NCBI GenBank assembly: GCA_945870035.1
Contig: CAMBQQ010000032.1
Location: forward strand, 1 to 39,534
Direction: 5' to 3'
Source: Rhizobium sp. Q54
GTDB taxonomy: Bacteria > Pseudomonadota > Alphaproteobacteria > Rhizobiales > Xanthobacteraceae
Length of the DNA stretch: 39,534 bases
Made by a program: the position numbers and the translations under genes. The number at the start of each line of letters is the position of its first letter. Position 1 is the first letter of the stretch. Below are positions 1-39,534 of this stretch, one piece after another. The notes below the pieces were generated by a model. It did not search any database. It was given only the letters and a program-made list of their open reading frames with translations, and was not told the origin of the DNA.

Positions 1-129
1 AGGGAAAAGGCAGCTTGTGCCACCCTCAACAGGACGCCGGGTGCATACGGCGGAGCCGCACCGGCGTCAGATCATCTGCCAATTGCCCGCCGATCCGCGC
101 GGGCTAACGATCACGCAGCAAAAACGCTA

Positions 130-849
130 TTGTTCGAGGTGCCCATATGCTTTGTCGGCATTGGGCAACCCTCCGCCGCCTGCAACCTGGCGCGGCTGAC
201 GCATGCGCCGGACATCACGCTGATCTATGAATCCGGCACGCTCGCCACCAAGCCGACCGTGCTGCCTTTGTCGATAGGCGACGGCGAATTGTGCGACACC
301 GCGCTGACGACCGTGTCGGTGCCGGAGATGTTCCGCTACTGGCTGCAAGGCGGCCGCATCAAGGTGGGCTTCCTCGGCGGCGCGCAGATCGACAAGTTCG
401 CCAACCTCAACACGACGGTGGTCGGCCCTTACGACAAGCCGAAAGTGCGCCTGCCCGGCGGCGGCGGCGCCCCGGAGATCGCGACGTCATGCGGCGAGAT
501 TTTCATTATCATGGCGCAGGGCAAGCGCTCCTTCGTCGAGAAGCTCGATTTCGTTACGTCGATCGGTCACGTTTCGGGCGGCGACTCGCGCCAGAAGCTC
601 GGCGTCAAGACCAAGGGCCCGACCAGGTTGATCACCGACATGGCGGTGTGGGCGCCCGATCCGGAGACCAAGGAGATGACCGTCGTTTCGATCCATCCGG
701 GCGTCACCCGCGAGCAGATCCAGGAAAACACCGGCTGGACGGTGAAGTTCGCCGCCAAGGTCGAAGAGACCCCGGCGCCGACGGCGAAAGAACTTGAGGT
801 GCTGCGCGAACTGCACGCGCGCACCAACAAGGCGCATGCGGCGGCATAA
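130..849 (+). CDS. CoA-transferase beta subunit (3-oxoadipate/glutaconate CoA-transferase type), 5' end unresolved
   Basis: Small (beta) subunit of a two-subunit family I CoA-transferase, probably moving CoA from succinyl-CoA to 3-oxoadipate, since pcaF, pcaH and pcaG follow on the same strand. The body is typical of the family found in actinobacterial and rhizobial pca clusters: CFVGIG with the [15 protein letters not shown] stretch, then YESG, the [10 protein letters not shown] segment, [10 protein letters not shown] and a glycine-rich [12 protein letters not shown] loop. The alpha subunit would lie left of the window. Similarity starts only at about base 145. The ~20 residues that normally precede CFVGIG are not recognisable, and the frame is open to base 1 without an ATG or GTG. 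The TTG at 130 is therefore only a nominal start. The gene may run off the edge or be 5'-rearranged. Stop to pcaF start is 11 bases, so it is co-transcribed. Function is likely; exact substrate is inferred from context. Confidence 0.8.
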
Positions 850-860
850 AGGAAAACAGT

Positions 861-2066
<1,206 letters not shown>

Positions 2067-2084
2067 TAATAAGGACGAATACAA

Positions 2085-2792
2085 ATGTCGCTGATCTATC
2101 CCAAACAAAGCCTTGAGGCGTTCCCGAAACACCTCTCGCCTGGCTACAAGAGTACGATCAAGCGCTCGCCGTCGAAGCCGCTGATGATCGTGCCGCATAC
2201 TTTGTCGGAGCTGACCGGCCCGGTTTACGGCCATGACGCCATCCAGGAAAACGACAACGACCTGACCAAGCAGCACAAAGGCGAGCCGCTCGGCGAGCGT
2301 ATCATTGTGCATGGCCAGGTTCTCGACGAGGACAAGAGGCCGGTACCCAATGCTCTGGTCGAGCTCTGGCAGGCCAATGCCTGCGGCCGCTATGTCCACA
2401 ACGTCGACCAGCATCCGGCGCCGCTCGATCCGAATTTCACCGGGGCCGGCCGCACCGTCACCGACGACAAGGGCTATTACAAATTCATCACCGTGAAACC
2501 GGGTGCCTATCCGTGGGGCAATCACCACAATGCCTGGCGTCCGAACCACATCCACTTCTCGGTGTTCGGCCACTCGTTCCTGTCGCGGCTGGTCACGCAG
2601 ATGTATTTCCCCGGCGACTATCTTTTCCCCTACGATCCGATTTTCAATTCGGTGCTGGATGAAAAGGCGCGGGCGCGCATGATTGCGACTTTCGATCTCG
2701 AGAACACCGTGCCGGATTGGGCGCTGGCGTTCCGCTTCGACATCGTGCTGCGCGGCCGCGAAGCGACCCCGCTCGACAACGACGAACACTAG
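2085..2792 (+). CDS. pcaH: protocatechuate 3,4-dioxygenase beta subunit
   Basis: Iron-carrying beta subunit (235 aa) of protocatechuate 3,4-dioxygenase, which opens the protocatechuate ring between the two hydroxyls to give 3-carboxy-cis,cis-muconate. The four non-haem Fe(III) ligands are visible with family spacing: Tyr103 (GRYVH), Tyr142 (GAYPW), His155 and His157 (NHIHFS). They are offset by a constant five residues from the Pseudomonas putida numbers as I recall them. The N-terminal helical part and the LVELWQANACGRY beta-sandwich strand are also typical. An AAGGA-type ribosome site precedes the ATG. pcaG follows after 14 bases, as expected for an obligate alpha/beta pair. Confidence 0.96.
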   Translation: MSLIYPKQSLEAFPKHLSPGYKSTIKRSPSKPLMIVPHTLSELTGPVYGHDAIQENDNDLTKQHKGEPLGERIIVHGQVLDEDKRPVPNALVELWQANACGRYVHNVDQHPAPLDPNFTGAGRTVTDDKGYYKFITVKPGAYPWGNHHNAWRPNHIHFSVFGHSFLSRLVTQMYFPGDYLFPYDPIFNSVLDEKARARMIATFDLENTVPDWALAFRFDIVLRGREATPLDNDEH

Positions 2793-2806
2793 GACCGGAC
2801 CAAAAA

Positions 2807-3418
2807 ATGTCGGAAATCACGCCCTCACAGACCGTCGGTCCGTTCTTCGCCTATGGGCTCACGCCCAAAGGCCGCTGCGACTGGGATCCGAACGGCAGCT
2901 ACTCGTGGAAGAATACGGTCGAATCCAACCTGGTCACGCCGGATGCCTCAGGCACCCGCATTCGCATCGAAGGCATCGTCTATGACGGCGACAACCTGCC
3001 GATCAACGACTGCATGATCGAGATCTGGCAGGCCGATAGTCAGGGCCGCTATGCCAGCCCGCGCGCGGGCGCTGCGTCCAACACGCAGTTCAAGGGCTTC
3101 GGCCGTTCCGCCACCGACAAGGCCGGGGTGTTTGCCTTCGACACCATCAAGCCGGGGCAGGTCGCAGGTCCCGGCGGCAAGCCGCAGGCCCCGCACATTG
3201 TCGTCTGCATTTACTCGCGCGGCATGATTCGGCAGGTCTATACGCGGCTCTACTTCGCCGACGAAGCGGCCAATGCCGCCGATCCGATCCTGTCGATGGT
3301 GCCTGCCGACCGGCGGAAAACCCTCATTGCCCACAAACAGTCGGGCACCGATCCGGCGCTGTACCGCTTCGACATCCGCGTTCAGGGCGGCGACGAGACG
3401 GTGTTTTTCGATATCTAG
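2807..3418 (+). CDS. pcaG: protocatechuate 3,4-dioxygenase alpha subunit
   Basis: Alpha subunit (203 aa) that pairs with PcaH. It has the same intradiol-dioxygenase beta-sandwich (CMIEIWQADSQGRY near 69-82) but no His-x-His iron pair, as normal for alpha subunits, which shape the active-site entrance without binding iron. The first residues MSEITPSQTVGPFFAYGL are the typical PcaG start, so the ATG at 2807 was chosen over a longer open frame that would overlap pcaH. It is the last gene of the pca run and is followed within 30 bases by a strong hairpin terminator. pcaB, pcaC, pcaD and a pcaQ-type regulator are not in the window. Confidence 0.95.
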   Translation: MSEITPSQTVGPFFAYGLTPKGRCDWDPNGSYSWKNTVESNLVTPDASGTRIRIEGIVYDGDNLPINDCMIEIWQADSQGRYASPRAGAASNTQFKGFGRSATDKAGVFAFDTIKPGQVAGPGGKPQAPHIVVCIYSRGMIRQVYTRLYFADEAANAADPILSMVPADRRKTLIAHKQSGTDPALYRFDIRVQGGDETVFFDI

Positions 3419-3445
3419 CGGCGGTTTTTTTGATCGCGACATCAC

Positions 3446-3478
3446 GGCGGCCAGCCACATGCTGGCCGCCTTTTCTTT
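3446..3478 (+). terminator. rho-independent terminator after pcaG
   Basis: A perfect 10-bp stem (GGCGGCCAGC at 3446-3455 with GCTGGCCGCC at 3461-3470), a 5-base loop CACAT, and TTTTCTTT straight after. It separates the pca operon from the methyl-transfer block. Confidence 0.88.
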
Positions 3479-3619
3479 GCCCACAATTGCCCACGAAACT
3501 GGGCCATTTCTGCCCACCATCACCCGCCGGCGTAGGGCGCTTTTTATTCTCTTAAACCATAAAATGCTGATATATATAGTTATTTAGCGCAGTGGGCTTT
3601 GCCCACACGTTTTGCCCAA
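3479..3619 (+). promoter_or_regulatory. promoter with repeated GCCCAC operator-like motifs
   Basis: The 302-base gap between pcaG and the methyltransferase gene holds six copies of a GCCCA core: GCCCAC at 3479, 3489 and 3512, GTGGGC at 3592, GCCCAC at 3601 and GCCCAA at 3614, plus a TGGGC at 3500. The 3592-3606 pair is a perfect dyad, GTGGGC-TTT-GCCCAC. Between the two groups lies an AT-rich stretch with a good sigma-70-like pair: TTAAAC at 3552-3557, 17 bases, then TATAGT at 3575-3580. This predicts a start near 3587, so the dyad would lie just downstream of it. A repressor-operator arrangement is inference; the regulator is unknown. Confidence 0.5.
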
Positions 3620-3720
3620 CTTTCTCGATGACATTTTGTGGTTGACGAAAAATCCTACGCTTGGTTCGCTGTGCAAGCGCGACGGCCTTCAGAGCCAGCA
3701 AAAAAGCGCGAGGAAACGTC

Positions 3721-5130
3721 ATGAACGAGGTCATCCTTCAGGAGATCAGCGAATTCTGCCGTCAGCGCGGCCTAGCCGAATCCACCTTCGGACGTCGCGC
3801 CGTCAATGACGGCAAACTCGCCAGCCGGCTGCGCAATGGCGGCCGCATCACCACCGACACGCTGGATCGCATCCGCGCCTTCATGTCGCAAAGCGACGAG
3901 GGCGCGCCGGCGCGCCGCCGCGTTCTGTTCGACGCGCCACCGGCGCAATCCCTTCCCGTTATCAAACCGCAGGCGCCGCCAATGGCCACCAACCAGACGG
4001 ATGACGATCCGCAACGCAATTTCCGTTTCTTCGACAACCGCCAGAAATATCTGCTGTTCGTGAATACGTGCAGCGAAAAATGGGAAGTCGCCCAGCGCGT
4101 CAGCCTCGAACTCGGCAATATTCACCCACGGCCGCCGGCGGTGCGCGTCTTCGATGCCGGCGTTGGCGACGGCAGCGTGCTGGCCCGCGTCATGCGCTCG
4201 ATGCACGACAAGTTTCCGACCATGCCGCATTACATCGTCGGCAAGGAAATCAGCCTCGAGGACGTGCGCCTCACCTTGCACAAAATGGCCGACCGTTTCG
4301 TCGAGCATCCTTCCACCGTTCTGGTGCTGACCAATCTTGCCTACGCCGAAGCGCCGTGGCTGGCGGCCAAGTCGCTGCATGCCGCCACCAGCATGATCTG
4401 GAAAGAAGTCGCGATGGACGGTGGCACCGCCCATACGTTCGAAGAGCAGATCACCGCGCTCGAACCGTTCCTGGCCGAAAGTTGGAAGGCCAAGGTGTCG
4501 CCGAAGAGCGGCAACCCGGTCTATGAGCGCCCGGTCGTGCTGGTGATCTACCGCAACGACCACCGCTTTTTGCTCGACCAGGTGATCCCGAAGCCGGGCG
4601 GCACCGTCGCCGACTACGATCTGGTCATTGCCTCGCAGCCATATCGCGCCCGCGCCTCGCTCGAATTCAAGGCCAAGCGCGTGCTGGCGCCGTTGGCTAA
4701 AGCGCTCGGCCCGGGCGGCCGCATGATTGCGATCCAGTCTTATGGCCACGACCCGGCGATGGAGATCATCCACAAGGTCTGGCCGGAGGACAATCCGTTC
4801 ACGCACAGCCGCCACGATCTGCTCAAGGCGACCAAGGTTGAACTGGGCTCTGCGGCGCGCGACATGAATTTCAATGCCTATTCCGACCAGCGCTCGCTGT
4901 TCAAATACGAGATGCACACGCTGCCGTCGGAAGTGTCGTCGTCGATCGGGACGTCCACGTTGATGGCGGCGTGGAACGCCGCGGTTTACGTGGCGCAGGT
5001 CGAGGACGACCGGCTCTCCGACGTCAACAGCGACCGGCGCTTTATCGATGCGACACGCGACACGCTGCAAGAGCACGGCGGCTTGTGGTTCTACGACGAA
5101 TCCTTCGTGATCTCGCGCCGGCGGGAATAG
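3721..5130 (+). CDS. SAM-dependent methyltransferase-like protein with HTH-like N-terminus
   Basis: Protein of 469 aa. Residues 1-60 form a small helical region (SEFCRQRGLAESTFGRRA, then LASRLRNGGRITTDTLDRIRAFM) resembling short helix-turn-helix segments common in Rhizobiales proteins. A Pro/Gln-rich linker of ~30 residues follows. From about 100 on there is a Rossmann methyltransferase core with motif I VFDAGVGDG at 143-151 and ALGPGGRMIAIQSYG near 335-350, typical of class I SAM-dependent enzymes. The substrate cannot be read from sequence. The ATG at 3721 follows a GAGGAAAC ribosome site; an upstream in-frame start at 3661 lacks one. The MTHFR-like gene begins 23 bases after the stop, so this is the first gene of the one-carbon operon. 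The protein could methylate a small molecule, regulate the operon, or both. Confidence 0.7.
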   Translation: MNEVILQEISEFCRQRGLAESTFGRRAVNDGKLASRLRNGGRITTDTLDRIRAFMSQSDEGAPARRRVLFDAPPAQSLPVIKPQAPPMATNQTDDDPQRNFRFFDNRQKYLLFVNTCSEKWEVAQRVSLELGNIHPRPPAVRVFDAGVGDGSVLARVMRSMHDKFPTMPHYIVGKEISLEDVRLTLHKMADRFVEHPSTVLVLTNLAYAEAPWLAAKSLHAATSMIWKEVAMDGGTAHTFEEQITALEPFLAESWKAKVSPKSGNPVYERPVVLVIYRNDHRFLLDQVIPKPGGTVADYDLVIASQPYRARASLEFKAKRVLAPLAKALGPGGRMIAIQSYGHDPAMEIIHKVWPEDNPFTHSRHDLLKATKVELGSAARDMNFNAYSDQRSLFKYEMHTLPSEVSSSIGTSTLMAAWNAAVYVAQVEDDRLSDVNSDRRFIDATRDTLQEHGGLWFYDESFVISRRRE

Positions 5131-5153
5131 GCCATGATGCCGGGTGAATTGTC

Positions 5154-6035
5154 GTGAACGACAATCGCAAGCCCTTTGCCGCGGCGTTCTCGATCGAGGC
5201 GACGCGCCCGCGCCAGGCCGAGATCGCGGCGCTGGCCGGGGCGCTGAAGCCGGGCACGGCGGTTTATCTGTCCGCGGTGCCGAACATGGATGCCGCCGAA
5301 TTGGTCGACGCCGCCGCGCGTCTGCGCAAGGCAGGCCTTGAGCCGATCGCGCATATCGCGGCGCGCCGCTTCGCCAGCGTCGGTCAATTAAACGAATTGC
5401 TGAAGGCGCTGCGCGGCGAGGCCGCCATGCGGCAATTGCTGGTGATCGGCGGCGACATCGAGCCGGGCGGTCCCTTCGCCGATGCGCTGGCGGTAATCCA
5501 GAAAGCCGGCCTGCGCGACTTGGGCTTTGACGAGATCGGCATCGCCGCCCATCCGGAAGGCCATGCCATCATTCCGCCGGGCCGTCTCGAAGCGGCCCTC
5601 GACGAGAAAATCGCCAGCGCCACGGCGCAGGGCCTGCGCACCCACATCGTGAGCCAGTTTTCCTTTTCGCCGGACCGCGTGCTGACCTGGCTCCGCCACT
5701 TGCGGGCCTGCGGCATTGCCGCACCGGTCAAGGTCGGCATGGCCGGCCCGACCAGCGTGCCGGCCCTGTTGCGCTATGCCAAGCGCTGCGGCGTTGCAGC
5801 GTCCTTGCGCGGCCTGGTGTCCGGCGTCGGCGCCGGCCTGGTCGGCCAGATCACCACCGGGACGGTGGGGCCCGGCCGCCTGATCGAGGCGCTGGCGCAG
5901 GCCGATAATTTGGGCGATATCGCGCCGCATTATTTTTCGTTCGGCGGGGTGGTTGAAACCGCATGCTACGCATGCGACGCGGCACGCGGGACGCAACAAT
6001 CCAGCCGTGCTATGGCACGTCCCAACAGCGCCTGA
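5154..6035 (+). CDS. divergent methylenetetrahydrofolate reductase family protein
   Basis: Protein of 293 aa with the MetF/MTHFR barrel pattern: N-terminal AFSIEATRP with a Glu at 15 in the usual catalytic-Glu position, LLVIGGDIEPGGPF near 95-108, the DEIGIAAHPEGH segment, FSFSPDRVLTWLRHLRACGI, and a C-terminal PHYFSFGGVVETA. MTHFR interconverts 5,10-methylene- and 5-methyl-tetrahydrofolate using FAD. The family resemblance is clear, but the sequence is far from housekeeping MetF, for example lacking the usual FFPP after the Glu. Combined with the four MetE-like neighbours, this suggests a dedicated catabolic enzyme, possibly oxidising methyl-THF. The start is GTG at 5154; upstream ATGs at 5134 and 5137 hit a stop at once. 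The C-terminus ends in an unstructured Arg/Ser-rich tail. Confidence 0.82.
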   Translation: MNDNRKPFAAAFSIEATRPRQAEIAALAGALKPGTAVYLSAVPNMDAAELVDAAARLRKAGLEPIAHIAARRFASVGQLNELLKALRGEAAMRQLLVIGGDIEPGGPFADALAVIQKAGLRDLGFDEIGIAAHPEGHAIIPPGRLEAALDEKIASATAQGLRTHIVSQFSFSPDRVLTWLRHLRACGIAAPVKVGMAGPTSVPALLRYAKRCGVAASLRGLVSGVGAGLVGQITTGTVGPGRLIEALAQADNLGDIAPHYFSFGGVVETACYACDAARGTQQSSRAMARPNSA

Positions 6036-6118
6036 CCCGGCGGCCGCCCGGCCTTTTCGGACGTCGCGCGCCCTTGAAAATCACGCCCGCCGCCATGGCG
6101 GGTCCCATGGAGGAAACG

Positions 6119-7231
6119 ATGAGCCAGCGTACCAAGCCGCCCTTCCGCGCCGACCAGGTCGGCAGCATCCTGCGGACCAAGGCCATTCATGACGCCCGCG
6201 AAAAGCACGAAAAGGGCGAAATCACCGGCACGAAATTGAAGGAAATCGAGGACGCGGAAATCGTCAAGGTCATCAAGAAGCAGGAAGACGTCGGGCTGGA
6301 AGCCATCACCGACGGCGAGTACCGCCGCTCGTTCTGGCATTACGATTTCTACGGCATGCTGGACGGCGTCGATGTCGTGAAGGCCGACCACGGCATCCAG
6401 TTCCAGGGCATGCAGACCCAGATGAAGGTGCTCAAGGTCACCGGCAAGATCGGCTTCTCGAAGAACCATCCGATGCTGGAGCACTTCACGTTCCTGAAGA
6501 AGCACGTCACCAAGACGCCGAAGATGTGCATTCCGTCGCCGACGGTGATGCACTTCCGCCTCGAGCCGGGTTCGGTCGCGGCGTCCGCCTATGCAAACCG
6601 CGATGCGATTTTCGACGATCTCGCCATTGCCTATCAGGACGCGATCAAGGCGTTCTACGCCGCCGGCTGCCGCTATTTGCAGTTCGACGACACCGCCTGG
6701 GCCTATCTCTGCTCCGAGGTTGAGCTGAAGAAGGCGCGTGAGCGCGGCCTCGATGTCGATCATCTTCAGGACACCTACACCAAGTGCATCAACAAGGCGC
6801 TTGAGGCCAAGCCCGCCGACATGGTCATCACCACGCATGTCTGCCGCGGCAACTTCCGCTCCACCTTCATCTCGTCGGGCGGCTACGAGCCGGTGGCCGA
6901 GAGCCTATTGGCCAAGTGCAACTACGACGGCTACTTCCTCGAATATGACACCGACCGCGCCGGCGGTTTCGAGCCGCTGCGTTTCCTGCCGAAGGGCAAC
7001 AAGATCGTCGTCTTGGGCCTTGTCAGCTCGAAGGTCGGCGCGCTCGAGCCGGTCGAAGACATCAAGAAGCGCATCAAGGAAGCCGAGAAGTTCGTCGCGC
7101 TCGAGCAGCTCGCGTTGTCGCCGCAGTGCGGCTTTGCCTCGACCGAGGAAGGCAACGTGCTGGCCGAGGACGAGCAGTGGGCCAAGCTGAAGGAGATCGT
7201 CGCGATCTCGAAGGATGTTTGGGGGAAGTAG
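6119..7231 (+). CDS. MetE C-terminal-domain family methyltransferase, paralogue 1
   Basis: Protein of 370 aa equal to the C-terminal catalytic barrel of cobalamin-independent methionine synthase without the N-terminal half. Zinc ligands typical of the family are present: His240 and Cys242 (THVCRGN), Glu275 (FLEYD) and Cys337 (SPQCGF). The MetE substrate-amine loop IDEPA is replaced by QFDDTAW (Asp190). The N-terminal FRADQVGS is shared with the next three genes. The family includes MetE, folate-independent core methionine synthases and epoxyalkane:coenzyme M transferase, so a zinc-thiolate methyl or alkyl transfer is expected but donor and acceptor are unknown. The ATG at 6119 has GGAGGAAACG in front; longer open frames overlap the MTHFR gene. 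The gap to the MTHFR stop is 83 bases. This copy is the most divergent of the four. Confidence 0.85.
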   Translation: MSQRTKPPFRADQVGSILRTKAIHDAREKHEKGEITGTKLKEIEDAEIVKVIKKQEDVGLEAITDGEYRRSFWHYDFYGMLDGVDVVKADHGIQFQGMQTQMKVLKVTGKIGFSKNHPMLEHFTFLKKHVTKTPKMCIPSPTVMHFRLEPGSVAASAYANRDAIFDDLAIAYQDAIKAFYAAGCRYLQFDDTAWAYLCSEVELKKARERGLDVDHLQDTYTKCINKALEAKPADMVITTHVCRGNFRSTFISSGGYEPVAESLLAKCNYDGYFLEYDTDRAGGFEPLRFLPKGNKIVVLGLVSSKVGALEPVEDIKKRIKEAEKFVALEQLALSPQCGFASTEEGNVLAEDEQWAKLKEIVAISKDVWGK

Positions 7232-7240
7232 CTTCCTCTT

Positions 7241-7384
7241 CCCTCTCCCCGCGTGCGGGGAGAGGGTGGCGAGCGGCAAAGCCGCTAGCCGGGTGAGGGG
7301 CTGATTGATATGAGGCTGCCCCTCACCCGACCCGCCTCCGCTCACGCTTCGGCGGGCCGACCTCTCCCCGTAAACGGGGAGAGG
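7241..7384. repeat. rhizobial palindromic intergenic element (three hairpins)
   Basis: Fills the gap between MetE-like copies 1 and 2. Three inverted pairs: CCCTCTCCCCGC/GCGGGGAGAGGG (7241-7252/7255-7266), GGGTGAGGGGC/GCCCCTCACCC (7291-7301/7318-7328) and CCTCTCCCCGT/ACGGGGAGAGG (7361-7371/7374-7384). Such CTCTCCCC/CCTCACCC elements are common between rhizobial genes. They may attenuate transcription or protect mRNA 3' ends. Confidence 0.8.
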
Positions 7385-7409
7385 TAAAGAAAAATCCAGG
7401 GAGTGATCA

Positions 7410-8513
7410 ATGCCGCAACGCACGTCGCCGCCATTCCGCGCCGATCATGTCGGCAGTCTGTTGCGTCCTGCCGCGTTGAAAGCCGCCCGCGCCCAGCATG
7501 CCGCGGGCGGCATCGATGCCGCCACGCTCAAGGCCGTCGAAGACCGCGAAATCGTCAAGGTCATCAAGAAGCAGGAAGAGATCGGCCTGCAACTGGCCAC
7601 CGACGGTGAATTCCGCCGTTCGTGGTGGCATTTCGATTTCTTCCGCGGCCTGCAAGGCGTCGACTTCGTCGCCGCGCCGCCGATCAAATTCCACGGCGTC
7701 GAGACCAAGAGCGAAGCGGTGAAGATCAACCGCAAGGTCGATTTTGCCGGGCACCCGCATCTCGACCACTTCAAATTTCTGAAAGCCAATTGCGCCGTCA
7801 CGCCGAAAATGACGATCCCGGCGCCGTCGACATTCCACTTCCGGCATGGCCGGGCGATGATCAGCAAGGATGTCTATCCCGATCTCGACGTCTTCTTCGA
7901 CGATGTCGGCCGCACCTGGCAGAAGGCGATCCGCGCCTTTTACGACGCCGGCTGCCGCTATCTGCAACTCGACGACACTGCCTGGGCGATGATGTGCGAT
8001 CCGAAGGAGCGCGAGGGTTCCAAAGCGCGCGGCGATGATCCCGACGCGCTGCCGGAAATCTATGCGCGCGTCACCAATGCCGCGCTCAAGGACAAGCCGG
8101 CCGACATGGCGGTGACGATGCATTCCTGCCGCGGCAATTTTCGTTCGACCTGGATCGCGCAAGGCGGCTACGAATTCGTCGCCGAGCAATTGCTCGGCAA
8201 CACGAATCTCGACGGTTATTTCCTCGAATACGATTCCGACCGCGCCGGCGGCTTCGAGCCGCTGCGTTTCTTCCCCAAAGGCAACAAGCAGCTCGTGCTT
8301 GGGCTGGTGACGTCAAAGAGCGGCACGCTCGAATCCAAAGACGACATCAAGCGCCGCATCGACCAGGCGACGAAATATGTCGCGCTCGACCAGCTTTGCC
8401 TGTCGCCTCAATGCGGTTTTTCCTCGACCGAGGAAGGCAATGTGCTGGCCGAGGACGAGCAGTGGGCCAAGCTGCGCATGATCGTCGAACTGTCAAAGGA
8501 AATCTGGAAGTAA
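7410..8513 (+). CDS. MetE C-terminal-domain family methyltransferase, paralogue 2
   Basis: Protein of 367 aa, second of the tandem set. Zinc ligands His238 and Cys240 (MHSCRGNF), Glu273 (FLEYD) and Cys335 (SPQCGF); Asp188 in QLDDTAW. It shares with copy 1 the DDTAW loop and the GYFLEYD-DRAGG segment, and with copies 2-4 the FRADHVGSLLRPAALK N-terminus. No MetE N-terminal domain is present. The ATG at 7410 follows a CCAGGGAGTGATCA ribosome region directly downstream of the palindromic element. Its stop overlaps the start of copy 3 by one base (TAATG), so copies 2 and 3 are translationally coupled. The reaction is expected to be zinc-dependent methyl transfer between a methyl donor (methyl-folate or another compound) and a thiol; the real substrates are not known. 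Confidence 0.85.
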   Translation: MPQRTSPPFRADHVGSLLRPAALKAARAQHAAGGIDAATLKAVEDREIVKVIKKQEEIGLQLATDGEFRRSWWHFDFFRGLQGVDFVAAPPIKFHGVETKSEAVKINRKVDFAGHPHLDHFKFLKANCAVTPKMTIPAPSTFHFRHGRAMISKDVYPDLDVFFDDVGRTWQKAIRAFYDAGCRYLQLDDTAWAMMCDPKEREGSKARGDDPDALPEIYARVTNAALKDKPADMAVTMHSCRGNFRSTWIAQGGYEFVAEQLLGNTNLDGYFLEYDSDRAGGFEPLRFFPKGNKQLVLGLVTSKSGTLESKDDIKRRIDQATKYVALDQLCLSPQCGFSSTEEGNVLAEDEQWAKLRMIVELSKEIWK

Positions 8514-9619
8514 TGACCCTTCGCGCCACACCGCCGTTTCGTGCCGACCATGTCGGCAGTCTGCTCCGCCCCGCCGCGCTGAAACAGGCCCGTGCCCAGC
8601 GCGAGAAAGGCGAGATCACCGCCGAGGCGCTGAAAACGATAGAAGACCGCGAGATCGTCGCCGTCATCAAGAAGCAGGAAGACGTCGGGCTCAAGTCCAT
8701 CACCGATGGTGAATTCCGCCGTGCCTTCTGGAACTACGATTTTCTGGGCGAGCTCGACGGCGCCGAAGCCTATCTCGGCGAACGCAAGATCAAGTTCGAA
8801 GGCGTCAATCCGCGGCCGATGATGATGCGGGTGACGGGCAAGCTCGGCACGTTCAGCGGCCATTCGATGCTCGAGCATTTCAGGTTCCTGAAAGAGCACA
8901 CACGCGCGACGCCGAAGATGACGATCCCGTCGCCGTCCAGCATGCATTTCCGCTATGGCCGCGACGCCGTGCCGGCGAGCATCTATCCCGACATGAGCGA
9001 TTTCTACCGCGATCTCGGCGCGACCTATCGCCAGGCCGTGCGCGCTTTCGCAGATGTGGGTTGCCGCTATTTGCAACTCGACGAAGTGAACTTCACGTAT
9101 CTGTGCGATCCGAAATTGCGCGAGCAGGTCGCCAGTCGCGGTGACGATCCTGACAAACTGCCGCTGATCTATGCCGACATGATCAATGCGGCGATTTCGG
9201 ATATTCCCGCCGACATGGCGATCACCATGCATTTGTGCCGCGGAAATTTCCAATCCACATTCGTGGCTTCGGGTGGCTACGAGCCGGTCGCGGAAATCCT
9301 GTTTAACAAAATCAATGTGCGCGGCTACTTCATGGAATACGATTCGGCGCGCGCCGGCGGTTTCGAGCCGCTGCGTTTCGTGCCGAAAGGCAAGACGGTG
9401 GTGCTGGGACTGGTCACGTCGAAATCGGGCAAGCTCGAGTCGAAGGATGAGCTCAAGCGCCGCATCGACGAGGCGGCGAAATTCATTCCGCTCGAGCAGC
9501 TTTGCCTGTCGCCCCAGTGCGGCTTTGCCTCGACCGAGGAGGGCAACATCCTCGCCGAGGACGAGCAATGGGCCAAGCTGCGCATGATCGTGGAGTTGAG
9601 TGAGGAAGTTTGGGGCTGA
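8513..9619 (+). CDS. MetE C-terminal-domain family methyltransferase, paralogue 3
   Basis: Protein of 368 aa. Zinc ligands His240 and Cys242 (MHLCRGNF), Glu275 (FMEYD) and Cys336 (SPQCGF). Here the substrate loop reads QLDEVNF (Asp190, Glu191), nearer to the MetE LDEP pattern than copies 1 and 2. The ILFNKINV and FMEYD-ARAGG segments are shared with copy 4, so 3 and 4 form one sub-pair. The ATG at 8513 overlaps the preceding stop by one base. A longer in-frame extension (to 8396) lies wholly inside copy 2 and was rejected. As with its neighbours, the homologous domain in MetE transfers a methyl group to homocysteine; the native acceptor here is unproven. Confidence 0.85.
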   Translation: MTLRATPPFRADHVGSLLRPAALKQARAQREKGEITAEALKTIEDREIVAVIKKQEDVGLKSITDGEFRRAFWNYDFLGELDGAEAYLGERKIKFEGVNPRPMMMRVTGKLGTFSGHSMLEHFRFLKEHTRATPKMTIPSPSSMHFRYGRDAVPASIYPDMSDFYRDLGATYRQAVRAFADVGCRYLQLDEVNFTYLCDPKLREQVASRGDDPDKLPLIYADMINAAISDIPADMAITMHLCRGNFQSTFVASGGYEPVAEILFNKINVRGYFMEYDSARAGGFEPLRFVPKGKTVVLGLVTSKSGKLESKDELKRRIDEAAKFIPLEQLCLSPQCGFASTEEGNILAEDEQWAKLRMIVELSEEVWG

Positions 9620-9624
9620 TGTTT

Positions 9625-9743
9625 ATCCCTCCCCCGAAGGGGGAGGGTGGCGAGCGCAGCGAGCCGGGTGGGGTTTTGCTAGACGTTAAGCGATACCCAC
9701 CCCCGCGCTGCGCGCGGACCCTCCCCTTGCAGGGGAGGGATAA
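9625..9743. repeat. rhizobial palindromic intergenic element
   Basis: Lies between MetE-like copies 3 and 4. Outer arms are TATCCCTCCCC near 9625 and GGGGAGGGATA near 9733; inner hairpins include CCCTCCCCC-GAA-GGGGGAGGG (9627-9635/9639-9647). It is the same family as the element at 10878-11003, starting with the same ~23 bases. Confidence 0.8.
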
Positions 9744-9767
9744 GAAGAAGCAGGGAGCACGTACTCA

Positions 9768-10871
9768 ATGTCCCAACGTAGCAAGCCGCCGTTCCGTGCC
9801 GACCATGTCGGCAGCCTGTTGCGCCCGGCCGCGCTCAAGGAAGCCCGCGCCAAATTCGCCAAAGGCGAGATCGACGCCGCAGCGCTGAAAGCAGTCGAGG
9901 ACCGCGAGATCGAGCGTGTCATCAAGAAGCAAGAGGAGGTCGGGCTGAAATCCGTCACCGACGGCGAATTCCGCCGCTCGTGGTGGCATCTTGATTTTCT
10001 CTGGGGTCTCGACGGCGCCGAAAAGCATGTGATGGATTCAGGCGTTGCCTTCGCCGGCATGGCGACGCGCAACGAGGGCGTCAAGGTCACAGGCAAGCTT
10101 GGCTTCAGCGGCCATCCGATGCTCGAGCACTTCAAGTTTGTCGCCGCGCACACAAAGCAGACGGCGAAGATCACGATTCCGGCGCCGTCGGCGATCTATG
10201 GCCGCCCGGTCAGGCCGCCGATCGATGCCGGCATCTATCCGCAGCTCGACGCGATGTTCGAGGATCTCGGCCAGGCCTACAGGAAAGCCGTGCGCGCCTT
10301 CGCCGATGCCGGCTGCCGCTATCTGCAACTCGACGAAGTTTTCATCGCCATGCTGTGCGACGATAAATATCGGGCGCAGATGACGGCGCGCGGCGACGAT
10401 CCGGAAAAGCTCGGCGCTCTTTATGCCGACCTCATCAACGTGGCGATGTCGGATATTCCGTCCGACATGACCATCACCATGCATATGTGCCGCGGCAATC
10501 ACAAATCGACCTTCATGGGCGCTGGCGGCTACGCCGCGGTGCAGGAGATCCTGTTCAACAAGATCAACGTGCACGGCTTCTTCATGGAATATGACGACGC
10601 CCGCGCCGGCGGCTTCGAGCCGCTGCGGCTGCTGCCAAAGGACAAGAGCGTGGTGCTTGGGCTTGTCACCTCGAAGTCCGGCAAGCTCGAATCGAAGGAT
10701 GAGCTGAAGCGCCGTATCGACGAGGCGTCGAAATTCGCGCCGCTGGAGCAGCTTTGCCTGTCGCCGCAATGCGGCTTCGCCTCGACGGAGGAAGGCAACA
10801 TCCTCGCCGAAGACGAGCAATGGGCCAAGCTGCGCATGATCGTCGAACTGGCGGAAGAGGTTTGGGGCTAG
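9768..10871 (+). CDS. MetE C-terminal-domain family methyltransferase, paralogue 4
   Basis: Protein of 367 aa, last of the four tandem copies. Zinc ligands His239 and Cys241 (MHMCRGNH), Glu274 (FMEYD) and Cys335 (SPQCGF); substrate loop QLDEVFI with Asp189. It groups with copy 3 by ILFNKINV and FMEYD-ARAGG. It differs from the others in the middle: the HFRxG segment before the first barrel half is replaced by IYGRPVRPP (143-151), and RGNF becomes RGNH at 243-246. Both may alter substrate fit. The ATG at 9768 follows GCAGGGAGCACG. Palindromic elements on both sides may isolate its mRNA from its neighbours. Zinc-dependent thiol methyl or alkyl transfer is expected from the family; donor and acceptor are unknown. 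Confidence 0.85.
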   Translation: MSQRSKPPFRADHVGSLLRPAALKEARAKFAKGEIDAAALKAVEDREIERVIKKQEEVGLKSVTDGEFRRSWWHLDFLWGLDGAEKHVMDSGVAFAGMATRNEGVKVTGKLGFSGHPMLEHFKFVAAHTKQTAKITIPAPSAIYGRPVRPPIDAGIYPQLDAMFEDLGQAYRKAVRAFADAGCRYLQLDEVFIAMLCDDKYRAQMTARGDDPEKLGALYADLINVAMSDIPSDMTITMHMCRGNHKSTFMGAGGYAAVQEILFNKINVHGFFMEYDDARAGGFEPLRLLPKDKSVVLGLVTSKSGKLESKDELKRRIDEASKFAPLEQLCLSPQCGFASTEEGNILAEDEQWAKLRMIVELAEEVWG

Positions 10872-10877
10872 TTTTCT

Positions 10878-11003
10878 TATCCCTCCCCCGAAGGGGGAGG
10901 GTGGCGGCCGCAAGGCCGCCGGGTGGGGTTTTTGTACTTGTCACCCCACCCGTCCGCTCGCTATCGCTCGCGTCCACCCTCCCCGAAGGCGGGGAGGGAT
11001 AAG
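10878..11003. repeat. rhizobial palindromic intergenic element
   Basis: Outer arms CTTATCCCTCCCC (from 10877) and GGGGAGGGATAAG (to 11003), with inner hairpins CCCTCCCCC-GAA-GGGGGAGGG and GGCGGCC-GCAA-GGCCGCC. Same family as 9625-9743. It closes the MetE-like array and precedes the MaoC gene. Confidence 0.8.
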
Positions 11004-11030
11004 AAGCGAGCTGCGCTGACAGGATCCCGC

Positions 11031-11897
11031 ATGCCCGTCAATCTCGAAAAACTGCTGACTCATAAAGTCGCCCCGGTCGAACAGACCTACGGGCCGAAGG
11101 ATTGCATCCTTTACGCGCTCGGCCTCGGCTTCGGCCAGGACCCGACCGACGAGAACGAATTGCAATTCGTCTATGAGAAAAACCTCAAGGCGCTGCCGAC
11201 CTGGCCGCTGAAGCAGGGCTACCTGCCGTATTGGCTGCGCGACGAGGACTACGGCCTGACCTTTTCGCATGCGGTGCATGGCGAGCAGACCGTCGTGCTG
11301 CACGAACCCGTCGCCGTTCAGGGCACGGTCATCGGCCAAGAAAAGGTCGTCGACGTCATTGACAAGGGAGAGGGGCGCGGCGCGCTGATTTACTCCGAGC
11401 GCACCATCGCCGACAAGGCCAGCGGCCGATTGCTGGCGACCTTGATGCAGACTACCTTCTGCCGCGCCGATGGCGGATTCGACGGCCCGCGCGAGCGTAA
11501 AAACGCCGCGCCGCCGCACGCCATCCCGAATCGCGCGCCGGACCTGATTTGCGATCTGCCGACCCGTCCGGAAATGGCGCTGATCTATCGGTTATCCGGA
11601 GACATCAACCCGCTGCACGCCGATCCGGAGTTCGCCAAGACTGCCGGGTTTCCGCGGCCGATTCTTCACGGGCTGGCCACCATGGGCGTCGCCGGACACG
11701 CGCTACTCAAAACGGTATGCGGTTATGTTCCGGCGAGGCTCACGGCGATGGCGGTGCGTTTCTCCGCCCCGGTGTTCCCCGGCGAAACCATCCGCACCGA
11801 AATCTGGCGCGATGGCAACGTGGCAAGTTTCCGCGCCCGTGTTATGGAGCGCGATGTGGTGGCCATCAGTAACGGCCGCGCCGAGATTGCCGGGTAA
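11031..11897 (+). CDS. MaoC-like (double hot-dog) enoyl-CoA hydratase
   Basis: Protein of 288 aa with the two-repeat hot-dog layout of hydratase-2 enzymes, as in the peroxisomal multifunctional enzyme 2 hydratase. The C-terminal repeat carries the hydratase-2 motif YRLSGDINPLHADPEFA (186-202) with catalytic Asp191 and His196, followed by RPILHGLATMG. The N-terminal repeat (1-150) lacks the motif, as expected. It would add water to a trans-2-enoyl-CoA to give the (R)-3-hydroxyacyl-CoA. The ATG at 11031 was chosen because the longer open frame runs into the palindromic element. The acyl-CoA dehydrogenase starts 3 bases after the stop, and a family III CoA-transferase follows, so the three act on one acyl-CoA pathway. 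Confidence 0.88.
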   Translation: MPVNLEKLLTHKVAPVEQTYGPKDCILYALGLGFGQDPTDENELQFVYEKNLKALPTWPLKQGYLPYWLRDEDYGLTFSHAVHGEQTVVLHEPVAVQGTVIGQEKVVDVIDKGEGRGALIYSERTIADKASGRLLATLMQTTFCRADGGFDGPRERKNAAPPHAIPNRAPDLICDLPTRPEMALIYRLSGDINPLHADPEFAKTAGFPRPILHGLATMGVAGHALLKTVCGYVPARLTAMAVRFSAPVFPGETIRTEIWRDGNVASFRARVMERDVVAISNGRAEIAG

Positions 11898-11900
11898 CAA

Positions 11901-13067
11901 ATGACGAAAACCGCCGACCGCGACGCCTATGCCGACATCCGCGAATCCGTGCGCGCGCTGTGTGCGCGCTTCCCCGGCGAATACTGGCGCGATCTCGACC
12001 GCGAACGCGCCTATCCGACGGCGTTCGTCAATGCGCTCACCGAAGCCGGCTATCTCGCCGCTTTGATCCCGGAAGAATTCGGCGGCAGCGGCCTCACGGT
12101 CAGCGCCGCCGCGGCGATCATGGAAGAGGTGCACGCTACCGGCTGCAACGGCGCCGCCTGCCACGCGCAGATGTACACCATGGGCACCATTTTGCGGCAT
12201 GGATCGCCGGCGCAGAAGCAGGCCTATCTGCCGGGGATCGCCAGCGGCGAACTGCGCCTGCAGGCCTTCGGCGTCACCGAGCCGACGTCCGGCACCGATA
12301 CGTTGTCGCTGCGCACGACGGCGCGGCGCGATGGTGACGCTTACGTCATCAACGGCCAGAAGATCTGGACATCGCGCGCCGAGCATTCCGATCTGATGCT
12401 GCTCCTCGCGCGCACCACGCCAAAAGAGCAGGCGGTCAAGCGCACCGACGGGTTGTCGGTGTTCCTGGTCGACATGCGGCTGGCGCAAGGCGCGGGCATC
12501 ACCATCAACCCGATCCGCACCATGATGAACCACGCCACGACCGAAGTGTTCTTTGACGATCTGCGCGTCCCGGCGGCAAATCTCATCGGCGAGGAGGGCA
12601 AGGGCTTCCGCTACATTCTCTCCGGCATGAACACCGAGCGCATTCTCATCGCGTCGGAATGCATCGGCGACGCCAAATGGTTCATTGAGAAGGCGACCGC
12701 TTACGCCAAGAGCCGCGAACTGTTCGGTCGTCCGATCGGACAAAACCAGGGTGTGCAGTTTCCGATCGCGCGGGCTTATGCGCAGATGCGCGCCGCCGAA
12801 CTGATGGTGCATGAAGCCGCGCGTAAGTATGAAGCCGGCGGCGATATCGGCGCCGAGGCTAACATGGCGAAGCTCTTGGCCGCCGATGCGTCATGGGCCG
12901 CCGCCGACATGTGCGTGCAGACGCATGGCGGCTTCGGCTTTGCCGAGGAATACGACATCGAGCGCAAGTTCCGCGAAACGCGACTCTACCAGGTGGCGCC
13001 GATCTCGACCAACCTGATCCTGTCGTATCTCGCCGAGCATGTGCTCGGCCTGCCGCGGTCGTATTGA
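11901..13067 (+). CDS. acyl-CoA dehydrogenase
   Basis: FAD-dependent acyl-CoA dehydrogenase of 388 aa. Visible family segments: the AFGVTEPTSGTD flavin-binding strand (122-133), KIWTSRAEHSD (154-164), the RELFGRPIGQNQGVQF region and the THGGFGFAEEYDIERKFRE helix. The usual catalytic Glu near the C-terminus (YEGTSEI in most members) is absent; the position reads YQVAPIST. A Glu at 246 in NTERILIAS sits where isovaleryl- and long-chain-type enzymes carry theirs, so it is the likely base. The product is a 2,3-enoyl-CoA, fitting the hydratase encoded just upstream. Only 3 bases separate them, and the next gene starts 1 base after the stop. The acyl chain is unknown. Confidence 0.88.
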   Translation: MTKTADRDAYADIRESVRALCARFPGEYWRDLDRERAYPTAFVNALTEAGYLAALIPEEFGGSGLTVSAAAAIMEEVHATGCNGAACHAQMYTMGTILRHGSPAQKQAYLPGIASGELRLQAFGVTEPTSGTDTLSLRTTARRDGDAYVINGQKIWTSRAEHSDLMLLLARTTPKEQAVKRTDGLSVFLVDMRLAQGAGITINPIRTMMNHATTEVFFDDLRVPAANLIGEEGKGFRYILSGMNTERILIASECIGDAKWFIEKATAYAKSRELFGRPIGQNQGVQFPIARAYAQMRAAELMVHEAARKYEAGGDIGAEANMAKLLAADASWAAADMCVQTHGGFGFAEEYDIERKFRETRLYQVAPISTNLILSYLAEHVLGLPRSY

Positions 13068-13068
13068 G

Positions 13069-14196
13069 ATGTCGCTCCCGCTCGAAGGTATCCTTGTTGT
13101 CTCGGTCGAACAGGCCGTCGCCGCGCCGCAATGCACTTGCCGGCTGGCCGATGCCGGCGCGCGCGTCATCAAGGTCGAGCGGCCGGAAGGCGATTTCGCC
13201 CGCCATTACGACTACATCGTGCATGGCGAGAGCGCGCATCTGGTCTGGCTCAATCGCGGCAAAGAGTCCGTCGTCTGCGATCTCACCAAGGATGAGGACA
13301 AGGCCCTGCTCGAAGCGATGCTCGCCAAGGCCGACGTCTTTGTGCAGAACCTCAAGCCCGGTGCGCTCGGCAAGCTCGGCTTTTCGTTCGAGCGGTTGCG
13401 CAAGGATTATCCGAAGCTGATCTGCGCTTCCATTTCAGGCTACGGCGAGAGCGGGCCCTTCGCGCAACGCAAAGCCTACGATCTTTTGATCCAGGCCGAG
13501 TCGGGCCTGTCATCGGTGACCGGCGGGCCGGAAGGGCCGGCACGCGTCGGCGTCTCTGTGGTCGATATTGCCGCGGGCCTCAGTGCCTATGAGGCGATCC
13601 TCGAAGCCATCATCCGCCGGTCGCGCACCGGCGAGGGCGCGACGATTTCGATTTCGATGTTCGACGCCATGGCCGAGTGGATGACCATCCCGCTGCTCAA
13701 TCAGGAATGGGGCAATCCGTTCAAGCGCGTCGGCCTGGCGCATCCGACCATCGCGCCCTATGGCGTGTTCAAGACGCGTGATGACGCCGACATCCTGATC
13801 TCGATCCAGAACGACCGCGAATGGCGCATGCTCGCCGACAAGGTGCTGGGCAATGCCGCGCTCGGCACTGACGCGCGCTTCGCCACTAATCCGCAGCGCC
13901 AGGCCAACCGCGCCGCGACCGACGCCGAAGTGGCGCGCGTCTTCGCGACGCAGGATGTTGAGCCCCTGATGAAGGCGCTGGCGGCGGCTGACATTGCTTT
14001 CGCGCGCGTCAATGACTCGGCTTTGCTGGCGACGCATCCGCATTTGCGGCGGATTTCGGTCGACACGCCGAGCGGGCCGGCGAGCACGCCGGCGCCGGCA
14101 TCGCAATTTGTCGGTGAGCGCCGCGAGTATGGCGGGGTTCCGGCGCTGGGATCGCATTCGGAAAAGATCAGGAAAGAGTTTGCGCGCGGACCCTAA
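13069..14196 (+). CDS. family III CoA-transferase (CaiB/BaiF)
   Basis: Protein of 375 aa of the CaiB/BaiF fold, which moves CoA between acids through an aspartyl-CoA anhydride. The likely catalytic Asp138 lies in KAYDLLIQAESG, and the N-terminal half carries the family strings GARVIKVERPEGD and LNRGKESVVCDL. C-terminal GLAHPTIAPYGVFKTRDD is also typical. The start at 13069 is one base after the acyl-CoA dehydrogenase stop; an earlier in-frame start lies inside that gene. Its role here is probably to activate the free acid for the dehydrogenase and hydratase, or to shift CoA within a dicarboxylate as in mesaconyl-CoA C1-C4 transferase. It overlaps the end of the convergent emrB-like gene by 3 bases. 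Confidence 0.88.
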   Translation: MSLPLEGILVVSVEQAVAAPQCTCRLADAGARVIKVERPEGDFARHYDYIVHGESAHLVWLNRGKESVVCDLTKDEDKALLEAMLAKADVFVQNLKPGALGKLGFSFERLRKDYPKLICASISGYGESGPFAQRKAYDLLIQAESGLSSVTGGPEGPARVGVSVVDIAAGLSAYEAILEAIIRRSRTGEGATISISMFDAMAEWMTIPLLNQEWGNPFKRVGLAHPTIAPYGVFKTRDDADILISIQNDREWRMLADKVLGNAALGTDARFATNPQRQANRAATDAEVARVFATQDVEPLMKALAAADIAFARVNDSALLATHPHLRRISVDTPSGPASTPAPASQFVGERREYGGVPALGSHSEKIRKEFARGP

Positions 14197-15746
14197 TCCA
14201 TCGCGTGGATGACTTCTTCATCCTTCGGGGCGTCGGCCGGCTTCTTGGTCGTGCCGATCAGCATCACCAGCGGCACCGTCAGCAGCGTGAGCACCATCAG
14301 CAGCTTGAAATCGTTGAGATAGGCGATCAAGGCCGCCTGCTGGCTGATGATGCCGTCGAGCATCGCCTTGCCCGATTCGGTCGCCAGATTGAGGTTGGCG
14401 GCCACATCCGGCATTTGCAGCGCGTCGTTGAACGGCGTCACACCGGCGCCGATGGTGGCGTGCATGATCGTCGTCGTGCTGGTCAGATTGGCGATCATCA
14501 TCGAAATGCCGATCGACGAGCCGATATTGCGCAGCAGTGTCGTCATCGAGGTCGCGCCATTGCGCAAATTGCCGGCGAGCGTACTGAAAGCCACCGAGGT
14601 CACCGGCACAAACAACAGGCCGAGGCCAATGCCCTGCGCGACATTGGTGACGATGATGGTGTGCTGCTGCACATCGAGCGACCAGCCGGTCATTTCGTAC
14701 AAGGTCGCGGCCGTAATCAGAAGTCCGCTCAGTATCAGATAGCGCGGCTCGATCATCTTCATTAGCCGTGGCGCCGCCATCATGGTCAGCAGCGTGCCGA
14801 CGCCGCGCGTGCCGAGCAAGAAGCCGGCGGTCTGGATCGGATAGCCGAGCAAATTCTGCATGAACGGCGTCACCAGCGCCATGGTGCCGAACAGCACGAC
14901 GCCGATCACCAGCATGAACACGCAGCCGGAGACGAAGTTGCGGTCCCTGAACATCTCGAAATTGACGAATGGCTGCCGCGTCGTCAGCGAGTGCGCGAAG
15001 AAATAATAGAAGCCGGCAGCCGAGACGATCGCCTCGATCCAGATTTCAGTGGCGCCGAACCAGCCGACCTGCTCGCCGCGATCGAGCATCAGTTGCAGCG
15101 AACCGATGCCGATGGCCAGCGCGAGAAAGCCGAACCAGTCGAAGATCAGGTGATCCTGCTTCTTGGTTTCTTCCATGAAGGCCATCATGCCGAGCACAGT
15201 GAGAACGCCGATCGGCAGGTTGATCAGGAACACCCAGTGCCAGGAGTAATTATCGGTGAGCCAGGCCCCGAGCGTCGGACCCATGATCGGGCCGAGCATT
15301 ACGCCCATGCCCCAGATCGCCATCGCCTTGCTGCGTTCCTCGAGCGAATAGGCATCCAGCATCACCGATTGCGACAGCGGCACCAGTGCCGCGCCGGCCA
15401 TGCCTTGCAGGAGGCGGAACAACACCATCTGTTCGATGTTCTGCGCCAGCGCGCATAGCAGCGACGCGGCCGTGAATCCGGCGACGCAAATGATGAACAA
15501 CCTTTTGCGGCCGAAGCGGTCGGCCAGCCAGCCGATCGGCGCGGTCATGATGGCGGCGGCGACGATGTAGGAGGTCAGCACCCAGTTGATCTGGTCGAGC
15601 GAGGCCGACAGCGAGCCCTGCATGTAAGGCAGCGCCACGTTGGCGATCGTGGTGTCGAGCGCCTGCATGATGGTCGCCGTCATCGCGCATGCCGTGATCA
15701 GCATGCGCCGCGTTGTCGGCGTCATCGCTGCGGCGGCGGGGCTCAT
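14193..15746 (-). CDS. DHA2-family drug:H+ antiporter (EmrB-like)
   Basis: Inner-membrane transporter of 517 aa of the 14-segment DHA2 major facilitator family. Near the N-terminus, ALDTTIANVALP (29-40, family motif D1 in the first segment) is followed by the cytoplasmic loop GWLADRFGRKRLF (motif A) and the FRLLQGMAGAALVPLSQ and LGPIMGPTLGAWL segments (motif C). It would export hydrophobic compounds with the EmrA-like adaptor encoded directly upstream; the two genes overlap by four bases (ATGA). The tail is charged and cytoplasmic. The gene ends tail to tail with the CoA-transferase gene, sharing bases 14194-14195 in both stop codons. The substrate is unknown; the catabolic neighbours suggest an aromatic or organic acid, which is inference. 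Confidence 0.9.
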   Translation of the reverse strand: MSPAAAAMTPTTRRMLITACAMTATIMQALDTTIANVALPYMQGSLSASLDQINWVLTSYIVAAAIMTAPIGWLADRFGRKRLFIICVAGFTAASLLCALAQNIEQMVLFRLLQGMAGAALVPLSQSVMLDAYSLEERSKAMAIWGMGVMLGPIMGPTLGAWLTDNYSWHWVFLINLPIGVLTVLGMMAFMEETKKQDHLIFDWFGFLALAIGIGSLQLMLDRGEQVGWFGATEIWIEAIVSAAGFYYFFAHSLTTRQPFVNFEMFRDRNFVSGCVFMLVIGVVLFGTMALVTPFMQNLLGYPIQTAGFLLGTRGVGTLLTMMAAPRLMKMIEPRYLILSGLLITAATLYEMTGWSLDVQQHTIIVTNVAQGIGLGLLFVPVTSVAFSTLAGNLRNGATSMTTLLRNIGSSIGISMMIANLTSTTTIMHATIGAGVTPFNDALQMPDVAANLNLATESGKAMLDGIISQQAALIAYLNDFKLLMVLTLLTVPLVMLIGTTKKPADAPKDEEVIHAMD

Positions 15747-16891
15747 TTCGTGAGATCTTTGGATAGTTCTCTGGACATGAACGGCAGTCGGCTGTGGCCG
15801 GTGTCGATCTCGACATTGACGCTCATGCCGGTGCGCAGCAGATGCGTGTCCTCGCCTTTATCGAAGGCAATGCGCACCGGTACGCGCTGCACCACCTTGA
15901 CCCAGTTGCCGCTGGCGTTCTGCGCCGGCAGGATCGAGAACTGCGAGCCGGTGCCGGGGCTGATCGCGACGACGGTACCTTTGAAGGTGTGGTTGGGAAA
16001 CGAATCGACGTCGAGCGTCACCTTCTGGCCGAGGCGCAGATAGGTGATGTCGGTTTCCTTCGGGTTGGCTTCGACCCATGGGGCGCTGTCGTCGATGACG
16101 CTGAGGATTGGCCCGCCCGCGGAAACGAAGCGGCCGAGCTGGATATTATCGACCTGCGTCGCAGTGCCGCCGATCGGCGCGCGCAACACGGTGTGGTCGA
16201 GATCGCGCTGCGCCTGGTCGAGCGCGGCCTTGGCCTGCATATAGGCCGGGAATTTCTCCATCGGCAGATTGGGATCGCCGAGCAACTGGTTGAGCGCGTC
16301 GTCGCGCTGCTGTGTGCCATAGCGCGATTGCAACTGCGCTGTGACCAACGCGCTCATCGCGGTATCGACATCGGCCTTCGAGCCGGATTGGGAATTGACC
16401 AGGCTGGCCTTGCGCTCGACGTCGCGCTGCTTGATCTCGGCGTTCTTCTGGGAAAGCTCGACCAGAGTGTTGAGCGACGTGAGATTGCTCTTCAGCTTGT
16501 CGAAGTCGGTCCGCACCGTCGCCAGTCTGGCTTCAGCCTGCGCCACGGCGAGCCGATAGGGAACGGGATCGAGGCTGAGCAATTCGTCGCCGGCGTTGAC
16601 GTGCTGCCCTTCGCGGACGGCGATATTGATGATCTTGCCGGAAATATCCGGCGTGATGAGAACCTTCTGCGCGCCGACATAGGCGTTGTCGGTCGAGATG
16701 TATCGTCCACCCATCAGATAGATGCCGGCGCCGATCAGCAGCGCCAGCGCCGGCAACACGATCAGCAGGATGGTGCGCAGGCGCTTGCGTCGGGGAGCTG
16801 CGCCACGCGCGGCGGCTGGCGCTTCGGTTGCTGCTTCCGGCGATGTTTTGGATTCGGGGGCCGGGACGACTTTCAGGACTTTGTCACTCAT
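15743..16891 (-). CDS. HlyD/EmrA-type membrane fusion protein
   Basis: Periplasmic adaptor of 382 aa anchored by one N-terminal membrane segment (~41-64, LLIVLPALALLIGAGIYLMG). Then comes GRYISTDNAYVGAQKVLITP, the hallmark of EmrA-type adaptors, a lipoyl half (GQHVNAGDELLSLD), a long coiled-coil hairpin (~95-210, KLKSNLTSLNTLVELSQKNAE) and the second lipoyl half (TVLRAPIGGTATQVDNIQLG). It links the EmrB-like pump to an outer-membrane channel. The stop overlaps the emrB start by four bases (ATGA), and its own start overlaps the marR stop in the same way. It is therefore the middle gene of a tightly coupled three-gene operon. Confidence 0.92.
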   Translation of the reverse strand: MSDKVLKVVPAPESKTSPEAATEAPAAARGAAPRRKRLRTILLIVLPALALLIGAGIYLMGGRYISTDNAYVGAQKVLITPDISGKIINIAVREGQHVNAGDELLSLDPVPYRLAVAQAEARLATVRTDFDKLKSNLTSLNTLVELSQKNAEIKQRDVERKASLVNSQSGSKADVDTAMSALVTAQLQSRYGTQQRDDALNQLLGDPNLPMEKFPAYMQAKAALDQAQRDLDHTVLRAPIGGTATQVDNIQLGRFVSAGGPILSVIDDSAPWVEANPKETDITYLRLGQKVTLDVDSFPNHTFKGTVVAISPGTGSQFSILPAQNASGNWVKVVQRVPVRIAFDKGEDTHLLRTGMSVNVEIDTGHSRLPFMSRELSKDLTK

Positions 16892-17385
16892 GACGCGAGA
16901 TCTTTTTGCAAGTCCGGTTCATTGGACGGTGGCTGGCCGGCATTGCGGCCGATGGCGGTGCGCAGATTGTCTTTGACCAGGCCGAGATCGCGCAATGTGC
17001 GCTCGATCGTCCTGGCGTCGAGACCCTCGAGAACGGTCTTCATCATGTCGGTGGCCAACACCGAGAGCTGGTCGAGCAGCGGCCGCGCTGCCGGCATCAG
17101 ATAGAGCAGGTTGGCGCGCCGGTCGTTCGGGTCGGGCCGCCGCTCGATCAGGCCGTTCTCGGCCAGGCGGTCGAGCACGCGGGTCAGCGAAATCGGCTGG
17201 AGGTCGAGCATTTCGGCGAGTTCGGATTGCTTGACGCCTTCATGGCGGTCGATGCGCACCAGCACCATCCACTGCGCCTTGGAGATGCCGAACTGCCGCG
17301 CGCGCTGGTCGGCATAGGTTTTCAGCAGGCGCGCTACGTCCATGATCTGAAAGGCAAATTCGCGTTCGATCGGTAATTTTGTCAT
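16888..17385 (-). CDS. MarR-family transcriptional regulator of the efflux operon
   Basis: Winged-helix repressor of 165 aa. The recognition region (VKQSELAEMLDLQPISLTRV, then LDRLAENGLIERRPDPNDRR) is a textbook MarR DNA-binding core with the wing Asp-Arg-Arg. It is the first gene of marR-emrA-emrB, joined by ATGA overlaps. The start MTKLPIEREF at 17385 was chosen because the upstream alternative at 17421 lies inside the predicted -10 box and so would not be transcribed; TGGAAATA precedes 17385. It probably represses its own operon by binding the palindrome upstream and is released by a small-molecule substrate of the pump, as is usual for MarR-EmrAB sets. Confidence 0.92.
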   Translation of the reverse strand: MTKLPIEREFAFQIMDVARLLKTYADQRARQFGISKAQWMVLVRIDRHEGVKQSELAEMLDLQPISLTRVLDRLAENGLIERRPDPNDRRANLLYLMPAARPLLDQLSVLATDMMKTVLEGLDARTIERTLRDLGLVKDNLRTAIGRNAGQPPSNEPDLQKDLAS

Positions 17386-17421
17386 TATTTCCAGTTTGTT
17401 TTTCTCTAAATTACAATGCAT

Positions 17422-17449
17422 ATAATAAGCTAGCTTATAATAAGTTCAA
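17422..17449 (-). promoter_or_regulatory. marR-emrAB promoter with overlapping palindromic operator
   Basis: On the minus strand TTGAAC (17449-17444), 16 bases, then TATTAT (17427-17422) form a strong sigma-70-like promoter about 30 bases before the marR start. A perfect 14-base palindrome ATAAGCTAGCTTAT (17425-17438) covers the spacer and part of the -10 box, the usual place for a MarR autorepression site. Confidence 0.72.
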
Positions 17450-17554
17450 TAGGCCTTTTGGCCAAGTCCAGGCTCGCCCGGCGCCGGGTGACGCCACCGG
17501 TTTCCTCGGGCAAAGTCGCGCCAACAAAAAACAGTCACGGGACGGAAACGCGGC

Positions 17555-18448
17555 ATGGACATCGGCTTCATCGGTCTGGGCAAAATGGGGCAGCCGATGG
17601 CGCGGCGCCTGATCGAAGCCGGCCACAGCCTCGTCATCTACGACACGCGCGCGGAGGCGGCCGCGCCTTTCGTGGCGCTTGGCGCAACGTTGGCCGCATC
17701 ACCTGCCGGAGTCGCCGACAGGGTCGAGACGGTGATGGCCAGCCTGCCGGAGCCGCACATCGTCGAGAGCGTCGCGGCGGGCGAGCGCGGCGTCATCCAC
17801 GGCAAGCGCATCAAGCGCTTTGTCGATCTGTCGACCACCGGCTCGACGGCCGCCGCCGCGATTGCCGCGCAACTCGCCGCAAAGAATATCGCGCAGATCG
17901 ACTCGCCGGTGTCGGGCGGCGTTGCCGGCGCGGTGAAGGGCACGCTTGCGGTGATGGTGTCGGGGCCGCAAGAACACATCGATGTTGTGAAGGATGCGCT
18001 CGGCGTCTTCGGCACGGTGTTCGTCGTTGGCCATGCGCCCGGCATGGCGCAGACCATGAAGCTCGCCAATAATTTTCTCTCCGCCTCCGCGATGGCGGCG
18101 ACCGCCGAGGCCATCGTCATGGGCGTCAAGGCCGGGCTCGATCCGGCAATCATGATCGACGTCATCAATGCCGGCTCCGGCCGCAACACCGCGTCGTCCG
18201 GCAAATTTCCCAACGCCGTATTGCCGCGCACCTTCGACGCCGGCTTCGCCACCGCGCTGATGCTCAAGGATGTGCGGCTATGCCTCGCCGAGGCCAAGGC
18301 CGCTGGCGTGCCAACCGACATGATGGGCATAGTCGCCTCATTGTGGCAGCGGCTCGCCGATGAAATCGGTGCCGACAAGGATTTCACCACCATCATTCAG
18401 CCGGTCGAACGGCGCGCCGGCGTCATCGTCGGCAAAGCGGGGAAATAG
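17555..18448 (+). CDS. 3-hydroxyisobutyrate dehydrogenase-like beta-hydroxyacid dehydrogenase
   Basis: NAD(P)-dependent oxidoreductase of 297 aa of the beta-hydroxyacid dehydrogenase family (3-hydroxyisobutyrate, tartronate semialdehyde and related substrates). It has the N-terminal dinucleotide site GFIGLGKMGQPMARRL (4-19), the substrate-binding loop DSPVSGGVAGAVKGTLAVM (116-134) and catalytic Lys169 in KLANNFL. An acidic Asp30 at the end of the second strand favours NAD over NADP. The start follows GGGACGGAAACGCGGC. The lactonase-like gene begins 2 bases after the stop, so both likely serve one degradation route. The gene diverges from marR with ~130 bases between. The precise hydroxy acid cannot be told from sequence. 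Confidence 0.85.
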   Translation: MDIGFIGLGKMGQPMARRLIEAGHSLVIYDTRAEAAAPFVALGATLAASPAGVADRVETVMASLPEPHIVESVAAGERGVIHGKRIKRFVDLSTTGSTAAAAIAAQLAAKNIAQIDSPVSGGVAGAVKGTLAVMVSGPQEHIDVVKDALGVFGTVFVVGHAPGMAQTMKLANNFLSASAMAATAEAIVMGVKAGLDPAIMIDVINAGSGRNTASSGKFPNAVLPRTFDAGFATALMLKDVRLCLAEAKAAGVPTDMMGIVASLWQRLADEIGADKDFTTIIQPVERRAGVIVGKAGK

Positions 18449-18450
18449 CA

Positions 18451-19248
18451 ATGAGCGATGACGTTCACGAGGTTTTCGCCATCAAGTATGGCGAGCACAT
18501 GCGCAAGCGGTCAGACAATTATGTGTTCGGCGATCCGCACGATGAGATGACCGAACTGACTTACTTCGTCTGGGTCATCAAGGGGCCGCACGGCACCTTC
18601 ATGGTCGATACCGGATTCGACCAAGCAGCGGCGAAAGAACGGGGCCGGCATATCTCGCGCCCGATCGATCAGGGATTGAATGCGATCGGCGTTGATCCTT
18701 CCAAGGTCGATCATGTCATTGCCACGCATTTGCATTGGGATCACGCCGGTAATTACGACATGTTTCCGAATGCGCGCTATCACATTCAGGACGACGAGAT
18801 GGCCTACGCCACTGGCCGCTGCATGTGCCATCCGATGCTGCGCCTTCCGTTCAACGAAAGCGACGTGCATGCGATGGTCAAGAAGGTGTTTGCCTTCCGT
18901 TGCGAGTTTCACGACGGCGCCGACGAACTCGCGCCCGGCATTTCGATCCACAAGATCGGCGGCCACTCCAAGGGCCTGCAATGCGTCAAGGTGAAAACCA
19001 AACGCGGCGATGTCGTACTGGCGTCGGACTGCGCGCATTATTATTCGCACATCGACGAAGCCCGTGTCTTCCCCATCACCTATTCTGTCGCTGACACGCT
19101 CGAGGGCTACAAGAAGCTTTCGAAACTTGCCTCATCGCGCCAGCATATCGTGCCGGGACATGATCCCGATGTGCTGAAACTTTATCCGGCGGCGGCGCCC
19201 GGTCTGGAAGACTGGGTTGTGCGTCTGGATGTGGCGCCGAAGATTTGA
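18451..19248 (+). CDS. metallo-beta-lactamase-fold hydrolase (N-acyl homoserine lactonase family)
   Basis: Protein of 265 aa. The dinuclear zinc site is complete: His93, His95, Asp97 and His98 (THLHWDHAG), His172 (GHSKG), Asp193 (ASDCAHYY) and His237 (PGHDP). MVDTGFD and the overall arrangement are those of the AttM/AiiA lactonase branch, whose members hydrolyse acyl-homoserine lactones or other lactones. It is translationally close (2 bases) to the hydroxyacid dehydrogenase, so a metabolic lactone or ester is at least as plausible as quorum quenching. No LuxI or LuxR genes are nearby. It is followed by a rhizobial palindromic repeat that probably ends the transcript. Confidence 0.87.
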   Translation: MSDDVHEVFAIKYGEHMRKRSDNYVFGDPHDEMTELTYFVWVIKGPHGTFMVDTGFDQAAAKERGRHISRPIDQGLNAIGVDPSKVDHVIATHLHWDHAGNYDMFPNARYHIQDDEMAYATGRCMCHPMLRLPFNESDVHAMVKKVFAFRCEFHDGADELAPGISIHKIGGHSKGLQCVKVKTKRGDVVLASDCAHYYSHIDEARVFPITYSVADTLEGYKKLSKLASSRQHIVPGHDPDVLKLYPAAAPGLEDWVVRLDVAPKI

Positions 19249-19277
19249 CGTTAACGCGAACGCTCGTCACAAACTCC

Positions 19278-19386
19278 GTTCATTCCCGCGCAAGCGGGAA
19301 TCCAGTTCTTCATTTTCTGGGTCCCCGCTCATAGGCGTTCTGAAAGAACGCCGTTCTTCGAACGGCTATGCGCGGGGACGAACGGT
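19278..19386. repeat. dispersed palindromic repeat, copy A
   Basis: Contains ATTCCCGC-GCAA-GCGGGAAT, GTCCCCGC/GCGGGGAC (19321-19328/19372-19379) enclosing GGCGTTCT-GAA-AGAACGCC (19334-19352) and CCGTT-CTTCG-AACGG. The ~48-base right half (19334-19381) recurs almost unchanged at 32971-33018. It lies between convergent genes. Confidence 0.85.
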
Positions 19387-19391
19387 TGTGA

Positions 19392-19952
19392 TTACACCAA
19401 CCCCAGTTCGCCGAACGCATCCTTGTGGTGCTCGGCGCTCTCGGCCGAAAAACAGCAAAAGATCACGCGTCCGAGAATGGGCGAGCGGCCGCGCGAATGA
19501 CTGGCCAGTTCCGACGCCACCGTGCCGACGGCAATGCGCGCGGCGAGGTCCGGCGGAAAGCGGTAGATGCCGGTCGAGATCGCCGGGAAAGCCAGCGAAC
19601 CCAGCGCATGTTTCACGCCGAGATCGAGCGCGTTTTTGTAGCAATTCGCCAGCAGCGCATGCTCGTCGGCGATGCCGCCCATCCACACCGGCCCGACCGC
19701 GTGAATGACCGCGCGCGCTTTCAGGTTATAGCCATGGGTGATTTTAACCTCGCCGGTGTCGCAGCCGCCAAGCGCCCGGCATTCTTCGAGTAGCTCAGGC
19801 CCGGCGGCGCGGTGGATGGCGCCATCGACGCCGCCGCCGCCGAGCAGCGATGAGTTCGCCGCGTTGACGATGGCCGCGACATCGAGCGTGGTGATGTCGG
19901 CGATTTCGATCTCAAGTCGGGATTGGCCAATTTCGGCGAACAGTTCGGTCAT
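19392..19952 (-). CDS. macrodomain protein (O-acetyl-ADP-ribose deacetylase-like)
   Basis: Protein of 186 aa forming a single macro domain of the YmdB/MacroD type. ADP-ribose-binding signatures are intact: ADITTLDVAAIVNAAN (18-33), SLLGGGGVDGAIHRAAG (35-51), the HAVGPVW strand and the phosphate-loop FPAISTGIYRFP. Such proteins remove the acetyl group from O-acetyl-ADP-ribose or ADP-ribose from acidic residues in the cytoplasm. The gene stands alone between two palindromic repeats and its start is the first ATG in frame. No NADAR, DarT or sirtuin gene is nearby, so a toxin-antitoxin role is not indicated. Confidence 0.92.
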   Translation of the reverse strand: MTELFAEIGQSRLEIEIADITTLDVAAIVNAANSSLLGGGGVDGAIHRAAGPELLEECRALGGCDTGEVKITHGYNLKARAVIHAVGPVWMGGIADEHALLANCYKNALDLGVKHALGSLAFPAISTGIYRFPPDLAARIAVGTVASELASHSRGRSPILGRVIFCCFSAESAEHHKDAFGELGLV

Positions 19953-19966
19953 GGGTTGATTCTACT

Positions 19967-20093
19967 CTTGTCCCGGGCGCAGCGCAGCACGTCTTCGTGC
20001 GCGCTGCAGGACCGGGACCTTTCCACATTCGGAGTTTGCTACGGTCCCGGCTCAGCGACGCATCGCTTCGCTCAGCGTCGCGTCCGGGACAAG
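19967..20093. repeat. palindromic repeat with TTGTCCCGG ends
   Basis: The outer arms CTTGTCCCGG (19967) and CCGGGACAAG (to 20093) enclose two further hairpins: GCAGCGCGCACGAAG-type arms near 19981-20010 and CAGCGACGC/GCGTCGCTG-like arms near 20052-20082. It is typical rhizobial intergenic DNA between the macrodomain gene and the patatin gene's 3' end. Confidence 0.7.
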
Positions 20094-20100
20094 AAAGCGG

Positions 20101-21174
20101 CTACCCCCGCTCGGAATAAACCTCGGTCTTGAGATCGACGCTCGAGCGCACCCCGATGTCGTCGAAGTGCTGGTCGAGGAAGCGCCGCGCCGCGCGCTGG
20201 CCGAGCTTGCGCAGCAGTTCCAGCGAGGTGAAATCGTTGCGAAGCTTGGACGACGACGACAGCCGCTCGCCCAGGCCCTCGAGTACGATGCGATGCACGT
20301 TGATGCGGCGGTATTCGTTCGGTCCCGTGCCGTGCGGCAGGCGGCCCTGTTCGATCAGCCGGTTGACGAATTCGATGGCGCGCAGTTCGCCCATCAGGGC
20401 CGAATTGAAGGTGATCTCGTTGACGCGGGCCATGATGTCGCGCGTCGACTGCGGAATCTTCTTCCGCACCAGCGGATTGATCTGGACGATGATGACGTCC
20501 TCGGTGTCGGTGGAGCGGAAGAATGGATACAGCACCGGATTGCCGAGATAGCCGCCGTCCCAATAGGGCACGCCGTCAATTTCCACCGCGCGGAACACGG
20601 CGGGCAAGCAGGCCGAGGCCATCACCGCTTCGGCGGAAATCTTGTCGTGCGGAAAAATATGCAGCCGCCCGGTTTGCACATTGGTGGCGGCAATGAAAAT
20701 CGGCCGCGCGTCCGCGCGCAATGCGTCGAAATCGACGAAGCGTTCGATTAGATCCTTGAGCGGATTGATGTTGAGCGGGTTGAGATCGTAGGGCGACAGA
20801 TACTGCGACCAGGCGGACAGCCAGTTGAAGGTCGGCGAGCCGGCCGCCGGCAGCAGAGAGAACAGCCGGTCGGTGACCGCGCGCTGCACCGCCGGCAGAT
20901 CGCCGCCGAGGCTGGCGGCGCGCCAGAATTCGGCTAGCCGCTTGCGGGCTTCCTCGGGCCCGCTGCGAAGGCCGTCGGCCAGCATTACCGCATTGACTGC
21001 GCCGGCTGAGGTGCCGGAAATGCCTTCGACCGTCAGCCTTCCGTCTTCGAGCAGATGATCGAGCACACCCCAGGTGAAGGCGCCATGCGCGCCGCCGCCT
21101 TGCAGCGCCAGATTGATCCGTTTCGGCTTGGGCGGCTTGTCGCCGCCGAGCGCACGCGCGAGGAAATCGATCAT
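20101..21174 (-). CDS. patatin-like phospholipase / acyl hydrolase
   Basis: Protein of 357 aa with the complete patatin catalytic dyad. The oxyanion loop LQGGGAHGAF lies at 25-33, the nucleophile elbow GISGTSAG at 51-58 with Ser56, and Asp206 in WDGGYLGN. After the core there is a C-terminal helical extension (~250-357) of the type found in this bacterial subgroup. The ATG at 21174 gives MIDFLARALGGDK; the longer open frame overlaps bdhA and was rejected. It starts 10 bases after the bdhA stop. Some patatin-family proteins are PHB depolymerases (known from haloarchaea), and the pairing with 3-hydroxybutyrate dehydrogenase makes intracellular PHB or oligomer hydrolysis a sensible guess. Phospholipid hydrolysis remains possible. 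Confidence 0.88.
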   Translation of the reverse strand: MIDFLARALGGDKPPKPKRINLALQGGGAHGAFTWGVLDHLLEDGRLTVEGISGTSAGAVNAVMLADGLRSGPEEARKRLAEFWRAASLGGDLPAVQRAVTDRLFSLLPAAGSPTFNWLSAWSQYLSPYDLNPLNINPLKDLIERFVDFDALRADARPIFIAATNVQTGRLHIFPHDKISAEAVMASACLPAVFRAVEIDGVPYWDGGYLGNPVLYPFFRSTDTEDVIIVQINPLVRKKIPQSTRDIMARVNEITFNSALMGELRAIEFVNRLIEQGRLPHGTGPNEYRRINVHRIVLEGLGERLSSSSKLRNDFTSLELLRKLGQRAARRFLDQHFDDIGVRSSVDLKTEVYSERG

Positions 21175-21184
21175 CGTGTTCCGA

Positions 21185-21967
21185 TCACTGCGCCACCCAG
21201 CCGCCATCGATCGAATAGGCCGAGCCGGTGATCGACGCGGCGCCGTCGCTGCACAGGAACACCGCCAGCGCGCCGATGTTCTCAGGCTTGGTGAATTGAT
21301 GCATCGGCTGCTTTTCGGACAGTAGCGCGATTTCGGCCTCGCGGTTTGACTGGCCGGAGGCTTGCGCGCGCGCATCGATCTGCTTCTGCACCAAAGGCGT
21401 CAGCACCCAGCCCGGGCAAATCGCATTGCAGGTGATGCCGTCGTTCGCCGCTTCAATCGCCACCACCTTGGTCATGCCGACGATGCCGTGTTTGGCGGCG
21501 ACGTAAGCCACCTTCTGCGCGCTCGCCACCAACCCATGCGCCGAGGCGATGTTGATGATGCGGCCCCATTTGCGCTTCTTCATGCCGGGGATGGCGGCGC
21601 GAATGCCGTGAAACGCCGACGACAGGTTTATGGCGATGACCGCATCCCATTTGTCGACCGGGAAATCCTCGATCGAGGCGACATGCTGGATGCCGGCATT
21701 GTTGACCAGCACATCGAGCGCGCCGAATTCCTTTTCCGTCGTTGCGATCATCGCCGCGATTTCAGCCGGCTTCGACATATCGGCCGGCGAATACAGCGCC
21801 TTGATGCCGAATTCTTTTTCGAGGCCGGCGCGTTCCTTCTCGATCGCGTCCTTGTCGCCAAAGCCGTTGAGCATGATGTTGGCGCCGTCGGCGGCCAGCG
21901 CGCGCGCGGTGGCGAGCCCGATGCCGGAGGTGGAACCGGTGACCAGTGCGGTTTTGCCTTTGAGCAT
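21185..21967 (-). CDS. bdhA: 3-hydroxybutyrate dehydrogenase
   Basis: Short-chain dehydrogenase of 260 aa that oxidises (R)-3-hydroxybutyrate to acetoacetate with NAD, the step after PHB depolymerisation. Visible features: the cofactor motif TGSTSGIG (10-17), NNAG (89-92), the catalytic set Ser142, Tyr155 and Lys159 (NIASAHGLV and YVAAKHG), and the conserved bdhA string CPGWVLTPLVQKQI (~190) with a C-terminal SIDGGWVAQ. This string separates BDH from general reductases. It is the first gene of a minus-strand pair with the patatin gene and diverges from the Fur-family gene across ~150 bases. Confidence 0.93.
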   Translation of the reverse strand: MLKGKTALVTGSTSGIGLATARALAADGANIMLNGFGDKDAIEKERAGLEKEFGIKALYSPADMSKPAEIAAMIATTEKEFGALDVLVNNAGIQHVASIEDFPVDKWDAVIAINLSSAFHGIRAAIPGMKKRKWGRIINIASAHGLVASAQKVAYVAAKHGIVGMTKVVAIEAANDGITCNAICPGWVLTPLVQKQIDARAQASGQSNREAEIALLSEKQPMHQFTKPENIGALAVFLCSDGAASITGSAYSIDGGWVAQ

Positions 21968-22035
21968 GAAAGTCCTCTATTCCGTGCGGCCGGGGCCGGG
22001 TGTCTGGAGGCGCGCTGGAACCTGCCTCTATTCTT

Positions 22036-22048
22036 ATTGCAGTGCAAT
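22036..22048. promoter_or_regulatory. small palindrome in the bdhA/zur divergent region
   Basis: ATTGCA-G-TGCAAT, perfect arms with a one-base centre, followed by an AT-rich stretch. It could be an operator for either divergent gene. It does not match the rhizobial Zur-box pattern (TGTTATA-type) that I know. Confidence 0.3.
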
Positions 22049-22116
22049 ATATATGTAGGAGATGGCGCGATTCAGGCCCCCATAGGGTAGACTTGAGTAT
22101 CAGGACGGAGCGGACA

Positions 22117-22626
22117 TTGGTCAAAGGCACACAGAAGAAGTCCCCCGCGCGCGCGGTGTTCCCGACGCCGGGACACGATCATGACCGCTGCGCCAGCGAC
22201 GCCATCGCCCATGCCGAGGCGACCTGCGCCGCGCACAAGGAAAAACTGACGCCGATTCGCCGCCGCGTCCTGGAAGCGCTTCTGGCCAGCCATGCGCCGC
22301 TCGGCGCCTATGAACTGATCGACCGGCTGGCCGATGCTGGCGCGCGCCCGGCGCCGATCACCATTTACCGCGCGCTCGATTTCCTGCGCGAGCAGGGGCT
22401 GGTTCACAGAATCGAAAGCCGCAACGCCTTCATCGCCTGCGCGCATAATCACGCCAGCGGCGACCCGGTGGTGTTTCTCATTTGCGAAAAATGCGGCGCG
22501 GTCGGCGAAGCGGCGTCAGCCGCCGTCGCCGATACGATCAAAAGCGCGTCACGCGCCGCCGGTTTCACGCCGAAAACGCCGGTGATCGAAATCTCCGGCA
22601 TCTGCGTGAATTGCAAGGCGGCTTAG
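22117..22626 (+). CDS. zur: Fur-family regulator, Zur type
   Basis: Zinc uptake-type repressor of 169 aa. Domain order is Fur-like: winged helix from about 40 (LTPIRRRVLEALLASHAPLGAYELIDRL, then ITIYRALDFL), the hinge LVHRIESRNAFIACAH, and two Cys pairs (CEKCG and CVNCK) for structural zinc. The His/Cys-rich N-terminus (GHDHDRCASD) and lack of the Fur HHDH-type motif favour Zur. The start is a TTG at 22117 with GGACGGAG six bases ahead; no ATG or GTG in frame has such a site, and the longer frame starts inside the divergent promoter. No znuABC genes are in the window. The symbol is assigned by family resemblance. Confidence 0.75.
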   Translation: MVKGTQKKSPARAVFPTPGHDHDRCASDAIAHAEATCAAHKEKLTPIRRRVLEALLASHAPLGAYELIDRLADAGARPAPITIYRALDFLREQGLVHRIESRNAFIACAHNHASGDPVVFLICEKCGAVGEAASAAVADTIKSASRAAGFTPKTPVIEISGICVNCKAA

Positions 22627-22635
22627 GTTTTCTCT

Positions 22636-22661
22636 GTCGTCCCCGCGAAGGCGGGGACGAC
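22636..22661. repeat. short palindromic repeat / possible terminator
   Basis: GTCGTCCCCGC-GAAG-GCGGGGACGAC, an 11-bp perfect hairpin 10 bases after the zur stop. No T-run follows. The same arm sequence occurs in the other dispersed repeats of this window. Confidence 0.75.
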
Positions 22662-22712
22662 AAAGCGAGTAGCGCTGCGCTAGAACAAAAATTCTTCCGC
22701 CGGAATTCTGCT

Positions 22713-23621
22713 TTGTCTTCAACGCCCACCCCCCACCACACCACGCGGCCGCTCGACGCCGTGGCCATCGCGCTCACCGTGCTGCTGTGTCTGTCCTGGG
22801 GCTTCAACCAGGTCGCGGTGAAGCTGGCGATCCACGACATCCCGCCGCTGCTGCAGGGCGCGATCCGTTCGCTCGTCGCCGTCGTCATCGTCGCGCTGTG
22901 GTGCGCCTTGCGCGGCATCCCGCTGTTCACGCGCGACGGCACGTTGTGGTCCGGCCTCGCCGCCGGCTTCATGTTCGGCATTGAGTTCATCTGCATCTAT
23001 CAGGGCCTCGCCTACACGACGGCGACGCGCGCGGTGCTGTTTCTCTATCTCGCGCCGTTCTTCGTCGTGCTCGGCGCGCGCGTGTTCCTGCCCGCCAATC
23101 GTTTCAAGCTCTGGCAATGGCTTGGGCTCTGCCTGTCGTTTGCCGGCATGCTGGTCGCGTTCGGCTTGCCGACGCCTGCGCTCGATCCGCGCCAGACGCT
23201 CGGCGACGTGCTCTTGGTCGGCGGCGCACTGACCTGGGCGATTACCACGCTGGTCGTCAAGGCGAGCCGCCTCAATACGGTGTCGCCGGAAAAAGTGATC
23301 CTCTACCAGTTGATGGTCTCCGGCCCGATGCTGGCGCTCGGCGCTTTTGCCGCGGGCGAGTCAGTGACACATTGGCCGGATGCGGTGGCGCTCGGCTCGC
23401 TGGCCTACCAGACCGTCTGGGTTGCCAGTGTCACTTTTGTGATCTGGTTTGCGCTGATCAAAAAATATTCGACGAACCGGCTGTCGGCATTCACCTTCCT
23501 GGCGCCTTTATTCGGGGTCGCCGCCGGCCATCTGGTGCTGGGCGACCCGCTGACGCCCGCTTTTATCGCCGCCGTGGCGCTGGTCGCGGGCGGCCTTATA
23601 TTGGTGAACAGGACGCGTTGA
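22713..23621 (+). CDS. DMT-superfamily (EamA) permease
   Basis: Inner-membrane protein of about 302 aa with ten predicted hydrophobic segments in two EamA repeats, e.g. IALTVLLCLSWGFNQVAVKLAI, VVIVALWCALRGIP and GVAAGHLVLGDPLTP. Members move small metabolites in or out. The substrate is not deducible. The true start is uncertain. The chosen TTG at 22713 follows CCGGAAT at a suitable distance, and everything upstream in frame is palindromic repeat DNA and zur in another frame. A GTG at 22761 would truncate the first helix. It follows zur, but the repeat between them argues against strict co-transcription. Confidence 0.82.
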   Translation: MSSTPTPHHTTRPLDAVAIALTVLLCLSWGFNQVAVKLAIHDIPPLLQGAIRSLVAVVIVALWCALRGIPLFTRDGTLWSGLAAGFMFGIEFICIYQGLAYTTATRAVLFLYLAPFFVVLGARVFLPANRFKLWQWLGLCLSFAGMLVAFGLPTPALDPRQTLGDVLLVGGALTWAITTLVVKASRLNTVSPEKVILYQLMVSGPMLALGAFAAGESVTHWPDAVALGSLAYQTVWVASVTFVIWFALIKKYSTNRLSAFTFLAPLFGVAAGHLVLGDPLTPAFIAAVALVAGGLILVNRTR

Positions 23622-23665
23622 CCGCCTAATATAAGTCTGGCACTCCGGTGCGGTCAGGATCCCTT

Positions 23666-24904
23666 ATGAGCACGCAATCACGTCATAAAACGGTCGCAGT
23701 GGATGTCGGCGGCGTTGCCGTCGGCGGCGGTGCGCCGATTGTCGTGCAGTCGATGACCAATACCGACACGGCGGACGCCGAGGGCACCGCGCGGCAAGTC
23801 GCCGCGCTGGCGCGTGCCGGGTCCGAACTGGTGCGTATCACCGTCGATCGCCCCGAGGCGGCGGACGCCGTGCCGCGCATCAAGGAACGACTCGCGCAGA
23901 TGAACGTGACGGTGCCGATCGTCGGCGACTTTCACTACAACGGCCACACGCTGCTCAACGATTATCCGGCCATGGCCGAGGCGCTCGACAAATATCGCAT
24001 CAATCCCGGCAACGTCGGCTTCAAGAACAAGCGCGATCCGCAATTTACCCAGATCGTCGAGATGGCGATCAAGCACGGCAAGCCGGTGCGCATCGGCGTT
24101 AACTGGGGTTCGCTTGATCAGGAACTGCTGACCAAGTTAATGGACGAGAATTCGGCCTCCGCCTCTCCCATTGGCGCGCGCGAAGTCACGCACGAAGCCA
24201 TGGTGCAGTCGGCGCTGCTGTCGGCGGCGCGCGCCGAGGAGATCGGCCTGCCGAAGAACCGCATCATTCTCTCGGCCAAGGTTTCCGCCGTGCAGGATCT
24301 GATCGCGGTCTATACCGAACTGGCGCGCCGCTCCGATTACGCCTTGCATCTCGGCTTGACCGAAGCCGGCATGGGCTCGAAGGGCATCGTTGCCTCGTCC
24401 GCGGCAATGGGCGTGCTGCTGCAACAGGGCATCGGCGACACCGTGCGCGTGTCGCTGACGCCGGAGCCGAATGGCGACCGCACATTGGAAGTCCAGGTCG
24501 CGCAGGAATTGCTGCAGACCATGGGCTTGCGCACTTTCGTGCCTTTGGTCGCGGCGTGTCCCGGTTGCGGTCGCACCACCTCGACGACGTTTCAGGAACT
24601 CGCCGCCGACATCCAGGGCTTCATCCGCACCTCGATGCCGGAATGGAAGACTCGCTATCCCGGCGTCGAAACGTTGAACGTCGCGGTGATGGGCTGCATC
24701 GTCAACGGTCCGGGCGAATCGAAGCACGCCGACATCGGCATCTCATTGCCCGGCACCGGCGAAACCCCGACCGCGCCGGTTTTCGTCGACGGCAAGAAAG
24801 TGGCGACCTTGCGCGGGCCGAGCCTCACCACCGATTTCAAGAAGATGGTGATCGATTACATCGAGCGCCGGTTTGGCACCGGCAACCGCACGGCCGCCGA
24901 ATGA
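23666..24904 (+). CDS. ispG: 4-hydroxy-3-methylbut-2-en-1-yl diphosphate synthase
   Basis: Iron-sulfur enzyme of 412 aa of the MEP isoprenoid pathway. It converts MEcPP to HMBPP using reduced flavodoxin or ferredoxin. The N-terminal TIM barrel ([27 protein letters not shown] and RINPGNVG with its phosphate contacts) is followed by the C-terminal cluster domain. The [4Fe-4S] ligands are Cys298, Cys301 (ACPGCGRTT) and Cys344 ([11 protein letters not shown]), with Glu351 as fourth ligand. The ATG at 23666 gives the typical short N-terminus and has AGGAT ahead. FPP synthase, a downstream isoprenoid step, lies 460 bases away on the other strand. Confidence 0.97.
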
Positions 24905-24914
24905 GCGTTACATC

Positions 24915-25346
24915 TTGAAAGCAAAGCCGTTTCTGATCGGATTCTTGTGCGTCGTGCTGGCATTGGTCGCCGGCTCGATCTATCTCGCTGCCACCACTGA
25001 TCGCGCCGACAAGGCGCTTGTCGCCATCGCTTCGCCCGACGGCAAGTACAAGGCGGTGCGGCTGACTGTGTCGAACGACACGCCGGTGAATTTCTGCGTC
25101 GACACGATCGCGATTTTCCTCACCGTCTATCCGGACAGCTTCGTGTCCAGCAACAGCGCCTATCAGGTCTATACTGCGCCCTGTGCCGCGCCGGCCAAGC
25201 GCAATGCCTTTCCAAAAATCGAATGGCTGGCCAACAACAAGGTGCAAATCACTTATTCGCCGGAGCCCGGCGTCGGCAAGGCCCCGCGCCTGAAAGAGCG
25301 CGACATGTCGCTGTTCGTTGATATTGATTATGTGAGGGTGGAGTAG
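24915..25346 (+). CDS. membrane-anchored hypothetical protein
   Basis: Protein of about 143 aa, not recognised. It has a single N-terminal hydrophobic segment (FLIGFLCVVLALVAGSIYLAA, residues 5-25 approx.) acting as anchor or uncleaved signal. A soluble, probably periplasmic domain with strands SPDGKYKAVRLTVSN and KIEWLANNKVQITYSPEPG follows, the latter pattern resembling small beta-sandwich domains. Two Cys residues (about 61 and 91) may form a disulfide. The proposed start is a TTG at 24915, 10 bases after ispG, with only a weak Shine-Dalgarno; no better start exists. It is transcribed with ispG and ends just before the convergent FPP synthase gene. Confidence 0.6.
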   Translation: MKAKPFLIGFLCVVLALVAGSIYLAATTDRADKALVAIASPDGKYKAVRLTVSNDTPVNFCVDTIAIFLTVYPDSFVSSNSAYQVYTAPCAAPAKRNAFPKIEWLANNKVQITYSPEPGVGKAPRLKERDMSLFVDIDYVRVE

Positions 25347-25363
25347 GCTGCCTGCCCTTGCCT

Positions 25364-26287
25364 CTAGCTTTGCCGTTGCGCGATGAAGCGCGCCGCCGCG
25401 CGCAAGGCATCGGCCTTGGCGCCGAACGGCACCAGCGCGTCGTCGGCTGCCGAGATCAGGCGATCGAGCCGGGCGCGGGATTCCTGCGCGCCAAGAATGG
25501 CGACCAAAGTCGCCTTGCCGGCGGCGGCATCCTTGCCGGCGGCTTTGCCGAGCACGGCGCTGTCGCCTTCGGCATCGAGCAAATCATCGGCGATCTGGAA
25601 CGCCTGGCCGATCGCTGCGCCGTAATGCGCTACCGCGGCGGTGGCTTGTGCGTCAGCCTGTCCAAGCATTGCGCCAGCGTCGCAGGCGAAGCGGATCAGC
25701 GCGCCGGTTTTCATCGCCTGCAAAGTGACGATTTCGGTTTCGCTTAAAGTGCGCTTAGGCGCGAAGCGGCCCTCGGCGGCCAGGTCGAGCATCTGCCCGC
25801 CGGCCATGCCGCCGATGCCGGCAGCGCGCGCCAGAGCGCGCACCAAAACGATGCGCACCGTGGCATCGGCGTGAACCTCGTCGCGTGCCATCACGTCGAA
25901 GGCCAATGTCAACAACGCGTCGCCGGCGAGGATCGCGGTAGCGTCATCGAATTTCTTGTGCACGGTCGGATGGCCGCGCCGCAAATCGTCATTGTCCATT
26001 GCCGGCAGGTCGTCATGCACCAGCGAATAGCAGTGCAGCAGTTCCAGCGCGCAGCCGGTGAGCAGCGCGCCGTCACGCGGCGCATCGAACAGAGCCGCGC
26101 ACTCGACCACGAGAAACGGCCGCAGCCTCTTGCCGCCGCCGAGCGCGCCATGGCGCATGGCCGCCAGCAGGCGCGTCGGCCGCGTCGTCTCGCCGGGCAT
26201 CGTCGCGCCGTCGAGCAGGCGCTCGAGCAGCGCTTCGGTTTCGGCTGCGGTGGCGGTCAGGCGGTCGGTAAAATCTGAGGAACCCAT
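25364..26287 (-). CDS. ispA: polyprenyl synthetase (farnesyl diphosphate synthase type)
   Basis: Protein of 307 aa that condenses isopentenyl diphosphate with allylic diphosphates, most likely to farnesyl diphosphate for quinones, undecaprenyl carriers and hopanoids. The first Asp-rich motif DDLPAMDNDD starts at 92 (DDxxxxD form of bacterial FPP/GGPP synthases), GGGKRLRPFL lies near 50-59, and the second Asp-rich motif DDLLD is in QIADDLLDAEGD. Lys-Thr-Gly-Ala (MKTGALI) is also present. The ATG at 26287 gives MGSSDFTDRL; a longer frame overlaps the divergent mtgA promoter region. Chain length (C15 against C20) cannot be fixed from sequence alone. Confidence 0.92.
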   Translation of the reverse strand: MGSSDFTDRLTATAAETEALLERLLDGATMPGETTRPTRLLAAMRHGALGGGKRLRPFLVVECAALFDAPRDGALLTGCALELLHCYSLVHDDLPAMDNDDLRRGHPTVHKKFDDATAILAGDALLTLAFDVMARDEVHADATVRIVLVRALARAAGIGGMAGGQMLDLAAEGRFAPKRTLSETEIVTLQAMKTGALIRFACDAGAMLGQADAQATAAVAHYGAAIGQAFQIADDLLDAEGDSAVLGKAAGKDAAAGKATLVAILGAQESRARLDRLISAADDALVPFGAKADALRAAARFIAQRQS

Positions 26288-26351
26288 GCGGCATAATTGC
26301 CCCAGCGCGACACTTGCCGCAATTGCCATGACAATGGGCTAAGCTCGGCCC

Positions 26352-27101
26352 GTGATTTATCGCCCCGACTTTCAGCCGCGCCGGCGGCTCAGTGTGGCCT
26401 ACGACATCCTGCGGCTGCCGCGCGTGGCGCGGCCGTTGCGGCTGGCGATTTATGTCGTGCTGACGCTGCTGCTGCTGCCCTATGCGCTGACTTTGCTGTA
26501 CAGCGTGGTTAACCCGGTCTCGACCTTGATGCTGTGGCGGATGGCGACCGGCCAGCGGGTCGAGCGGATCTATCAACCAATCAACCGGATGGCCCCGGCG
26601 CTGCCTTTGGCGGTGGTGATTGCCGAGGATGGCCGCTTTTGCACCCATTACGGCGTCGATTTCACCGAAATCAGCAACGCCATCGAGGATGCCGAGGGGC
26701 TGGACGATGTGCGCGGCGGCTCCACCATCACCCAGCAGGTCGCCAAGAACCTGTTTCTCTGGGGCGGCCGCAGCTTCGTCCGCAAAGCGCTCGAGTTCCC
26801 GCTGGCGCTGTGGATCGACCTGGTGCTGTCCAAGCGGCGGGTGCTGGAAATCTATCTCAACATCGCCGAATGGGGTCCGGATGGCGTTTTCGGGGCCGAG
26901 GCGGGCGCGCGGCGGGCGTTTGGCCGCTCCGCCGAAGGCCTGAGCCGCTATCAGGCGGCTTTGCTCGCCGCCAGCCTGCCCAATCCGGTGACCCGCGACG
27001 CCCGGCGGCCGGGGCCGGGCCTGCGCCGCCTGGCCGGGCTCTATCAGAGCCGCGCCGCCCGCTCGCCGGAGGCGGCCAATTGCGTCAAATCGGCTAAATA
27101 A
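26352..27101 (+). CDS. mtgA: monofunctional peptidoglycan transglycosylase
   Basis: GT51 glycosyltransferase of 249 aa that polymerises lipid II into glycan strands at the outer face of the inner membrane. There is one N-terminal membrane helix (~31-52, [20 protein letters not shown]). Then comes motif 1 [13 protein letters not shown] with catalytic Glu92, motif 2 [16 protein letters not shown] (121-136), motif 3 RKALE and motif 4 [11 protein letters not shown] with Glu173. No transpeptidase domain follows, so it is MtgA rather than a class A PBP. The start is GTG at 26352. The gene is divergent from the FPP synthase gene with ~65 bases between. Confidence 0.95.
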
Positions 27102-27148
27102 CGCATGATCCCGAAAAGTGGGCACCGGTTTTCGGATAAGATCATGCG
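27102..27148. repeat. rhizobial palindromic repeat (CGCATGATC family)
   Basis: Outer arms CGCATGATC (27102-27110) and GATCATGCG (27140-27148), inner arms CCGAAAA (27111-27117) and TTTTCGG (27129-27135). This form is frequent in Rhizobiales genomes. Here it sits one base after the mtgA stop and upstream of rpmF. Confidence 0.85.
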
Positions 27149-27244
27149 CATAAATGGCTGGTTTTGGCCCTAGCCTTGGCCCCGGCCTTCCTCTATAAGC
27201 CCGCATTCAAACCGATATCTGCGCCTTTCCAGGAGTTGCTTCCA

Positions 27245-27430
27245 ATGGCTGTGCCGAAAAGAAAAACCTCGCCGTCGCGCCGCGGCATGCGCCGCTCGGC
27301 CGACGCGCTCAAGCGGCCGACCTATGTCGAAGACAAGGATTCCGGTGAGCTGCGCCGTCCGCACCACATCGACCTGAAGACCGGCATGTACAAAGGCCGT
27401 CAGGTTCTCAAGGTGAAGACCGAAGCGTAA
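27245..27430 (+). CDS. rpmF: 50S ribosomal protein L32
   Basis: Basic protein of 61 aa matching alphaproteobacterial L32: [20 protein letters not shown] at the start and a C-terminus [16 protein letters not shown]. It has no zinc Cys motif, as usual in this group. The start at 27245 has an AGGAG site (CCAGGAGTTGC) upstream; a longer frame extends into non-coding DNA. It stands between the palindromic repeat and a small membrane protein gene 19 bases on. Confidence 0.97.
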
Positions 27431-27449
27431 GTTCTGCGCGGGGAAAGCG

Positions 27450-27875
27450 ATGTTCATTCTTGGCTTTCCCCTGCTGCTGGTACCCTTTGCGCTCTACAAC
27501 ATCGTCGCGTTCCTGATGCCGGGCGTGAGCTGGACCGAAACGCTGACCAGCGTCAGCATGATGTCTGGCGGGACGTGGACCATGTCGCTCGGCGACATGC
27601 TGATCGTGCTCGCCATCATCCTGCTGTTTGCCGAGATGATGAAGTCGACCCGCATCGGCGTGCGCAGCGTTGTCGACCACGGCCTGTCGCTGTTGTTGTT
27701 CCTCGTCATGATTGTCGAATTCCTGCTGGTGCCGCAGGCGGCGACATCGACTTACTTCCTTCTCCTGATCATCGCCCTGGTCGACGTGCTCGGCGGCTTT
27801 GCCGTCACCTTGCGCACCTCGCAGCGCGATCTCACGGTCGAAGGCGGCGTGCCGCACATCACTTCCTCTCAATAA
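27450..27875 (+). CDS. small four-helix membrane protein, conserved hypothetical
   Basis: Protein of 141 aa with four predicted membrane helices: FILGFPLLLVPFALYNIVAF (~2-21), MLIVLAIILLFAEMM (~50-64), LSLLLFLVMIVEFLL (~79-94) and YFLLLIIALVDVLGGFAV (~102-120). The short loops hold charged residues. The MMKSTRIGVRSVVDHGLS stretch between helices 2 and 3 looks cytoplasmic by the positive-inside rule. No function is recognised. It starts 19 bases after rpmF with GGGGAAAGCG before the ATG, and ends 13 bases before the gamma-glutamyltransferase gene. Such proteins are common beside rpmF and ggt-like genes in this order of bacteria, as far as I recall. Confidence 0.75.
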   Translation: MFILGFPLLLVPFALYNIVAFLMPGVSWTETLTSVSMMSGGTWTMSLGDMLIVLAIILLFAEMMKSTRIGVRSVVDHGLSLLLFLVMIVEFLLVPQAATSTYFLLLIIALVDVLGGFAVTLRTSQRDLTVEGGVPHITSSQ

Positions 27876-27888
27876 TCCGGAAATCAAC

Positions 27889-29469
27889 ATGAGCCGCGAC
27901 TTTCAGCTGCCCGGCCGTTCGCCGGTCATCGCCTGCGAGGGCATGGCGGCAACATCGCATCCGTTGGCGACACTCGCTGCGGTCGAGACCTTGCGCGCCG
28001 GCGGCACAGCGGCCGACGCGGCGATCGCTGCCGTGGCCACGCTCTGCGTTGTCGAGCCGGCCATGACCGGCATTGGCGGCGATTGTTATTCGCTGGTATC
28101 GAAGCCGGGCAAGCCGGTGTGGGGCTATAACGGCTCCGGCCGCGCCGGCCGCAAGGCCTCGTTCGAAACCTTGCGGGCCAAGGGCATGACCGAAATCGGC
28201 GCGTCGATCCACGCCGTCACCGTGCCGGGCTCGCTCGATGCCTGGGAAGCGCTCCTGAAGGACCATGGCCGCTTCGGCCTCGACCGCAATCTGCAAACCG
28301 CGATCAAACATGCCGAGAACGGCTTCCCGGTCGCCGCGCGCGTCGCCTGGGACTGGAAGCGTAACGAAGCCAAGCTCAAGAACGATGCCGGTGCGTCGAA
28401 GCATTATCTGTTCAACGGCCAGGCGCCGAAGGAAGGCGACGTCGTCCGCTTTCCCGCATTGGCGCAGACGCTGAAGACGCTCGCCGCCAAGGGCGCGCGC
28501 GCCTTCTACGAAGGCGAACTCGCCGACGACATGGCGCAGACCATCGGCGGCAAGGGCTCCTTCATCGATGCCGAGGATTTCGCCCATCATCGCGGCGATA
28601 TCGTCACCCCGATCTCGACCAACTACAAAGGCCTCGATCTCGTCGAAATCCCGCCAAACGGTCAGGGCCTGGTCGCCCTGGTGATGCTCAACATTTTGCA
28701 GAACTTCGACGTCGCCGCGCTCGATCCCTATGGCGCCGAGCGTTTCCATCTGATGCTCGAAGTCGCACGCATTGCTTACGCCGTGCGCGACACGCACATC
28801 GCCGACGAAGCCCATATGCGCACGCCGGTCGCCGATCTGCTCGATAAAGGCTTTGCCAAGAAACTCGCCGGCCTGATCGACATGAACAAGCGCGTGCAGT
28901 TGCCGAAAGCGCCGGCGCCGAACAGCGACACGATTTATCTCAGTGTCGTCGACCGCGACCGCACCGCGGTGTCGTTCATCAACTCGCTTTATTCCGGCTT
29001 CGGCCTTGGCGTCTGCACCGAGAAGAGCGGCATCATGCTGACCAATCGCGGCGCCTGCTTCACGCTCGAGCCCGATCATCCCAACACCTTCGGTCCGGAC
29101 AAAAGGCCGCTGCACACCATCATCCCCGGCATGACCTTGCGCGATGGCCGCTGCGACATGAGCATGGGCGTCATGGGCGGCGCCTATCAGCCGATGGGTC
29201 ACGTACAGATCGTCAACAACGTGCTCGATTACGGCATGGACGTGCAGCAGGCGATCGATTGCCCGCGCGTCTTTTACGAAGGCGAGCAGACGCTGGTCGA
29301 AAGCGGCACGTCGCAGGCGACCATCGAAGGCCTCGCCGCGCGCGGCCATACGGTGGTCAAGGCGGACGCGCCCTGGGGCGGTTCGCAGATTGTCAGGATC
29401 GACTGGGAGCGCGGTGTACTGACAGGCGGTTCGGACGCGCGCAAGGACGGCCTGGCGCTGGGCTACTAA
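27889..29469 (+). CDS. gamma-glutamyltransferase family protein
   Basis: Ntn-hydrolase of 526 aa made as a proenzyme that cuts itself before a Thr. The likely nucleophile is Thr348 in NSDTIYLSVVD, followed by SFINSLYSGFGLGV and the small-subunit GACFTLEPDHPN segment. The large-subunit landmarks GGTAADAAIAAVATLCVVEP (38-57) and GIGGDCYSLV are clear. The GSG loop and RP-H-TIIPGM near the C-terminus also match. It lacks an obvious signal peptide, unlike periplasmic GGT of E. coli, so the protein may be cytoplasmic and belong to the branch acting on gamma-glutamyl or acyl amides in general. The start at 27889 follows GGAAATCAAC. Confidence 0.88.
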   Translation: MSRDFQLPGRSPVIACEGMAATSHPLATLAAVETLRAGGTAADAAIAAVATLCVVEPAMTGIGGDCYSLVSKPGKPVWGYNGSGRAGRKASFETLRAKGMTEIGASIHAVTVPGSLDAWEALLKDHGRFGLDRNLQTAIKHAENGFPVAARVAWDWKRNEAKLKNDAGASKHYLFNGQAPKEGDVVRFPALAQTLKTLAAKGARAFYEGELADDMAQTIGGKGSFIDAEDFAHHRGDIVTPISTNYKGLDLVEIPPNGQGLVALVMLNILQNFDVAALDPYGAERFHLMLEVARIAYAVRDTHIADEAHMRTPVADLLDKGFAKKLAGLIDMNKRVQLPKAPAPNSDTIYLSVVDRDRTAVSFINSLYSGFGLGVCTEKSGIMLTNRGACFTLEPDHPNTFGPDKRPLHTIIPGMTLRDGRCDMSMGVMGGAYQPMGHVQIVNNVLDYGMDVQQAIDCPRVFYEGEQTLVESGTSQATIEGLAARGHTVVKADAPWGGSQIVRIDWERGVLTGGSDARKDGLALGY

Positions 29470-29559
29470 CCGGCCGAATATTCACGCTGTGAAATCAAAT
29501 CCCCTGTGACGCTTTGTCGTCGGCCGCGAGCGCGGCCGATCGCCGTCATGCCTCAAACT

Positions 29560-29575
29560 CCAATTGTCTAATTGG
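29560..29575. promoter_or_regulatory. palindromic site upstream of tctC-like gene
   Basis: CCAATT-GTCT-AATTGG, perfect 6-base arms, 68 bases before the start of the binding-protein gene. Its TTGTCTAA centre resembles GntR-family operators. A second, GC-rich hairpin TCGGCCGCG-AG-CGCGGCCGA lies at 29520-29539 after ggt and could end that transcript. Confidence 0.4.
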
Positions 29576-29642
29576 TTGTTTGCCGTCCATACTCGGCGGC
29601 AACGGCTTTGCAGAGAAGCCAACAAAATTGGGGGAGGTTACT

Positions 29643-30620
29643 TTGAAGCGGACATGGGGCGCGCTTGCCGCGCTGGTTGCCGGATCGCTGATGCTGGGCT
29701 CGGCGCAGGCGCAGGATTATCCAACAAAGCCAATCACCATTGTCGTCCCGCTGGCCGCCGGCTCCGGCATGGACTCGCTGGTCCGCATTTACGCCGACAA
29801 ACTGCAGCAGGCGCTCGGCAAGCCGGTCGTCGTCGAAAACAAGCCCGGCGCCGCTTTGATGCTGGCCTTGCAACAGGTCGCCGCCGCGCCGGCCGATGGC
29901 TACACGCTCGTTGTGTCGACCAGTTCGGCGATGGCGATCAATCTGGTGTTGTACAAGAAGGTCAATTACGACGTGAAGGATTTCACGCCGGTGTCGTTTT
30001 ATGTGAAGTCGCCGTTCATCCTGGTCATCAACCCGAACCTCAATGCGAAGACGGTTCCCGAGCTGATCAAGCTGGCCAAGGACAGCCCGACGCCGCTGAA
30101 CTATTCCTCGCCCGGCGCCGGCGTCGCCCAGCATCTGTCGATGGAATACATGAAGCAGCGCTTCGGCCTGACCATGGCGCATGTGCCCTATCGCAACACG
30201 CCGCAGTCGATTTCCGACATCGTCGCCGGTCACGTCCAGCTCGGCTTTGCCGAAGCCGGCGCGTCGCTGCCGCTGATCCGCGAGGGCAAGCTGCGCGCGC
30301 TCGCGGTGTCATCATCGACCCGAATCCCGACCTTACCCGATGTGCCGACCTTCGCTGAAGCGGCCAGCGCGCCAGATTTCGAAGCGGTGTCGTGGCACAT
30401 GCTGTTCGCGCCGGCGGCGACGCCGAAGCCGGTCATCGAAAAGTTGCACGCCGCCATGACCAAGATCATGTCCGACCCGGAAATGAAGGCGAAGGCCTCG
30501 GCCATCGGTCTGCTGCCGATTGATCCGCCGTCGATTCCGGACACGCTCAAATATCTGGCGTCGGAACGCGAGAAGTGGGGCTCGCTGGTGCGCAAGCTCG
30601 AACTCGCCGGCTCGCAATAA
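29643..30620 (+). CDS. tripartite tricarboxylate transporter substrate-binding protein (TctC/Bug)
   Basis: Periplasmic binding protein of 325 aa with a Sec signal peptide (KRTWGALAALVAGSLMLGSAQAQ, cleavage after AQA near residue 23). The mature part starts DYPTKPITIVVPLAAGSGMD, the Bug signature, and continues with VVVENKPGAALMLALQQVA and MAHVPYRNTPQSISDIVAGHVQLGF. Bug proteins bind carboxylates or amides. The TctA and TctB membrane subunits are not in the window; orphan tctC genes are very common in Rhizobiales and Burkholderiales. The start is TTG at 29643, five bases after GGGGGAGG, and gives a complete signal peptide; the longer ATG frame does not. Confidence 0.92.
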   Translation: MKRTWGALAALVAGSLMLGSAQAQDYPTKPITIVVPLAAGSGMDSLVRIYADKLQQALGKPVVVENKPGAALMLALQQVAAAPADGYTLVVSTSSAMAINLVLYKKVNYDVKDFTPVSFYVKSPFILVINPNLNAKTVPELIKLAKDSPTPLNYSSPGAGVAQHLSMEYMKQRFGLTMAHVPYRNTPQSISDIVAGHVQLGFAEAGASLPLIREGKLRALAVSSSTRIPTLPDVPTFAEAASAPDFEAVSWHMLFAPAATPKPVIEKLHAAMTKIMSDPEMKAKASAIGLLPIDPPSIPDTLKYLASEREKWGSLVRKLELAGSQ

Positions 30621-30640
30621 TCGCCGCGCGAAAACTGCCG

Positions 30641-30937
30641 CTAGGCCATGGCCATGGCGGCGCGATAGGCGCTGATGGCCTCGCCGGGTTCGGCGCGGCG
30701 GCGTTCGCGCGTCTGCGGCGCGTGCTCCTTGGTGGCGATGAGATGCGCCAGGAACGTGGCTTCGCGGAAGACCGGAGCGGGCGGGACGGTGGCGGCGGGC
30801 TCGATCACGACCAGCGCCCGGCTTTGCGAAGCCGGCGCCTCGGCGCGGTCAACTTCGCGCTCGACGGCGCGGCCGAGGCTGCCGGCAAAATCGCTGCTTT
30901 GCCCGGGCGCTGCTTGTTTGGCCGCTTCGACTCGCAT
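30641..30937 (-). CDS. small conserved hypothetical protein
   Basis: Protein of about 98 aa, Ala/Arg/Pro-rich, no membrane segment. The C-terminal part (EATFLAHLIATKEHAPQTR followed by RRRAEPGEAISAY) is the conserved portion; I recognise it from small uncharacterised rhizobial proteins but know no function. The first 60 residues look disordered. The ATG at 30937 (MRVEAAKQ) is preferred over a longer frame to 31066, whose first 43 residues are Cys/Arg-rich and without similarity. A sigma-54-like sequence lies ~65 bases upstream. It converges with the TctC gene and diverges from the GGDEF-EAL gene. Confidence 0.6.
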   Translation of the reverse strand: MRVEAAKQAAPGQSSDFAGSLGRAVEREVDRAEAPASQSRALVVIEPAATVPPAPVFREATFLAHLIATKEHAPQTRERRRAEPGEAISAYRAAMAMA

Positions 30938-30999
30938 AGGGACTGCCTGTCTCAGTTTGGGACAAGTGGCTCCAAATGGCGCTTGCCCAGCGTGATATT

Positions 31000-31015
31000 G
31001 GCAAGGGCCGTGCCG
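31000..31015 (-). promoter_or_regulatory. sigma-54-like promoter sequence
   Basis: On the minus strand CGGCACG-GCCC-TTGCC, close to the RpoN consensus (TGGCACG-N4-TTGCW) with correct -24/-12 spacing, ~65 bases before the small protein at 30937. GC-rich DNA makes chance matches plausible. Confidence 0.3.
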
Positions 31016-31172
31016 GCGGCATAAAGGCCGTTCCGCTGGCGGGACGTCTTGGTTAAGACGGCGCAAAGCGCCGCTTTTCCGAATTGTTTAAGGATTACCG
31101 GTAGTTTCCCGCCACGGTATCCATTCCGAGGCAACGCCCGCGACGGCGTGGCGTTCCCAAAAAGGGGCGAGC

Positions 31173-32876
31173 GTGACCCATTTCGAGCAAGCCGCCGGCA
31201 GCCCGGACGCCGCGGAAATTTTGCAGTCGATTGGCGACGCCGCCTATGAGTGGCGACTGGACACCGATGTCCTGATCTGGGGCGGCAATGCCGCCACAGT
31301 GCTCGGCGTTGCCGACATCAACGATCTGTCGAACGGCGCCAGCTTTGCGCGCCGCACCGACACAACCGGCGGCCAGAGCCGCATCGATGCCATCCAGCAA
31401 TCCGGCCAGCGCGATACCGGCGGCGGCGTGCCCTATCAGGTGCAGTACGCGTTCAAGCGCGGCATCGAGGAGCGAACCTGGGTCGAGGATACCGGCCGCT
31501 GGTTCGCCGGCCCCGACGGCAAGCCGCAACGCGCGCACGGCACCTTGCGCGTCATCGACGCGCGGCGCGCGCGCGAACACGTCCTCATGCAGCTGGCCAA
31601 GTTCGATCAGTTGACCGGCGAACTCAACCGCGCCTCGCTGGTCGATGTCCTGTCGTCGACACTCGACAACGCCATTCGCCTGCGCGGTTCATGCGGCTTC
31701 CTGCTGGTCACCATCGACCATCTCGGCCGGCTCAACGAATCCTATGGCTTCGATGTCACCGAGAATGTCATCGCCGAAGTCGCGCGGCGGCTGCGCGCGC
31801 GCCTGCGCGGCAAGGATTTTCTCGGCCGCTTTTCCGGCAACAAATTCGGCATCGTGCTGACCAGTTGCACGCCCGACGAACTGTCGATCGCCGCCGACCG
31901 CCTGATGACCGGCGTGCGCGACACGCCGATCGTCACCGCCGCCGGCTCGGCCGCGGTCACCGTCACCATCGGCGGCGTCACCGCGCCGCGTTACGCCCGC
32001 ACCGTGCCGGAAATTCTCAGCCGCGCGCAGGATGCGCTGACCGGCGCGCGCGCCAAGCGGCACGGCTCATTTGCGGCCTATCATCCGAATGTCGAGCGCG
32101 ACGCGATGCGCAAGGAATCGCTGCGCGCCACTGACGAAATCGTCGCCGCGCTGAATGACCGCCGCATTGCGCTGGCCTACGAGCCGGTGGTCGACGCCAA
32201 AAGCCGCCAGGTATCGTTCTACGAATGCCTGATGCGCGTCTACCGCGCCGATGGCACGATCGCGCACGCCAACGAGATCATCCCGGTGGCCGAGCGCGTC
32301 GGCCTGGTGCGCATGCTGGATTATCGCGTGCTCGAACTGGTGGTCGCCGAACTGGCCGCCGCGCCGGCCTTGCAGGCCAGCGTCAATGTCTCGCCGGCGT
32401 CCGCCGTCGATCCGGACTGGTGGACGGGCTTGGGCGGTCTGCTGCGCGCCAACAGCGGCGCGGCCGAGCGGCTGATCATCGAAATCACCGAGACCGCGGC
32501 GATCCAGGATCTCGACGACGCGCGCGGCTTCGTTTCGCGCGTCAAGGATCTCGGCTGCCGCATCGCCATCGACGATTTCGGCGCCGGCAATACCTCGTTC
32601 CGCAACCTGCGCAAGCTCGGCGTCGATATCATCAAGATCGATGGCGCCTTCGTGCAGAACATCATGAAGTCGGCCGACGACCGCGCTTTCGTGCAGACTT
32701 TGATCGACCTGTCGCGCCGTCTCGGTCTTCGCGCGGTGGCGGAATGGGTGCAGGACGAAGCGGCGGCGGAATTGCTGCGCGACTGGGGCTGCGATTTCCT
32801 GCAAGGCGCGCTGACGGGCCTCGCCAGCACCGAGCGGCCGTGGGCGAGCGGCACCGGCAAAGCGGTTGCGGTGTAG
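31173..32876 (+). CDS. PAS-GGDEF-EAL protein with degenerate cyclase site
   Basis: Cyclic-di-GMP signalling protein of 567 aa with no membrane segment. Residues ~15-130 form a PAS-like sensor (AAYEWRLDTDVLIWGGN). The cyclase-type domain (~143-300) starts with FDQLTGELNR but has SGNKF at 221-225 in place of GGDEF, so cyclase activity is unlikely. The phosphodiesterase domain (~325-560) has ECL at 351-353 for EAL, yet keeps Glu351, Asn405, Glu437, Asp467-Asp468 (IDDFGAGN) and Lys488, so c-di-GMP hydrolysis is possible. The end LQGALTG departs from the usual QGY-F. The start is GTG at 31173, with AAGGGGCGAG upstream. It is probably a PAS-controlled phosphodiesterase or a c-di-GMP receptor. Confidence 0.88.
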   Translation: MTHFEQAAGSPDAAEILQSIGDAAYEWRLDTDVLIWGGNAATVLGVADINDLSNGASFARRTDTTGGQSRIDAIQQSGQRDTGGGVPYQVQYAFKRGIEERTWVEDTGRWFAGPDGKPQRAHGTLRVIDARRAREHVLMQLAKFDQLTGELNRASLVDVLSSTLDNAIRLRGSCGFLLVTIDHLGRLNESYGFDVTENVIAEVARRLRARLRGKDFLGRFSGNKFGIVLTSCTPDELSIAADRLMTGVRDTPIVTAAGSAAVTVTIGGVTAPRYARTVPEILSRAQDALTGARAKRHGSFAAYHPNVERDAMRKESLRATDEIVAALNDRRIALAYEPVVDAKSRQVSFYECLMRVYRADGTIAHANEIIPVAERVGLVRMLDYRVLELVVAELAAAPALQASVNVSPASAVDPDWWTGLGGLLRANSGAAERLIIEITETAAIQDLDDARGFVSRVKDLGCRIAIDDFGAGNTSFRNLRKLGVDIIKIDGAFVQNIMKSADDRAFVQTLIDLSRRLGLRAVAEWVQDEAAAELLRDWGCDFLQGALTGLASTERPWASGTGKAVAV

Positions 32877-32883
32877 GCACCAC

Positions 32884-33020
32884 TTGTCATGCCCGCGAAG
32901 GCGGGCATCCAGTAAACGCAAACGTCTGCGATAAATTCTCGAATGCAGTGAATACTGGATTCCCACACAAGGCGTTCTGGAAGAACGCCGTTCTTCGAAC
33001 GGCTATGCGCGGGGACGACA
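32884..33020. repeat. dispersed palindromic repeat, copy B
   Basis: Begins with ATGCCCGC-GAAG-GCGGGCAT (from 32889) and ends with a ~48-base block at 32971-33018 nearly identical to 19334-19381 (GGCGTTCT-to-GGGGACGA). It lies between convergent genes and probably forms a bidirectional transcript end. Confidence 0.85.
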
Positions 33021-33025
33021 GAAAA

Positions 33026-33610
33026 TTATTCCTTGCCGCCCAATTTATCCAGCCGCTTCTGCATCTCGTCGAGCTGGCGCTTCAACTCTTCCATCTCGCC
33101 GGCCGATTGCGGCTTGTCGGTGGAGGCAGCGCCTTCGCCCGGCTTGCCGCCGCGGGCGAAGGGCGGCGCGAACATGGCGAAGGTCTTCTCGAACATTTCC
33201 ATGTTGCGGCGGACATGTTCTTCCATCGGCCCGAAGCCGCCGACGCCGCCGAAGGCTTGCGTGATCTGCTCGCGGAATTTGCCCTGCTGGCTGGTCAGCG
33301 ATGACATCGATTGTTCGAGGAACTTCGGCACCATCATCTGCATGCTGTCGCCGTAGAAACGGATCAACTGCCGCAGGAAGGCGATCGGCAGCAGGCTCTG
33401 GCCTTCCTTGTTCTCCTGCTCGAAGATGATCTGCGCCAAGACTGACCGCGTAATGTCCTCGCTGGTCTTGGCGTCATAGACGACAAAGTCCTCGCCGTTC
33501 TTGACCATGACCGCGAGGTCTTCGAGGGTAACGTAGGTGCTGGTGCCGGTATTATAGAGCCGCCGATTGGCGTACTTTTTAATGGTGACCGGCTCTTTTT
33601 CATCTGCCAC
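33026..33610 (-). CDS. phaR: PHB synthesis repressor
   Basis: Regulator of 194 aa. The N-terminal PhaR DNA-binding domain is unmistakable (VTIKKYANRRLYNTGTSTYVT, residues 8-28, then LEDLAVMVKNGEDFVVYDAK). Next comes the PHB-accumulation regulatory segment (ITRSVLAQIIFEQENKEGQ, FLRQLIRFYGDSMQMMVP) and an amphipathic C-terminal coiled coil (EMEELKRQLDEMQKRLDKL). It binds PHB granules and represses phasin and other pha genes when granules are absent. The gene is divergent from phaA with 260 bases between. In Rhizobiales it is often called aniA or phaR. Confidence 0.95.
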   Translation of the reverse strand: MADEKEPVTIKKYANRRLYNTGTSTYVTLEDLAVMVKNGEDFVVYDAKTSEDITRSVLAQIIFEQENKEGQSLLPIAFLRQLIRFYGDSMQMMVPKFLEQSMSSLTSQQGKFREQITQAFGGVGGFGPMEEHVRRNMEMFEKTFAMFAPPFARGGKPGEGAASTDKPQSAGEMEELKRQLDEMQKRLDKLGGKE

Positions 33611-33772
33611 GTGATCACTCGTTTCCTCTGCCCAGCCATAAGCATAGCCGGATTATGATCGGGCGGGCCACCGTTTTGTGGCGGCGCGGTAAACTTAAGC
33701 CGCGCTGCGGCATCCCTTGCGGAAAGCGGAAAAAAGCGCCAATTCTCCGGCATAAACCGCGAGGTTCCATTG

Positions 33773-33801
33773 TTGACAGGCCCCCCGGGCCTGCCGAGGA
33801 T
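33773..33801 (+). promoter_or_regulatory. possible phaA promoter with internal palindrome
   Basis: TTGACA at 33773-33778, 17 bases, then GAGGAT at 33796-33801, a weak -10. The palindrome AGGCCC-CCC-GGGCCT (33778-33792) fills the spacer. The start lies ~70 bases before phaA. The rest of the phaR-phaA gap shows nothing else firm. Confidence 0.45.
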
Positions 33802-33870
33802 GCGGCACTGCCATAATGGCCGCCGGATCCGGTATCTCGCGCCCCAAGTTGAACGCCACAGGAGTTACCC

Positions 33871-35046
33871 ATGAAAGACGACGTCGTCATAGTCAGCGCC
33901 GCCCGCACGCCGGTCGGCTCGTTCAACGGGGCATTTGCCAATGTGCCGGCCCATGAGTTGGGCAAAACCGCCATTCTGGCCGCGCTGGAGCGCGCCGGGG
34001 TCGAGGGCGCCCGGGTCAGCGAAGTCATCATGGGCCAGATTTTGACCGCCGGTCAGGGCCAGAACCCCGCCCGTCAGGCCTCGATCGCCGCCGGCATCCC
34101 GGTCGAAAGCCCGGCCTGGGGCGTCAACCAGCTCTGCGGCTCCGGCCTGCGCGCGGTCGCGCTCGGCTATCAGGCGATCATGAACGGCGACAGCGACATC
34201 GTCGTCGCCGGCGGCCAGGAATCGATGAGCATGGCGCCGCACGCCCAGCACCTGCGCGCCGGCGTCAAGATGGGCTCATTCGAACTGGTCGATACGATGA
34301 TCAAGGACGGCCTGTGGGACGCCTTCAACGGCTATCACATGGGCACCACGGCCGAGAACGTCGCCAAGCAGTGGCAGATCACCCGCCAGCAGCAGGACGA
34401 GTTCGCCGTCGCCTCGCAGAACAAGGCCGAGGCCGCGATGAAGGCCGGCAAGTTCAAGGACGAAATCGCCGCCGTCACCATCAAGGGCCGCAAGGGCGAC
34501 ACCGTCGTCGACACCGACGAATATCCCAAGGCCGGCGTCACGCTCGATGGCCTGACCAAGCTGCGCCCGGCCTTCGACAAGGAAGGCACCGTCACCGCCG
34601 CCTCGGCGTCGGGCATCAATGACGGCGCCGCCGCCGTGGTGCTGATGCGCGCCTCGGAAGCCGCCAAGCTTGGCAAGACGCCGCTCGCCCGCATCGTCTC
34701 GTGGGCGCAGGCCGGCGTCGATCCGTCGATCATGGGCACCGGCCCGATCCCCGCCTCGCGCGCCGCGCTCAAGAAAGCCGGCTGGAAGCACGAAGATCTC
34801 GATTTGATCGAGGCCAACGAGGCCTTCGCCGCGCAGGCCTGCGCGGTCAACAAGGATCTCGGCTGGGATACCTCGAAGGTCAACGTCAATGGCGGCGCCA
34901 TCGCCATCGGCCATCCGATCGGCGCATCGGGCGCCCGGGTGCTGACCACGCTGCTGTTCGAAATGCAGAAGCGCAACGCCAAAAAGGGCCTTGCGACATT
35001 GTGCATCGGCGGCGGAATGGGCATTGCTCTGTGCGTGGAACGCTAA
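33871..35046 (+). CDS. phaA: acetyl-CoA acetyltransferase
   Basis: Biosynthetic thiolase of 391 aa that condenses two acetyl-CoA to acetoacetyl-CoA, the first step of PHB formation. The catalytic residues are Cys89 (NQLCGSG), His348 ([10 protein letters not shown]) and Cys378 ([10 protein letters not shown]), which coincide with the Zoogloea ramigera enzyme numbering. [11 protein letters not shown] near 110-120 is typical. The ATG at 33871 has CAGGAGTTACCC in front. It lies between phaR and phaB but is cut off from phaB by a strong terminator. It is clearly distinct from the pcaF thiolase at the other end of the window. Confidence 0.96.
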
Positions 35047-35084
35047 CGCATAGCCGTTGCACCGCACAAAAATAATTGATCTGC

Positions 35085-35120
35085 ATCATGGCCGGCTCCC
35101 GCGAGCCGGCCATGATTTTT
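35085..35120 (+). terminator. rho-independent terminator between phaA and phaB
   Basis: A perfect 14-bp stem (ATCATGGCCGGCTC 35085-35098 with GAGCCGGCCATGAT 35103-35116), 4-base loop CCGC, followed by a T-run. It is one of the strongest intrinsic terminators in the window. Confidence 0.9.
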
Positions 35121-35146
35121 AACCGCGACTAAATGCGACTGTTAAA

Positions 35147-35168
35147 ATCGCCGCGCAAAGGCGATAAT
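35147..35168 (+). promoter_or_regulatory. candidate phaB promoter/operator
   Basis: Dyad ATCGCC-N7-GGCGAT (35147-35152/35160-35165) overlaps a GATAAT -10-like hexamer (35163-35168). The -35 is unclear. It lies 55 bases before the phaB start, after the phaA terminator, so phaB needs some promoter here. Confidence 0.35.
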
Positions 35169-35223
35169 CATAAGCGGCGTCAATAAACGGCTGTAAGGCT
35201 CGATACTCTGGGAGGAGTAATTT

Positions 35224-35949
35224 ATGTCTCGCGTAGCATTGGTGACTGGCGGCACCCGCGGTATCGGCGCGGCGATTTCAAAGGCGTTGAAGGACAAAGG
35301 CTACAAGGTCGCGGCCAGCTACGCCGGCAACGACGAGGCCGCGCAGAAATTCAAGGCCGAGACCGGCATTCCGGTTTTCAAATGGGACGTGTCGTCTTTT
35401 GAAGCCTGCGGCGCCGGCATCAAGCAGGTCGAGGCCGAGGTCGGGCCGATCGAAGTCCTGGTCAACAATGCCGGCATCACCAAGGACGGCATGTTCCACC
35501 GCATGACGCCGGACCAATGGAACGCGGTGATCGGCACCAATCTCGGCTCGCTGTTCAACATGACGCGCCAGGTCTGGGAAGGCATGCGCGCGCGCAAGTT
35601 CGGCCGCGTCGTCAACATCTCGTCGATCAACGGCCAGAAAGGCCAGATGGGCCAGGTCAACTATTCCGCCGCGAAAGCGGGCGAACTTGGCTTCACCAAG
35701 GCTTTGGCGCAGGAAGGCGCCAAGGCCGGCATCACCGTCAACGCCATTTGCCCGGGCTACATCAACACCGAAATGGTGCAGGCGGTGCCGAAGGACGTGC
35801 TGGAAAAGTCGATCCTGCCGCTGATCCCGATCGGCCGTCTCGGCGAGCCGGAAGAAATCGCGCGCTGCGTGGTCTTCCTCGCCGCCGACGAAGCCGGTCT
35901 GTTGACCGGCGCGACGCTCACCGCAAACGGCGGGCAGTACTTCGCCTGA
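35224..35949 (+). CDS. phaB: acetoacetyl-CoA reductase
   Basis: NADPH-dependent short-chain reductase of 241 aa that reduces acetoacetyl-CoA to (R)-3-hydroxybutyryl-CoA for PHB synthase. Cofactor motif TGGTRGIG (8-15), NNAG (81-84) and the catalytic Ser134, Tyr147 and Lys151 (NISSINGQKGQMGQ and NYSAAKAG) are as in PhaB. CPGYINTEMVQAVP near 175 is also characteristic, and the C-terminal LTANGGQYFA closes the fold. GGGAGGAG stands 7 bases before the ATG. phaC is not in the window, which is usual for Rhizobiales where phaC maps apart from phaAB. Confidence 0.95.
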   Translation: MSRVALVTGGTRGIGAAISKALKDKGYKVAASYAGNDEAAQKFKAETGIPVFKWDVSSFEACGAGIKQVEAEVGPIEVLVNNAGITKDGMFHRMTPDQWNAVIGTNLGSLFNMTRQVWEGMRARKFGRVVNISSINGQKGQMGQVNYSAAKAGELGFTKALAQEGAKAGITVNAICPGYINTEMVQAVPKDVLEKSILPLIPIGRLGEPEEIARCVVFLAADEAGLLTGATLTANGGQYFA

Positions 35950-36092
35950 CCGCTATGTCGTGAACCGGACCAACCGCGGCCGATAATCTGGTTTATCAAC
36001 CGCGCTTGCCAGATGAGTTGCGCGGCAATTAAACGCACCTTTGCGCCCGGTTCCCCGGCCACCCTTAATTGTCAGTTAAAGGTCGGCAGGCA

Positions 36093-36123
36093 TCCTCATG
36101 TTGATTTGATTTCAACATGAGGA
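36093..36123 (+). promoter_or_regulatory. hairpin covering the ribosome site of the PepSY-like gene
   Basis: TCCTCATGTTGA (36093-36104), 7-base loop, TCAACATGAGGA (36112-36123): a perfect 12-bp stem whose 3' arm contains the AGGA of the Shine-Dalgarno (AGGAG 36120-36124), 6 bases before the ATG at 36131. It could hide the ribosome site in mRNA or be a DNA operator. Confidence 0.6.
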
Positions 36124-36130
36124 GACCGGT

Positions 36131-36397
36131 ATGCGCGCCTTGATGCTCGGCTTGGTGATTTCGATGATGGCGGGTTCCGCCTTCGCAGGCCCGTCCTGCA
36201 CCAGCGAACCGAAGACGAAGTGGCTGAGCGAAATTGACATGAAGGCGAAGCTCGCCACGCAAGGCTACAAGTACAAGGTCTTCAAGGTGACGACCGGCAA
36301 TTGCTACGAAATATACGGGCAGGACGAAAAAGGCCAGCGCGTCGAGATTTACTTCCATCCGATTACGGGCGCAGTCGTTCAAGAGCACAAGAGCTGA
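36131..36397 (+). CDS. small exported PepSY-like protein
   Basis: Protein of 88 aa with a clear Sec signal peptide (MRALMLGLVISMMAGSAFAG, cleavage after AFA). The mature ~69 residues hold a PepSY-type fold: KTKWLSEIDMKAKLATQGYK as the helix and YKVFKVTTGNCYEIYGQDE then VEIYFHPITGAVV as the strands. Two Cys (23 and 58) may form a disulfide. Such single-domain periplasmic proteins are thought to inhibit peptidases or bind metals or cofactors; the function here is unknown. The gene is flanked by two unusual hairpins, one over its own ribosome site and one over that of the following chemotaxis gene. Confidence 0.82.
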   Translation: MRALMLGLVISMMAGSAFAGPSCTSEPKTKWLSEIDMKAKLATQGYKYKVFKVTTGNCYEIYGQDEKGQRVEIYFHPITGAVVQEHKS

Positions 36398-36408
36398 TGG
36401 TGTAGGGA

Positions 36409-36449
36409 CTTCCGCGACGAGCGGGAGCTTCTCCCGCTCGTCGCGGAAG
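36409..36449 (+). promoter_or_regulatory. 19-bp perfect hairpin over the chemotaxis gene ribosome site
   Basis: CTTCCGCGACGAGCGGGAG (36409-36427), loop CTT, CTCCCGCTCGTCGCGGAAG (36431-36449). The 3' arm ends in the Shine-Dalgarno GGAAGG (36445-36450) and the ATG begins at 36454. No T-run follows on either strand, so it is not a standard intrinsic terminator. Confidence 0.65.
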
Positions 36450-36453
36450 GGCA

Positions 36454-38136
36454 ATGATGCTGCAACGCCTGGGCCTCCGCCAGCGGATTACCGCCATTCT
36501 CGCTGGCGGCGCGGTTGTCACCGCGCTGATCGTCGGCCTGAGCCTTCACGAACTCACGGCTTTGCAGACGCTTGGCGAGGTCGAGCGGGCCGAGGAACAG
36601 CGCCGTGAAACGATCAACGAGGTGGTGATCGTTGCATTGGGGGCGGCGACGGCTTTCTCGTCGATCGGTCTCGATCTGACGCCGGCCGAGCAAAAATTGG
36701 CGATCGAGGAAAGCGACACGCTGTTGACGCGGCTTGAGGCGTTGCAGGCGCCGGTCGCTCCGATTCTGCGTGATGTCGTGAGCGCGGAAGAGCGCGAGAC
36801 CTTTGCCACCTCGGTCAAGGAAATGCGGCACGCCTGGCAGGAGACCATGGAAGACTTCGGCCAGCGTTCGCACGACGAGCAGATTTTCCATTTGGCCGCG
36901 GCCGTCATTCATGCAGGCCGCGTGCGCGCGGTCGTCGTCAAGGCCGAGGACATTGTCCACCGCAGCGCCAATGCCGCCGCCCGGGCTTTCGATCGCCGCG
37001 CGGCCGAGGCCAAGCAGAATATCCTCACGGCGCTCATTGCCGGTATTGCCGTGACTTTGGTAGCGGGCTGGCTGTTGCTGCACTACGGCGTCAAGCGGCC
37101 GCTCGGTGAGGCAATCGCCGCGGTATCCAGGATTGCCGACGGCGATATCAACAGTCCGGTGCCGGCGGCGACCACGTCCGACGAAATCGGCGCGATCCTC
37201 TCGGCGTTGCAGGTCTTTCGCGATAACGCGCAGGCGCGCCGCCGGCTCGCGGAAGATCGCGCCCACGATATGGTCGAACGCGACAAGCGCCGTGAAAAAC
37301 TGGAAGCGACCATTGCCGAGTTTCGCGCGGCCGTTGTTGCCGCCCTCGGCGAAAATGAGAAGTCGGTCGCGGCCATGAGCCTTGCCGCCAGGGACCTGAT
37401 CGCTGCCGCCGCCGATACGCAGGCTGCGGCAGGGTTGGCGACCAACGCGTCGAATGAGGTGTCGACCAATGTTGCGAGCGTGGCGGCGGCCACCGAGCAA
37501 TTATCCGGATCGGTCGACAGCATTGCCCATTCGGTCAGGCAGGCCGAAACGGCCATCGGCCAGGCCGCGCAGCGCGCCCGCATGACGTCGACATCGATCG
37601 ATGGCCTGGCGGAGGCGACGCAGACCATCGGCGATGTTGTGTCTTTCATCGAATCCGTCGCCGGTCAGACCAACCTGCTGGCGTTGAACGCGACCATCGA
37701 GGCGGCCCGCGCCGGGGCGGCCGGGCGCGGCTTTGCGGTGGTTGCGTCCGAAGTGAAGTCGCTGGCGACGCAGACCGCGGCGGCCACCGAGAAGATTACG
37801 ACCCGCATCAACGATATCCGCAGCCGGACCGCGGCCGCGGTCAATGACATCCGCGCCATCGTCAGCAACAGCGGCGACGCCACGACGCACGCATCGGTGA
37901 TTTCCGCCGCGGTGGATTCCCAGAACATGGCGGCGGTGCAAGTCAATCGCAACTTGCAGGATGCCGCCGGCTGGACCGCGGACCTTTCACGCGTTGTCGA
38001 GGATCTCGCTTTGGCGGTCGCGCGCACGCAGGCCGCCGCTGAGCATGTCGAGGCCGCATCCGGCACGTCGGCGGTGGCGGCGAGCAAGTTCGACGCTCTG
38101 GTCGAAGAGTTTCTCAAGCGCGTGATCGCGGCCTAG
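36454..38136 (+). CDS. methyl-accepting chemotaxis protein
   Basis: Chemoreceptor of 560 aa. There is a first membrane helix at ~12-31 ([20 protein letters not shown]), a periplasmic helical sensor of ~150 residues without a recognised ligand fold, and a second helix at ~190-208 ([20 protein letters not shown]). A HAMP segment (~212-265, [23 protein letters not shown]) precedes the long cytoplasmic coiled coil. The kinase-binding tip is conserved: [20 protein letters not shown] followed by [15 protein letters not shown], then [15 protein letters not shown]. No che genes are near, so it feeds into a remote chemosensory array. No CheR-binding pentapeptide is seen at the C-terminus. The start is ATG 36454 or 36457, both just after the 19-bp hairpin. 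Confidence 0.92.
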
Positions 38137-38214
38137 CAAGCGGGCCGGTTGCGATCGATCGGGCATTCTGCTTAGTGTCCGCGATCAGTCCGCCGCTCAA
38201 TGCCTGAGGCTCCC

Positions 38215-39291
38215 ATGACCACCAACCGCATTCACCGCGTCGCCGTCATTCCCGGCGACGGCATCGGCCAGGAAGTCATGCCCGAGGGCGTGCGCGTCCT
38301 CGAAGCGGCGGCGAAGAAATTCGGCTTCAAGCTCCAGTTCGACGATTTCGATTTCGCCTCCTGCGATTATTACGACAAGCACGGCCGCATGATGCCGGAG
38401 GATTGGAAGGAGAAAATCGGCAAGCACGATGCGATCTATTTCGGCGCCGTCGGCATGCCCGATCGCGTGCCCGACCACATTTCGCTGTGGGGCTCGCTGA
38501 TTCTGTTCCGCCGCGAGTTCGATCAATACATCAACCTGCGCCCGGTGCGGCTGATGCCCGGCGTGCCGTCGCCCTTGGCCGGCCGCAAGCCCGGCGACAT
38601 CGATTTCTGGGTGGTGCGCGAAAACACCGAAGGCGAATACTCCTCGATCGGCGGCCGCATGTTCCCCGGAACCGACCGTGAAGTGGTGGTGCAGGAAACG
38701 GTGATGAGCCGCATCGGCGTCGATCGCGTTTTGAAATTCGCTTTCGAGTTGGCGAAGACGACGCCGAAGAAGCATCTCACCTCGGCGACCAAGTCGAACG
38801 GCATTGCCATCACCATGCCGTACTGGGACGAGCGCGTGAAGGAAATGGCGAAGAATTATCCCGACGTGAAATGGAATCAGTTTCACATCGACATTCTCAC
38901 CGCGCACTTCGTGATGAATCCGGACAGGTTCAACGTCGTCGTCGCCTCCAACCTGTTCGGCGATATCCTCTCCGACCTTGGCCCCGCCTGCACCGGCACC
39001 ATTGGCATCGCGCCGTCCGGCAATATCAATCCGGAGCGGCTGTTTCCGTCGGTGTTCGAGCCGGTGCATGGCTCGGCGCCGGATATTTACGGGCAGGGCA
39101 TCGCCAACCCGATCGGTCAGATCTGGTCGGGCGCGATGATGCTGGAGCATCTCGGCGAGCCGGAAGCGGCCAAGGCCATCGTCAAGGCGATCGAGATGGT
39201 GCTGGCGCAGGATAAGTTGCGCACGCGCGATCTGAAAGGTCCGGCCGATACGGTGACCTGCGGCAAGGCCGTCGCCGATGCTTTGGCGTGA
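38215..39291 (+). CDS. tartrate/D-malate-type dehydrogenase (isocitrate/isopropylmalate family)
   Basis: NAD-dependent beta-decarboxylating dehydrogenase of 358 aa. N-terminal VAVIPGDGIGQEVMPEGVRV and the substrate loop SLWGSLILFRREFDQYINLRP are as in tartrate dehydrogenase (TtuC) and D-malate dehydrogenase (DmlA), not LeuB or Icd. Arg residues in FRREFDQ and NLRPVRL contact the carboxylates. WVVRENTEGEYSSIGG and the metal-binding SNLFGDILSDLGPA region follow. It oxidises tartrate and/or D-malate using Mn2+ and NAD. The ATG at 38215 with TGAGGC ahead was chosen over 38200, where no Shine-Dalgarno is seen. It stands alone; no LysR partner is in the window. Confidence 0.9.
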   Translation: MTTNRIHRVAVIPGDGIGQEVMPEGVRVLEAAAKKFGFKLQFDDFDFASCDYYDKHGRMMPEDWKEKIGKHDAIYFGAVGMPDRVPDHISLWGSLILFRREFDQYINLRPVRLMPGVPSPLAGRKPGDIDFWVVRENTEGEYSSIGGRMFPGTDREVVVQETVMSRIGVDRVLKFAFELAKTTPKKHLTSATKSNGIAITMPYWDERVKEMAKNYPDVKWNQFHIDILTAHFVMNPDRFNVVVASNLFGDILSDLGPACTGTIGIAPSGNINPERLFPSVFEPVHGSAPDIYGQGIANPIGQIWSGAMMLEHLGEPEAAKAIVKAIEMVLAQDKLRTRDLKGPADTVTCGKAVADALA

Positions 39292-39328
39292 TGATTGGCC
39301 AACAACGGATAATCTTGCCCGGTGCGCT

Positions 39329-39351
39329 CCCTCTCCCCTTGGGGGAGAGGG
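39329..39351. repeat. short rhizobial palindrome
   Basis: CCCTCTCCCC-TTG-GGGGAGAGGG, 10-bp arms, followed by GTCGGGGTGAGGGGGC. Same family as the element at 7241-7384. It ends the dehydrogenase transcript region. Confidence 0.75.
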
Positions 39352-39390
39352 TCGGGGTGAGGGGGCAAGTGACTCCCGATAGTCTATAAC

Positions 39391-39534
39391 TGTTCCATCC
39401 CGGATGATCACATAGACCCTCGTCGCTCTGCTTTTTTCATGGCAAGATCGATCCTGAGGGACATTCGAAGCGGGGTTCGGGCATGTTGATCCAACTTCAC
39501 AGCCAAGCAACGACGACGCCGAAGGTGCGGGCGG
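39391..39534 (+). mobile_element. left end of an IS481-like insertion sequence (cut by window edge)
   Basis: A change of composition near 39391 starts with TGTTCCATCCCGGATGATCA, a plausible terminal repeat beginning TGT. At 39483 an ATG opens MLIQLHSQATTTPKVRA, which I recognise as the N-terminus of an IS481-family transposase common in rhizobia. The other end, target duplication and DDE motif lie outside the window. Confidence 0.55.
39483..39534 (+). CDS. partial transposase, IS481 family (N-terminus only)
   Basis: Seventeen codons (MLIQLHSQATTTPKVRA) remain before the window ends. In homologues as I know them this leads into a helix-turn-helix and then an rve-type DDE integrase core. The reading frame is open to the edge. 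The assignment rests on a short match, so it is moderate only. Confidence 0.5.
   Translation, partial: MLIQLHSQATTTPKVRA

Follow-up and report, generated by a model that had tools for sequence, protein, structure and literature searches.

A block of six genes, encoding the conserved protein SAMMT, an MTHFR and four MetE-core paralogues (M1-M4), was read with moderate confidence as the one-carbon arm of a hydroxycinnamate/vanillate island, in which the MTHFR would work oxidatively and M1-M4 would take methyl groups derived from methoxyaromatic compounds. The block lies at 3721-10871 of the window, the whole stretch of DNA analyzed here, which comprises the first 39534 bases of contig C32 of a MAG that is 91% complete (G000, the window genome). 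Lignin use has a bottleneck in the step that removes methoxy groups, and the known aerobic O-demethylation enzymes are of the Rieske (VanAB), P450 and LigM types. PRK06520, the family of M1-M4, is large and little studied, and in part of the bacterial family (Xanthobacteraceae) it is tied to ligM, pca, acyl-CoA synthetase and an oxidative-type MTHFR. The reading gives proteins at present annotated as methionine synthases a specific function that can be tested, and it may point to another kind of O-demethylation.

In the proposed pathway, acyl-CoA synthetases and a crotonase would activate and shorten ferulate-type acids, and the ring would pass through protocatechuate to pcaHG, pcaF and pcaIJ. 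The methyl groups of the methoxy substituents would be transferred to tetrahydrofolate or homocysteine, and MTHFR would convert methyl-THF into methylene-THF, which enters the C1 pool. O-demethylation in part of the genus would be performed by LigM, adjoining this type of MTHFR, and in the window genome four MetE-core paralogues would serve without LigM. M1-M4 would be zinc-thiolate homocysteine methyltransferases which have diverged in methyl donor and most likely take methoxyaromatic-derived methyls. The first-pass annotation had proposed a demethylation or methyl-salvage system with one methylated donor for each paralogue. The general idea agreed with the conserved linkage, the aromatic island, the LigM-type MTHFR and the presence of ligM beside it in relatives, and a use of methoxyaromatic methyl groups with MTHFR feeding the C1 pool appears well supported by this context; separate donors for the individual paralogues stay a proposal.

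An ORF check of the window recovered all six proposed same-strand genes as intact ORFs with unchanged coordinates (Table 1). The four paralogues were confirmed as well, with sizes of 367-372 aa and not 367-370 aa as first given. Compared with the sister genome G003, dN/dS of the six genes was 0.02-0.08, which indicates purifying selection on all of them. Riboswitch control of the block was rejected, as none of the three Rfam matches in window positions 1-16000 reached the gathering score. A conserved palindrome upstream of SAMMT was likewise rejected, since no more than 3 of the 21 sequences had exact 6-7-bp arms.

Table 1. Genes of the block and its flanks (window positions)
Feature	Position	Strand	Length (aa)	Remarks
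pcaJ-like CoA-transferase beta subunit	130..849	+		Near contig start; named by eye and from relatives; no NCBIfam match at E<=1e-60
pcaF, 3-oxoadipyl-CoA thiolase	861..2066	+		TIGR02430 701.8 bits, cut-off 597
pcaH, protocatechuate 3,4-dioxygenase beta	2085..2792	+		TIGR02422 above cut-off
pcaG, protocatechuate 3,4-dioxygenase alpha	2804..3418	+		TIGR02423 above cut-off
SAMMT, unnamed conserved protein	3721..5130	+	469	By eye, an HTH-like N-terminal part and a class-I-MTase-like domain; regulator or methyltransferase
MTHFR, LigM-coupled type	5154..6035	+	293	Proposed oxidation of 5-methyl-THF to 5,10-methylene-THF; PDB 7xg9/7xlf E 1.1e-46; adjoins ligM in relatives
M1, MetE-core (PRK06520)	6113..7231	+	372	Zinc and homocysteine sites intact
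M2, MetE-core paralogue	7410..8513	+	367	
M3, MetE-core paralogue	8510..9619	+	369	Overlaps M2 by 4 bp
M4, MetE-core paralogue	9768..10871	+	367	PDB 1ypx E 5e-119
MaoC / MFE-2-type enoyl-CoA hydratase	11031..11897	+		PF01575, PF22622; recurs 3' of block in relatives
Acyl-CoA dehydrogenase	11901..13067	+		Pfam match; recurs 3' of block in relatives
Family III (CaiB-type) CoA-transferase	13069..14196	+		PF02515; recurs 3' of block in relatives

The genus consists of Pseudolabrys-like Xanthobacteraceae MAGs, in which the block was found to sit in a conserved island with an acyl-CoA synthetase and a crotonase divergent from pcaFHG, SAMMT, MTHFR and M1-M4, followed by beta-oxidation genes. pcaH was located upstream of SAMMT in 37 of 41 genus clusters, the remaining four being cases where a contig starts or ends in or beside the block, and pcaJ was present in 19 of the 41. 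Divergent upstream genes of the acyl-CoA synthetase, crotonase or DUF3237-like kind were observed in 32 of 40 loci from relatives; those of the window genome are carried on contig C121, which has the pcaI-like partner of the pcaJ-like gene at its end. The neighbouring pca genes reported in the first-pass annotation were verified, pcaF, pcaH and pcaG each scoring above the NCBIfam cut-off. That annotation had also held that a set lacking conserved linkage in other genomes would argue against its idea; linkage of the block was strongly conserved across the genus clusters, which counts against this objection. The acyl-CoA synthetase passes the general model NF009232 "acyl-CoA synthetase" and is probably a feruloyl-CoA synthetase. 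Assignment of the island to protocatechuate catabolism is supported by these gene models, and hydroxycinnamate catabolism is suggested by our reading of the acyl-CoA synthetase and crotonase.

MTHFR scored 24.1 bits against the housekeeping model TIGR00676 (cut-off 293.7) and 20.8 bits against PF02219 (cut-off 24). Its description as a non-housekeeping enzyme thus held, and a housekeeping MetF was rejected for this gene. The closest solved relative was 7xg9, together with 7xlf (Table 1), compared with an E-value of 1.6e-5 for 1v93 and 3apt. The PDB listing for 7xg9 and 7xlf gives the enzyme name only and no organism; we take 7xg9 to be the enzyme of SYK-6, which oxidises the methyl-THF that LigM, the vanillate O-demethylase, produces. 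The similarity supports placing MTHFR in the LigM-coupled type. An orthologue was detected in 40 of 43 genus genomes (E<=1.2e-42). In-frame stops inside the match were seen in 10 genomes, but a broken MTHFR in relatives was rejected, since the stops fall at the C-terminal end, from about residue 278 of the 293 onwards. The LigM-S6MTHFR system of Sphingobium lignivorans SYK-6 is thus resembled in the MTHFR sequence type (7xg9 being presumed to be the SYK-6 enzyme), in the presence of ligM in the island of 16 of 41 related clusters, in protocatechuate catabolism, and in that no glycine-cleavage T-protein was found in the window genome. Unlike in SYK-6, no LigM was found in the window genome, MTHFR is accompanied by four MetE-core paralogues and SAMMT, and ring cleavage is by pcaHG (3,4-cleavage). 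PMC12585457 and PMC13001107 both describe LigM paired with MTHFR.

Single-sequence searches of Pfam, NCBIfam and PDB with SAMMT returned no match. A profile of 20 SAMMT sequences gave one PDB match only, at E 2.1, and of the 20 members scanned against Pfam a single one had a match, at E 0.11. The class-I-like motif FDAGVGDG was seen by eye, as was the HTH-like N-terminus, a part that 6 of the 13 loci from other families lack. An AlphaFold (AF2) model, built from 11 close sequences, had a pLDDT of 44 and was unusable for fold search. The label "SAM methyltransferase" given to the gene at first is therefore unproven: its motif was found, by eye only, and no significant family or PDB match accompanied it. 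MetK and AhcY (named by eye) adjoin SAMMT in 19 of 40 loci each in related genera. The probable role of SAMMT is to sense SAM/SAH and regulate the methyl-cycle set, or else to act as a methyltransferase within that set. The SAM-cycle neighbours and the two parts recognized by eye recall SahR, the SAH-responsive regulator (PMC4239095). However, SAMMT has no ArsR-family match, and a separate SahR-like protein (L109:3571-4581, by eye) adjoins metF-metH in the same genome. The analogous regulator logic known for SahR, and loci of other genera where SAMMT-MTHFR or SAMMT-MetK-AhcY occur apart from pca genes, would suit a SAM-cycle housekeeping module, with a reducing MTHFR and extra methionine synthases under SAMMT control, that merely lies beside pca genes. 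This was considered rather improbable, since a consecutive run of a SahR-like gene, metF and metH is already present in the genome (the SahR-like gene and metF named by eye), MTHFR scores below the housekeeping cut-offs and resembles 7xg9, and the pca neighbourhood is conserved genus-wide. Moreover, pca or acyl-CoA-synthetase genes adjoin PRK06520 genes of other genera in stretches without SAMMT (L157, L159, L161 and L169).

M1-M4 scored 569.5, 576.7, 540.4 and 522.7 bits against NF005085 (PRK06520, named 5-methyltetrahydropteroyltriglutamate--homocysteine S-methyltransferase; cut-off 313). The zinc ligands (H, C, E, C) were complete in all four, as first noted, and so was the homocysteine set (S, E, D); each of these seven positions was conserved in 81-83 of 83 aligned homologues. 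The intact homocysteine residues speak against an epoxyalkane:CoM transferase. In the tree the M1, M3 and M4 clades had strong support and the M2 clade was supported as well; the paralogues are four old clades. With NF006589 "methionine synthase", presumably the MesD family model, M1-M4 reached 51, 37.1, 42.5 and 36.6 bits, all below the cut-off of 392. The genome possesses MetH and a second core-type methionine synthase (on L003; NF006589 543.5 bits), so M1-M4 are not its sole methionine synthases. A housekeeping metE was rejected on these grounds and because M1-M4 correspond in length to the catalytic half of MetE only. This feature, together with the zinc and homocysteine residues, is shared with the core methionine synthases MesA-D (Price et al. 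2021, PMC7857596), whereas M1-M4 belong to PRK06520 and are arrayed with MTHFR and aromatic genes. For the MetE-cores treated in that paper, the donor is methylcobalamin or unknown rather than a methyl ether. Corrinoid-dependent aryl methyl ether enzymes are, like M1-M4, placed in the MetE superfamily (PMC10418091); no corrinoid family match (Pfam, NCBIfam) was obtained for the nine block proteins scanned (3721-14196). No paper placing MetE-core paralogues in aromatic O-demethylation was found in searches of the open-licence PMC literature. The preferred interpretation is that M1-M4 methylate homocysteine with methyl groups from methoxyaromatics, as a variant alongside the LigM-MTHFR system already known.

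The LigM of relatives is exemplified by L044, which scored 751.5 bits against NF047885 (cut-off 580) and matched PDB 5x1i/5tl4 at E about 9e-212. Outside the genus, LigM-type loci 55-89% identical to it were inspected at 11 of 13 places. A PRK06520 gene lay within 1.5 kb in 8 of the 11, from five genera; L163 and L165 had no such neighbour and L164 was cut. Among 32 complete genus clusters, 8 had LigM without M2, 4 had both, 19 had M2 without LigM and 1 had neither (Fisher p 0.0004). By these counts the presence of LigM and the loss of M2 look complementary. In a bolder reading, M2-M4, perhaps also M1, would be cobalamin-free and oxygen-free zinc-thiolate aryl O-demethylases that stand in for LigM, moving the methyl of vanillate/syringate-type methoxy groups directly to homocysteine; a homocysteine-SAM cycle, completed by SAMMT together with SAM synthetase and SAH hydrolase, would pass the methyl on to THF for oxidation by MTHFR. 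This was held to be doubtful. M1 was retained in 15 of 16 LigM-bearing clusters, so it is not a simple LigM substitute. On the tree only 4-5 independent contrasts remain, with two changes of M2 in all, which is too few to establish that M2-M4 replaced LigM, and a strict form of such replacement was rejected. VanAB was rejected as the standing demethylase: a VanA-like oxygenase, at least 64% identical to that of L035, occurs in only 10 of 43 genus genomes including the window's, where no VanB was seen beside it.

Retention of M1 beside LigM, the adjacency of PRK06520 and LigM genes outside the genus, the conserved homocysteine and zinc residues and the SAM-cycle neighbours of SAMMT could also be explained if M1-M4 were a methyl sink. 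They would then transfer methyl from methyl-THF, made by LigM or other demethylases, or from a methyl carrier to homocysteine, supplying methionine and SAM and leaving the aromatic compound untouched. This is possible but less likely: M1-M4 are only as long as the MetE catalytic half, four diverged paralogues would be superfluous for one sink, MetH is already present, and methyl-THF is not used by MesA, MesB and MesD according to PMC7857596.

The methoxyaromatic origin of the methyl groups was weighed against N- or S-methylated donors (betaines, sulfoniums), which would be imported by linked liv-type transporters, with aromatic catabolism as a separate neighbour. PRK06520 genes of many other genera have liv-type ABC genes as neighbours, along with PurU (both named by eye), in place of aromatic genes, urt-annotated ABC genes follow a PRK06520 gene on a Klebsiella plasmid, and liv-type binding proteins are interleaved with the M genes in genus members L036, L040, L041, L046 and L059. 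Liv-type binding proteins can, however, carry aromatic acids too, and the adjacency of ligM, acyl-CoA synthetase and pca points to aromatics; such donors seem unlikely. Annotated plasmid copies of PRK06520 in Roseinatronobacter, Rhodovulum, Moraxella and Rubrobacter were found in unrelated contexts.

Across the bacterial family, M1-like proteins were present in 144 of 198 genomes. At least two PRK06520 copies were found in 50 of 63 genomes with this type of MTHFR and in 19 of 135 without it, or, counted by genus, in 17 of 21 and 3 of 26, an association of MTHFR with copy number that is uncorrected for relatedness.

The six genes named in the first-pass annotation were all found in the window where it had placed them: SAMMT, a conserved protein with an HTH-like N-terminus and a class-I-methyltransferase-like domain (both by eye), an MTHFR gene and four MetE-core paralogues, M1 to M4. 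They are closely spaced. The gaps are 23 bp between SAMMT and MTHFR, 77 bp between MTHFR and M1, 178 bp between M1 and M2, 148 bp between M3 and M4 and 159 bp between M4 and MaoC; M2 and M3 overlap by 4 bp, and pcaG lies 302 bp from SAMMT.

Features of the block and of its downstream side in the window
Feature	Position	Strand	Remark
SAMMT	3721-5130	+	
MTHFR	5154-6035	+	
M1-M4	6113-10871	+	MetE-core array
MaoC, acyl-CoA dehydrogenase, CaiB-type CoA-transferase	11031-14196		3' of the array across the genus; relatives add an SDR
EmrAB-type efflux pair	14193-16891	opposite	

Within the genus, a group of Pseudolabrys-like Xanthobacteraceae MAGs, MTHFR was detected at E<=1.2e-42 in 40 of 43 genomes, and G020, G024 and G032 gave weak matches only. 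The 40 fetched loci and the window made up a set of 41 clusters. A neighbourhood search had been proposed as a check on conservation of the set, and both the order of the block and its linkage to pca genes were kept across these clusters: pcaF-pcaH-pcaG, SAMMT, MTHFR, M1, M2, M3 and M4, with a varying subset of M genes. At least one M gene was present in 40 of the 41, and pcaJ was also present in 19. The M genes are followed by SDR and/or MaoC and then by acyl-CoA dehydrogenase and CaiB, which together with PcaF would form a full beta-oxidation spiral with 3-oxoadipyl-CoA as end product; a dicarboxylate, or alternatively the side chain of an aromatic compound, is perhaps its substrate. In 17 clusters, that of the window among them, the island has EmrB at its end. 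A DUF3237-like gene, a crotonase (NF006013) and acyl-CoA synthetases occupy the divergent upstream side. One example synthetase passed NF009232, and we read the island synthetase as a putative feruloyl-CoA synthetase. In the window genome two synthetases, the crotonase and the DUF3237-like gene are on contig C121, with pcaI near the contig end, and the window contig starts with pcaJ; we infer that the two contigs join between pcaI and pcaJ.

When the 43 genomes were scanned for PF01571, many members gave matches of about 469 residues directly adjoining MTHFR. An example, at L044, was LigM (vanillate O-demethylase), with 751.5 bits against an NCBIfam equivalog cut-off of 580 and matches to PDB entries 5x1i and 5tl4 at E about 9e-212. 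Of the 41 clusters, 16 have LigM, which lies past MTHFR on the other strand; 10 of these also have a GntR gene, and the contig of G020 stops at the LigM position. PF01571 and LigM searches of the window genome, a 91% complete MAG of 4.12 Mb, found no LigM and no T-protein, the sole PF01571 match being weak and in a 326-residue frame. In two genomes, G028 and G030, four island proteins cluster with the close relatives of the window, and MTHFR and M1 are placed elsewhere on the trees (identity to the window proteins 49 and 53% for MTHFR, 80 and 79% for M1). The MTHFR-LigM-GntR-M1 stretch of these genomes looks foreign to an otherwise native island, as after block exchange, and since MTHFR and M1 are misplaced together with LigM and GntR, the segment seems to travel as a unit. 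The L035 island contains inserted VanA-like, VanB-like and GntR genes, the first two named by eye as NCBIfam gives no such name.

All of M1-M4 passed the PRK06520 model (NF005085), and M4, the paralogue searched against PDB, matched 1ypx at E 5e-119. The zinc ligands had been described as intact, and this was borne out: the seven zinc and homocysteine positions defined for E. coli MetE (excerpts of PMC7857596) are present in M1-M4, the counterparts in M1, placed by motif, being S18, E69, D192, H242, C244, E277 and C339. The remaining PF01717 proteins of the window MAG are far from M1-M4. Two such distant MetE-core genes stand in tandem on another contig (C55), adjoining an amidohydrolase-like gene (by eye), possibly another catabolic use of the fold. 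In a tree of 83 PRK06520 proteins and two outgroup rows, the paralogues formed separate clades recurring across the genus (support 100/99 for M1, 95/86 for M2, 100/98 for M3 and 100/99 for M4). M3 and M4 are likely sisters (97/73), and copies from other genera (L078-L102) are the sister group of M1 (100/97). Nineteen positions carry clade-specific fixed differences, which would fit methyl donors that differ between the clades. Of these 19, positions 193 and 194, adjoining the homocysteine Asp, and 276, adjoining a zinc ligand, separate M1/M2 from M3/M4.

Among 198 genomes of the family, M1-like proteins (E<=1e-60) were found in 144, MTHFR of the window type (E<=1e-25) in 63 and LigM (E<=1e-60) in 15, eight of them outside the genus. 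Thirteen extra-genus places were at least 50% identical to the LigM query and 11 were inspected. A PRK06520 gene was located 0.08-1.5 kb from LigM at eight of these, in five genera (L157-L162, L166, L167); L165 had MTHFR by LigM and no PRK06520 gene, L163 had neither nearby, and the L164 stretch is cut. Acyl-CoA synthetase, crotonase, DUF3237-like and pca genes also occur in several of the extra-genus LigM islands, and L168 and L169 have PRK06520 arrays with pca genes and without ligM. At least two PRK06520 copies, counted among no more than 10 scored candidates per genome, were present in 50 of 63 genomes with MTHFR versus 19 of 135 without it, and by genus in 17 of 21 versus 3 of 26, kinship being ignored in both comparisons. 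Two LigM/PRK06520 islands each encode one more MetE-like protein, at 2056-3099 in L157 and at 4550-5572 in L159; it shares 26-28% identity with M1 and adjoins liv-type binding-protein genes. On a Klebsiella quasipneumoniae plasmid (NZ_CP082786.1) a PRK06520 gene lies immediately 5' of five urt-annotated ABC transporter genes, an arrangement resembling the liv-type genes adjoining PRK06520 in Xanthobacteraceae. A Pantoea piersonii plasmid (NZ_CP115898.1) carries galB, CHA aldolase, 4-oxalomesaconate tautomerase and an oxidoreductase followed by a PRK06520 gene, a predicted gallate-type pathway adjoining a MetE-core in a gammaproteobacterium.

The pairing of LigM with MTHFR is already known. In the open-licence literature, of which coverage was partial, no paper was found with MetE-core arrays in such islands, with MetE-core/ligM linkage in several genera, or with clusters of MTHFR and M1-M4 without ligM; owing to that coverage this is weak evidence of novelty. 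The SYK-6 MTHFR subfamily oxidises methyl-THF and partners LigM (PMC12585457 and PMC13001107). The MTHFR of the block was assigned to this subfamily by sequence type and ligM neighbourhood, and its oxidation of methyl-THF is putative. Homocysteine is the likely acceptor of M1-M4, because their homocysteine and zinc sites are intact. A methyl ether as donor is not absurd, since the MetE superfamily includes corrinoid-dependent phenolic O-demethylases (PMC10418091, in part); in the studied MetE-cores, in contrast, the donor is methylcobalamin or of no established identity. Stoichiometric use of homocysteine during growth on vanillate would also require methionine to be demethylated again. This cost favours an alternative in which M1-M4 pass methyl groups to homocysteine for methionine and SAM and leave the aromatic compound untouched, or else a special recycling step, and for this reason confidence in the mechanism of M1-M4 is modest.

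Of the 198 family genomes, 146 carry SAMMT, three of these matches being weak; among 249 genomes of the order, it was also found in 13 that belong to other families. At 40 extra-genus loci its neighbours included MTHFR (15), MetE-core (16) and, by eye, MetK (19), AhcY (19) and PurU (9). The protein may be a SAM/SAH sensor like SahR (excerpts of PMC4239095) or a true methyltransferase; both fit. The HTH-like part is absent at six of the 13 other-family loci, so the second domain is able to stand alone. In other genera of the family (L084, L085, L098), PurU, liv-type ABC genes, MetE-core, SAMMT, MetK and AhcY make up, in that order, a same-strand series (by eye), a predicted compact methyl-cycle cluster; at L084 and L098 an opposite-strand ORF is called within the series. 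The homologues without the HTH-like part (L118-L123) come from five other families and have varied neighbours, for example, by eye, an aminotransferase-like and a ferredoxin-reductase-like gene at L121 and L122 and a different MetE-core type at L123.
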